NCBI RefSeq assembly: GCF_040802235.1 | Contig: NC_133156.1 | Coordinates: forward strand, 110,576,173-110,640,172 | From: Manis javanica | Taxonomy: Eukaryota > Chordata > Mammalia > Pholidota > Manidae | Reading direction: 5' to 3' | Length of the DNA stretch: 64,000 nucleotides | In this document: in pieces, positions 1 to 64,000 of the stretch | Numbering within the stretch: position 1 is the stretch's first letter | Layout: each line of letters begins with the position of its first letter | Position numbers and translations under genes: made by a program | The notes under the pieces: generated by a model | The model's input: the letters and a program-made list of their open reading frames with translations, nothing else | Told to the model about the DNA's origin: nothing | Database searches by the model: none

Positions 1-889
1 AAGAAAAGCTGCATGTGGTAATCATCTGATATCCGTACCTGGCCATTCATTATGGAAATCAGTGTGCAGCTGATGAGGCGCTGGACTGCACCAGCTATAG
101 CAGTCAAGTCTTAGGAAAAATGATCCCTCCCTCACTGCCGTCTCCCTCCTGATGCACAGTCTACCACAGCCTCTCTGCTGACCCAATCTGCCTGTAAAGG
201 AAGCCAGACTGAAGATCTTATGCATATTTTACTGTTTAAATGTGATGATTTCTTCTGGGAATGGTAGTGGTGATGATCGTACAACACTGTGAGTGTTCTT
301 AATAATGCCATTGGACTGTATGCTTAAAATGATACAATGGCAAAGAAAAGCATTGATTCAAATATCAATGATTCTTATTTTTTTAACTTTCTCAGCCCAT
401 TTACTATCCAAGTCCTTTTTTGTGTTTTCCTTAGAAGTCTGGTTGGCCATATCTCCCGGGAGTGTTAGAAATACAATGCTGAGTGTCTCCTTTGTCCTCA
501 TATTAGTCAAGATCAGGCCTTGATTTTAGTCCCTTAAGTCTTTGGAGAGTATAATTCATTGAAGCTGTTAAATGAGTGTTTGATGAATTAAGTCCCACTT
601 CTACAATGCTATCCTGACTACTCTGATCTGATCTGTTTTTTCCTAAAATTCTCTATCAGTACTTGGCTTTTAATCTTAGGCTTCCTCTTAATTTTTTGTT
701 CTATGAGGTTAACATTTTAAATGTATAATACTATTTCTAAAAGCAAAACAATAGATTATTCAGAAAGCCTGTACCCTGTCCACAACAATGCTAGATCCTA
801 GACTTCAGAAGGGTTCTGTATTTATTGAATAAAGGGTTGGCCCTCTGCCACAGAACCAGGACTCCTTCACCTAGAAGGACACTGAACAC
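1..889. other. Intergenic 5' flank, unique-looking sequence
   Basis: No exon, RNA gene or recognisable repeat is visible. The open frames are short, lack family motifs, and are of the size expected by chance in AT-rich DNA. Confidence 0.5.
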
Positions 890-1650
890 TGTCTTGGTTC
901 ATTTGGGCTGTGTGGATAAAATGTTTGGCTAGCTCACTACACACGTTGGGCAATACATTGTTATTGACTCTATGTAATCAGCCCTTCCCAGTGCTCTGGG
1001 AGACATGTTGGCATGGCTGCAAGGCTGCAGGAGAGCAGAGCAGAGGCTGGAGTGGTAGCAGCACCGAGGACAGAGGCCCAGAAGATGACTGTGCAGGCAG
1101 AGAGGCCCAGAGAGGCCCAGAGGCAGAGACCGGCTTGCTGCATGCAGACTTGCTCTGAGTGAATGAGATTTAGTGATCGACCTGCCACCGTGGAAATAAA
1201 GCTGTATATAACCCTTTCACCCCAAGAACATTCTACTGTCATTTCTTTGGTCACATTGAATCCATAGTGAACTTGCCCGGGGCTGAAACCTATTGGCATG
1301 ACAGGCTGCTATAACAAGGTACCATCAACTCACTGGCTTAAACAACAAGCTTTTGTTTCTCGTGGTTCTGGAGGCTGGGAAGATCAGGTGCAGGGAAATT
1401 CTGTGTCTCACTAGGACTTGCTTCCTAGTTTAGAGAAAGCCATCTTCTCACTGTGTCCTCACATGGCAGAAGGGGCTGGCGTGCCCTCCTGGGCCTTTTA
1501 TATAAGGGCACTAATCCTATTCATGAGGCTCCACCCTTATGACCTAATCACCTCCTAAAGGCCTCATCTCCAAACACCACCACATGGCAAGGTTAGGATT
1601 TCAACATATGACATTGAAAGGGCCACAAACATCAGTCTATAGCAAACACT
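890..1650 (-). repeat. MLT1-like MaLR LTR, split by a later LTR insertion
   Basis: The segments 890-910 and 1304-about 1650 join into one LTR of the mammalian MaLR (MLT1) type on the minus strand. Recognisable blocks are the tgctataacaaggtaccatc end, the ctcacatggcagaaggggc block, the cttatgacctaatcacctcc block and the ggatttcaacatatgacatt block. It is interrupted by the element at 911-1303, whose 5-bp duplication GGCTG lies inside the MLT1 sequence. MLT1 elements are non-autonomous ERVL-related LTR retrotransposons shared across placental mammals, so this is the older layer. Family assignment is from memory of the consensus. Confidence 0.75.
911..1303 (+). repeat. Solo ERV LTR (long form), nested in MLT1
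   Basis: This 393-bp LTR begins TGTGG and ends TGACA. It is flanked by the 5-bp direct repeat GGCTG (906-910 and 1304-1308). It is the same family as 5056-5470 and the provirus LTRs at 46879-47180 and 52555-52856. All share the end block (here ctgaaacctattggcatgaca), a cctttcaccccaagaac block next to an AATAAA signal (near 1195), and a tata motif. It carries roughly 100 bp of central sequence, rich in gaggcccaga repeats, that the provirus LTRs lack. No internal retroviral sequence adjoins it, so it is a solo LTR left by recombination. Orientation is opposite to the other three copies. Confidence 0.85.
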
Positions 1651-4189
1651 GCTAGCATTCTATGTGATTTAAGATAGTGGTCTACTTTGGTTTTGCCATT
1701 TCAGGGCTTAGCAGACCTTTAGTTTATCAATCTGGAAGGTAAAAGTTTCATTACACTAACAATGTTCTTGAGGTAGGTGTGGGAGTTTCTTCCTCATTAG
1801 CAGAACCCAAAAGGTTTTCAGCTCCATGTTGAGAAAACAATGCCAGATGTTCTGAGTTTTTGGGTGTCTACAGGGTGACTAAAAAGTTAATCAGTCTGAT
1901 GAGGCAGCTGGATGCCTGCTCGAGCCAAGTACTAGACTATTAATGCAAATTAAAAACATAAGTCTATAAACTGACCCCAGCTGTACTACCTCTAGTGATT
2001 CTAAGCTGAGCTCTCAAGTATTTTGCTATTTTTAAAGTCAATTGTTTTTCCATGCCTGCATTTTGTTTTACCATAACACAAATGCAACAAGGATTTTTCC
2101 ATAAGCATTAAAAATAGACGTAATATACCCTTAGGCTTGGTCTTTCCTTTAAAATTGTTGTTGTGATAACTTCAATCTGTGGGATTTTTCTTCAGCCTCC
2201 CTCATTACATCTCAAGCATTTTTGTTCTTTGTTCTAAAAATGCTCAGGAGATAGTGGTCAAGATATTTAATCAAAGTGAATGGAATGAAGGGGTAAGCTA
2301 TCCCTGTCTTTACTGGTTGTATTTAGACTTAGCTTGGTTTGCTTTTAAAGTCACCTTGGTGCTAAGACATACAGGATGACAGGGACTAAGACTTAATATG
2401 TAATCATTCATTCTATGGCAGAATAAACCAAAAATAGCATACCAACCAAGAGTCCCAGGGAGCAACTGGAACCTAGAGGGTGCAGAAGCAATGAATGTGC
2501 AACACCTTTTCCTATTCTTCCTTGAGACAAATACAGTATTTGATGCCAAGAAGCTGACTGTGGCCTGAACTCTAGCCCTGACTGAATTACATCTTCTTGG
2601 AGAAGTTACAAAAGTGATATGTGTTCACTGCAGATAATTTGAAAGATACCAAAAATCTATCTTAAAATTTTATTTTAAATTAAAAATCACACCCAGAACA
2701 AGCTGTTATGTCTATGCCCTCTGTTCAGATTACTAGTCCCTTTTAAAGCTTTTTCACAGAAAAGCATGCAATGCAGGTGGAGATTAATTTAGCAGGTCCA
2801 AGAAGAATGGAGGTTGGATGAGAGGACTCCAGGGTCCAGGAAGTGTGTGATAGTGGCTCTCCTACAGTCCACAGACTCTTTGGAGCAGGCCCTGACAGTG
2901 ACCCGACAGCAGAGCTGTCTCATTTGCAACCTGCCTCGCTGGCCTCATTCTCCAATCCCACACCTCACAAACCCAGGAGCCTGATTTTGTCATCTTAAGG
3001 CAAACAGATGATTCTCTTAGGAAAATCTTAGAAATGCCTACTTTCCCTTGTCTCCATCTCCTCCAGACCAGGCAATCTAGAACACTGGAGAAACACAGCA
3101 CCGACACTCCATTCAGTGGATATTCCCTGTCCGTTCAGCCAACTCCAACTACTGGCCAGATGTAAGGTCTCCTACAGCTCAGACTCATATAAAGATAAGA
3201 CAGATCTGCCACAGCCAATACTGCAAAAAATAAATATGACTCAACCTAACTTATGCTGGGAAGGGCAGAGTGACAGAACTGCTATGCCTGAAGGAACAAA
3301 CCAAGGCTGAGCAGTTTCACTGTGATGTGGCTCCAAGCCCCGGAACTGAGAGAGGGAGAGAAGCAGTACAGCGTGAGACCTCTGCTCTGCCAAAGGGCAG
3401 CTGTGGTAGACTTGTGCTCTCAATGACTGAGGCACTTGGGGGTGGGAGGCTCAGTAACAGCAAGGGGTAAGAAGGAGGGGAAGGTGATGGCAAAAGAATT
3501 CCTCACCCTTCAGGGAGATAAACCCTGGGAAATGATCCCCTTAGCAACTCAGTTCTGAAGACTCCCAGCATTCTCCAGATGTCCCCCTCATCTAGCTCAG
3601 GACAGGACTCTTCAGTCATCGGGGGTCCTAAAGGCCCAAGTAAGTTGTATGAGCAAGTGAGACAGATGCACATTGCTACTATAATCTTCTCCCTCTTAAC
3701 CTGCACCCAAAGCCTCACAGGGAGGCTTCTATGGCTAGTTGACCAAAGAAGAAAAGACATTTAGATAATATTTTCTGATTTTCCAACACCTCCCAAAAGT
3801 AGATGGCTGCAGCTCTACAGCCCTTCCCCAGGCTCTGAATATCAGCATTTAAAGAAAATTCTCCTCCCAGTGGGCAGAACTTGGAGCAGTGTGTGGAGCT
3901 GCTCATTTCATCTGAAAGGAGAGAAGGCTAGATGTACAGCTCTGCACTGATCATGGGCAGTAGCTAATAGTTTCAATGGATAGTCAGAGTCTAAAAATGA
4001 ACAACTGGGAAATTGCTAACGAAGAGTTCTGGTTCTGGGAAACTAATATGTGATTAGATAGCATTCCCACAGAGTGTGAAGATAATTTTCTGTCTCATGT
4101 CAGTGTTTTCCAGAGAGCAGGCTCAGAAGAAGAGGATTTTAATAATCATGTGGACAAGTCGGCCGATTCTGTACATGTCAGTCAGCCTC
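1651..4189. other. Intergenic, no gene seen
   Basis: There are no convincing exons. About 2600-2780 resembles an old interspersed repeat (a cactgcagataatttgaaaga block followed by an A/T-rich run), but I cannot name it. The rest appears unique. Confidence 0.4.
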
Positions 4190-4560
4190 TTTCTCCAGCC
4201 AGCAGTCGTTTCCCTTGCCCAATGAGCTTTGAACCACCATAGGGAAAAAGTTATATATGAGCTCCCAACATGGATTCCTCTCACCAAGGCCGATCTGGCC
4301 GCTGCTGTTGCTGAGTGCCCAACCTCCCAACAGCAGAGACCAACACTGAACTTCCATTATGGCACCATTCCCTGGGGGCAGGAGTTGAGATGGGGAACCA
4401 CTAGCCGCCCGGTAGAAGATTGATTTAACTGGACCACTTCCATCATAGGAGTGACAGCACTTTGTTCTCAATGGAATAGATACCTACCCCGGATAGGGAT
4501 TTCTCTATGCTGCCAACAGTGCACTCAGACCCACTTCTTCCAGCTACCATCAGCTCTCTT
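4190..4560 (+). pseudogene. ERVL-type pol relic, integrase N-terminal and early core region
   Basis: The plus strand keeps a decayed integrase stretch. One open frame (4229-4423) contains LTKADLAAAVAEC followed by QQQRPTL, which matches the end of the zinc-binding HHCC domain of class III (ERVL-like) integrases. The second cysteine of the CxxC pair is replaced. Further on, gaagattgatttaactggac and the following gatagatacc segment fit the start of the catalytic core, but in a shifted frame. No LTR, reverse transcriptase or capsid flanks it, so it is an isolated fragment. It differs clearly from the 47-52 kb provirus. The assignment rests on motif recognition only. Confidence 0.6.
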
Positions 4561-5050
4561 TCAGCTTCTCCAAGGTCTGGGCCAAAGGCCTGTGCAGGTC
4601 TGTGGCAAAAGGTGCCAGCTGCTTCTGCAAGTCACCCAGAGCATCAGAGTTCTGGGTAAGAGACAGATGTGGATTCCAAACCCAGGGTTTGGCAGAGAAT
4701 GTAGTGAAGGCGTGGAGGAGGTAGGGGTATTAGCAAGGGATGGAGAAGCAGCAGAGCTAGCTATAGAGGAACACTTTCATGCATGAAGGGACAGAGGATT
4801 GGACTGATGTTACTATAGTCCAGAGAGAGCTTGAGCTATGGAAGGAGGCCACCGACAAGAGCTGTAAATGTGGAGGAATGCAGCCATTGCCTCACTATGC
4901 CATATTAGGATAGGAGTAGTGGAAGTGCATAACCCAGCCCCTCTTTAATTCTCACCTCCTTGTCTTTAGCTGATGCTTTCCACTGGCAAAAAGGCCTGAG
5001 TAATACAGTTAGCAGGAGTTAGTGCACCAGAGAGAGAATAGAAATGGTGC

Positions 5051-5475
5051 AGGGGTGTCTTGCCAATGGGTTTCAGTCCCGGGCAAGTTCACTATGGATT
5101 GAATGAGACCAAAGAATGACAATGGAACGTTCTTGGGGTGAAAGGGTTTATAGGCAACTTTATTCCCATGGTGGCAGGTCAATCACTAGAATACCATCTA
5201 CTCAGAGCAAGTCCGCATGCAGCAAGCGGGTCTCTGCCTCTGGGCCTCTCTGCCCCTGCAGCCATCTCAGTCTCTGTCCTCGGTGCTGCCACCACTGCAG
5301 TCTCCTCTGCTCTGCTACAGCCTTGCAGCTGTGCCACCGTGTCACCCAGAGCACTGGGCAGAGCTCTTTATATAGAGTCAATAACAACATACTGTCCACA
5401 CATGTGTAGTGAGCTAGCCAACCAAAGCCAGATATGATTCCTGGCCACAGGAACTTTCACTTTATCCTCAAGGGG
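5051..5475 (-). repeat. Solo ERV LTR (long form) with 5-bp target duplication
   Basis: The LTR proper is 5056-5470 (415 bp), plus-strand ends TGTCTTGCC...CCTCA. It is flanked by the 5-bp duplication AGGGG at 5051-5055 and 5471-5475. Read on the minus strand it has a TATA-like tatataaag (around 5370) and the shared family blocks of the 911-1303 and provirus LTRs. It has the long central segment (about 5205-5340) missing from the provirus LTRs. No internal ERV sequence adjoins it. Confidence 0.85.
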
Positions 5476-5839
5476 GTATGGGCAAACTGAGAATAACAGC
5501 TGCATTTAGGAAAAAAGGCATTTAGGACTCCTCATGGACTAGTGATCTATAATAATTCCTACTCAGCAATATTAATCAGAGTGAAAACAGGAGGGTAAAT
5601 AATTTTTTAGCCAGCACCTAGCTAGAGCAGTTCACTTGTAGGGTCACTAACAAGTATCCCCACAGAGTGTCCCCCAACTGAAGAACGTAAGTTACTGTAA
5701 ACCCCATATTGATCATATAGTTCAATTATCACCTTTTAAAGGGATCTGGAACCCAGAACACTTAAACAGATAAGTGGGAAGACAATTTAGGTCAATTTCA
5801 GTCTATCTGATGTTCCTGCAATTAAGAAATGAATAGGCA

Positions 5840-7005
5840 GTACTTATAAATGCTAAGTACTTAAAAATTGAATCAACTTATAAGATATGAAACCATAAAA
5901 CTCCAAGAGGAAAACGTAAGGAAAAAGCTCCTTGATATTAGTCTTGCCAATGATTTTTTTGGATATGACACCAAAAGCATAAGCAACAAGAACAAAAATA
6001 AACAAGTGGGACCACATCAAATAAAACTTCCGCACAGCAAAAGAAACAGTCAACAAAATGGAAAGGCAGCCTATGAAATGGGAGAAAATATTTACAAATT
6101 ATGTCTGATAAGGGGTTAATATCCAAAATATATAAGGAATTCATACAACTCAATAGCAAAACACAAAACAATCTGATTTTAAAATGGGAAGAGCAATTGA
6201 ACATTTTCCAAAGAAGACATACAAATGGCCAACAGGTACATGAAAAGATGCTCAACATCATTAATCATCAGGGAAATGCAAATCAAAACCACAATGAGAT
6301 ATCATCTCATACCTGTTAGAATGGCTATCTCGAAAAGACAACTAACAAATGCTAGCAGGGATGTGGAGAAAAGGGAATCTTTGTGCACTTTTGGTAGGAC
6401 TATAAATTGGTATAGTCACTATAGAAAACAGTATGCAGTTACCTCAAAAAATTAAAACTAGAACTACTATATGACCCACAATCCCATTTCTGAGTATATA
6501 ATCTTAGGAGATGAAATCATTACCTCTAAGAGATATGCACTACCATGTTCATTGTGGCATTATTCATAATAGTGAACACGTGAAAAAGACCCAAGTGTCC
6601 ATCAACAGAAGAATGGATAAAGAATATATGTAGATATATACACACATATACATAATGGAATATTATTCCACCATAAAAAAAGAAGGAAATCCTGCCTTTT
6701 ACAACTACATGGGTGGACCTCGAGGGCATTATGCTAAGTGAAATAAGGCCGACGAAAAGACAAATACCATATGATCTCCCTTATATGTGAAATCTAACAA
6801 CTATGAACTCATAGAACCAGAGTAGAATGGAGGTTACCAGGAGCTAAGGGGTGAGAGAAATGGGAGAGATGTTAGTCAAAGGGTAAAAACTTCTAGTTCT
6901 CAGATGAAGAAATTCCAGGGATCTAGTGTACAGCATAGTGACTGTAGTTAGCAATACTGTATTGTATACCTCAAAGTTGCTGAAAGAGAGCTTTATTGCT
7001 TTCAC
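5840..7005 (+). repeat. Old L1 3' fragment (ORF2 C-terminus and 3' UTR)
   Basis: From about 5868 the frame reads decayed L1 ORF2 C-terminal sequence, including ETIKLQEENVRKKLLDISLA and then EMGENIYKLCLIRG. A later frame gives the usual ORF2 tail with heavy frameshifting. The tail ends in an L1M-type 3' UTR (agtgtacagcatagtgactg near 6926). It is 5'-truncated, and divergence is far higher than in the 30.6-kb and 54-60-kb L1 copies, so this is an ancient insertion. Confidence 0.85.
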
Positions 7006-7814
7006 CATTTGTACCTCCTGTCTATATTTGTGTCAGTGCCTCATGAGCCCTTAATCCTTCAGGTGGTGCTGACTGTCAGCGGCCCTGCTGAGTGGACCTC
7101 TGATACCCAGGAGATCCCCTCAGGATACCCTGAAGCCCTGGCTCCTCTTTTCTAACTCTGTTTCATAGATGACGATTTTGAAACCTTCAGAGACAGAGGG
7201 CAAGGCCAGCTCCTAAACTCCCTGTTCTCTGCAAGAGTATGTTCTACCATCTACCAAACACTACCTTATCTCACCTTGATACAGTAGTAGCCAGTGGAGG
7301 CATCTCAAGATTCTGGAGCAATCTCTGCCTCCTCTGTCCTTTTCCCTGTTCCACACATATAATCACCTAATGACCTCTTCTTGTTTTTTCTTTAGTAGTT
7401 GCCTTTCTCCACTATTGCTTATCATCCTGGCCCAAAAACTAACTACTCCTTCTTAGATGGGCCTCAGCATCTTTTAATGGAGTTACCTGATTCTAGACTC
7501 TTTCCCTACATTCTGCCCTGTTTCCTAGGAACCAACCATTTCTAAATATTCCCTAAGGAAACTATGGTAGTTTCTTGTCAGTCTGATCTCCTCAACAATG
7601 GAATTTAAGCCACGACTTGTCTGGATTGGGCACTTTTACAACTGTTGCCATTCCAGTCAAGCTGATTCCTTAAAGGCCATACTCAGTCTTGCATTTTCCA
7701 GTTACTTTGAATGTCCCATCCCCTCCTCTAAACCCAGTCCTCTAACTCAAGGCCTTCTATGCCCCACTTTTTTCTCAGGGTTTGGATTTTAGGCCTCAAT
7801 TTGGAGTGGGAAAA
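7006..7814. other. Intergenic, no gene seen
   Basis: No coding, RNA or repeat signature that I can support. Confidence 0.4.
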
Positions 7815-8000
7815 TTGCTTTAAGTGCTTTCTCTGTGCCAGATACCGTGCTAAATGCTTTACAGCTTTACATGTATTAACCAATTTAATCCAAGCAATTC
7901 TATGGAGATAGGTTCTATTATTAGCATTTTACAGATAAAATTAAGGCAGAAATCAAATAACTTGCCTCAAATCACCCAGCCAATAAGAAGTGGAATGTCA
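7815..8000 (-). repeat. MIR SINE
   Basis: It shows MIR-type blocks in minus orientation: taagtgctttctctgtgcca, catgtattaaccaatttaat and ttttacagataaaattaagg, ending at a degenerate cacccagccaataagaagtgg. This is an ancient mammal-wide tRNA-derived SINE. Confidence 0.75.
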
Positions 8001-9719
8001 GTTTGACTTTACATGGAATTTGTCTCCAGAATCCAAGATGCTCTGCAGCCCTTTAGGAACAGAGGACTGACTTTTTGTGAGCTCACCGTATGTTAGAACA
8101 CCTATCACACAGCACATCTTAATATTTAACTAGTGGTTTCTCCTAATTAGTTGATGCTATGAATCTGATGCAAGCTTATGCATCAAGTATTAAACCACCC
8201 TATTTTATGAGGCATGGATTGAAAATTGTCACAGTTTCACAGAAAGTCTTATACCTGTGGTTCTTCCAACTGAAACTTTTTCTGAGCAGAAGTATATTCA
8301 AGTAGTATAAGCATTTTTATGAAGAGACTGCTCCAGCTTTTGTCAGTTGATGGATTGCCTACACAATTTTTTTTTCCTTGGGACTGATTCGACTTGCTTA
8401 ATTTTGTTCTTGTCAAATACAATGAACATGATGAATTCTTCTGAGTTACAGATTTATCAAAACAACTGTTAATTTACTAAAAATGCACCATGGCCTGAAT
8501 TGTCCCTTGCAAAGCAGAATCTTGTTCATCTGTGAACAGACTTCTGTCCTTTCTCAAGGGTTGTGTCCGTGATGTTGTGAAGGCTGGGACATCATTCAGA
8601 ATCAACTTACACATTGAAACAAGTCATTCTTTCTCTTCTTTCTTTTCTCCAAACAAGGGATATTTTATCTTTTGTAAAATTTAGCCTATCACTTTTGATA
8701 AGTGCATTCCCTCCCTTTCGGTTCCATGACCCTGCAGTGTCCGTTTTTGCTTTAGAATATTAGAAAACAATGATACAAAGTTTTGTTTACTGTTGGTCTA
8801 TGGTGCATTCTACACAAAGTAACAGGAAACTTTAGTAACTCAAGTGGAACCACCAGAGGAAAAGACTTGGTGGAAAAGAAAGGAGACTACCACTCCTTTC
8901 CCATCCCTTCAGAATATAAAGGAACATACCTAAGGTGACCAACTGTATCATCCTAGACTCAAGACAAGGAACTGCTCCTTCTCCAGCTTTCATTAGCTCA
9001 GAGAATTCGACAGAAAAGAGTATCACAGCAACATTCTAGATTCCTATTTTAAGGACAGCCTCTCAAAGACAAAACATTGCAATGATCATTCAGTGTGGTG
9101 CCACATTAAGCATGATGTGCAGGCAACTTCAGGCAAGGTCATGGCAAGGAGAAGCCACTACAAGAACTTGGCTTCCATGAATCTCTACCTCCTTAGATAC
9201 CCATTAATGAATTAATGAATTCATTAATTAATAGTTATTATTAATATATCACTATCAGTGCATTAATGTATTTACATATAATATTAATTAATACTAATTT
9301 ATATGCAAGTTTTATTCTTAATGCCTTCTCCTTTTTAGAAAAGAGGATCTGGGATTTAAATAATAGATTAAAAGTAAACTTCTCTGAGTATTTAACATAT
9401 AAATAACTTATTTTGAAAGAAATATTAAATCACAGCAGTTTTCTTTTTTCTTGTGTCTCATTGTAGGCCATGCAGATTGTGACTAAATAGAAAGGTACAG
9501 GGTCGGGTGAGGGGCATAAAAAGCAAAAAGGAAGCCAGGATTATGCCATGGTTACGTCATTCCAGAAGAAGCATATTTACCAGTGTGAGAGTTGACAGTG
9601 TCCCTCAGCCTACCGAAGAGAATCTTTAACTTAACAAGTACAATACCCTACTCCCTCACCTACAAAATCTCTTAATTGTTGTACAGGGGACAAAGCCAAC
9701 ATACATTAAAAGAACTATA
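8001..9719. other. Intergenic, with an AT-rich palindrome
   Basis: No gene is visible. Positions 9190-9300 are very AT-rich and contain the perfect 20-bp palindrome AATTAATGAATTCATTAATT at 9210-9229. Confidence 0.45.
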
Positions 9720-10250
9720 GTGATGGAAGAAAGAATCCAAGTGGATATGTTCTGTATTGCCACAAGAATAAATAGATTAATGAAACAGAGAACTCTGAGA
9801 TAGACCCATCTATAAAAGGCATTTTATATAGGTTACAGGTGTTACAACTACTTCTCTGTTGGGGAAAAGAATGAACTGTTTAGTAGATGGTGTTGGAAAC
9901 CTGGCTAACTAGATAAGTACAAATCTCAACATTATACACAAGAGAAGGAGTTAAAGTGGATTAAATCAAAAGTGAAAGGTAATTCTTTAAAGTTTATCGA
10001 GGATGTAAACTCTTGACTTTGTTGCAGAACAAATCTTGTTAACTTCAAAAGCTTCAGCCATTAGGCCCCAAATTGGTGGATTTATAATATAATTATATCA
10101 ATAAGATTTTTGTTGAACCAGGAACATCCTGGATAAAGTTGACAGGTGACAAAGTAGGAAATACATGTTAGAAACATTAGAATGATTGCCTGTTGTGGGA
10201 AGTGGTTATGGGAATAAATAAAGGGAATAAGTATAAATCAAGAGAGGAAC
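9720..10250 (+). repeat. Ancient L1/HAL1-type fragment
   Basis: Blocks such as agagaactctgagatagaccc, gaatgaactgtttagtagatggtgttgga and aagtggattaaatcaaaagtg align with the late ORF2 region of L1 or HAL1. No open frame survives. Boundaries are approximate; the right part (after about 10030) is weaker. Confidence 0.6.
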
Positions 10251-10624
10251 CTGGAATGGACCAGTTATGACAGCGCAGGATGCCATGAGCTGGACTCTGA
10301 TCCACTTGACCCTCTGCTCTGTACTTGAAGTACCACATTAATGGTATGTTGGAAGAATCCCAGGCATTTGATGAACAAAGGCTTCTAAACAGCTAAGAGA
10401 TAAGAGATAATTAAAAAGGTGTTTTCACAAGTGTTGCTATGGATCATGCTTTGGGCATTTATTGTTTAAGACACACATAAAGAACACACTTAGTGTTCAA
10501 GACACAAGCCTTTCAGAGAGCTCAGACTATTGACAGACTTCTTAAAATATAACATTCTTCAGGCACATATGTCATTCCAGCCCCTACTGCCAATTTCTTT
10601 TGTTATGTAACTGTGCACCTAACA

Positions 10625-10980
10625 TAAATAGGTACCAGGCACTGAACTAGGCTCTGAGGCTGTACAATTCAGAAAGATACCGTGTCCTTCCTTCAAGGAA
10701 CTCACTCTAGTGGGAAGCAGAACAAAAACAGAAGGGTCATCCAATAGTTATATAATGTTGGCTATGTGCCAGGCTATTCTAAGTGCAGGACATTAATTAT
10801 TAATCCTAATAACCCAGTGATGTAGGCATTTGTTTCCTTACCTATAAATGGGGTAAATAAGTTACAGAGAAGTTAAGTAATGTGCCTATGGTCACAGAAC
10901 CATAAAGAGGTAAAGCCAAGACTCAAACCCAGGCAGTCTATAGTGTCTATGCTCTTAACCACTGTACACTAAACAGTATG
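10625..10980 (-). repeat. MIR SINE pair or MIR/L2 remnant
   Basis: Two adjacent relics are visible. At 10640-10720 the sequence reads ggcactgaactaggctctgag...aaggaactcactctagtggg. At 10745-10975 there is a clearer MIR in minus orientation (gctatgtgccaggctattct, aagttaagtaatgtgcc, ctcttaaccactgtac). Confidence 0.7.
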
Positions 10981-11522
10981 ATAAATGCCAACATATAAAT
11001 ATGTGTCAGGTGCTTTGATCACAAAGAGGTCACTGTACTTGAATTTAAGGTAGTCAAATGTTTCTACATAACATCCTTTGTGATTTAAATGCTATTATTT
11101 TAAATCTATAAGTAAATTAGGTGAAAATTCACACCTCTACAACAGACTTTCCAATCATAAGCACCGTATCTCTCAAGTTTTTACTTTCTCTCCAAATCTC
11201 ATAAGAATTATTTTTAGGTGCTTTTAGAATTTCTATTTTAAAGATTATTTTAAAACACTTTCCCTAACTGTTGCTCAGTAACTAGAAATACAATTAATTT
11301 TATATTGTTTTTAAGGAGTAGTTAAGATTTTACTTTCATTTTAATAATTGATGTGTAGATTTGTGTTTACATATACAATCAATCTGCAGAGGAATTCTTT
11401 CCTCCTTTCCATCTTCATTGTTTATATTTTTTGGTTAAGCTGTTTGGGATGTTTGGTACAATGTAGAATAGAAGCAGTAATAGGCTGGCACTGCTGTCTT
11501 GTTTCTGACTATAAAGCAAAGG

Positions 11523-11548
11523 TTTTTCTTTCTTTCTTTCTTTCTTTA
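11523..11548 (+). repeat. (TTTC)n simple repeat
   Basis: About five tttc units precede an L1 3' tail, so it probably derives from the poly(A) tail of the antisense insertion that follows. Confidence 0.7.
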
Positions 11549-11935
11549 TTTTATTTTGGTATCATTAATCTACAATTACATGAAGATCTTTATTTTTATT
11601 GAAGTATAATTGCCATACAATATCCTATTAGTTTCAGGTGTGTATCATAGCGATTCTGTATGTTTATACATTACAAAACGATTACCACAATAAGTCTAGT
11701 TACCATCTGTCACCACACAAAGTTGTTACAATACTATATTCCCTATGCTATACATTACAACCCCATGACTTATTTATTTTATAACTGGAAGTTTATACCT
11801 CTTAATACCCTTCACCTATTTTGCCCACCCCTCCTCCATCCTCCCCTCTGGGCAACCAACAACTTGTTCTATGAGCAAAGGCTTTTAAATATTTCACCAT
11901 TGAATATATTTGCTAAAAGTTTTTTCTAGACATCA
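11549..11935 (-). repeat. Antisense L1 3' ends, a very short young tail next to an older L1
   Basis: Positions 11549-11586 (ggtatcattaatctacaatt...) match the 3' terminus of the full-length L1 at 53.96 kb. That leaves only about 40 bp of a younger copy. From 11588 an older L1 3' UTR follows in the same orientation (ttgaagtataattgccatac, ttacaaaacgattaccacaa, taagtctagttaccatctgt). Neither has coding sequence. Confidence 0.75.
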
Positions 11936-11984
11936 ATCTGAATAAATTCCCTTTTACTATCAGATTGCCAACCATTAATGTTGT

Positions 11985-12125
11985 TATGGGCTGAATTTCA
12001 TCCTCCCACCCCTAAATTCAGGTGATCAAACCCTAACTCCCAGTATCTGAGATAGTGATTATATACAAAAATAGGGCCTTTAAAGAGGTAATTAAATTAA
12101 CATGAGGCTATTGAGGTGGGCCCTG
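11985..12125 (+). repeat. MLT1-like LTR fragment
   Basis: The start gttatgggctgaatttcatcc, then ttcaggtgatcaaaccctaa and the gatagtgattatatacaaaa block, resemble the 5' part of an MLT1 LTR in plus orientation. It is truncated where a GC-rich stretch begins at about 12126. Confidence 0.55.
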
Positions 12126-13059
12126 TTGCGGCTGCGCCTGTGGGGGGGCGGGGAAGACCACCTGAGGACACACGGTGTCCCTGCGGTCAAGCCTTCTGCA
12201 GTTTGACATCAACAGTAAATGCACTCTGGTGTTCTCTCGGCATGCCAGTGGAGTGGCCACCTGGCCTAGTGGACTGAGGTCCATCAGTAGGCTCCAACAG
12301 GCCTGTCAGATACTCACAGCTGCTTTGGGTGACAGTCCCTCCCAGTTCAGAGGATGGGGTGCCTCTTATCCCTGAGCTAACTGGAGGTTTGTAGCAGGAG
12401 TCAGCTTTCTCTGCTCTGCCATGTTTAATTGTCACTTCTCTTATCTACTTTTCTATTATACAAGATGGTTGATCTATATGCTGATGTCTCTAATCCTGTT
12501 TCTGTGGATCACTTTTTATTCCTTTATTGATCAAGGGGTATGGGGGAGCTGAGATAGTAAATGTATTTAATATGTCATGTTTAGTGGAAGACCCCCACAG
12601 TTTAACTTCACACACCTATTCCCGATATGGCGGTCACTATCCACATGTGTCTACTTAGATTTAAATTAAAATGAAGTAAAGCTTAAAATTCACTTCCTCC
12701 GTTGTACTAGCCACATTTCAAGTGCTTGACAGTCATATAGAGCTAGTGCTACCGTCTTGGGCCATGCAGATGGTAGGTTTTTCTTCCCACACTCAGAGCT
12801 GCCCACATCAGGAGGTGCTAGCAGGTATGTTCAGGCAGTAACACACTGACACTACATAACTGGCTGTAGTGAATAGTGAAGTGCACACACTTAGCAACCG
12901 ATATTTAATGGTGCAAGGGCTGTATGTAAGCCAGTTGAGGGAAGTTCTGACAAGTGTATGGCCAAAATGGAGATACAGCATTACGAAAGAACTTGTCCCA
13001 TTTCCTGGATTGTGACTAGGAGACAGTCTTCAGCTGTCAGCTATCTGAGGATCTGCTTC
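12126..13059. other. Intergenic, no gene seen
   Basis: A short GC-rich patch at 12125-12185 (cgcctgtgggggggcgggg) has no accompanying exon or promoter elements I can support. The open frames across 12175-12435 lack known motifs. Confidence 0.35.
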
Positions 13060-13370
13060 AGCCTTCAAGGCCAGGGCATGCTTTTCCTGGGCTTTTTTCT
13101 TCTTGAGGTTGTTCCCAGCCAATGACTGAGCCACATAGCAGTATAAAGGGCAAGGCCAATTCTGCCCAACACTGACTCCTCAAATGGGCAGCTTTTGTTC
13201 TGGAATTTCCTGTAAGACTGGCAGAGGCTTTGTCAGGTGTGTGCAATATTCTGTTCCCTCTGCCCAATCCTGCAGCTCTCTTTGTGCATGGGTGTTAGTT
13301 CTTGATAAACCTTTTGCACTCCTAACTCCCCCTAAGCATTTGCCTGCAGGAGAGCCCAACCTGCAGCAGC
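13060..13370 (+). repeat. Possible ancient ERVL-type LTR
   Basis: It has a TATA-like cagtataaaggg near 13139, a gataaaccttttgcactcc segment where a polyadenylation signal would sit, and an end reading gagagcccaacctgcagca. This is the arrangement of old mammalian LTRs of the LTR16/LTR33 type. No target duplication was found and the family is uncertain. Confidence 0.4.
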
Positions 13371-14394
13371 ATGAAACAGAGGTCCTACAAAGTCAGCTGG
13401 GAAGGGATTCAGTGAAAAGATATTGAAAACAATCTGTATAATAAGAATGATATAGATTGTCAACTGTGAGACTATACAAGCTATCACTAAGCTCTTCAGG
13501 TCACATCAGGTATTAGGGAATGTCAGTTTGGTTTACAGAGTTCATAAAGTAAGTTTTTTTTTTTTAGGAAGAAATAGCTAGATCTTTGTTAAATCATTAG
13601 GGTCTCTGGGGAATTAATATCACATTTTATTGCCTTGGAATCTATGTTCTAATGTGTGTTCTGTTGGTTTGGTGCACTGAGGGCATGTTATAAGCTATTT
13701 TGTTAAAACAGATTTCTAATCCAATATGATTTGGTTTTTAAGGTTTGGTTAATTAAAGTCGAAATCAAGCTTCCCAGGTAGATAAGCAAATGACCATATA
13801 TAGTTCTTCTTGGTCTCCAAATCACCTTTGTTTTTCAAAGAGTATTTTTTCCCTTCTGAAATCACTGTCAAGGAACAATGCGCACTTTACAACTGAAGAT
13901 ACATAGCTCATTCTTCTGGTTTTCCATCAAGATTTTTTTTGTAATATGGTTATCAAGTAGGGCTTAGAATCTTGGTTATTTTCAAAGACTTTCAAGGGCA
14001 CATACAAGTTCCTGTATGCAGGATGAAGTAATTCTAATGTATCATCCGTCGGAAGGTTCAAAACCACCCTGAACTTTACATAACTAAAATATGTTCAGAT
14101 ATTCTATATGGAACAGAAAAAAACTAATGGATTTCAAGAAGTTGTAGAGAGTAGACTGATCAGACTATGAGAAGCAGATAAATAAAACTTACTAGAAAAC
14201 TCAGTTAAATGTTGAAGAAAATACCATTCATATTTAGACTGATTGGCCTGGAACAATATTAGAACCAAATGAAAGTTTATGGACAAGGAAGCAAACGTAA
14301 TGAAAGGAAGAAGTCTGAAGAAACAGTTAATATTGATGTGATCAAAAGGAGACCAAAAGTATAATAAAGGAGCAGCAATATTTAGATTGCTGAG
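13371..14394. other. Intergenic, no gene seen
   Basis: No coding or RNA feature found. The minus-strand frame at 14134-14406 has no recognisable motif and partly overlaps an L1 relic. Confidence 0.35.
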
Positions 14395-14830
14395 AGGTGG
14401 AAACAACCCAAAGGTCCATCAACGGGTGAATGGATGAACAAAGTGTGGTATAACCATATAGTGGCATATTAGCCATAAAAGAATGTACATGCTACAACAT
14501 GGATGTAACTTGATAACACTATGCAAAGTGAAAAGTGTCACAAAAGACCATATACTATTTGATCTCATTCATATGAAAGTCCAGGATAGAGAAATCTGTA
14601 GAGACAGACAGAAAGTAGATTAGTGGTTTCCTAGGGGTGGGAGTAGGGCTGGAGAGTGATAGTTGAAAGGTTCAGGGTTTCTTTTAGAGGTGATAAATGT
14701 TTTAAGATAAATATGGTGATAGTTGGACAAATCTGTAAATAAACCAAAAATTACTGAATTGCAGAGTTCAAATGGATGAACTGTATATGAATTATAGCTC
14801 AAGGTTATCTTTTTAAAATATAAATAAGGG
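14395..14830 (+). repeat. Old L1 3' end (L1M type)
   Basis: The sequence aacaacccaaaggtccatca...tgaatggatgaacaaag...agccataaaagaatg is the terminal ORF2 and 3' UTR segment common to L1M elements. It continues to aattatagctcaaggttatct and an A-rich end near 14825. It is heavily decayed and 5'-truncated. Confidence 0.75.
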
Positions 14831-15039
14831 AAGAAAACATACTCAAATGCCAGATGAAAAGTAATGAACCATATAAACAGAATTGGAGAGAACCCTGGGG
14901 TTGCATCACTAAGTTTTAATTAAATTGTTTCTTAAGTTGAGAATTTGTCCCTACTTTTCTGTTTCCTTAAGGATTAGTAAATTGTTCTTGTCTTCATATT
15001 TCCATGGAAATATTTGCTTATTCTGCTTATCCTCAGAGC

Positions 15040-15535
15040 AGTGTGTTAAACTGAATAATGCCTTCAAAGATATCAGGTCCTAATCCCTGGAATTTGCGAA
15101 TATTACCTTCCATAGCAGAATGACTATGTAGATGTGATAAACTAAGGATACTGACATGGGGAGATTATCATGGATCATCCAGGTGGGTTCTAAAAGCCAT
15201 CACAATTATCCTTGCAAAAGGGAAGCAGAGATTAAGTACAGATGAGGAGAAGGCAATGTGACCTCAGAGGCAAAGACTGGAGCGATGTGGCCACCAGCCA
15301 AGGAATGAACAACTAAGGGAAGCTGACCACAGACAACCAATGAATGCTGGAGGAGCGGAGGAAGGAATTCTCCCTTGGGCCCTCCAGCAGGAACCAGCCC
15401 TGCCAACACTTTGATTTTTAGCTCCATAAGACTCAAGACTTCCCGCTTGCAGAGCTGTAAGAGAATAAGTTTATGTATTAAGTCATTAACTTCGTGGCAG
15501 TTTGTTACAGTGGCAATAGGAAACTAAGGCAGTTA
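15040..15535 (+). repeat. MLT1-like MaLR LTR
   Basis: It starts ttaaactgaataatgccttc. It passes through agatatcaggtcctaatccc, gatgtgataaactaaggata, aggtgggttctaaaagccat and ccctgccaacactttgattt, and ends at tggcaataggaaactaagg. The order of blocks is that of an MLT1 LTR in plus orientation, about 490 bp long. Confidence 0.75.
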
Positions 15536-16549
15536 GCAGTGCTGTACTGTGTCTAAGATTAAATGATCCTGGGAGGTACTGAGAGAGATAAATCTTATTT
15601 ACATATGATATTTGGGGCTTGAATATTTGGTTGCTTGTGAGGTCTAGTTACCTTTCTCTGTTATATTATTATAACAGTTTAAGTGATGATTCTCCATTTT
15701 ACATGTCTTACCTTGCTTTAATACTCCAAGATCTAAAATCCTATTTGGAAGAGGTGAGTTATTTGTTTTGGGACAAGTCCTTGCTCCCCTAAACAGGAGA
15801 ATAGATTTCTGGGTCTCAAAGGATCCTTGGTCACCTAGTGGTTAGTTTATCTTTATTCTATAGCTGAGTCACCAGACACCTGGAAGGAATAGGTGACCTG
15901 CCAAAGCTCATCTGGTTAGGCAGTGGCAAATGTTCATTATGACTGCCATGCCACTGATCTTTAAAAACTAGACATATGGGACTTTAACTTGTTGGAGAGA
16001 GAAGAAGTTTAAACTGACATGGACATGTTTTGGATTTAGTTTTCTAGTGCCATTAGTTAGCCATTACAGCTAGGGTCCCTCTGGAGCAGAAAATCCTACT
16101 CTTAATTCAAACCTTCAACCTCATTCTGACCTCTTCTTCCATTTATGAATCAAGTTCTGTTAGCTTCATGTGGGGCCTCCCAGTCTGGTGAGGTTCATCT
16201 TCTAGGATGGTGGAACTTTGTTTAGGAAGCACAGAAGGTGACTGGGGTAACTCAGAGGTGAGGGATCAAGATAACCACTTAGAACAAAAAAGGCAGGGCT
16301 CAGAAGAGAAGTTTACGGTCACAGATTATTGGAGGCAGAATTGAGCAAAGTGCCTGATGAACTCTGCAGAATTTAGTGTCTGGACACCTACTTTTGAGAA
16401 AAAGCAGTGTCCATGGTTTGTTCTAATGAAACATTCTATCTCTCAGCTATTAAGGAATAATATATTCAGTCAAAGCAAGAATGAAGCAAGATAAGCACTC
16501 CCTACCTTCAAGGTGGGGTGGGGAGAAGACAATAAGCTAATACAAAAAT

Positions 16550-16930
16550 GAATATTACAAGTGCTCATATCCTTTGCACCAGTAACTTCATTTCTAGGAG
16601 TCCTTAGGATAATGAGATGTGAACAGTTTTATAAGCAAACATTCACTGCAATACTTATAATATCTAATAGTGGATTTGTTAATAGTACATTTTATACAAT
16701 AGAACTTTATATAGCCATGAAACATTTATGAAGTTTCATGATATGGAGTTTACATATTGAATGTAAGTGATACAAAACTAGTAAAGGCAGTGTTCTTCCA
16801 AAAGTTATAATATATATCAAACAACAAAAAAGGAGATGGAAATGGCTACTAATATGTTGGTTTTTCTGGATGGAAGAATTTGGGAGACCAAGTTGCAAAT
16901 ACACTTTTTTGTTTTTGTTTTCTACAAATG
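16550..16930 (+). repeat. Ancient L1/HAL1-type 3' fragment
   Basis: The blocks atcctttgcaccagtaacttcatttctagg and aacattcactgcaatacttataatatctaatag resemble L1M/HAL1 late ORF2 sequence. Further decayed copy follows to an A/T-rich end. Confidence 0.55.
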
Positions 16931-18955
16931 ACACTTAAACCAAAAATTTTCCTTTAAATCTCCTTGTTTTTGACAAGCAACAGTGATGGCCTCTTTCCTC
17001 CAAACCTGTGTAGTAATGCAATTGCCTCATGAGTTGATACATACTCTCTTATCCGAAGAGAGGATCATTCTTTTTATTGAGAACAAAGGCAGGCTACATG
17101 AATAATATCATATCTTATTCAAGACTGCAGTCTGTTACTTGGCATATGGTGGGGTAGGATGAATGAATGCATTCTCTGTATTCTTTTTAAAATGATGTAT
17201 TGGGGTGATTAATGCTATTGTTACCAATTATCAGTTAAAACTGCAGCTTAATGTTAGGGGGTAGCTTATTTTCTGTTCATACAAACATAAGTTAGCCTTT
17301 TTCCTTTGCCCAAGGTGGACACTAACATCCTAGATTAACACCTAGTTGGAAAAAATGTGCTCCATACGGAGTTTGGAAGCTTCAGGTTTTGGTTTTTTTT
17401 TTTTAAGGATTTTTTCCCCCAAAAGGCAGCATGATTCTTTTAATACATCAAATAAGGTTTTCCTTGGTGCCCATCATAGTGAATGTGCATATGGTGTGGA
17501 ATAGGGTGAATAATACGGAGTAGCCTTTGGAACTTTAACTTGAAGAAATTCTTCTTCCTGCTTTGAGCCCAATTACTCATTCCAACAGGTAGTATGAACC
17601 ATGTTTCACCTAATGACCTTCCATTCAGGATTCTTTTTCTCCAACGTTAGCTTTTAAAGGAAAGGCAGAAGCCAACTACTGCTCCTGGGAAGTCATCTTC
17701 CCATGCTTAGAAACTCACAGGCCTCTCAAGAGTCTGACTTGGCAGTAGTCCAGACTCAGTTATCATGAAGACCATGGACGAAAGGTATCTCTTTGCTAAC
17801 TCAAGCCCTCCATCTTATTTTCAATATGCTCATTCATGGAGAGAAGGCAGAAAAAAACCCCCGAACAGTGAGTTGTCTATTTTTGCTAGTGAATTTGAGA
17901 GGCCTTCAACTTCTGCAGTTAATTTCAACCAATTGTGCTGTAGGGTTATGGAAGTTCATCACCTCCAGAATCCAGGTCAGAATCTACGTGTGCTTGCCTT
18001 AACAGAATGTCAAAAACAGTGAAAACTGGATATAATGGCTTAATGTTGTTGAGTCTAGTTAGCTCCTACATAGGCAAAAAAAGTCATTGAAATTACTTCA
18101 CAAGTATATTTACACACAACCTTGTCCGTAAATTGGATTAACAAAGCCAAGCTCTGTACTGTATGTTGTCTTTTATTTTAGTTCCTTCAAAAAAAACCCT
18201 CTAGCCATGGGAACTGTCATTTTTTCAGCTAAGGAAACAGGTTTAGAATGAAGATAGGACACCTCAAATCCTGTGGTTCACCAATCTGGAGTTCCTAAGG
18301 GTCTGCATTCCCTTCTGAGTTGTCTGCATATTGAAGGTGAATTCCTCTGTTATCTAGTAGAACGGTTTTGGCAGCCCCAGGTAAATTTATTGTATGGAAG
18401 ATCAGTCCTGAGGATACAAGAAAAGGAGTCAAGTTAGGGGGAAAATAAAAATATGACCCCTAAGACATTTATACAATCAGTTGCTTCAGAAAGACTTCAG
18501 TTGAAATTTCACCCTTGAATTTATGGAAGTCCTAATAATTAAACCAGGGCAGTCCCCTCATTCTCAAACTGGGGAGCGGGGGAAGTGGCACTCAAGTCAC
18601 AGGAGCCTAAATGGTGTCTCAGGCATTGTGTGGTTCAGAGCCTGAAATCTTCAAAACAACAAAACTCCCCAAACTGAATGTCCTTATCCAGTTTATCTCA
18701 TTCAGGCGATAGGGAAACCCCAGTATCAGTTTCCGAGTAGTCTTTACAAGGAAATGCACAAATCTCAAGGGCATTTACTTACACTTACCTCTTGCAATGA
18801 CACTGGGTCACAAGCTGCTTCTGCAGCTCATTTTCTTCAGGTGTGGTGGATTTGCGCACAGTGTGCTTGGACCCAAAACATGCAAAGCGCTGAACAGTTG
18901 CTGCTTCCCAAGAGTGTTTGGGGTCTACAACAGACTATACCGAATGCTTGAACTT
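16931..18955. other. ARL15-proximal upstream flank, no gene seen
   Basis: There are no supported exons. Open frames at 17765-18022 and 18754-18951 have no recognisable domain. This stretch might hold enhancers or a divergent non-coding transcript, but the sequence alone shows neither. Confidence 0.35.
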
Positions 18956-19717
18956 TTTCTTTTCCTTTGACGTGATGGAGAGCAAATTCTCCGGGGACAA
19001 TCTAGCGTTCCTAAGAAGGCGCCTCCTGGGTTCCTCTAGCCATGTCCGGGGTTCCGTACCCCAGCGGACACTAAGCTGGATTGTCCAGCTCCGCAGCTTC
19101 ACCCACTGGAGGAGGGGAGGCACCGCCCCCGAGTCACAGGCCGGCCAGCTCAGAGAGCTCGCTTACACGCTTCCAGCGTCCCCACGGTGCCGCCCCGAGG
19201 CCGCAGAGCCTTCACGAAATCTCTCCGGAGAGAAGCAGTGAGTGGCGGCGGCTACCACGCCTCGCATTTCACTGTTAGCATCCTACTGAGAGGTGGGAGG
19301 GAACACCAAAGCTCTGTCACTAGAGTGTAGTTCTGCTTTCCTTTACCCAACTGGGAGGGCGCAGAAGCTAACAGAGCTCGCGCGGCGGCAGCACCGGTCG
19401 ATTTTCCGCCGAGTCCGGCTCGCTCTTCCGCCTGCCCCGCCCCCGGCCCGCCCCTCCGCCAGGCCCACAGGAACCCGCCGCCGCGCCTCTCCCGCGCTTC
19501 TCTCCGTCCGTCCGCGGGGGCCTACCTTTTATAGGCGCCGCCGCCAATGAGCGCCCTCCTTTCCTTCTGCCCGCCCGCCGGGCCAATCGCCGCGCCCCTT
19601 GTGTAATCTTCGGCTCCTCGGCTGCTCTCGGCTATTTTCGTTGTTGCTGGATATTTCAGGGGCTGCTCGCTTGCAGCCAGAGACGCTGCTTTTTTTCCGG
19701 GTTCGGAGCTGTTCCGG

Positions 19718-19726
19718 ATGCTTTAG
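19718..19726 (+). promoter_or_regulatory. ARL15: Minimal upstream ORF (Met-Leu-stop) in ARL15 leader
   Basis: The leader contains ATG CTT TAG, ending 8 nt before the main ATG at 19735 and out of frame with it. Such minimal uORFs can lower initiation at the main start or make it depend on leaky scanning and reinitiation. Its use depends on the true transcription start lying upstream of 19718, which I infer but cannot see. Confidence 0.55.
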
Positions 19727-19734
19727 GCTGCCGG

Positions 19735-19782
19735 ATGTCTGATCTCCGGATAACTGAGGCGTTTCTGTACATGGATTATCTG
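19735..19782 (+). CDS. ARL15: ARL15 first coding exon (partial gene)
   Basis: The 16 codons translate to MSDLRITEAFLYMDYL, which I recognise as the N-terminus of ARL15, an ARF-like small GTPase of about 200 residues. The family member acts at Golgi and endosomal membranes and has been linked to magnesium-transporter (CNNM) regulation and adipokine traits. The exon ends in phase 0 after codon 16 at CTG|GTAGGT, a good splice donor. The GTP-binding P-loop and switch regions lie in later exons, outside the window. Unlike classical ARFs there is no glycine at position 2 for myristoylation. The start context is weak (C at -3, T at +4); the next in-frame ATG is codon 13. Overlapping minus-strand and other-frame open frames in the CpG island are compositional shadows. 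Confidence 0.9.
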
Positions 19783-20115
19783 GTAGGTGCAGGGCAGGGG
19801 TGGCGTGTCGCCTGTCGGACACCGGCGTGCCCGGTGTGCCTCCGCCTGGAGGTTCAGCTTTGCTTTCTTTCTTTGGGATGGGATGCCTTTGGGGCTCTTT
19901 CCCCCGCAGCGCGCTCTAGAGCTGTGCCGGGACTCGGAGGGGCGGGCGGCGGGGCCGCAGCGCTCGCGGCTGGTAAAACTGACAGGTAAAGGTGCGGCCC
20001 GTGCCAGCCTCGCTGCGGGGCGAGGGGCTCGCTGGGCTGCCGGAGAAACGGGGCCGCTCGGCGGGGCGTCCCCTGCCCACCGCCGGGTGCTTTGCTTCCC
20101 TCTGAGCTCCCCGCA

Positions 20116-23100
20116 AAGGACTTTTCTTTCCGGGGAAGCCAGAGTTTCCCGTTTTCTCTTTAGCAGAACTCCAGGTACTATTAAAGAGCTATAACCAGAA
20201 TGGCTCGCTAAGTGCCCGGCAGCCCTGGTCATTTGGTTGTTATTAGATCTCTAAAGCTCTGACCTCGGTCGCGGTGAGGGTTTAAAAGCACATTACCATA
20301 AACTAGTCAGGACTACACTACACTGCAGTCTGACCAGAACTGGACTGGGTAGGGGCCGGCATTGCCCTGCCGTGCCTGTCACGGGTGCACACTGCTTTTG
20401 CCCTGTGCACGGACTGGATCCCAGCTATGCTTTTAGGCCAGGCTTGAAGTTCAGATGGGAAAAGTGTCAGCATAATGCTGTGACTGAACGTTATCTTAAA
20501 AATAGACTTGAGTGTTTTTTGTGAAATTATGCAAGTATCGTGTATTGTTCCAGGAATTGTGTATTTCCCCAGAGATGCACGTTGGTGTTCACGGGGGTTC
20601 TCACTAATAATCAGCTGCGTTCGACCTTACACAATGACAAGGTTTACCTTGTTAGCCGGAACCGCTATTGCAGTGCAGAGTTGAAGTATGTGGTTAAAAG
20701 CATTGACCCTCCTGTCATCGTGTTGGACACATGCAGTTGATTCGACTGTAATTGGCCTGGCAAAGATTTGCCTGTGCCTTCTAGGAATTACACTTAATGC
20801 TGTACTAAGATTGTCAATCCTTTCATGATCAAGAAACTCTGGACAAACAGTGGTTTTGTAATGTTATATTGTATTTGAGCTTATTCTAGTTTATGTGAAG
20901 TAAATGTTCTCCCTAAAGTTTCATTTTTTGATGATCTTGTGGGGAAGGGTGGTGATTAGAGTTAATGCATGACCTTGTGAATGGAGCAGAGTAAAATAAG
21001 AGTTCAGATTCTGTTCATTTGTTTATGTCAGTAACTTCCTCTGTCTTGGTGATAAAGAGACATTATGTTATCCACACTGGAGCCAGCTAAGGGGGTTATC
21101 TGATTATAAGCATTCTTTAAAATGCAATTGTCATGTGGATGAAGAGAGTTGTCAAATGCTTCTTAAATATTTCCTAAATTAAATAACTGATTATTTTGTA
21201 GTTGTTCTTATATAATACAGGACTGTAGTTTTGTCTTGCAGTCTGCCCAAGTAAAAGCCAAAGTTTGTTGAGGATAATTGCTTAATAAAAAAGGGTGACA
21301 TTACCTATACTATTGAAAGGCAATTTTCTATACTTAAATAGTTTTTATAAAGAAAGTTAAGTGGTTCTGATTATTTTATTATTTATTTACTTCATGAGTT
21401 TTAAGTGTGCAAACTGCATCACAAAGCTGTTTTTCAGGTCCTAAACCCAACAAAAAGCATTTAGTGAAAGCAAAATTAAACTCTGGTTAATTATTTAGGT
21501 TAATTTCTAGATGAAGAGTCTCAGGATGGCTGAATGAATGTGGGTGAAGTTCTAGGTTACTTTTAAGAGCAGATTAATATGTTAATTTACCAACAGTTGT
21601 GTCAAAATTAATGAGCTCCAAATTTGACAGGATTTTTTTTTTACCTGCCACAACCCTCCCCCATACACACATCCTTGCATTAGTATACAAATATTTTGAA
21701 CTTTACGCTTTTTTTTTCAAACTCACAATTGTCATAAAAATCATTAGCTAATTAGTAGAGATGAGAAAAAAAATCTTGAAGTAGGGTACTCTTTATGGTA
21801 TCGGCCACTATCTCCTGTGAAAAGATTTAAGCAAATACTAAAGTCCATTTTTTTTACTGAAACTGGGCTGGAAAAAGAACAGACCTTCCTGAGGTGGTCT
21901 GTCCTGTTTACTTTTTGTTTATCAGCTCAGAAGGTGATGTGCCTCGCATCCTATCTTTCCTCTTTCATTATTGCCTTGCAGATTGACTAGTTTGCTTATA
22001 TGTAATCTTTATATACTGTTTATTAAAAACCAATTTCTGAAAAATGAAATATTTGGCGACTGTGTCTGGGATCTTATTTTTAAAATAAATCAATTCCTGA
22101 GTTCGTTCTCTTAGCTTCTGGAGAAAAAATTTTCCTTTCATTCCGAGTCTGACTCTTCAGATTTTGCTGAGCTTGTGCACTTCACAGGAACCATGGTGTG
22201 TGCCTTTTCTTTTTTTAATCGGTGTTTGACTTTCTTGCTGTTGCTGTTGGAAGCTGGAAGAGGGAGCTGTGTGTATTGTCCATTGTTCTTGGGACTGGAT
22301 GTCATCACTTAACCTTTTTTATTTGGAGGAGAGTGAAAAGGAAGAGAAATGAGAGAAAGGTGAGGTGCTATTTTTAACAGCTTTTAATAGCATTGTTGAT
22401 ATTAAAACAGATGATGAAGCTCTGACTTTAGAGGCTGCTGCCTATTTCTGAGCTGAAAAGAAATGCTGTATCAATTAGGTGCCAGGTAAGGCAATGGATA
22501 GGGACAGTGCCTTAATACTTAAGACAGGGTTTTCATTGATTTCAGGTTAGGGAAATAGGGTAAGTTACTAATGCTAAATAATGTGTACCACCCAGTGCCC
22601 GATATTTGTTGAATTGAATGAATATGAGACAAAAGGGACAGTCCGATTTACCTGCCAGTTCTAGACTGAGACAAGATAAAATCTGTTTGGATTAGGTGTT
22701 TTGTTCTGGGGAATGCAGAAATGTATCCTTTTCTCTTAACTTTAAGATTATCAAGATATAATTTATTTTACCCTGGTCGCAGTTTAAATAGGAAAATCTC
22801 AGTTTTCCAGTTGAAAAGGGAATTGGCTTTGGAGGCCACACACCTTTTTCCCATTTTTGTAGGGGCTTCAAGGGTCCTGTTCACACCTGTGAAATGTGAC
22901 TAAAGATTTTGCTTCTGTTCCAACAGGCTGTACCGGCATCTTTCTATTTCTGCTGACAGGTACAACTACTAAGACCATGGGCAGAACTTTTTGAATAAGA
23001 TAGGAGAAAATAGTAAAGTTACAATGAAAGAGAAAAAAATGTCTACCAGGTTTTCCTGGGAGATTGGACAAGATCAACTTCTAGATTCATTTCAGTTACA

Positions 23101-24599
23101 CTTTTTTTCTGTCCTGACTCATGTTGATTGGTATGAATTTCACTGTTTTCTCCTTCTGCCATCAAAACAGCAGCAGTAAAATTTATTATGTTTGTGTAAT
23201 GCCCATGATGATTAAATGAGTCAGTGGAGGGAAATTGATTTATAAACAGCACATGCTTTTCAGATGTAGAATGTTAATGTATTGTGATTATGTTGATGAT
23301 GTTTGTTATTCTGTTACCTCCTGTGGAAGGTATCAGACTGCTACTGCTCAATGGTAAATAGTGGACTACCTTTTAAACTAGTCTCAGTATCTGGAAAGAT
23401 TTGGAGTGGTGATCAGCAAGCAGGAAGTCACAAAACTCTTGAGGATTGTTTTATGCCTACAAAAATAAAACCACATTCTGATATTATCATTAATCCATTC
23501 AACAAACATTTATGGAACCCCTGCTTTGTACATGGCCCTGAGAGTCAAAGGGGATGAGCCCCCAGCTGGGATCCCCTTGGCTGCAGGATTGGCCGGCGTG
23601 TGGCTCTAGCGGAGCCTGTGGCAGGACAGGATGGATAAGGCACAGAGAGGAGAGGCAACTTCTCAAGTGTTCCTTGGTTTTCTAGTAGGTTTCTCTCTTA
23701 TTTTATATGTGTTTGTTTCTTTTACTATGAACTAAAATGCTTTAGACCTGAAAATGTGAAAAATAAAACTGCTTGATTAGGCTTGGGTGCTAATTGTTAG
23801 TGATCATTGCACTTGTATATTGCATTTGGAATTTAGTAAGGCCAGGGTTCTAGATTTCTCCCGTGAATGGATTGGTGAACCTGGCTTAGTTTCTTGGTCA
23901 CAGGCTGTAGTTGTAGCTGCCATTATGTGTCAGTGTAGAGGATCAGTTGAGAGACAGCAGATGGATCAGCATAAATACATCATTATTTTGCAGGTCATAA
24001 ACCAACTAACCAACTAGCCATGAAAAGAAACTCATGGTATGCTACAATGGACAGCGCCTGTAGGTACTATTGAATGGGCTCATTTAGAATGTCAGAGAGT
24101 GAAGGCACATTTGTGATTTATGCCACCATGTTCAGTTATCCTGTAAGTGTGCTGTTTTTAACCCTGAATGGCTATGAACATTGAAAATTTTATGCTCTGA
24201 CTATGATCAAACTGGTTATAAAGTAACAGTATAGGCCAAACATTTTTTAGTCTAAACTGCAACTGCATTAATCCCATAAATATTTCTTTATTGATAAATC
24301 ATAAGATAAAAATAATGCAAACATAATAAACAGATCTATCACCTATGGAGTTCTCATAGCAAAAAAGTTTTGAGAGTATCCATACTATTAGGCGGGAATT
24401 TTGGTATAAAGGAGTTAGCTTGGTTCTCCAGCTTCCACGGCTCGAGTCTTGCACTGTGTGTCCTGGGAGAGGACACACAGGGGACATGATTCATGCGCTC
24501 TGGGAGCTTACTGCATTCTGAAGGATGCCTAAGCCATGTACTTACTAGCATGCTGGGGCATGAGAAGAGTTAAGCATAGGAGTTGTGAGGGTAAACTTA
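20116..24599. other. Intron 1, unique-looking 5' part
   Basis: I see no repeat larger than short A/T tracts and no exon. The first few kilobases of such introns often carry regulatory elements, and the lack of recent insertions here contrasts with 30-60 kb. Open frames are short and featureless. Confidence 0.4.
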
Positions 24600-24750
24600 G
24601 TTAATATTTATTGAGTACTTACTGTGTGCGATACAACATTGTAAGTGCTTTCCAGGCATAATGGCCTTAAACCGAGGCTTGAAGAGATTAACTTCCCCAA
24701 GCTCAGATAGCTAGCAAGTAGTAGAGTTGGGGTCCTGGCTGGAAAGCCCT
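24600..24750 (-). repeat. MIR SINE
   Basis: The blocks tatttattgagtacttactg, gtaagtgctttccaggcataatggcc and agctcagatagctagcaagtagtagag fit MIR in minus orientation. Confidence 0.7.
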
Positions 24751-25420
24751 CCCTCTTCACTGCCTTCTTTCTAACTTGATGTTAAAGCTGTTGGAACACA
24801 TTGAAGTTTTTACAATGTGTATTTCATGTAAATACTGTGTATTAATACTGTTGATTAAGCCAAGGGTAAGGAAACCAGGGGCTTGAGCAGGCTGACTGAT
24901 GTTCCTGTGTCCCCAAGGACTTGGTGCTGCTAACTGACTGTTAAGGAGAAGACTGGATAGAGAAACTGTGTTGTCCTGAGTCTCCTGCCCCACAGTGTCC
25001 TGACTCTATCCCAGAGGTGACCTTCGGCATCTAATATTTCATCAAGTGATCACAAATGGGTTTCCAGGCAATTCTGTTCCTCAGTCCCCTAGTGTCCCTT
25101 CAGGGGCCCTTTCTGATATGCCATAAGCCCCATTTTCTTTTGAAAAGGTCACTGAGACTCAGGATCTGTTTTATTTGAGGTCTGCTATATGCTCCTTTAC
25201 CAAGTCCCACCTGGTAAGTGAGGCTGTCCCCAGCAGACACTGGCCCCAAGTAGCCTTTGCTTATGGATTTCAGTGAGGCAAAGTCTCCTAATGGCATTAA
25301 CTACACAGGGTTTGTTTCTTTGTAGAAAGAAGGAAAGGTTTTTAGGGAAGGTCTAGTAATGGCATTGTAGGTAACAAGAACGCAGTGGTTTCTGCTGATA
25401 CTTTTCAGAAACTGAATTAA

Positions 25421-25618
25421 TGATGGGCTTTTATTTCATCTTTAAAAAATTTATTTATTTATTTAATTTTTTTATTAAGGTATCATTGCTATACACTCTT
25501 ATGAAGGTTCCACAAGAAAAATAATGTGGTTACTACATTCACCCATATTATCGAGTCCCCCCGTACCCCACTGCAGTCACTGCCTATCAGTGTAGTAAGA
25601 TGTGATGAGCTTTTATTT
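25421..25618 (-). repeat. Short 5'-truncated L1 3' end with near-perfect target duplication
   Basis: The body (25437-25602) carries a T-rich tail and then ggtatcattgctatacactcttatgaaggttc, matching in antisense the 3' terminus of the L1 at 30.6-34.5 kb. It is flanked by a 16-bp direct repeat, TGATGGGCTTTTATTT (25421-25436) and TGATGAGCTTTTATTT (25603-25618), with one mismatch. It is therefore a discrete retrotransposition event in which only about 130 bp of 3' UTR was copied. Confidence 0.8.
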
Positions 25619-26039
25619 TGTAGCCTGAACGTCCCTTTAGTTAGGTTGTAGCTCCCCTTGGCATCTCCCCAGATGATCTTGTGTTTGGATGAGTCTAAAG
25701 CCAATTCTTGTCGACACTCATTTCTGAGTGTCTGCAAAGTGGTTGAGCACATTTACTTCCAGTAGGACTGGCTTCCCAGGCATGTGGCCAAGGCTGCCTG
25801 TCTCAGAAGTACCCCACACTTGGTTTAATGCTTTTCAGTCACCATCTTGAACTTCTTCATTTTTGGTGCTTTCCAAACGTCTTCATTTTGCACCCACAAT
25901 TTTGTAGCCACCACAAATTATGTAGCCAGTTCTGATCTCTATTGCTAAATACATAGGGATAGCCCCTGAATAGCCATCATCTGAGTCTGTAACCTGCATC
26001 AGTGAAGGTGCTCTGAGCCTGACCACTGTTTTCTCTAGA

Positions 26040-26270
26040 TTCGGGTCTGGTGCTTGCTAAGTAGGGGACTGTGTACCACGTACAGTGTGAAGTGTTTTAC
26101 TTGTATCACTTAATTTCTCCTTCCAACAGTCCCCTTAACCAGATACTACTACTTACAAAAGACTGACTGATTTAGAAGGGAGTGAGCCTAAGGTTTAGGG
26201 AGCTGGAATATCATATTGGCCAGGATCACAGAACCAGTGCAGTGTCAGGGCGAGGGTATGAACCTCACTG
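26040..26270 (-). repeat. MIR SINE
   Basis: Decayed MIR in minus orientation: gtgaagtgttttacttgtatcacttaattt, ccaacagtccccttaaccag, then ggatcacagaaccagtgcagtgtcagggcgagggtatgaacc. Confidence 0.6.
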
Positions 26271-26899
26271 GGCAGATTCTAGGCCCAGGCTTGTAAGCGT
26301 TATTCAGTACTGCCAGCGTACTTGTAGTTAATAGTTGTTGAGAGGATGGGTGAGAGGGGCCACATGAATCAGACCCAATGCTAGAAATTGAGGGGTAACT
26401 TGATTGCTGCTGCCACCTGGGAGAAGGACTCCCAGGACCTCCAAGACAGCTCAGCTCCTGCTGGGGAAACGGGGGTTTGTACTGTAGGGTGAGGGTTTGC
26501 TCACTCATTTTGCTTTAATTTATTTGTCTACCCACTCTCTCCTTTACTCTTTTTGCATAACAAATGTTGGTGTTCTTTTTTTTAGCTCATAGTCAAACAT
26601 ACCTACTTGATTTTGAGGGTAACTATTTGAAAACTTGGATTTGCAGGACAATCTAATTTCTCTGGTTCTTTTATACCTACATTTTTTGGGGAAGTTATGA
26701 CCTCTGGATTGCTTCCCTCAGTGTTGAGGACTTATTGAGTAATTGTGTCCATGTCTCCCCAAGAGGGATTCCTGTGGGTTCTTTTTTCAGCAGGATAGCT
26801 GCTTCTCTGGCTTCTCTCCCTTGGGGAAGCAGATGACAGTGAGGAGTCATCCCAGGACCATTGATTGAAGCACAGAAGGATTGCACCTGTCCCTAATGA

Positions 26900-27310
26900 G
26901 TCTCCACATGGACTCAGGAGCTCAGGTGAAATACTATTCTAAGTTTTATATATAGTAAATACAAGTATTCAGGAAAGTACAGAAAATAATAAAATACTTC
27001 TATGTACCTACCTCACTGATTGAACAGTTGTTGACATTTTGCTATTTTAACTTAAACTCTGGTGCTCTTTTAAAAAAAAGTTTAAGGCTACCGCTAAAGT
27101 CTAAAGCCTGCTCTTCCCCCATGCCTTCTTCCTCCAGCTGCCTCAGTGGGACAACTGTCCTGCAGTTAGTGGGCATCATTTTCGTGTATGTTTTTGCAGT
27201 TTTATTATCTTTGCATGCATGCATAAACCATGCAGTATTATTTTTGTGTGTAACAATTTTACAAAACTTGTAACATACCACCCTTATCTTTTGAAATTTG
27301 TTTTGTCTAA
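26900..27310. repeat. Possible ancient interspersed repeat, unclassified
   Basis: The run gaaaataataaaatacttctatgtacctacc...gttgacattttgctatttta...aaccatgcagtattatttttgtgtgt has the pattern of a widespread old mammalian repeat. I cannot assign the family. The open frames crossing it show no host-protein signature. Confidence 0.35.
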
Positions 27311-28264
27311 TGTTTAGATGATTAAATGTTGCCATATATCAGGTATTTGTTGTGTATTTCTGAATTAGATACTGCCATTTCTGGTTTTATATGTAGAGAT
27401 CTCTGGATTTTGTGAGAAGCACACAGAAGAGAGTAAGTGTTGGTTTTCAGGCATAGTTTCATGTGAATGCCTGTGTACTTTTATATTACAAAATGAATTA
27501 TATAAACTACTTAATGAAATTTGATTGCATTTTACTCTTATGATTCATCAGTTTCTTATACAGTTTAGATCAATCATTTTATGATCATATTAACACACAT
27601 ACATATATATCCATATGTATTCTTACCTGTGTAGGGACTGAGATTATTTAGGTCACATGTTTATTATTAAGGTAAAGTCTTAGTGAGGAAATTTGGAAGG
27701 CTCAACAAAGCACAGTGAAGAAAAAAATACATAGTCCAACAACCCACAAAGAACCAGTTAACATTTTCCAACCCTGCATCATAATGAAGATGTAGTTTTA
27801 TATATAACCTGTTTTTTACACTTACAAATGTTTAGATTCTAACAATCTCTCTTGTGTAACATTTTCCGCATATACCAATAAACCTTAATTTTCTTTACTA
27901 ATCATCTTTTCATTGACTATTTTATGTTCCCATTCTGACTGTTATAAATGTTACCATGGACATTCCATATAAGCTCTTGGGTATTTCATGATATTGTATA
28001 TAAGGAACAGTAGTTCTGTGGTACTTTAATGAATCTTATTACAAAAAGGGGTTCCAGTGCCAAGTAAATTTGGGAACTGGGTCAAACAGTTAAATTTCTA
28101 TATTGTACAGTCTTTAGTATGCAAATGTATGTGGCATATCTCTAAAAGGGAGATTATTACATGTAGTGTTCCTAATCCTTTAGAGTATTTTTGCCCAGTG
28201 GTCAAGTTCTAGAAGTAGAATTGAGGGTCAAAGTTACCCACATTTTAAAGTACTTGATATTGAT

Positions 28265-28520
28265 TAAGTAAGTTAATATTTGTAATGCACTTAGAACAGT
28301 GCCTGGATATAATCAACCAATGTTTGTTAAGTTAAAGTTATGTAATAGTGAAGTTGGTGGTAATGATGATGATTAATATTTATAGAGAATTTATTGTCCT
28401 AGATTCTTCAAGAAGTGCTTAATATGCATTCACCATTTGGTTAGTTCTTTCAACAATCCTCTGAGAGGTGTAGGGGCTATTATTTCCTGTTTTATGGTTG
28501 AGGGAACTGAGAGTCAGGAG
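28265..28520 (-). repeat. MIR SINE relic
   Basis: The sequence ttaatatttatagagaattt...agaagtgcttaatatgcattc...caacaatcctctgagaggtgtaggggctattatttcctgttttatgg is MIR in minus orientation. A short separate MIR-like tail (gcacttagaacagtgcctgg) precedes it at about 28288. Confidence 0.65.
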
Positions 28521-29634
28521 GAATTGAGTAATCATAACTACCTCAGTTGTTATGAAGGTTGGTGAGAGGTCCATAATCTTAATCGGTATATATTTTTATT
28601 ATTGCGATAGAGAAGAACGAACTTTGTCTGAAGTCCTGTATTTGATTACCAGATATTGTACCTGTTACCTGTGAGATATAAGGTGTTTTCCAAATATCAG
28701 CCCATAGCCAAATGGAAAAATCAGAGTGTTGCAAAGTAATTGTAAATTTAATTTACAAATTTAAAATTTAAGATTATCTTTCCAACTTCTTGTAGATTAT
28801 TAGTATATACTCTCCATTCTGAAATGTTCGTGAATGATAGTAACTCACGCTTCTGCTGATTATTTGACAGAATAAAAAGATGACAATCCAGTACCAGTCC
28901 TCAAGTTTGTATGTACATATGAATGTATGTATATATTTAAAACGTACTGATTTTTGAAACCCGAATACTGGGAACCTGATCTGAGGCAAGTCACTCTGAA
29001 CCAAAGTTCTCTCATTTGCAAAATTCACATAGCAATGGAGCCTCTGATAAGCACTCTTCTAAACAAAATAAACTGTATAGTGTTTTTTTTTTAAATCACA
29101 TTTCTATGCTGATTGGTATGAGAGTACAAATGACTCAATATAATGGCATCAATAGAAGGGGGTGCAGGTATAGATAAAGTGACTCTATGTGCTTGATTTT
29201 TTTTTTTCCTTTTCCACTTTTTTTAGGGACACCTTGGGGATTTTTTCTCTCCAAAAGTGGCACTATACAATTTTAAGTAATTTAACTAAACCTTATGTAG
29301 GAATGCTTTTTTCTTGTACATATTAAGAGTTGGACATCAAGAAGTTGTCCTTGACCTGGGACCTGTTCTGCAACTTACTCATATTGGGACTTTTAGTCCT
29401 CAAAATAATGTTAAAGTGAATTTTTACTATCACTGAATATTTATTCTCTCCTTTCTTCCTGCTCTGATTGAGATATTTTTTAAGATAGTCAGTTGTGACT
29501 AGTAAATTAGATGTGAGTTAAACAAACAAACAAAAAAAACAAGGCTTCTTTTGAAAGTTGAATGAGATAATGTATATACTATACTACATGAACATAAGGT
29601 AGTATATGAACTCATATGTGCCTATCATTTTTTT

Positions 29635-30450
29635 CTAATTAAATTAAAAAATTTAATTGGAATATAGTTGATAAACAATATTGTTTTCGATGTGCAACAT
29701 AGTGGCTCAATAATTATGTATATTACTAAATGCTTGCCACAGTAAGTGTAGTTACCCCCATTACCATACCAAGATATTAAAATCTTATTGGTTATATTCT
29801 TTCTAATTAAAGTTTTTATTCACCCAAATGAATTGTTTTTCAAAAAAATTGATCTATAACTTACATAAAGTGCGCAAGTCTTAAAGGTTCTGCTAGATGA
29901 ATTTAGATGTACATGTATCTTGTAACCACCCTCAGATGAAGGTGTAAAACATTTCTAATACTCCAGAAGGCTCTCTAGTGTCACTTCTGATTTTGCCTGA
30001 TTAATTTAAACTTCATATAAATGTAATCACCAGTATTATTTTGTGTGTGATTTTTCTTTCCCTCAGTATGCCTGTGTAATTCGTGTATGGTGCATGAATC
30101 AGTAGTTCTTTTTTGTTGTCATGTAATATTGTATGAATACGCCATCACTAATCTATCCATTTTGTTATTGGTGAACACTGAGATTGCTTCCAGTTTGAGG
30201 ATAAGGAATAAGGCTGCTACAGACATTCTTGTAAATGTTTTTGGTGGAAATAAAACATTAATTTCTGCTGGGTGGAGTGAAATTTCAGGTTGATTGGGCA
30301 TATGTATGTTCAGGTTTATTTAATACCACTGAACATTTTTTTCAAAGTGGCTGTACTAATTAGACTCCCACTAAGAGTGTAAAAGGGTTCTTGCCAATAC
30401 TTTTTGTGTTGTTAGTCCTTTTCATTTATCCATTCTGACAGGTGTGTACT
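29635..30450 (-). repeat. Old antisense L1 3' end(s)
   Basis: The segment attggaatatagttgataaacaatattg...caacatagtggctcaataat (29650-29790) is an L1 3' UTR on the minus strand. From about 29815 to 30450 further L1M-like sequence includes atctatccattttgttattggtgaacac and ggctgctacagacattcttg. Both are decayed and non-coding. Confidence 0.7.
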
Positions 30451-30613
30451 CCAGAGAAATTTAAAGTTGCCCAGAGCTACTTCCATATGTCTAGGCATGA
30501 GAACAATATAATCAAAGGGGATTAGAAGGCAATTTTTTTTTAATTTGTAGAAATCACTTGGCCATATTCTGAAATTCCTACATTATTTGTGATTCATTTG
30601 AAAATTCTGACAT

Positions 30614-33600
30614 ACCAGTCCAACAAGAAGATATAATCATTATAAATATCTATGCTCCCAACACAGGAGCACCCACATATGTGAAACAAATTCTAACAGA
30701 ATTAAAAGGGGAAATAGAATGCACTGAATTCATTCTAGGAGACTTCAACACTCCACTAACTCTGAAGGACAGATCAACCAGACAGAAAATAAGTGTTGAG
30801 GCATTGAACAACACATTAGAACAGATGGACCTAAGAGACATCTATAGAACTCTACACCCGAAAGCAGCAGAATACACATTCTTCTCAAGTGCACATGGAA
30901 CATTTTCAAGAATAGATCACATACTAGGCCACAAAAAGAGCCTCAGTAAATTAAAAAATATTGAAATTGTACCAGCCAGTTTCTCAGATCACAAAGCTAT
31001 GAAACTAGAAATAAATTATGCAAAGAAAATGAAAAATCCCACAAACACATGAAGGCTTCACAACATGCTCCTAAATAACCAATGGATCAATGACCAAATA
31101 AAAACAGAGATCAAGCAGTATATGGAGACAAATGACAACAATAATTCAACACTGCAAAATCTGTGGGACGCAGCCAAGCCTGTGCTAAGAGGAAGGTATT
31201 TTGCAATACAGGCCTACCTCAAGAAAGAACAATCCCATATAAGCAGTCTAAACCCCCAATTAATGAAACTAGAAAAAGAACAACAAATGAGGCACAAAAT
31301 CAGTAGAAGGAGGGGCATAATAAAGATTAGAGCAGAAATAAATAAAATTGAGAAGAATAAAACAATAGAATCAATGAAAGCAAGAGCTGGTTCTTTGAGA
31401 AAATAAACAAAATAGATAAACCCCTAGCCAGACTGATCAAGAAAAAAAGAGAGTCTACACAGATAAACAAAATCAGAAATGAGAAAGGGAAAATCACTAC
31501 AGACACCACAGAAAGACAAAGAATTATTAGAGAATACTATGAAGAATTATATGCTAAAAAACTGGATAACCTAGAAGAAATGGACAATTTTCTACAAAAA
31601 TACAACCTTCCAAGGCTGACCAAGGAAGAAACAGAAAATCTGAACAGACCAATTACCCGCAATGAAATTGAACTGGTAATCAAAAACCTACCTAAGAACA
31701 AAACTCCTGGACCAGACAGCTTCACTGCTGAATTTTATCAAACATTTAGTGAAGACCTAATACCCATTCTCCTTATAGTTTTCCAAAAAATAGAAGAGGA
31801 GGGAATACTTCCAAACTCATTCTATGAGGCCAGCATCACCCTAATACCCAAACCAGGCAAAGACACCACAAAAAAAGAAAATTACAGACCAATATCCCTG
31901 ATGAACATAGATGCAAAAATACTCAACAAAATATTAGCAAACCAAATTCAAAAATACATCAAAAAGATCATCCATCATGATCAAGTTGGATTTATGCCAG
32001 GGATGCAAGGATGGTACAACATTAGAAAATCCATCAACATCATCCACCACATCAACAAAAAGAAGGACAAAAAACATATAATCATCTCCACAGATGCTGA
32101 AAAAGCATTTGACAAAATTCAATATCCATTCATGATAAAAACTCTCAACAAAATGGGTATAGAGGGCAAGTACCTCAACATAATAAAGGCCATATATGAC
32201 AAACCCACAGCCAACATTATACTTAACAGTGAGAAGCTGAAAGCTTTTCCTTTAAGATTGGGAACAAGACAAGGATGCCCAACATAGTACTGGAGGTCCT
32301 AGCCATGGCAATCAGACGACACAAAGAAATAAAAGGCATCCAGTTGGCAAGGAAGAAGTTAAACTGTCCCTGTTTGCAGATGACATGATATTGTACATAA
32401 AAAAACCCTAAAGAATCCACTCCAAAACTATTAGATCTAATATCTGAGTTCAGCAAAGTTGCAGGATACAAAATTAATACCCAGAATCTGCGGCATTCCT
32501 ATACACTAACAATGAACTAGCAGAGAAGGAAATCAGAAAAACAATTTCATTCACAGTTGCATCAAAAAGAATAAAATATCTAGGAATAAACCTAACCAAG
32601 GAAGTGAAAGACCTATACTCTGAAAACTACAAGACACTCATGAGAGAAATTAAAGAAGACACCAATAAATGGAAACAAATCCCATGATCATGGATAGAAA
32701 GAATTAATATTGCCAAAATGGCCATCCTGCCTAAGGCAATCTATAGATTCAATGCAATTCCTATCAAAATACCAACAGCATTCTTCAATGAACTAGAGAA
32801 AATCATCCTAAAATTCATATGGAACCACAAAAGACCTCAAATAGCAAAAGCAATCCTAACAAGGAAGAATAAAGCAGGGGGAATTACGCTCCCCAACTTC
32901 AAGCTCTACTACAAAGCCACAGTAATCAAGACAATTCAGTACTGGCACAAGAAGAGACCCATAGACCAATGGAACAGACTAGAGAGCCCTGATATAAACC
33001 CAACCATATATGGTCAATTAATATATGATAAAGGAGCCATGGACATACAATGGGGAAATGACAGCCTCGTCAACAGATGGTGTTGGCAAAACTGGACAGC
33101 TACATGCAAGAGAATGAAACTGGATTATTGTTTAACCCCATACACAAAAGTAAACTCAAAATGGATTAAAGACTTGACGGTAAGTCATGAAACCATAAAA
33201 CTCTTAGAAGACAACATAGGCAAAGATCTCCTGAATATAAGCATGAGCAACTTCTTCCTGTACCCGTCTCCTCGAGAAAGGGAAACAATAGCAAAAATGA
33301 ACTCATGGGACTACATCAAACTAAAAAGTTTTTGTATGGCAAAGGACATCATCAACAAAACAAAAAGGCGTTCTACAGTATGGGAGAATATATTTGTAAA
33401 TGACATATCCAACAAGGGGTTAACATCCAAAATATATAAAGAACTCACACACCTCAACACCCAAAAAGCAAATAACCGATTAACAAATGGGCAGAGGATA
33501 TGAAGAGACAGTTCTCCAAAGAAGAAATTCAGATGGCCAACAGAGACATGAAAAGATGCTCCACATCACTAATCATCAGGGAAATGCAAATTAAAACCAC

Positions 33601-34095
33601 AATGAGATATCACCTCACACCAGTAAGGATGGCCAGCATCGAAAAGACTAAGAACAACAAATGCTGGCAAGGATGTGGAGAAAGGGGAACCCTCCTACTG
33701 CTGGTGGGAATGTAAGCTAGTTCAACCATTGTGGAAAGCAATATGGAGGTTCCTCAAAAAACTAAATAGAAATACCATTTGACCTCGGAATCCCACTTCT
33801 TGGAATATACCCAAAGAATACAACCTCTCAGATTCAAAAATACATATGCACCCCTATGTTCATTGCAGCACCTTTTACAATAGCCAAGATATGGAAGCAA
33901 CCTAAGTGTCCATCTGTAGATGAATGGATAAAGAAGATGAACATATATATAATGGAATACTATTCAGCCATAAGAAAGAAACAAATCCTATCATTTGCAA
34001 CAGCATGGATGGAGCTGGAGGACATTATGCTCAGTGAAATAAGCCAGGCAGAGAAAGACAAAAGCCAAATGATTTCCCTCATTTGTGGAGTATAA
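30614..34095 (+). pseudogene. L1 ORF2 remnant (endonuclease end, reverse transcriptase, C-terminal region)
   Basis: Successive open pieces (30681-31052, 31065-31406, 31580-32287, 32718-33503, 33500-33715, 33856-34095) follow the order of L1 ORF2p. They comprise the end of the apurinic-type endonuclease (GDFNTPL, FSRIDHILGH, SDHKAMKLE), the reverse transcriptase ([23 protein letters not shown]) and the C-terminal region. The FADD active-site codons survive at 32373-32384. Just before them, at 32280/32281, 19 bp present in the 54-60-kb copy are missing, which shifts the frame. Several more stops and frameshifts follow. No functional protein is possible. Confidence 0.92.
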
Positions 34096-34169
34096 CAATG
34101 AAGCAAAACTGAAGGAACAAAATGACAGCAGACTCAGAGACTCCAAGAATCAACCAGTGGTTACCAAAG

Positions 34170-34206
34170 GGGAGGGTGTGGGAGGGCGGGTGGGGAGGGA
34201 GGGAGA
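34170..34206 (+). repeat. G-rich tract in L1 3' UTR, G-quadruplex candidate
   Basis: In 37 bp there are eight runs of three or more guanines with short loops (ggggagggtgtgggaggg followed by cgggtggggagggaggg). L1 3' UTRs are known to carry polypurine, quadruplex-prone tracts. The 54-60-kb L1 has a less regular equivalent. Confidence 0.75.
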
Positions 34207-34499
34207 AGGTGATTGAGGGGTATTATGTTTAGTACACATGGTGTGGGGGATCACAGGGAGAACAGTGTATCACAGAGAAGGGACATGGTGGATCTCTGGC
34301 AACTTGCTATACTGATGGACAGTGACTGCATTGGGGTATGGGTGGGGACTTGATAATATGAGTAAATGTAGTAACCACATTGTTTTTTCATGTGAAACCT
34401 TCATAAGAGTGTATATCAATCATAACTTAATAAAAAATTAAAAAAATAATAATAATAAATAAATAAGTAAGAGAAACAAAAGAAAATTCTGACATGCTG

Positions 34500-34890
34500 A
34501 AGAGGTACTGTGGGAGTCAACAGACCTGGTTGTATTTCTGGCTTTTCCACCGACTAAGTATGGAGCTTTGGGCAAACTGGTCAGTGACTGACTTCAGTTT
34601 CTTCATCTATAAAAGGATGGGTGGAATTAGATAATCTCAAATTTTTCTTTTATTTAAAAATTTTTCTCATTTTATATCTTTTCTGGAATAGTTTCCTTTC
34701 TTTATAATTCTGTTACTTAAGTGAGCTTAAGTTGCCTTTGTATAAGTTACTTATCATTCATTCACTTAGTTCTAATTTTTTATAGAGCCTTTTAGGCTTT
34801 GGGGCTGTTCTAGGCACTAGGGATATACAAGTTAGTAAGACATCAGCCTGCTCTCAAGGAACTTAGACTCTTGTAGAGATGAAAAATAAT
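34500..34890 (+). repeat. MIR SINE and MIR/L2-like relic
   Basis: Positions 34508-34640 read as MIR in plus orientation (gtcaacagacctggttgtatttctgg, gcttcttcat-type block agtttcttcatctataaaagg). Positions 34760-34890 (ctgttctaggcactagggat...aaggaacttagactct) are a second old fragment of MIR or L2 type. Confidence 0.6.
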
Positions 34891-35474
34891 TACATTTTGA
34901 AGTAGTATATTCAACTTAGAAAGAAAGGTTACTGAGGGAGTATGTGGAAGGGAACCTTACTTATCCTAGACTCAGGGGCTAAGGAGGTCTTCAGAGGAAT
35001 CATTTTTAATCTGCAACCTTGAAGCTGAGTTGAGTTGGTCCTGTGATAGGCAGGGCCAGGGCTGGGCCGAAGGAACAGCTTGTACAGAGACTTGGAAATG
35101 AGTAACCCGTCAGTTCAAGGAACTCCATGGGCCCAGTGTGGCTCGAGCAGAATCAGGAGCGGTAGCTAGGCACAAAGCTGCAGGCCCAGCCAGGGTCACA
35201 TCGTGGGACCTTCAGTGTTTGCCTAGAGTGACCTGCACAAAACGGGCTGCAGTGTGGAGAAGGACTGGAGAGGAAGACCAGAATGGAGTAAGAAGATCAC
35301 TTAGGAAGATGCTGTCCAGATTCAGGAATGAAATGATGGTATGTAGGGACAGGCAGGATGTAGAAAAGTAGGTGGATTTAAGCAACATGAGAATGCCAGA
35401 ATTTTGTAAATGAATGTTGAAGATGAGAACATAGGAGATTTTAGGGATAATACTCAGGGTTTTGGTTTAAGCGT

Positions 35475-35970
35475 TGTTCTAGTTATCTATTACTGATTAA
35501 TAAACCACTTTAAGACAGTAGCTTAGCAATAATTTACTCATGAATCTGGAGATACATTGGGTTCACCGAGGCTGTTCTTGCTCAGGATCCCTTATGAAGT
35601 TACAAAGGGATGTGGCTGGGTTCATTTTCAAGGCTTCTTCCTACACTTACTTACCTGGCATCTGGGCTGGGAGCAGGCAAATAGCTGGGAGTGGGGGGAG
35701 GCTGGAAAAGTGTGGGCTCCTGGGCATCTCCTCATGTGGACTTTGCACATGATGCCTCAGGTAGCCACACCTCTCCCATCCAGGCTGAAGGGTCAGAGCA
35801 AGTGCACCATGGAAAACGGCAAGCTGCTAGTCTTTTCTAGACCCACCTCAACAATCATGCACCCGTGCTTGTACTACATTCTGTTCATCAAGACTGTCTT
35901 GGAGCCATGCTCAAGGTCAAGGGCAGGAGACAGACACTGCCTCTTGGTGGGAAGCTGAAGAATCTATGAG
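35475..35970 (-). repeat. Old interspersed repeat, probably LTR or DNA type
   Basis: The pattern gttctagttatctattactg...aaaccactttaagacagtagc at one end and tcaaggtcaagggcaggaga...tgcctcttggtgggaagctg at the other matches a widespread old mammalian repeat of about 450-500 bp. I cannot name the subfamily with confidence. The open frames inside show no host domain. Confidence 0.5.
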
Positions 35971-36189
35971 TGTGTTTTAGAACCACCACAGGCATTGGGG
36001 TTGCTGATGGGGTCATGTACTCTGTAGGTTACACTTGAAGGAATAGCATGTTAAGAGGGAAAATGAGTTTGCTTCTGATGTTACCAAGTTTGCACTGCTT
36101 GTGTGAGATCCAAGTTGAGATTTCATGTAGGTGGATGGGAACTCAGAGATGACTCTTGGAGATGTAGTTAAAAACAGTAGGTAACATTG

Positions 36190-36400
36190 TTACTTACCAT
36201 ATGCTGTATAGTGTATTATCATCAACATGTGGGATGTATAGTCCTAGGTATTTTGCATGCATTATTCATTACTAGTATCATTTTAGAAGTTAGACAACTG
36301 AGACTTAGAGAAAGTGAGTGTCATGTCTGTGATGTGATGGAGCCAGAATTTGAATCCAAGTCTGGCTAATGTCTGACCTTGCATTCTTAACCATGTAGAT
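36190..36400 (-). repeat. MIR SINE
   Basis: The sequence ttgcatgcattattcattac...gaagttagacaactgagacttagagaaagtgag...gagccagaatttgaatccaagtctgg...ttcttaaccatg is MIR in minus orientation. Confidence 0.75.
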
Positions 36401-37436
36401 GGTAACTGAAGCCATGGCCACGAATGCACGCGCCCAGGGAGGACTGTGCGGGATAAGAAGGGAAGAGCTCCCCAGAAGCCCAGTGGCCTGGTCAGTGCTG
36501 GCATGTAGGAGGCCTGCAGTTTCTGTGGGATCAATAAAGGAAAGGAACCTAAGAAAGAGCCTGCGAGGAAGAGAACTGAACGGTTGGAAGAGAACCTGGA
36601 GAATGTTGTGTCAAACAGGCTGAGATGGGAGACTTTCTGGAAGGAGGAAGTGGCTGGTTGTGTTAAATGTTGCCCAGAGATTACAGAAGAAAAGTGACCA
36701 CTGGAGTTACGTCAGTGGTGACCTTGGCCAGAGTGCTCTCGGGCCTTGTGGGAGGTGACAAAATCAGCTATAGTAAAGTCTGTCAAGAAACTTCACCCTG
36801 AAAGAAAAGGATTGAGCTGGAACTGTAGGTGGGGATGTTGAGGGGCAGCTTTCCTTTTTACTTGGGACTGACCTGAGGTGGTTAATATCGGTGAAGTAGA
36901 TTATGAGGTCATTTTGCTGAGTGTGACTGAAATGTGGTGTGGTAGGGGTTAGAGCTGCACGGGCCTGAAGAAGCCGCAGTGAAGAAGGAGGGCCAGGGAT
37001 GATGGGGACACAGAAGTGTTGGTTGCCGTGTGCTGTGGAGGTCAGACACCATGACTGCACAATGACACAAACCTGATAGCTGTGTGACTTGTAGGGTGAG
37101 GTCCCGTGAGGCTGGGCCAGGTTCAGAAATCCTCAGTGAGTGAGGGGAAGGTCAGCCGGCTTCACTGGAAGTATGTAGAGACCGGAACATACTAGAGCTT
37201 GTACCACTCTGAGCCTTGAAGGGAGCAGGGAAGGGGCAGAGTCTGGAAATCGTCCAAGGTGATTGTTACTTCTCAGTGCCTCAGTTTGTCCCTCTGTAAA
37301 GTGGGGATAGGAAAGAGTCACTACCTCCTGGGCTCGTAATAGGATGAACTGAAATAACGTACTGTGACTGTTCCTTCTGCTTCTTCTTGCTGGTCGTCAT
37401 GGCAAAAAGACCTTCACAGCATTTATACTGGCAGGC

Positions 37437-37800
37437 TTTTTTTTTTTAGGTGTAATTGACATATAACATTATATTCCAGGTGTACAGCACTGATTTGATA
37501 TTTGAATATGTAGTGAATTGATCACCACAATTCGGTCATCATACACAGTCACAAATTTTTTTTCTGTGGTGAGAACTTTTAGGATCTACTCTTTTAACAA
37601 CTTCCAAATATACAGTATTAACAACTATAGTCCCCATCTGTACATTACATCTCCAGGACTTATTCATTCTGTGACTGGAAGTTCATACATTTTAACCCTC
37701 TTCACCTGCCCCACCCCCACCAATCTGTTCTGTGTTTCTATGAGCTTTTTTTTTTTTTTTAAGATTCCACATGTGAGATCCTATGGTGTTTACCTTTCTC
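37437..37800 (-). repeat. Antisense L1 3' end
   Basis: A T-run at 37437-37447 is followed by aggtgtaattgacatataac, attccaggtgtacagcactg and aactatagtccccatctgtacattacatctccagg, the 3' UTR of an intermediate-age L1 on the minus strand. A second T-run at 37747-37760 begins another short piece. Confidence 0.75.
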
Positions 37801-37829
37801 TGCCTGACATATTTTTATGTCTTAGCATA

Positions 37830-38035
37830 GTGCCCACAAGGTTGACAGGCATTTCCTAAGGGCCCTATGAGGTAGATACTGGTATCATCTCCATCCGATG
37901 TTAACTGAGACTCAGGAAAGTTAATCAAGTTGTTTAAGGAAATATAGCTGCTCTTAAGGAACAGAGCTGGGATTTGAACCTGGGAAGTCAGGCTCCAAAT
38001 CGTCCCTGGTCCCTTAACCAGCATTGCATACTTAT
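37830..38035 (-). repeat. MIR SINE
   Basis: The sequence ggccctatgaggtagatactggtatcatctcc, gagactcaggaaagttaatcaagttg, gctgggatttgaacctgggaagtcaggctcc and cccttaaccag form a well-preserved MIR in minus orientation. Confidence 0.8.
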
Positions 38036-39149
38036 GCATATTAACTACACCACAGTCTCCCCCACCACCGTGGTGCTGCCATCCTCAGGACTCCCACCAC
38101 CCCAACCACCCGGATGGCCAAGGGCTCTAAGGGAAGTCTGGGGAAGGAGGGGGCCTAGCAAGGCCCTGAGCAGTGTGGGGTAAGGATAACTGTGACACAG
38201 AAGATGGTGGAATCAGGTACGTGTTTTCCCAGAAAAACTTATCTAGCAATTTTCTGGTTAGAGGGTTGGGAGGGTAGGCCCACGTTAGTTGTGCTATGCA
38301 GGGAGTCCTAGTTCAGGTAAATAAACCCACCGATCAATTATGTACTTTTCTGCTAAGAGGGGTTGCCCTTCTAAAGGAGTCCTGATCCTTGCTGACTGCA
38401 ATCTCTTAAAAGACTCGGTCCTTTTCTGTATCACATGGGCTGCATCTCCTTGGAGGACTCCCTGGGTTAGGGTCCCTTCTAGCACCCCAGGGCAGGGAAC
38501 TGGTAGTTTGAAGTGCTGAGTCCAGAAGCTGTTGAAGATGGCCCCGGTTGAGGCCTTTCAGCTGGACTGACTGCCATTGTAGGCAGCTGGCTGCAACCAG
38601 TTTTGTTCACACAGCCTGTTGAGGGCTGTTTTGTTAGGGCAGCCTGTGAGGCTAGCCTGCATGTGGTGCATCTAGAAGATTGGTGCAATAATCTGGATGC
38701 ACTGTAATAAAACTGAAATAGCCTGTGTAATCCTGACTTCCACCTGGTTAAAATGATCACTGTAGAAATATTTTTTTGGTTGGAGGTTCACCTTTTTTCC
38801 TCTCCAGTTCTTACTTGAGCCTTCTCTTCTTCCAGTCTTTCACTGCCAACCCTGAGTGGAGGTACCTCACAGGACTGCTCCTGGGGCTACTCTAGACAGT
38901 TATGCTTACTGGACACTGCACTGAGCACCCAGCCCAGGGGGCAAGCGTGGCTGAACGTGAGCCCCTGCTCAGCTTGCCAAGGGAGCCATTGTACATTGGC
39001 ACAGAGGTGCCATGGCCCTGCCTCCAGCCTTGTTCCCATCTGTCATGGGACAAAGCACAGTGTGTCACAGTGCAGGGCTGGGTTGAGGGCCTTTTACTCC
39101 CAAGCCTGGCACAGGTACACAGTATAGCTGCTAAACCAGTAGAGCTGAG

Positions 39150-39335
39150 GGGCTGCACAGAGGAATGGTTAAGGGCACAGACCGTGGAGCCAGCCTGCAT
39201 TTGCATTCTAGCTCAGTCACTTACCGGCTGGGCAGCCTCTGTGCCTCAGTTTCCTCATATGCAAAATGGGCCTAACAGTGTCTACCTCACAGAGTTGAGT
39301 AAAATATAGAAAGTATTTAAAAGAGAGCCTAGTAC
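39150..39335 (+). repeat. MIR SINE
   Basis: The sequence gaatggttaagggcacagac, gtggagccagcctgcatttgc, ctcagtttcctcatatgcaaaatggg and ctcacagagttgagtaaaata form MIR in plus orientation, including the tRNA-derived head. Confidence 0.85.
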
Positions 39336-41225
39336 GATAGCTCTATTAAAGTGTTTGCTATGCTTAAATTGGGGGATTCTGCATAAAACACGTACTTACA
39401 GCATGGTTGTCACCAAAAAGATTCCACTCTCATTCTGTTCATTTTTCCAGTGCCAGCTGTTCAAAAATATTCCTCCCTCCACCTAATAAATATAGTACAG
39501 AGTAACTGGGTTAAATATACTGCAGCTGCTTGTTGGTGCTTTAAGTGGCAGCTATTTCTGATTTACGAGGGCGAAAGGTCCTGGCATGGTGTACAGTGGC
39601 CCCATGCATCTTTCTGTAGGCCAGTTCTGCTTATATGTTTGGAAATGAGACTGTGCACATTAGTAGGCAAATTTTCTGAAGTTTCTGCTCTAGAATTATG
39701 TTATCATTTAGAATATCAAACAGTTTGAAAGTCCAGTTTCTGCTTTCCCTGTAGCATGTGATTGGCCAGCTCTTTTATTCCCTCTTCCCTTATCAATGTT
39801 TTCTGAGAGGCAGCATGTTTCAGAGGAAAGAGCACTGGGCTGATTTATTGGGTAATGTTACCATTCTTTGTCATTTTGAATTTTTCTTTTTCTGAATATG
39901 GCTGTTCCTTTTTCCAAATCACTTTGCTAGATGTAAAAACCTCTTGTGATCTTTGAAATTCTTTCTATTTTATGTAAAAATATTTCTATACTGTTCACCA
40001 GTAGTATTTCTCGAGTGTAACATAATTTCCCCACGATTTTTTAAGTTTTCAAGATGTGCATTTTAAAGAGTGAGCCACTTAGATAGGATTATTTGGTCAT
40101 TCCTGGGTTTCTTTTGCATTTCCTGACCTTTTCAGGGCCCCTGCTAACCTGAGCGTGGGCTGTAGCAGGATTAATTCTTGAACCTGAAGTGGAGCTATTC
40201 TCCATCATTTCCGAGGACTTAGGTTGCAGTGTTTCTGCAACTTATGTTTTAGTTTTTTTTCCAAATATGTCTATTTGGGGAGAATGCCTAACTGAATTGG
40301 TCATCTTTGGAAATACCCATAGGTGAATATTTTCCATTTCTTCTGAGTGCTTACAGTTTTATCACAATTATGTGAGCTTAATACTCACCTTGAATAGTCT
40401 CACAAAACAGACTTAGTAAGACTTTTCTCTTGATTTCACTTATAGATCCTCAGTTGCTGATTTTAAATTTCTGCAGATCTGATTGTCTGTCATACAGAAC
40501 ACAAGTATAATGAAACAAGTTGCTAAAAAAGTTGAAATTATGAAGAGCTGTGCAAGCAGTGGTGTGTATTTTAGTGCTTTGTACCAAAATTGTCTTGAAT
40601 AAACCAACATAGAAATGCATGATTATGAAGAAATTTTGGAGATGAACAATCAAGATTTCATGAGCTCATTTACTGGTTTGATTTCTCTCATTAGTTTTAA
40701 AGCAATTCCTTCTACTTCCCAAACTGATTTAGAGTTCATCTCTGAGGCAAAGATTATTTATCCCAATTGGCTTTGTTATTGAAGTGAGTAATATTAAAAT
40801 AAGAATAATGACAACAAATAAATATTCTAAGTGGGTGTGGGTTGTATTTTCCTGGGTATTCAAAATTAACGAGGATGTTTGTTTTACTGAACATTTAATG
40901 TGTTTATTTGCTTGAAATGAAACATAGTGACTTAAGGTCCTCGATTTTAATTTAGATGTATAGCCCTGTGTTCAAATAAGTAGCTACAACAAGAAAAGGG
41001 TCTGCCAGGTTTTTAAATCTTCCATGGAATACATATGTTTAGTTTGGGGAGAGGAAAAACCCCAGCTTCCTTCCCACTGGGCTCTCTCCCTTCTACCTAA
41101 CTTTCCTCACTCGCGAAATACTCACCGAGAGCTTCATGTTTGGTGGGCACTTGAACATCGTAGATGACACTGCCACAACTCTGTGAACCATGTTATAACC
41201 TGAAACACTGAATGTAATACAGTTC
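39336..41225. other. Intron, no gene seen
   Basis: No exon, RNA gene or clear repeat was recognised in this AT-rich stretch. Confidence 0.4.
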
Positions 41226-41259
41226 TTTGCTTGTGGGGAAAACCTCAGCTGGTGGGCAA

Positions 41260-41455
41260 GAACAGGGTGGACAAACTATTTCTGTAAAGGGCCAGCTAGT
41301 AAATATTTAGGCTTCGAGGGCCATATATTTTCTTGACTTCTCAACTCTGCTATTGTAACACAAAAGCAGCCATAAGTCATATGTAAATAGATGAATGTGG
41401 CTGTGTTCCAATAAAGCTCAGTTACAAATAAGTAGTTTGCCAACTACTGGGCTAG
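41260..41455 (+). repeat. hAT-type non-autonomous DNA transposon relic
   Basis: The sequence acaaactatttctgtaaagggcc, agtaaatatttaggcttcgagggcc, tgtggctgtgttccaataaagctc and gtagtttgccaactactggg match a widespread old mammalian hAT (Charlie/MER-type) element of about 190 bp with imperfect terminal inverted repeats (ggacaaacta / tagtttgcc). Confidence 0.65.
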
Positions 41456-41921
41456 TAGAATAGGATTTACCAACTTTAAGAGAGACAGTATTTCATGGTA
41501 TTCTTCACTGGCATCCGAATTTTGGGTTTTGTACTTGCAGGATACCTTTAAAGAAGAGACAGTATGATGAGTGGCTATAGTTACTCGAAGGATGTAAACA
41601 GTATCCTGTGACTCTCCAGAAAGTGGACAGCAACGGGAGGGTCAAAACTATAGGAAGGCGGGTATTGGTAAGGAAGAACTTTCTTATCAAAAGGTTTATT
41701 CATTAGGATTCAGCATTCGGAAGCTGCTTATCACCTGAAAGGACAGTGTGGAAGGGGTTCATACATTGAGTGAGATGGTAAAGCAGATGAAGATTCTTTC
41801 CAACTTCACCCCTGCTTATGTATGAGGCACTCTCTCTTTGCTTTATCATGAACTGTTTAAAAGTTGTAGTGGTTGTAGGAAGGATTTTAAATGATTTCCT
41901 TTTAAGCAATGTAATTTTTTT

Positions 41922-42225
41922 CAACCTGATAGAATCCAGACAGGAGCACTGCCTCTTGGGATAAGGCCACTCACCATCTCAGACCTAGGTTTCATCTTAC
42001 CTAGGCTGTAAGCATTCTCCAGAGGACACGTCAGCAAGCCACAAGCCCACCTTTCCCGATCCCTCCCCTCAAAAGTCTGCCAAAAAACCTGGCCACAAAA
42101 AGCCTCATAGCCTGTAAGAGGTACCTTCTTTGTTCTGCTAGCCAGAACAGAGGGGTCCCTCTCAGATATAGCAATAAACCTGCTTGGACTATTGAGTTTG
42201 CATCCCCTCTTTTCCTTTCACAACC
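41922..42225 (+). repeat. Solo LTR of a second ERV family
   Basis: The body 41927-42220 (294 bp) starts TGATAG, ends TTTCA and is flanked by the 5-bp duplication CAACC (41922-41926 and 42221-42225). It has the late-LTR layout expected of retroviruses: AATAAA at 42173-42178, then a short U5-like stretch (cctgcttggactattgagtttgcatcccc). No internal sequence adjoins. It shares no blocks with the 46.9-52.9-kb provirus LTRs. An L1 or DNA-element origin is unlikely because there is no poly(A) tail or terminal inverted repeat beyond TG/CA. Confidence 0.65.
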
Positions 42226-44884
42226 AATTTTATATAGAACTCAGAAATATCTCACAAATAAGTGATATTTTATACATAATTTTTATAAACTTCCACTTAT
42301 AATATTTATGTATGGTTATGTTATATATTATCAGTAAGGACAGTGAAGCTGTTTTGATAAACACAAAACTGAATTTAATTTAGATCCGTTTAGATGGATG
42401 AGAACTGATATCTCATCTTCGAAGTTTATCTGGCTTTACATTTTTTTCTTTGTGACATTAAGGGAAAATAGGATTCCAATGGAATCACAATTATAAATGT
42501 TACAGATTTGAAAGTAGGTCAATCTTAAATTAATTTTTCAATCAGAAAGCAGAATACAGGTTTTATTCAGAGTCTTGTCCTCCACCTCCCAAAAAAAGTT
42601 ACTCTGGCAGTACAGAGGGGTGTGTGGGCGGTCTCCAGTATGTTAAAATTTCATGTACAGTATGTTTTTCTCCATTTCAGTCTCTAAAAATAAAATTTGA
42701 ATTTTTATTATCTTAAAAACACATCTTAAATATCCAGCTGCCTCTTCAGAACCGTGTCTGGTGTGCTGAGTTTGAAAAACACTGGTTTAGAATGAGACCT
42801 AGGTGAAAATCAAAGGTCTGTCCATGTGCTGGTACCAGCCATGAAAACCCTTAGGTTTTCATCTGATAGACAGGCCTAGAAATACCTGCAACTGCTCTAG
42901 TTGTGAAGGCTGAGATGAGACTGTACAACACCAGCCCACAGTAGCCTGTTAATAAATGTCATTTTAAGATAATGAAAGCCATTGTTTTAAATTGTATCTT
43001 GTGTGGCTCCATACAATTTTAATAGATGCAGTTTCATATGCCTTCAATAGAAATTACCATCTTAAAGGAATGCTTGACCAGGAAATCTGTCCTCAGAAAT
43101 GTCAGTTACTCACCTGAATGGAGTGGGCTTCTGAGAGGCCATAGCCCTTGGTATTTGTGGGTTGTGATTCCATCTTCTGGCCTGAGTGAAGAGAGGGTTG
43201 GAGAGACCCACCTTCCCAGGTGGAGGGTAGGAGTGGAAGAGGCTGGCTTACCACACAGTCAGAAACAAGGGCAATGTGTATGCAGATTTAACTAGATTTT
43301 GTGTCTGCTGCCCTGTATCTGTATGTTCCTTTTAGTAATTAGCAGTCAAAGCTAGGCAATAAGACCATCTTGCTTGTGGTCATTTGTCTGCAGTGAGAGT
43401 TAAGAAAGTGGTGTTGCTCTTCATGTAAGTCTTGAGTTTCGGGGTATCAGATGCTGAAGAGTGGCCCAAAGGAATTTGTCCTGAAGTCAGATCCCGGAGA
43501 GGAACCATACAAGATCCTGTGGCTGGGAGGTTGGTATAGGTAGCTGAGTTTCATTTAAGATTACTCTTAAACTAATAAATGGTTTTAAATCAGGAGGTAC
43601 CTGATTTGCATACTGTAAAACTTGCTCTGGCTGCTACATGGAGACTGGATTACACAAGGGCAAGAGAGCCTGGCTGGGGACCTGCAGGGGAAATTAGGCC
43701 ATGTCCCAGCAGTAGATTTGGGTGGCTTGGTCTGGGCTGCAGTGGGCTGGAATGAGTATCTCCTCTACCAAGCGCTTGATGCTAGCTGACTTGACCCAAT
43801 AAGGTTGGTATTGATATCTTCTCAACGTCTGAGAACCAGTCATTCAAGTTCAGGGTGGCTGAGTAAGTTTTCTAAGGTCATGCCCTGAATTATTTGAACT
43901 CAAGTCTGTTTACCTCAGAGCTCACACTTACCCTTCTTCAGAAAAATAAGAAGAAAAGTCTGAATTATGAAATTCATAAACCAATAAGAAGTTCTTTTGA
44001 CCCTTCAAATGGTTGGACCACATTCTCTTGTACCCAGTGTTTCTTTCTGGGTGATATAATAACTGTTGTAAGTTAATGTGGAGGTATTAATTTAGTAAAA
44101 GGTCTTGAGTGTTTGAATATTTTGAGGACTTTAAATAGAGATTTGACAATATAAGCATCATGCTCAAGGTAGAGGCTTCAAACACTAAGTTCAAAGACAG
44201 AATCTCTATATGAGGGATTTCTAAAGCTTGAGCAAAAGGTCAGTGCTAAAAAGTTGTATTTGTTTAATTATATCTAAAAGGGGCTGTGAGAGAGGGAATG
44301 GAGGATAAATCAATATATTGGAAAATTAAAAAATAAAACATTCCTTATGATTCTGAATGATGTTCCTAAATGCCTACTGGGTAGTGCATTATTACCTGGA
44401 TGCTTATCATGATAAGATATCACAAAATATTGTTATTGAATATTAAAATATGATAATCGAATAACTAAACTTTTACTGTTTAAAAATAGATGTAAACTGC
44501 TAGACTGGACAATAATATGGGTCTGGCTGAAATGAATGGGCGTTTTTGTTTCTTGTTATTTTCTTTTTGCCCCTGGTGGCAGGTGAGTGGGGGCAGAGTG
44601 CTGGGAGCTTGGCTTTGGAATGTGTCTTCCTTTGGGGAACCTCAGTGTTAGTGTCCTGGTTTACAGTGTTTGCAGTTGAGAAGTCATAGTCCAGGAATGT
44701 GAAGACAGCGGTAAGTGACATGAGCACTATGAAACAAGGCCTCTACCCAGGGTGTCTTTAGAAGCTGATGCCAGAGTGTGTGTCCTGGGATATTCCAGTG
44801 CTGGAATCTCTTAGTGCAGATGCTTGGAGGAATTTGTGTGACTGGAACACAGACCCTTAATTAAAACATAAATGAGCAAAAATT
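42226..44884. other. Intron, no gene seen
   Basis: No supported exon or RNA gene. Short open frames such as 43026-43295 show no recognisable domain. Confidence 0.4.
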
Positions 44885-45240
44885 TGGAGCTTACTGTATT
44901 TCCTTTTATAACTCATTTAATCCTCATGTCACCCTCTGAAATGGGTACTACTGTTATCCTCATTTCACAAATGACAGATTAAGCAGTTATAAGCTCTCAT
45001 GGAACCCCTTATCTTATTTCCATAATATTAGAATTACCAAATATGCTTTCAAAAATAGTAATACCCCAAGTCCACTCTCCCATGCATATTCAATTCCTAC
45101 ATCATCTTACTTGATTGATTTGCCACTTTTGCCTGCCCTCCCACTGGAGCATGGTCTCCATGAGTGCAGGGGCTCTGTTCACTGCCTGGCACAAAGTAGG
45201 TGCTCATCACAAATATGTGTTTGGTTACTTAATGAAGAGG
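44885..45240. repeat. MIR (-) followed by L2 (+) relics
   Basis: Positions 44890-45000 read as MIR in minus orientation (ctcatttaatcctcatgtcaccctctgaaatgggtactactg). Positions 45085-45240 read as an L2 3' end in plus orientation (catggtctccatgagtgcaggggctctgttcactgcctggcacaaagtaggtgctc). Confidence 0.7.
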
Positions 45241-45844
45241 ACTGATCCCAAGTACACTGGTGCCTTGAACTTGGCCTTCTAAAAGTCCTTGAGCCTTTCA
45301 AAAGGATCACCACTCCATCCCACCTTTACCACACATGCGGCAGTGAAACATCTCAGGGGCATTATTGGCCTGGGGAGTTGTTTCACAAAGGCTGAGCTCT
45401 TCAGTTGTCACGGTGTATGGACAAAAATTCTTTTGCTGAAAGTTAAAAAGGCAGACCTCACATCACCTTAAAAATTATGCTACAGATATCAGAATCCTCT
45501 GTGCTCTCAAAAATCTGTTCCACTTCTCACAAATCAGACTTTGGCAGGTTTCTGCCCTGCATGAAGGGCTGGTGCCTATATTCAGTTTCTGGTGCCCGTA
45601 TACCATTTCCTAGGTACTCAAAGGAGAATACCAGTTTTAGGAAAATATTTTTATGTTTAGATAAGCTAGAGGGCCATGAGGACTTGTCAAAACTGTTATT
45701 TGTGGTAAGTGATACTGCATTCAGCATTTTTTTTTTTTACTGGCCTTTGGTAGTAGGAATATTTTTTGAACCATACAATGCTTGTTAATCTGCTTTACTT
45801 AAGTTTGTTTGGCTACATTTGCATTCATTTGTTCTGAATGATTA

Positions 45845-45980
45845 AGAGCAGGCTTTAAAGTCCAAAAGATTTGGGTTCAAGTAAATATTGCTTCTGTCAC
45901 ATACTAGCTGCTATCTATCTGTTTCCCCATCTCTAAATTGGAAATAATACTACTACTATAAAGTAGAATACAGCATACTT
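45845..45980 (+). repeat. MIR SINE
   Basis: The sequence gattaagagcaggctttaaagtcc, gatttgggttcaagtaaatattgcttctgtcacatactagc and ccatctctaaattggaaataatac is MIR in plus orientation. Confidence 0.7.
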
Positions 45981-46029
45981 CCATTTAACTGTCTTAAGGG
46001 ACTATCGCTCTTATTAAGATGATGCTGTT

Positions 46030-46405
46030 TCAATTACTGTATCAGTTAGGATTGAAATTGTTTGAAAAGTAGTGGCTCCAAGATGGGTTTTTCCTGCCTC
46101 TTAGGCAGGCAAGTCCAGAAGTTATTATAACGCTAGGATGTGCCTGCCCACTGTGTGTGTGGACTTGAAACTCATGATTCAGAATTGCTGCCTGAGCTCC
46201 TGCCATCACTTCTATATTCCAGGCAGCAGGATGGGAAAAGGGCAGAATTGTGTACTTCCTTCCTGGAAGACTTTGAAGACTTCTTTATTATATTTCATTG
46301 ACCAGAACTCCATCACATTGCCATACCTATCTGCAAAGGAAGCTGGAGAATATAATTTTTTCACTCTGTTGAAAGAGACTTCTCTGCAACTACATTCAGC
46401 CATTC
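46030..46405 (+). repeat. Old interspersed repeat, unclassified
   Basis: The sequence tgtatcagttaggattgaaattg...ggctccaagatgg...ttccaggcagcagg...attgaccagaactccatcacattgccatacctatctgcaaaggaagctgg follows the block order of a common old mammalian repeat. I recognise the block order but not the family name. The frame at 46138-46443 is a by-product. Confidence 0.5.
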
Positions 46406-46878
46406 TTCACATACCTATATCTCCCTGGATCAAATTCTCTTGAGCTTACTTGGCAGGATTATTGTGAATCTTGATTTTTATCTCCTTTTCCAAGTAGTTT
46501 CTTCCCTGCTTTGTACCTGCTTTTCAAGTAGTTGTTTTTTCCAACACTTTTGGCTTCCTCATAAATTTAGGTTGCTATAATTCTTCATGGCCATGAAGTT
46601 ATTTAATAGCTTTGCTTTTTGAATTCCCTCAGCTTCTCTTCCCACTGCTCCGACTTCATCTTCTCATTATTTTTCCACCCACATTTTAAAGAGCAAGAAT
46701 ATGATTGGTCTAACCTGGCTCTTCCTGCTGGGCTACAAGATTGTTGACCATACTGCTTGTGGGTTTTTTCATCTGCAAGGGTAGAGAGGTAGAGCAGGCT
46801 TTATAATGGGGCAGACAACTTAGTTTTTGACAAGTGGAACTTCCTTTGGTAGGGAGTTAGAAATCTGAAAATGAGGAT

Positions 46879-47180
46879 TGTTTTGCCAATGGGTTTCAGC
46901 CTCAGGCAAGTTCGCTATGGATTCAGTGTGACCAAAGAAGTTGACAGCAAAACGTTCTTTGGGGTAAAGGGCTTATTACCCAGCTTGTTCTCCCTGTGGT
47001 AGGTTGAGCAACTAGCGTCTCTGCCTCCACCCAGAGCACTGGGCTGAGCTCTCTATATAGCACAATAATAGCTTATTGCCTAAAGGTGTGGAAGCGGTAG
47101 CATAGCAACAAGCCAGTTACATCATCAAGTGATTTAAGCTCAGTGAGGATCCTGGCCATAGGAACCCCAACTTCCCCACA
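46879..47180 (-). repeat. Provirus 3' LTR (short form)
   Basis: On the minus strand it begins TGTGGGGAAG and ends AAAACA. It has a tatatag motif (about 47052-47058). It lacks about 100 bp of central sequence found in the two solo LTRs at 911-1303 and 5056-5470. On its internal side, minus-strand GGATGGGTGGAG (47181-47192) serves as a likely polypurine tract. Confidence 0.88.
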
Positions 47181-47813
47181 CTCCACCCATCCAGGATTCT
47201 TGCCTTACATCTACATGCTTTCAATCTTCTGCAATGGTCCCTGTGTGAGAAAGCTGGCGCACTGTAACAAGATTCCACAACAGCAACAGAGGATAACAAC
47301 AACTTAGAGATAATAATAAAAATTGAGATACAACAAGATTTTGATACAGGTAACAAAAATTATAATAATCCTCAAGCCAGAGGAGATTCCTAATAACAAA
47401 AATTATAATAATCCTCAAGCCAGAGGAAGTTCCCAATCCACAAAGACCTTAGGGCGATTAAGACACATGTTTTAATGACACCAACATAGGCAAATCTTGT
47501 CCATCAGGTAGGTTGCATGCAAGAGAGTGGTCCTGTGATAGGACTGTAGCATGAAGGGGGTCCTTCCAGGTCTAGTATACCATACTTTTACTTCTTTCCC
47601 CGTGGGTGTTACTGAAGGGTGTTTATATAGGGCTAGTGGAGGTGCATGCACTGGCCATAATGATAAAGCAAAACTCCCCAGTAAGATGCTCCTACCTTCT
47701 GGCCATTCAGGATATACAAAGGTGATCTTTGGTGGCCACTCTGCTGTTATTGCAGGAATACACAGGAGGCCAGCTTCCAGGCCTTGTCCCCAAGGTGCCA
47801 GGAAAGCCAGCCA
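47181..47813 (-). other. Provirus 3' internal region without env, with a 43-bp tandem duplication
   Basis: Between integrase and the 3' LTR there is no open frame with envelope features such as a signal peptide, furin site, fusion peptide or membrane anchor. A 43-bp unit starting taacaaaaattataataatc is present twice in tandem (47351-47393 and 47394-47436) with few differences. Confidence 0.7.
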
Positions 47814-48700
47814 TCACTGGTCCATGTGTTGAAAGGTCCAAGGCCACGTCCACTCAATGGAGTCTCTGGGGTTCAGTGCAGTTGCTGCTGGCAGCAAGAT
47901 GTTATTCTGGTGGTCGAACCTCAGCTTCAGTGATTCTTCCTTGGTTTGTACTTGCAACTGTATAGGGGAGGCAGCCATATGTGTTAACATGTCTACGGGG
48001 CTCAAGGCTCCCTTTTGGGGTCTCTCATTCAAACACCGTAGCATGGTACGTAAGCAGACTGACCATCCCTGCAGACTATTGGTATCTGACTTTAATCCAG
48101 ATTTTAACAAGCCATTGTGCCTCTCTGTCATGCCTGCTGTTGTAAGGATTGTATGGCACATGAAACTTCCATTTGATTCCCAGCTATCGCACCCATTCTG
48201 GCAGTGTATGTCAGGTAAATTGGGTGCCCTGATCATTCTCAATTACCTGTGGTCGGCCATAGGTGGCAAAGAGATGCTCCAGGCCCCTTTGGTCATCTGC
48301 TGATCTGCACAATGGATAGGAAAAGCAACCAGAAGTCCAGTAGCTATGTCCACACAAGTGATGGCATACCGATATCCTTTTGACACTGGTAGAGGCCCAG
48401 TATATCTGCCACCTGATGAGGGGTATAGGCCCCTTAGCTATTGTCCCATGTTGCTGTGGAACTCAGTGTAAGTGCCTTTTGGAGTACACGACACACTCCT
48501 GCCGGGCTCTAGTAACTTCTTCAAAGGTCAAAGACAAGCCCCTCTGATGGGCTAGAGACCACATTGTCTTTTGCTCCGCATGCAACAAACACTGATGTAA
48601 CCATTGGGCTACATCAGAGGCAGGCTTTCCTTCTAACCAGTGTATCTGAGCCAATTTATCTGCTTCATTATTTCCTGGGGATGCCAGTGGCAAATCCTGT
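47814..48700 (-). pseudogene. Provirus pol 3' part: RNase H end and integrase, decayed
   Basis: The frame 48463-48693 starts with the RNase H end (SPGNNEADKLAQ) and then has the histidines and cysteines of an integrase zinc-binding domain, in degenerate form. A stop-interrupted stretch around 48300-48460 (minus) still shows a VDIATGL segment carrying the expected core aspartate. The frame 47814-48242 contains GMTERHNGLLK, with the third catalytic acidic residue (Glu40 of that frame), and then a C-terminal domain with PRDSIEWTWPW. Frameshifts and stops separate the pieces, so no enzyme can be made. Confidence 0.8.
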
Positions 48701-48748
48701 CACATGGTATAATGTAATTATTTTAGTCTGGTCACAGGCCCATAAGTC

Positions 48749-49536
48749 TTACCACAGTTCTTGCCCCCAAAGGGGTCGGTGGCCAACCAGCCAGTTGGCA
48801 TGGTACCAGGTTGGTAGCCACAGGGTCAAGCCCCAATAGACAGTCCAGCTATCAGTGCAGACAACTATAGGGGAGGTCTTCTGGTTGATTGCAAGCCACA
48901 TGGCCTGCAACTCTTCCCATTGGCTGCTCTTTCCCTCACCATCTTCCATCCATATTGTCTCAGTCTTAGGATGGAAAGCTATGGTCCTCCATTTTGGGGG
49001 CTGTCCACAGCTGGAGTCATCTGTGTACCATGCATCTTCTGGTATAGGGGCTCTTCCCTCCTGATATGGACTCTCTGCTACTAATGGTTCAAAAGCAAGT
49101 TCTTCCTGCTTTTCACTAATATATGTCACTGGCCCCAATAAGCATTGGAGTTCTTCACTCAAGGGGCTACTAGAGAGGGCACTATGCTGCTGTAGTAAGT
49201 ACCCCACTTGGCCATTGTGGGCATTTGTGCCACACCACGCCTTGGCTTTTGGGTCCAGTCTCATACCCACCCCAAGATGGGATAGGTGGTTATTACTTTT
49301 ATCAGGGCCATTCCAGTGATGGGTTCTGTAGCCAGCAAGGCATGATACACAGCAGCCAGTTGTTTTTCTATCAAAGTGTATTGTACCTCTGCCCCTTTCC
49401 AGAGTTGTGACCAGAATCCAGTAGGTTGGTGAGTCTGCTCAAGCCACTGCCAGAGACCCCAGCCATAACCATCTTCAGTCACATGAACATCCAGCTCACA
49501 GGGCCTTGATGGGTCTGTCACACTCAAGGCCTGCAT
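48749..49536 (-). pseudogene. Provirus pol: reverse transcriptase connection and RNase H, decayed
   Basis: The frame 49261-49536 carries the connection segment (DVHVTEDGYGWGLWQ, then GFWSQLWKGAE). The overlapping frame 48749-49270 carries RNase H motifs in order: YTDDSS (residues 82-87, where families usually have TDGS), EELQAMWLAI, and VCTDSWTVYWGL. All three acidic positions are still readable, but the frame shift between the two pieces breaks the protein. Confidence 0.82.
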
Positions 49537-49608
49537 GGCCTTGACTGCCCGTTTTGTCGTAGTAACGGCAGATGCACATGTCCCATCCCAGTCCCACCTG
49601 ATGCCCTT

Positions 49609-49974
49609 TCATACCAACCAGTATAAGGGCTTCAGAATTTGTGCCAAGTGTGGGATAAACACTCTCCAGAAGCCTAGAAGACCCAAAAACTCCTGTAGCA
49701 ATGCTACAGTTGTAGGGGTAGGAAAGGCCTGGACTTTATCTGTAACTGCTTCTGGTATAACTTTGCTCTTACCCGACCAGACAACCCCCAAGAATTTGAC
49801 AGACAAACCAGGTCCCTGAACCTTGGTACTGTTCACAGCCCATCCTTTCTCCTGTAAATGTTGCAGCAGTATAGGTATTTCACCTTCTAGATTTGAAAGA
49901 GATTTGGACATGAGCATGACATCGTTAATATAATGGTACAGCTGCACTGTTGGCAGTTTCTCCCATGTTGCCAA
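49609..49974 (-). pseudogene. Provirus reverse transcriptase palm and thumb, with mutated active site
   Basis: This 121-residue frame has the catalytic loop as YINDV (residues 15-19) where active enzymes have YxDD. The first aspartate is replaced by asparagine (codon at 49924-49926). It continues with KVQGPGLSVKFLGVVWSGK and a FLGLLGFWR block, typical of the thumb. The upstream reverse transcriptase fingers lie in a separate frame (49983-50876), so the domain is also split. Confidence 0.85.
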
Positions 49975-49982
49975 GTCCTGGG

Positions 49983-50876
49983 CTACAAGTCCATGACAGA
50001 TGGTGGGGCTGTGGAGGTATCCCTGTGGGAGGACGGTGAAAATCCATTGCCATCCTTCCCATGTGAAGGCAAACTGTTCCTGACTTTCCTGCTCATTGTC
50101 AATGGAAAAGAAAACATTAGCAAGTGGTATGTTCCTAGTTCATGGCTGAGGGTATCCTTCAAGGCTGCAATAGAGGGGACAGCAGCATGCATAGGGGGTA
50201 TGACTTTATTCAGTCCTCTGTAATGCACAGTCATATGCCAGGAGCCATCTGGCTTTTTTACTGGCCACACTGTGGAATTGAAAGGACTATGGGTTGGCTT
50301 TATAATACCCACCTTTTCCAGCTCCTGGAGAGTTTTTCCAATCTCTTTATGCCCTCCAGGCAGTTTGTATTGTTTGTTATTAGTCACCTGCCGAGGCATA
50401 GGCAAAGCTATGGGCAGATGCCTAGCATGTTCCCTCAGAACTGCCTTCACCACATGTACTCTCAGTCTGAACTCACCTTCAGTGGTCTGCAACCATAGAC
50501 CCTGCCGAATATCATTCCCCAAAATATACTCAAGGATAGGAGATATGCACACAGTATACTTTTTTGGGGGTAGACTCCCTATTCCCAAAGGGATTTGGGC
50601 TTTTTTCACTCTGATAGGCTTACCCCTGTATCCATCTATGATAGGGGAGTTCCTGGGGAACTGCTCAGGGTTACCATGAATAAGTGAACATTCAGCCTGT
50701 GTGTCCACCAGAGCCAGGACACATTGTATGTTCACTGGGGGCCAATGGATAGCTATTTCAACATGTGGCCTCTGGTTCCCCCCCTGGTCCCTCAGGGCAG
50801 ATACCTTGACCTTCCCCTCAGTTAAACTGTGTTCCTCAATCACCTTCCTGTGTGGGCTCAAGTGAGGTTGACTCAC
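49983..50876 (-). pseudogene. Provirus protease-reverse transcriptase frame (297 codons open)
   Basis: This is the longest surviving proviral frame. An aspartic-protease region lies at residues 50-130: ALVDTQAECS has DTQA (58-61) where an active enzyme needs DTGA or DSGA, and the later GNDI block is at 120-123. From about residue 170 it becomes reverse transcriptase fingers (YKLPGG..., GIIKPTHSPFNSTVWPVKKPDGSW around 190-213). The last 60 residues drift out of family sequence after a frameshift. Protease and reverse transcriptase in one frame fits a pro-pol readthrough arrangement. Confidence 0.85.
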
Positions 50877-50961
50877 TCTCCAGGAGGAAGTCTTGCAAAC
50901 ACCTAGGCCGGACCTGTGGCTCTGTCTCTGACATCTGCCTCTTTGGTCTTAATGGCTGGAA

Positions 50962-52500
50962 CTACTGCTCTGGTTTCAGCTGTGGCCATAGCACTAGTAA
51001 GATCCTATTTGACTTCCCATCTAATTTTTTCCCAACTGCTCCTGCCTTTATTAAATCAACCCACATCTGGGTCCTCATAACCTTCATGGGGCCCTGTAAA
51101 TTCTTCTCATGAGTAGCAGATCTTATTTCTTTCTGGGTTCTTATTGCTTCAGCCTCTCCTAAATCCGCTAGTCTATGTGTCACCTTGCTTATGGGATGCC
51201 TTAAGTGAGAGCACAGAATGGCCACTAGAGATCCAAGGAGGGATGTGGGAGCCATTTGAAGCACAGTATTTCTCATCCCAGTAGTGAAAATCTCTTCATC
51301 TGGGCCATAATTCTCTGGACTGTAGGTGGCATTTCTTATGCCTAGCTCTTGTAGCACCTCTTGGAGTTCAGCATATATCTGCCATCTAACAGGAGAGGAT
51401 GGCAGATCACCCAGATTGGGCCATGCAGCATGAAGTGGAGCCATAAGCCATCGAGGAGGGAGTGACTCCCTGGGGTCTGATGTGCATTTTATAATCGCTG
51501 CCTCAAGGCAGGCTGCACTGTCAGGGAAGCCAGGTTTCCCATCTCTGATCCTGACAGAATAATTCTATCTTAAGTCCCCCAGATGCAGGAGCCAAGCTGA
51601 TATTGACTCTGAGGGCTTCTGTCTAAACCGGGAGCCCAAATCCACCAGCTCAGCCTGAGTGTAGAGGTGGACCGTAGAGTGCTCCATGACCTGGGGAGGG
51701 GGCTGCTCCTCTCCTTGGGGAACTTTCAGCTGCTGGGTCTTTATTTTCTTTACAACCACTGGGTGTGCTTTCAATACAGGAGGCACCAGTGCCTCTGGCA
51801 CCACCCCTTCATCCTTCCCTAGGTCCTCCATTTCCGGGGCTGATGGCACCTTTCTCTTCCTTCCCCTGAGTGCCTCCTCTGCTACAACCTTTACCTTTTC
51901 TACCATGCCTCGCAGCAATGCTAGCTCAGTCTTCAGCAGCTCTCTTACTTTCACCTTAATGCTTTGCTGCTGGCATTCTTGTGCCACCTCTGCCTGTGAT
52001 TCCCTCAGGAGTTTGTCTTTTTCCTTGATGGCCTTTCCTCCTTCAGAGCACCTGACAGTGCTGCCGTCTCGTTCTGTTAGGAATCTTTTACCTCTTCAAT
52101 GGTACCTTGCTGCCGGTGTTCTCATGCTGCCTCCTCTCGCATCAATGCCATTTCCTCCTTCAGGGAATCCACAGAAATTTACAGCTCGTGTTCTCGTGCC
52201 ACTATTTCTTGGGTCTTTTTCAGGAGCATGTCCTTCTCTTCTGTAGACTTTTTTTTAATACTGTGAGAAGCAGCTAACTTACAGTCCCCACTGCCTCCCA
52301 GGCACTCTGTCTCTCAAAAGACCTACTTACTATACCAAGGGCTATCTGTACTGCCTTAGGTATCACCTCCATTTGCCTCCAGTCCTGGGGTGGGGCCCAG
52401 TCCTCTAGGAGGCAAGCCACCTCAGACCACATACCCCTTGGGGGACAATCCACTGTCTCCCCATTCACAGGGGCAGCCCACTGAAGCACCCCTCCCATAA
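50962..52500 (-). pseudogene. Provirus gag, decayed
   Basis: Three frames in order on the minus strand are read as gag: 52274-52498 (N-terminal, matrix-like, tryptophan-rich), 51565-51987 (basic, proline-rich linker, then YTQAELVDLGSRFRQKPSES entering capsid) and 50962-51444 (capsid-like, with many predicted helices). I saw no clear CCHC zinc knuckle. About 52000-52270 is glutamate- and lysine-rich coiled-coil-like sequence in broken frames. The gag call rests on position and sequence character; only the capsid entry motif looks family-like to me. Confidence 0.7.
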
Positions 52501-52534
52501 GGACAGCCTATCTTTTTTCTTGGTCAACAATAAA

Positions 52535-52552
52535 CCCTGCCGACTTTTGCCA
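52535..52552 (-). promoter_or_regulatory. Provirus primer binding site, serine-tRNA-like
   Basis: Two bases inside the 5' LTR end, the minus strand reads TGGCAAAAGTCGGCAGGG. The complement of the 3' end of a mammalian serine tRNA (including CCA) is TGGCGTAGTCGGCAGGATT, so the two agree except for one extra base and a few substitutions. Lysine, proline, leucine and phenylalanine primer sites fit worse. Confidence 0.5.
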
Positions 52553-52554
52553 AT

Positions 52555-52856
52555 TGTCTTGCCAATGGGTTTCAGCCCTGGGCAAGTTCGCAATGGATTC
52601 AATATCACCAAAGAAACTGACAGCAAAATGTTCTTTGGGGTGAAAGGGTTTATTACCCGGTTTGTTCTACCGGTGGTAGGTCGAGCACTAGTGTTTCTGC
52701 CTCTGCCCAGAGCACTGGGCCGAGCTCTCTATATAGCACAATAATAGCTTATTGCCTAAAGGTGTGGAAGTGGTAGCCTAGCAACAGGCCAGTTACATCA
52801 TCAAGTGGTTTAAGTTCAGTGAGGATCCTGGCCATAGGAACCCCAACTTACCCACA
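52555..52856 (-). repeat. Provirus 5' LTR (short form)
   Basis: On the minus strand it runs TGTGGGTAAG to AAGACA, 302 bp. It has a tatatag motif about 52727-52733 and an AATAAA signal (plus-strand tttatt near 52650). It is homologous along its whole length to 46879-47180. Confidence 0.88.
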
Positions 52857-52989
52857 GGATGCTTTGTATATTAATACAAAAGCATTTTAGGTAGTGTGTA
52901 GACAGTCATGTATCAATAACTGACATCAGATTGAGAAGTGATATTTGAACAGAATAGGAGGGTGTTTAGGGTGTACAATAGTGGTCCTC

Positions 52990-53245
52990 AAGTGCTTGCA
53001 TATTTTGTGAAGTTTCTTGCTTTTACTTATGTTGTCCCTTTCATCTGGAATGATCTTTTCTTCTACACTTACTTTCATCTAGGTAACTCTGCATCTTCTA
53101 AGACTATTTGGAATGTTCCCCTGTTAGGAAGTCTTTCTCCACAGCTGTATAATGGACTTGGTGTGCCTACGGTCTCCCTGCTTTGTGTATACCTACTGTT
53201 ATGTTGAACATACTTATATTGCTGTTGTGTGTTGAAGGTCTGTTA
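52990..53245 (+). repeat. L2-type LINE relic
   Basis: The sequence ccctttcatctggaatgatcttttc...catctaggtaactctgcatcttctaagac...tctttctccacagctgtataatgg resembles an L2 3' region in plus orientation. Confidence 0.6.
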
Positions 53246-54295
53246 AATTACCGCTCTCTCCTGAACCTCTAGAAAGACAGTTAATGCCAGTGTTTGGTCT
53301 CACTTTCCTTTGTATACCTAATATTTACCTATCAATGCCTGCCATAGTAATGTTGCTTAGCCAATTTATTTTTCTTTTTTTTTTTTGATTGATTTTTTTT
53401 ATCCCCAGTGCCTGATAAAAAGTAAAGGAATAAATCCTCCAAGATCAGTAGTACTGATTACTTTAATCTGGTAAATAAGGGCATTTCTTCCCCTTTTCCC
53501 ATCTTCAGTCAGAATTTTCCCTAAAAGAACTGTTCTTGCCTTCAGCATTGAGCCAAAATCTGCTTTTGCTTCGATGTTACAAGTGCCTTGTAGTGCTGGT
53601 TGTAGAAGAGTAGCTAAAATTTTGCTGTGAATAAAATCTGTAAGTTCTCATAGGATTTTATACTTGTGTTTGGTTATTTTTGCTAGATGACTTCTCAAAT
53701 CTGAGGTTGTTCTAGACAGCTTTCCAAATCTTTGTGGTTGAATTTCATAAAGAGACCATGTGCTGAAGATTATTTAAGAGGTGAGGTCAGTGATCCCTTA
53801 AATTACTGGTTGAACTTGCCCATATTCCATTCCAGGACAGCGGTAGCTTACTGGGGAAGCATCGGTGCTCCTAGATGATGGCCATCCTGTTATACCTGAA
53901 AACATTTTTAGAAAATGTTGAGAGGCCAGTATTATTAGTTTTCTTTTTTTTTCTTTTTTCTTTTGGTATCATTAATCTGCAATTATATGAAGAACATTAT
54001 GTTTACTAGGCTCCCCCCCTCACCAAGTCCCCCCCACATACCCCTTCACAGTCACTGTCCATCAGCGTAGTAAGATGGTGTAAAATCACTACTTGTCTTC
54101 TCTGTGTTGCACAGCCCTCCCTGTGCCCACCCCCCACACTATACATACTAATCGTAATGCCCCCTTTCTTTTTCCCTGCCCTTGTCCCTCCCTTCCCACT
54201 CATCCTCCCCAGTCCCTTTCCCTTTGCTAACTATTAGTCCATTCTTGGGTTCTGTGATTCTGCTGCTGTTTTGTTCCTTCAGTTTTCCTTTGTTC

Positions 54296-57200
54296 TTATA
54301 CTCTACATATGAGTGAAATCATTTGGTACTTGTCTTTCTCCACCTGGCTTATTTCACTGAGCATAATATCCTGTAGCTCCATCGATGTTGTTGCAAATGG
54401 TAGGATCTGTTTTTTTCTTATGGCTGAGTAATATTCCATTGTGTATATGTACCACATCTTCTTTATCCATTCATCTGCTGATGGACATTTAGGTTGCTTC
54501 CATATCTTGGCTATTGTAAATAGTGCTGCGATAAACATAAGGGTGCATCTGTCTTTTTCAAACTGGAGTGCTGCATTCTTAGGGTAAATTCCTAGAAGTG
54601 GAATCCCTGGGACAAATGGTATTTCTATTTTGAGCATTTTGAGGAACCTCCATACTGCTTTCCACAATGGTTGAACTAATTTACAGCAGTGTAGGAGGGT
54701 TCCCCTTTTTCCACAACCTCGCCAACATTTGTTGTTGTTTGTCTTTTGGATGGTGGCAATCATTACTGGTGTGAGGTGATATCTCATTGTGGTTTTAATT
54801 TGCATTTCTCTGATGACTAGCGATGTGGAGCATCTTTTCATGTGTCTGTTGGCCATCTGAATTTCTTCTTTAAAGAACTGTCTATTCAGCTCTTGTGCCC
54901 ATTTTTTAATTGGATTATTTGCTTTTTGTTTGTTGATGTGTGTGAGCTCTTTATATATTTTGGATGTCAACCCTTTATTGGATCTGTCATTTATGAATAT
55001 ATTCTCCCATACTGTAGGATACCTTTTTGTTCTATTGATGGTATCCTTTGCTGTTCAGAAGCTTTTTAACTTGATTTAGTCCCACTTGTTCATTTTTGCT
55101 TTTGTTTCCCTTGCCCGGGGAGATTTGTTCATGAAGAAGTCACTCATGTTTATGTCAATGAGACTTTTGCCTATGCTTTCTTCTAAGAGTTTTATGGTTT
55201 CATGACTTACATTCAGGTCTTTAATCCATTTCGAATTTACTTTTGTGTATGGGGTTAGACAGTGATCCAGTTTCATTCTCTTACATGTAGCTGTCCAGTT
55301 TTGCCAGCACCATCTGTTGAAGAGACTGTCATTTCCCCATTGTATGTCCATGGCTCCTTTATCGAATATTAATTGGCCATATGTGTTTGGGTTAATGTCT
55401 GGAGTCTCTATTCTGTTCCACTGGTCTGTGGCTCTGTTCTTGTGCCAGTACAAAATTGTCTTGATTACTATGGCTTTGTAGTAGAGCTTGAAGTTGGGGA
55501 GCGAGACCCTCCCCACCCCCACTTTATTCTTCCTTCTCAGGATTGCTTTGGCTATTCGGGGTCTTTGGTGGTTCCATCTGAATTTTTGAACTATTTGTTC
55601 CAGTTCATTGAAAAATGCTGTTGGTAATTTGATAGGAATTGTATCAAATCTGTATATTGCTTTGGGCAGGATGGCCATTTTGACAATATTAATTCTTCCT
55701 AGCCAGGAGCATGGGATGAGTTTCCATTTGTTAGTGTCCTCTTTAATTTCTCTTAAAGTGTCTCGTAGTTTTCAGGGTATAGGTCTTTCACTTCTTTGGT
55801 TAGGTTTATTCCTAGGTATTTTATTCTTTTTGATGCTATTGTGAATGGAATTGTTTTCCTGATTTCTCTTTCTATTAGTTCATTGTTAGTGTACAGGAAA
55901 GCCACAGATTTCTGTTATTTAATTTTGTATCCTGCAACTTTGCTGTATTCCGATATCAGTTCTAGTAGTTTTGGAGTGGAGTCTTTAGGGTTTTTTATGT
56001 ACAATAGCATGTCATCTGCAAAGAGTGACAGTTTGACTTCTTCTTTACCAATCTGGATTCCTTGTATTTCTTTGTTTTGTCTAATTGCCATTGCTAGGAC
56101 CTCCAGCACTATGTTGAATCACAGTGGGGAGAGTGGGCATCCCTGTCTTGTTCCCAATCTCAGAAGAAAAGCTTTCAGCCTCTTGCTGTTCAGTATGATG
56201 TTGGCTGTGGGTTTATCATATATATGGCCTTAATTATATTGAGGTACTTGCCCTCTATGTCCATTTTGTTGAGAGTTCTTATCATGAATGGATATTGAAT
56301 TTTGTCAAATGCTTTTTCAGCATCTATGGAGATGATAATGTATTTTCTGTCCTTCTTTTTGTTGATGTGGTGGATGATGTTGATGGATTTTCGAATGTTG
56401 TACCATCCTTGCATCCCTGGGATGAATCCCACTTGGTCATGGTGTATGATCCTTTTGATGTATTTTTGAATTTGGTTTGCTAGTATTTTGCTGGGTATTT
56501 TTGCATCTACGTTCATCAGGGATATTGGTCTGTAGTTTTCTTTTTTGGTGGGATCTTTGCCTGGTTTTGATATTAGGGTGATGTTGGCTTCATAGAATGT
56601 GTTTGGGAGTATTCCCTCCTCTTTTATTTTTTGGAAAACTTTAAGGAGAATGGGTATTATGTCTTCTCTGTATGTCTGATAAAATTCTGAGGTGAATCCA
56701 TCTGGCCCGGGGGTTTTGTTCTTGGGTAGGCTTTTGATTACCGCTTCAATTTCATTGCTGGTTATTGGTCTGTTTAGATTTTCTGTTTCTTTCTGGGTCA
56801 GTCTTGGAAGGTTGTATTTTTCTAGGAAGTTGTCCATTTCTCCTAGGTTTTCCAGCTTGTTAGCATATAGGTTTTCATAGTATTCTCTAATAATTTTTTG
56901 TATTTCTGTGGGGTCCATCGTGATTTTTCCTTTTTCGTTTCTGATTCTGTGATGTGTGTTGACTCTCTTTTTCTCTTAATAAGTCTGGCTAGAGGCTTAT
57001 CTATTTTGTTTATTTTCTCAAAGAACCAGCTCTTGGTTTCATTGATTTTTTCTTTTGTTTTATTCTTCTCAATTTTATTTATTTCTTCTCTGATCTTTTT
57101 ATTATGTCCCTCCATCTGCTGACCTTAGGCCTTATTTGTTCTTCTTTTTCCAATTTCGATAATTGTGCCATTAGACTATTCATTTGGGATTGTTCCTCCT

Positions 57201-58074
57201 TCTTTAAATATGCCTGGATTGCTATATACTTTCCTCTTAAGACTGCTTTTGCTGTGTCCTACAGAAGTTGGGGTTTTGTGTTGTTGTTGTCATTTGTTTC
57301 CATATATTGCTGGATCTCCATTTTAATTTGGTCATTGATCCATTGATTATTTAGGAGCATGTTGTTAAACCTCCATGTGTTTGTGAGTCTTTTTGCTTTC
57401 TTTGTACAATTTATTTCTAGTTTTATACCTTTGTGGTCTGAAAAGTTGGTTGGTAGGATTTCAATATTTTTTAATTTACTGAGGCTCTTTTTGTGGCCTA
57501 GTATGTGGTCTATTCTGCAGAATGTTCCATGTGCCCTTGAGAAGAATGTGTATCCTGTTGCTTTTGGATGTAGAGTTCTATAGATGTCTATTAGGTCCAT
57601 CTGTTCTAGTGTGTTGTTCAGTGCCTCTGTGTCCTTACTTATTTTCTGTCTGGTGGATCTGTCCTTTGGAGTGAGTGGTGTGTTAAAGTCTCCCAAAATG
57701 AATGCATTGCATTCTGTTTCCTCCTTTAGTTCTGTTATTATTTGTTTCACATAAGTTGGTGCTCCTGTATTGGGTGCATATATGTTTATAATGGTTATAT
57801 CCTCTTGTTGGACTGAACCCTTTATCATTATGTAGTGTCCTTCTTTATCTCTTGTTACTTTCTTTGTTTTGAAGTCTATTTTGTCTGATACTGGTATTGC
57901 AACACCTGCTTTTTTCTCCCTGTTGTTTGCATGAAAATCTTTTTCCATCCCTTGACTTTTAATCTGTGCATGTCTTTGGATTTGAGGTGAGGCTCTTGTA
58001 AGCAGCATATAGATGGGTCTTGCTCTTTTATCCATTCTATTACTCTGTGTCTTTTAATTGGTGCATTCAGTCCA
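54296..58074 (-). pseudogene. L1 ORF2 (endonuclease-reverse transcriptase), frameshifted
   Basis: The frame order on the minus strand is 57259-58035 (endonuclease: GDFNTPL, CRIDHILGH, SDHKGIKLE), 56843-57115, 56190-56918 (reverse transcriptase: [41 protein letters not shown]), 55076-55678 and 54296-54970 (C-terminal). The FADD active site is readable at 56011-56022. Sequence upstream of 58035 shows the endonuclease start (NVNGLNAPIKRHRVIEWIKEQ) in another frame. The two join after a one-base loss around the GWKKIF codons. Several more frameshifts and stops occur near 57259, 56190 and 55070. Confidence 0.92.
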
Positions 58075-58193
58075 TTTACATTTAGGGTGATTTATGAAAG
58101 ATATGTACTTATTGCCATTGCAGGCTTTAGATTCGTGGTTACCAAAGGTTCAAGGTTAGCTTCTTTACTACCTTTTTGTCTAACTTAACTTGC

Positions 58194-59147
58194 TTATTGA
58201 GTTATAATAACCACAGTCTGATGATTATTTCTCTCCCTTCTTATTCCTCCTCCTCCATTCTTCATACGTTGGGTGTTTTGTTCTGTGCTCTTTTTAGGAG
58301 TGCTCCCATCTAGAGCAGTCCCTCTAAAATACTGTGTAGAGGTGGTTTGTGGGAGACAAATTCCCTCAACTTTTGCTTTGTCTGGGAATTGTTTAATCCC
58401 TCCTTCACATTTAAATGATAGTTGTGCTGGATACAGTATCCTTGGTTCAAGGCCCTTCTGTTTCATTGCATTAAATATATCATGCCCTTCTCTTCTGGCC
58501 TGTAAGCTTTCTGTTGAGAAGTCTGATGATAGCCTGATGGGTTTTCCTTTGTAGGTGGCCTTTTTTCTCTCTCTGGCTGCCTTTAATACTCTGAACTTGT
58601 CCTTGATCTTTGCCATTTTAATTATTATGTATCTTGGTGTTGTCATCTTTGGGTCCCTTCTGTTGGGATTTCTGTGTGCTTCCGTAGTCTGAGCAACTAT
58701 TTGCTCCCCCAGTTTGGGGAAGTTCTCAGCAATTATTTCTTCAAAGATACTTTCTATCCCTTTTTCTCTCTCTTCTTCTTCTGGTACCCATATAATGTGG
58801 CTATTGTTCCTTTTGGATTGGTCACACAGTTCTCTTAATATTGTTTCATTCCTGGAGATCCTTTCATCTCTCTTTGCATCAGCTTCTATGCATTCCTGTT
58901 CTGTGGTTTCTATTCCATCAGTGGCCTCTTGCATCTTATCCATTCTGCTTATAAATCCTTCCAGAGATTGTTTCACTTATGTAATCTTCCTCCGGACGTC
59001 ATCCCTTAGCTCTTGTATATTTATCTGCAGCTTTGTCAGCATGTTTATGATTTTTATTTTGAATTCTTTTTCAGGAAGACTGATTAGGTCTATCTCCTTC
59101 TCAGGGGTTGTGATTTTGGTCTGTATCAAATTCTTTTGACTTTTCAT
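58194..59147 (-). pseudogene. L1 ORF1 (RNA-binding chaperone) with one premature stop
   Basis: From ATG at 59145-59147 the frame is continuous to a stop at 58194, apart from one TAA at 58977-58979 (codon 57), probably from CAA. The N-terminal part is a lysine/glutamate-rich coiled coil. The central RRM-like and C-terminal domains follow (NFPKLGEQIV, RNPNRRDPKMTTPRYIIIKMAK, RKKATYKGKPIRLSSDFSTESLQARREG). The full length is about 317 residues, normal for mammalian L1. ORF1p is an RNA chaperone that trimerises by its coiled coil. Apart from the nonsense codon the frame is strikingly intact. Confidence 0.92.
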
Positions 59148-59964
59148 GGCGATAGAGATAGTTTGCGGAGCTGGTGCAAGTGCTGGCTGGGAGAACTTCT
59201 CTTCTTGCTAGTTTGTGGGCTTCCTCTCCTTGGAGAACAGCAAACTTTAGCGGCTTGTGCTGGGCAGCTGCATGCAGATGGGGCTTCCAATTCTTGCCCG
59301 GCTGCTATGGAGTTTAGCTCCATGGTTGCTGTGCGCGTGGCCTGCCTTGGGCTGCTGCTCTGATATGGCTGAGCTGTGTCGGAGGGGAAACGGCGAGGAG
59401 GCTGTTTATCTCTGTGATGGGCCTCTGAGCTGCGCTTCTGTCCAGAGGGTTAGGGCACCCAGAGTTTCCTGGGATTCTCAGCTGCTAGGCTAAGTGTCCC
59501 AGGACGCTTCCATCCAGCTGAGGGGTCCCTGTCCCTTTATGACTTTCAAAAAGCACTCGCTTTTCTTTGTCCCAGTGGTGCCGATTGTGGGGACCCACTC
59601 ACAGTTCTTACTGTCCTGTTTCCCTATTTTCCAGCACCCCACACATGCACTGTGTCTGTGCTCTGGTGTGGATGGCTAAGGCTGGGTGTTTAGCAGTCCT
59701 GGGCTCCCTCTCCCTCCCCGCTCCGACTCCACTCCTCCCACCCAGAGCTGGGGGGAGGGGTGCTCGGGTCCTGCCCCGCCAGGGCTTATATCTTACCCCC
59801 TTTGTAAGGTGCTGGGTTCTCGCAGGTGTGGATGTAGTCTGGCTGTTGTCCTGTGTCTTCTGGTCTCTCTTTTAGGAAGAGTTGTATTTGTTGTATTTTC
59901 AAAAATATATGTGGTTTTGGGAGGAGATTTCTGCTGCTCTACTCATGCCACCATCTTGGCTCCT
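59148..59964 (-). promoter_or_regulatory. L1 5' UTR with internal promoter
   Basis: This is about 817 bp, GC-rich compared with the surrounding intron. It begins on the minus strand with a YY1-type motif (plus-strand gccaccatcttggc at 59948-59961), which in L1 sets the transcription start. The C-rich plus strand around 59700-59790 gives G-rich runs on the L1 sense strand. Open frames on the plus strand here are compositional. Confidence 0.8.
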
Positions 59965-59981
59965 TATTATTAGTTTTCTTT

Positions 59982-61730
59982 AAATGCAAATATTTCTAGG
60001 CTCATCACCATCATCCTTTTTCCTTCACTGAAGAAGCTATAAAATTCAATGTTGTACAAATTCCTCCACATTTTGTAAATGAAACTTCATTTTACTTTGT
60101 AAATACACATTTGAGTTAAAAAAAAAGTTACTTTCCATTTGGGGAAAGTAACCTTTAGAGCACAGTAAGGAAGTTGTTAAATAATTCACGGATAGCGTTT
60201 TCAGTGCGAACACTAACAGAAGGAGTTACTGGTTTTGAAATAGGTGGCCTTCCCAAGGGCTTGCTTCTGCCAGTCCGGAGGAGTGACTGAAGCTTCAGTA
60301 CAGGTGACACACATGACCTTTACGCAGGGTTCCACCGCCTCAGTGTTTTGGAGCTCGCACATGCCTTGGAACACACCAGAATGGGTCTTGTCTCTCCACA
60401 GTTCCCCAAATCTTGCTTCTCTTTGCCTTCAGCCCATTTGTTTTGGGATGCTGACAAGAGAAAATGCTGGATCTTAGTTACCTTTATTTGGAAATAGGTG
60501 AATCAGGCAAGGGCCTCGTTCTAAGGTGTTTTACTGCCTGCTCCCATCCTGTTGCCCCAGTTTAACATTGCTCCTGGTACTCTGATGCATCAACTAGGCT
60601 TTATTAACCTTTTCTTTTAATCACATGCAACATTACCGAGATCAAAATAAGGAAACATGAACATCTTCCTTCTTTATATCAGTATGAGGCATTGCACAGC
60701 ACATCAAAGTATTTTTAATATAGCTCTTTTAGAAAAAATTAGTGTGTTTTCTCACTCTGATGGAACTGAAATTTGTTATATCTTGAAATCATTTTTTTCT
60801 CCTTTATTTTCATGCTTACCTTTGAAATTTCTTAGGGAAAACAACAGTAAACTGTAAGTAATATTAATTTTAAGTTGAGTATTATGTTTTTTTAGATTAG
60901 TTTTTTCTATAGACCTCTCTTAACAGATTTTAACCAATCTGTGACTTGCTTCTGACGGCATCTCTTTTTGTACTTTCATCAAATGAGGCAGCAAAGAAGA
61001 TGAGATTGTTCTGAGGTTCTTTAGTTCTTCCTCAGGCAAGTCTACTCGTAGATTTGTGAATGCTGATATGGAGGTTACTGGGTCAGAGTTTATCTAGGGT
61101 AGAGATCCATTCTGAAGAACTAGAATTCCCAAATTAAAATTGGGAATAATTAACAACTCATTTTATATTCCAAACTACACATTGTGTTAGAAGGGTTTAT
61201 AGTTAAAATGAGTTCTTGCAAATAGAACATCTGTACAGGGAAATAATATGAACTAATCATTTTAAATGTGTTACTGGTTCCTATACCAAAGCAAGTTTTG
61301 CTTAAGCTTTTCAGTATCTCTGTATCTGACTCCCACTGATTAGAATGAAGATGCCACTCATGGGAATGCTATTGTTAGAAAGAATTTAGGGTTTGGACAA
61401 TAGATGTGCTACTTCATCTACAGTAGGATGGTCAGGGGTAAGTCAGTATTTGTAAGGATAAGAGGATAGAGGGAATGAGGTAATAAGGTGGTTAGTCAGA
61501 AAAAAACTACACAAAATAAAATGGGGGTCTTAAGGGTAATTTTGGCAATCTCAATCCCAGTACTTGTATGTGTGGGGAATGTAAAAAGGAGAGCAAAGTA
61601 AGTTTTTACTAACAGAAGAATAAACATGTCTCCCCCTTTAAAAAATAAAGCTCTTAAATAGTTAACTCTCTAATAACAACCGCTAAGGCTTTTATGGCTG
61701 TGGGGACCTACTTTTAAAAGTGATTGCTGC
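59982..61730. other. Intron, no gene seen
   Basis: No exon, RNA gene or clear repeat recognised. The frame at 60244-60477 has no known motif. Confidence 0.4.
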
Positions 61731-61734
61731 CCTG

Positions 61735-62090
61735 TAGCAGTTAGGTTTAGTAGGCTGAGCAACACAACAGTTGTTAAACAAGGCAGAGGTTTATTTCAGT
61801 TTCATGTACCAAGTCGGGAGGAGGGCGATGTGGCGGCCCCGCTGTCATTGGCGGCTCCAGGCTCGCGCATCCTGGGGCTCCATCCGACTGACTGCAGATC
61901 CTTTGTCCCCAGGGCGCCCTGATAGTCCACGTCGTTGGAGCTGCGGGAAGTCTCACATTACACAAAGCTCAGTTTCTACACACTCAGAAAAAGAAGTAGG
62001 AAAGGCAGAAGAGCAAAAAGGGATTCTCCTTAGAGTCAGTTCCCTTTATGTATCCTTCACTTACATTTTATTTCAGAGAACTTAGTCACA
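61735..62090 (-). repeat. LTR-like segment, GC-rich core
   Basis: A GC-rich block (61815-61950) sits in AT-rich intron. On the minus strand it is followed by gaaactgaaataaacctctgcc (AATAAA near 61790) and then a short stretch ending ctaactgctaca. That order, GC-rich R-like region then poly(A) signal then short U5, resembles a retroviral LTR 3' half. I could not fix both ends or a target duplication. A retrotransposed or unique GC-rich element remains possible. Confidence 0.42.
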
Positions 62091-63600
62091 TGACAGTCCC
62101 CTGCTTCAAGGTAGGCTACGATATAGTCTCTTTTATTCCAGGTGTCATAAACTAAGTTATTTGTCACTTGGGGAAAATAACCATTTCAATTTAGATAATT
62201 GTTAAATTATCCCATTCGTACAAAAAGCACAGATTTCCACAGGTGGCAGGGAAGAATGAATGCTGGGCAAGGTAATGAACATTCTCAATCTTTCAGCTTG
62301 GAGGGAGCCCTGTGGTATTTTCTATAGCGCATTTCATTCAAAAATAAAGAAACCTGTTATGATGGTACCTTAATGATAGAAATAATCCCCAATCTTAAAT
62401 CAGTCATTTATTTTGAACAGTTAGCACCAGTGCATAGAACTGTTTGAAAGTTTAGATCGAGTTTAAGAACTTCACACAACAAATCATCTTTTGAGTTTGA
62501 TTTTCCATTGCTGTTAATTTTTGTTTGGAATGTCCACACATATAGCCAGCCTCTGCTTTCCATCTTTTCCTTTCTAATTTCCTCTAATCGTACAGTTTCT
62601 TATGGATAACTAGAGACGCAGGAGCCTTTATAGAATCAGTTTGATATGACTTCTTGGCCCTCAGAAGCAATACATACATCTTTAAAAGCTTTTTGGCTAC
62701 CTTGGGTATCAGGGATCCCGTGTCTCTCTTTACTTGGCTAACCCTATGCAACTGTGATTGCTTAAATTGTGGCATTGTAAACTTTATGCAGAAGGTTTTA
62801 CTTGATGATAATAAACCACAGTAACAATGTCAAATTGTGTTAGGCTAGGGTTATTTTGAATATGTACCAGTTAAAAGAAAGTAAGTCAATACTTACATTT
62901 GGTTTTGTGAATGGGTATGAGTTTTAGAAATCGGGACTGTATCAGGCGCGTAAGAAGTTGTGAATTCTACATTGAGTAGTGCCATTGTTATTCTGAGACC
63001 AAGGACCTCAGTCTGCTCCCTCAATTCAGCCCTTTCAAAACTGCCAGTATCTAACTATGAGCTTTTCCTTTTTACAAAGGTTACTTCTCTATAAGGATTG
63101 TAGACATTTATGATCTGGTAAGAATTGAACTAAAAAAAGAAATGCTTATAAAACTGCTTTTAGCAGTAAAAGAATTTATTAAAAATTGGATATTAGGGCA
63201 GGATTTGAAAGAAAATAAGTGAAGCCATTACAACAAATCACATTCCTTAAGTGATGCAATTGAATTGATTGAAGTGTCTGCTGTATGGTCCTGTAAGAAA
63301 GCACTGTGCTGCACACTTTATCCTTTCTGTCTTATTTGAGCTGGCCTAGGAAAAACAGAAGGAAAAAATTCAGCCGTGTGCTCATAAAGCAAATGTCAGA
63401 ATAGAGCAGATTTCCTTTAAAGAGGAAAGCAAGACAACAGAGAAGTCAGTTCTATAGGACAAACATTTAGTTGTAATCTCTTATTTTAATCTTGTAGAGA
63501 ATGTCTGAATGTATCCAGCTGTCATTTGCTGTTTGTAGAATTGGCATGTACACGGTAAGCAATGTATCTTTCTGCAGTACCAAATGTCATGAAAATATAA
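62091..63600. other. Intron, no gene seen
   Basis: No supported feature. The short frame at 62584-62775 (minus) has no recognisable motif. Confidence 0.4.
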
Positions 63601-63604
63601 GTGA

Positions 63605-64000
63605 CTGAGCACTAGAGAGCATTGTGGAGCTCTGGCAATTGTCCTGCACTGCCGATGGAGTGCAGATTTATATAGCCACTATGGAAAATAATCAAATTGA
63701 ACCCCAGCAAATACTATGAACTTGAGCAAATCCACTCTTAGGTATATACCTCAGAGAAATTGTTGTGTCATTATAGAAAGACCTGTGCAGGGAATGTCCT
63801 TAGCAGAAGTATTCATAAAAGCAAAATATTAGATATAATGCAAGTGTCCATCACTAATAGATTGGATTAATAAATTGTGGACTTTTAAAAAGTAGATGAA
63901 CTAAAAATAATTATGAATTATAGCTATATAATATACAATGGGTATGATTTACAAACAATGAAAATGTCACAGGTAAGTACATGTAGTATGATTTCATTTC
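63605..64000 (+). repeat. Old L1-type 3' fragment, cut by the window end
   Basis: The sequence ggagtgcagatttatatagccactatggaaaataatc, aatccactcttaggtatata, aagtattcataaaagcaaaatatt and gcaagtgtccatcactaatagattgg follows the terminal ORF2 order of L1M/HAL1 elements in plus orientation. No open frame remains. Confidence 0.65.

What the first reader, a model, noticed from the sequence alone, without database searches (positions are those of the whole stretch)
19735..19782. ARL15 first coding exon fixes the locus
A 48-nt exon encodes MSDLRITEAFLYMDYL, ends in phase 0 at GTAGGT and sits in a CpG-rich promoter. It is far too short for ORF-length methods, yet it is the only host coding sequence in 64 kb and orients the whole window: 19.7 kb of upstream flank and at least 44 kb of intron 1.
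Basis: partly seen in the sequence, partly recalled or inferred. Interest (0 to 1): 0.75.

Follow-up and report, generated by a model that had tools for sequence, protein, structure and literature searches.

The report
ARL15 start: two leader exons
This stretch of DNA, likely from a mammal, holds the known first coding exon of the gene ARL15 and, 44 kb further on, a piece conserved since sharks that is predicted to be a second ARL15 leader exon; the two would likely give the protein different tips beside its membrane anchor.

Summary
Window 19735-19782 encodes MSDLRITEAFLYMDYL, the N-terminus of mammalian ARL15. It lies in a CpG island and ends at a GT donor in phase 0. A published mouse Arl15 cDNA primer matches 19749-19770 at 22 of 22 bases, and a primer spanning the junction leaves the genomic sequence at 19782/19783. 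In the window's own genome, ARL15 exons 2 and 4 lie downstream on the same strand. Exon 2 starts at the Cys17 codon, 167,393 bp away.

Two parts of the interpretation fail. Exon 1 is not the only ARL15 coding sequence here: 63498-63554 matches a second leader exon, 1b (RMSECIQLSFAVCRIGMYT), phase 0 at both ends, with AG and GT borders, conserved from sharks to mammals. Nor is everything downstream necessarily intron 1: if 1b is used, the first intron is 43,715 bp and ends inside the window. A third such exon (1c) lies beyond the window.

Best reading: interchangeable leader exons join the same exon 2 just before the acylated Cys17/22/23 and would change the tip beside the membrane anchor. Splicing in this species and any effect on targeting are untested. 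Isoform records already exist in databases; my paper searches found no description of exon 1b.

The parts
19735..19782 (+). ARL15 exon 1, coding part (16 codons, MSDLRITEAFLYMDYL), from the ATG to the donor
19783..19788 (+). 5' splice site GTAGGT, phase 0
   Evidence: cDNA primer departs here; 7 of 9 consensus positions
18701..20500 (.). CpG island; likely promoter region (transcription start not mapped)
   Evidence: CpG observed/expected 0.61-1.00 in 500-bp windows
19544..19587 (+). Two CCAAT motifs (19544 and 19583)
19718..19726 (+). Upstream mini-ORF ATG CTT TAG
   Evidence: function untested
63498..63554 (+). ARL15 leader exon 1b (19 codons, RMSECIQLSFAVCRIGMYT), phase 0/0; predicted
   Evidence: tblastn E=7e-14, best reversed control 0.001; borders; conservation
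63484..63497 (+). 3' splice site of 1b, TTTTAATCTTGTAG
   Evidence: pyrimidines at 14 of 20 positions from -23 to -4
63555..63560 (+). 5' splice site of 1b, GTAAGC
   Evidence: 7 of 9 consensus positions
19783..63497 (+). First intron (43,715 bp) in transcripts that use 1b; part of a 167,393-bp intron in those that do not

Best explanation
The window holds exon 1 of the small-GTPase gene ARL15 at 19735-19782, inside a CpG island that is the likely promoter, and a 57-nt stretch conserved from sharks to mammals at 63498-63554 that is predicted to be a second leader exon, 1b; each would splice to the same exon 2 and so give the protein a different N-terminal tip. Shown by the sequence: exon 1 ends and exon 2 begins in phase 0, between Leu16 and Cys17; 1b, and a third exon 1c outside the window, are phase 0 at both borders, so every combination keeps the frame. 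Shown in published work: Cys17, Cys22 and Cys23, encoded at the start of exon 2, are S-acylated and hold ARL15 on membranes. Inferred: the leader exon sets the residues directly before the acylated cysteines; 1b adds one invariant and one usual further cysteine and a hydrophobic stretch, so leader choice would tune acylation or membrane choice without touching the GTPase domain.
For: Exon 1. cDNA junction: with primers from PMC8689486 (passages). Exons in cis in the own genome: 1c at C1:110742067-110742162, exon 2 at 110763348-110763492, exon 4 at 110820542-110820750, each with AG and GT borders; exon 4 is 209 bp, the length given for human exon 4 in PMC5730586 (passages). Exon 1b. 106 of 218 fetched proteins match the 1b peptide at 9 or more of 18 identities, a share inflated because two of three searches were seeded with 1b. 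Among 43 distinct peptides Cys12 and Arg13 are invariant and Cys4 is in 27. Of the 106: 60 start at 1b and join exon 2; 19 have an exon-1 end in front and exon 2 behind; 15 have another 5' part and exon 2 behind; 12 have something other than exon 2 directly behind. Frog rows have Val at position 1 (5 of 43 distinct peptides), so there it is no ATG start but an internal exon. Acylation: PMC13196370 (passages) and PMC8689486 (passages).
Against: No RNA was available from this species. Most records that carry 1b are predicted isoforms by their names. No primate or rodent row among the 218 fetched carries 1b; the listed human alternative isoform uses another first exon (P0006). The leaders are not marked amphipathic helices: 1877 of 2000 shuffles reach exon 1's hydrophobic moment, 656 of 2000 that of the window's 1b, 803 of 2000 that of shark 1b. 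The exon-1 form alone already reaches the Golgi. The role of Cys17 itself is disputed: C17Y still reached the Golgi in PMC8689486, while C17S was mostly cytosolic in PMC13196370. Exon 3 was not found in the fetched 200 kb, of which 1329 bases, counted over all fetched loci, read N; exon 5 was not found there either.
Confidence: 0.72

Rival explanations
1. Exon 1 is the only leader exon in use here; 1b is a relic of a vertebrate exon that mammals no longer splice in to any useful extent.
For: No primate or rodent row among the 218 fetched proteins carries 1b. The acylation studies I read passages of number the cysteines 17, 22 and 23, i.e. used the exon-1 form. The window's copy has Met16, not seen in the 43 distinct fetched peptides.
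Against: The open frame, both splice borders and both-ends phase 0 are intact here. 16 of 18 residues equal the usual mammalian peptide. Record names with 1b include bats, whales, buffalo, dog, tree shrew and four marsupials.
Confidence: 0.2
2. 1b is not a cassette but an alternative first exon with its own promoter, giving MSECIQLSFAVCRIGMYT-CFRALCC.
For: 60 of 106 matching proteins start at the 1b Met and join exon 2. An in-frame TAG stands directly before the AGA codon in the genomic DNA.
Against: No CpG-island-like window lies near 63.5 kb. An AG acceptor with a pyrimidine-rich tract stands before it. In 24 of 106 proteins an exon-1 end precedes it (19 joined on to exon 2, 5 to something else), and frogs lack the Met. 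Both uses may coexist.
Confidence: 0.25
3. The 19735-19782 match is a processed or partial ARL15 copy rather than the gene.
For: Only a short exon matches in the window, and exon 3 was not found in the fetched 200 kb.
Against: The match ends at a donor exactly at the cDNA junction, lies in a CpG island, and exons 2 and 4 follow in order on the same strand with splice borders. The 161-bp exon 1 region matches once in the own genome.
Confidence: 0.01

Closest known systems
[quoted passage not shown]
   Same: Residues 1-16 identical; junction at 16|17; exons 2 and 4 with the expected protein and borders in the same genome
   Different: None in exon 1.
ARL15 isoform records carrying MSECIQ[I/L]SFAVCRIGIYT (e.g. 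P0011 Hipposideros, P0148 Bubalus, P0015 Chlamydotis with Leu16)
   Same: Same 18-residue peptide, same join to CFRALCC
   Different: The window's copy has Leu7, as in the bird rows, where the listed placental and marsupial rows mostly have Ile7, and it has Met16; usage here untested
Human ARL15 mutually exclusive exon cluster (PMC5740500) and mouse islet Arl15 cassette exon (PMC8395343)
   Same: Alternative ARL15 exons reported from human and mouse RNA-seq
   Different: The text I read does not say which exons these are, so identity with 1b or 1c is open
ARF-family N-terminal helix with myristoylated Gly2
   Same: A short N-terminal segment ahead of the GTPase domain that serves membrane attachment
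   Different: ARL15 has Ser2 and uses S-acylated cysteines. A Gly2 appears only in shark and ray forms of 1b (16 of 106 rows start MG); the chimaera has MAEW

Membership tests
ARL15 gene | N-terminus MSDLRITEAFLYMDYL in mammals | tested here: met
ARL15 gene | Exon 1/2 junction after Leu16, phase 0, exon 2 starting at Cys17 | tested here: met
   cDNA primers; CAG|TGT in the own genome
ARL15 gene | GTPase exons downstream in cis, same strand | tested here: met
   exons 2 and 4 on contig C1
ARL15 gene | All remaining coding exons (3 and 5) present | tested here: inconclusive
   neither found in the fetched 200 kb, part of which reads N; no further stretch was fetched
ARL15 gene | Spliced transcript from 19782 | not testable with these tools
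   no reads of this species available
Conserved alternative coding exon (1b) | Peptide conserved across vertebrates | tested here: met
   43 distinct peptides, Cys12 and Arg13 invariant
Conserved alternative coding exon (1b) | AG and GT borders; frame kept on inclusion and on skipping | tested here: met
Conserved alternative coding exon (1b) | Inclusion in mRNA in this species | not testable with these tools
   no reads available
Mutually exclusive exon cluster | Exactly one member in each transcript | tested here: inconclusive
   24 of 106 matching protein records carry an exon-1 end and 1b together, which speaks against it, but these are mostly predictions; RNA not tested
ARF-type amphipathic leader helix | Hydrophobic moment above that of shuffled sequence | tested here: not met
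   1877, 656 and 803 of 2000 shuffles reach it for exon 1, window 1b and shark 1b

The most novel reading that the evidence does not exclude
ARL15 carries a vertebrate-wide switch of leader exons (1, 1b and, in mammals, 1c), all in symmetric phase 0, that swaps the peptide beside the triple S-acylation site and thereby moves the GTPase between membranes; the Arl15 cassette exon that differs between diabetes-prone and diabetes-resistant mouse islets is one of these leaders.
Probability: 0.2. Interest if true: 0.65.

Novelty: already known. Interest (0 to 1): 0.36.

Why it matters
Exon 1 itself is ordinary annotation: it fixes locus, strand and frame. The wider point is that the two ARL15 acylation studies I read passages of used the exon-1 form (they number the cysteines 17, 22 and 23), while the gene keeps a second leader exon conserved from sharks to mammals that joins at the residue next to the acylation site. 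If used, it offers a direct test of how ARL15, a locus tied to type 2 diabetes traits and magnesium handling, is sent to different membranes. For genome reading it shows that a second tiny exon of the same gene can hide 44 kb away.

Tried and rejected
PDB search with the exon 1 translation plus four intron codons: no hit at E<=10; the solved ARL15 chain starts at residue 32, so it could not help. Rfam and tRNA scans of the window: nothing.

Other host genes: all 65 listed stop-to-stop ORFs of 100 aa or more went to Pfam; only retroelement domains were found. ORFs running off the ends were not listed, and shorter exons of other genes are not excluded.

Human isoform X2 first exon (P0006): 19808-19915 matches part of it at 68%. 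Its later part matches at 22122-22154 only at E=0.009, weaker than the best reversed control (0.001). Not claimed as an exon here. The Pteropus X1 insert matches 22228-22359 at 70% with gaps, E=2e-20: conserved sequence, not claimed as an exon.

ARL15 exons 2-5 inside the window: best hit for residues 17-204 has E=1.1, i.e. none.

Amphipathic-helix switch: not supported. Myristoylation as the ancestral state: dropped, because Gly2 is only in shark and ray rows and the chimaera lacks it.

Literature. Searches (exon 1 peptide; exon 1 DNA; 1b and exon 2 peptides): no paper. One search (ARL15 isoform, transcript, exon, splice, promoter phrases): 2 papers. Search 69: 126 papers, 10 listed. Searches (28,480 papers, 20 listed; 4,093, 8 listed) were swamped and are weak evidence. 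Passages on isoforms or exons in PMC5730586, PMC2781107, PMC11855589, PMC8257531 and PMC9352346: nothing on leader exons. No text seen describes exon 1b; only part of each listing and passages of each paper were seen.

Full report
OBSERVATION. Window 19735-19782 translates to MSDLRITEAFLYMDYL and is followed by GTAGGT. The block occurs once in the six frames of the window. Mammalian ARL15 records begin with it: 17 of 218 fetched proteins carry it at 12 or more of 16 identities, and all 17 are named as therian mammals (names). The low share reflects how clusters are represented and listed: the best 120 of 574, 120 of 295 and 44 of 44 were listed, and many representatives are predicted isoforms with other leaders.

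INDEPENDENT cDNA EVIDENCE. PMC8689486 (passages) prints mutagenesis primers on mouse Arl15 cDNA. One matches window 19749-19770 at 22 of 22 bases; the next best placement in the window is 17 of 22, on the minus strand. Another reads, reverse-complemented, GGATTATCTG|TGTTTTCGAGC: it follows the window to 19782 and then leaves it. This is the exon 1/exon 2 junction, between Leu16 and Cys17, phase 0.

PROMOTER SETTING. 500-bp windows starting from 18701 to 20001 have CpG observed/expected 0.61-1.00 and GC 0.54-0.68; the rest of the window averages about 0.15. CCAAT motifs lie at 19544 and 19583; an ATG CTT TAG mini-ORF at 19718-19726 precedes the main ATG, and a 19-codon ORF starts at 19547. The guinea pig record P0032 reads through a 5' region that matches the translation of 19582-19782 at 89.6% over 67 residues, the 16 of exon 1 included. 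The transcription start is not mapped; calling the island the promoter is inference.

THE GENE IN CIS. The window's own genome is held: G000, 2.56 Gb in 63 contigs, window at C1:110576173-110640172; the 161-bp exon 1 region matches once. I fetched the next 200 kb and searched it with ARL15. Exon 2 is at C1:110763348-110763492, preceded by a pyrimidine tract and CAG and followed by GTGGGT. Exon 4 is at 110820542-110820750, 209 bp, the length given for human exon 4 in PMC5730586 (passages). Exon 1 to exon 2 is 167,393 bp. No exon 2-5 sequence lies in the window (residues 17-204, best E=1.1).

I ran the N-terminal leaders of 91 of the 120 then-listed ARL15 proteins, plus the core, against the window, with the 92 reversed sequences as control. 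Besides exon 1, the strongest leader match is at 63498-63554: RMSECIQLSFAVCRIGMYT, best E=7e-14; the best reversed query reached 0.001. (The Pteropus insert at 22.2 kb and the human X2 piece at 19.8 kb also match; see Tried and rejected.) The DNA reads ...TTTTAATCTTGTAG|AGA ATG TCT GAA TGT ... TAC ACG|GTAAGC: a 57-nt stretch, phase 0 on both sides, in the orientation of exon 1, 43,715 bp downstream. I call it exon 1b. Its donor, like that of exon 1, scores 7 of 9 consensus positions, which 163 of 3626 GT sites reach, so the splice sites alone would not single it out; the conserved peptide does.

CONSERVATION OF 1b. Two further searches, seeded with bird and shark 1b proteins, brought the set to 218 proteins. 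Of these, 106 carry the peptide at 9 or more of 18 identities, a share inflated by the seeding. 60 start at 1b and join exon 2; 19 have an exon-1 end (MDYL, MDYM) in front and exon 2 behind; 15 have another 5' part and exon 2 behind; 12 have something else directly behind (7 starting at 1b, 5 after an exon-1 end). Among 43 distinct peptides Cys12 and Arg13 never vary, Ala10 holds in 42, Ile14 in 40, Cys4 in 27. Frog rows have Val at position 1, so there it is no ATG start and is internal. By record names the 1b set spans sharks, rays, chimaera, bony fishes, amphibians, reptiles, birds, marsupials and placentals (bats, whales, buffalo, dog, tree shrew). No primate or rodent row among the 218 carries it, which counts against use in all mammals, though cluster members were not seen.

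A THIRD LEADER. At C1:110742067-110742162, outside the window, lies a 96-nt phase-0/0 exon encoding VAGKYVQLRTINHLDYMLHLSCVSGQKSSMTT (31 of 32 residues as in pangolin isoform P0002; 77% over 26 residues to the unnamed, rodent-like P0013), with TTTTAG and GTGAGT borders. Exons 1, 1b and 1c can be combined in front of exon 2 without breaking the frame.

EVOLUTION OF EXON 1. In this sample the 16-residue form is seen only in therian mammals. 42 of 218 proteins begin MD[Y/F/H][L/M], at the equivalent of Met13; two are vesper bats, one is unnamed, and 39 are non-mammals by name. The first 12 codons may therefore be a therian extension of an older four-codon leader. This is inference from protein records only.

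MECHANISM. Cys17, Cys22 and Cys23 are S-acylated and needed for membrane location (PMC13196370, passages; PMC8689486, passages). The papers differ on Cys17: C17Y still reached the Golgi, C17S was mostly cytosolic. Residue 2 is Ser, so ARF-type myristoylation is not expected. All three cysteines are in exon 2, and each of the three leaders ends directly before Cys17. The inferred mechanism is that leader choice changes the residues next to the acylated cysteines (1b adds Cys4 and Cys12 and a hydrophobic run) and so would change acylation or membrane choice while leaving the GTPase domain alone. A simple amphipathic-helix version is not supported: 1877, 656 and 803 of 2000 shuffles reach the moment of exon 1, window 1b and shark 1b.

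LINKS TO PUBLISHED RNA DATA. PMC8395343 (passages and the figures-and-tables section) lists an Arl15 cassette exon with inclusion 0.613 in islets of NZO mice against 0.103 in B6-ob/ob. PMC5740500 (section 7) names a mutually exclusive exon cluster in human ARL15 as one of a handful not explained by splicing restrictions, NMD or folding. Neither text says which exon. Symmetric leader exons would fit, but this is a lead, not a test. The protein records do not speak for strict mutual exclusion: 24 of 106 carry an exon-1 end and 1b together.

NOVELTY AND VERDICT. Exon 1 is known annotation. 1b-bearing isoforms are already in public protein records, mostly as predictions; the paper searches showed no description of them, two of these searches being swamped. 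The finding is confirmed as an observation, its claim of uniqueness is not upheld, and the added second exon is a modest, testable point.

Noticed in passing
46877-52856 (-): Direct repeats 46877-47180 and 52553-52856 (90% identical) flank minus-strand pieces with reverse transcriptase and RNase H domains: an LTR retroelement, broken into several frames, between exons 1 and 1b.
   Followed up: partly
30616-34352 (+) and 54024-58976 (-): Two L1-like copies in opposite orientation, 85% identical over 3.8 kb, with endonuclease and reverse transcriptase domains in separate pieces of both and ORF1 domains in the minus copy.
   Followed up: partly
922-1303 and 5056-5424: Inverted pair, 83% identical, related in part to the repeats at 46.9 and 52.6 kb: perhaps solitary LTR-like copies upstream of ARL15.
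   Followed up: no
22122-22359: Intronic patch matching an insert of Pteropus isoform X1 (E=2e-20, gapped) and, at noise level, part of human isoform X2: perhaps a conserved regulatory stretch.
   Followed up: partly
19718-19726 and 19547-19606: Two upstream ORFs before the ARL15 ATG (2 and 19 codons); possible translational control, untested.
   Followed up: no
L012 1895-1990: Exon 1c, another ARL15 leader exon (96 nt, phase 0/0), 102 kb beyond exon 1b.
   Followed up: yes
19735-19770: The first 12 codons of exon 1 occur only in therian records of this sample; most other vertebrate exon-1 forms start at the Met13 equivalent: a possible N-terminal extension in therians.
   Followed up: partly
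window 1-64000: Self-comparison of the window gives only 11 repeat pairs at E<=1e-8, few for a mammal; not classified further, but it may help to place the species.
   Followed up: no
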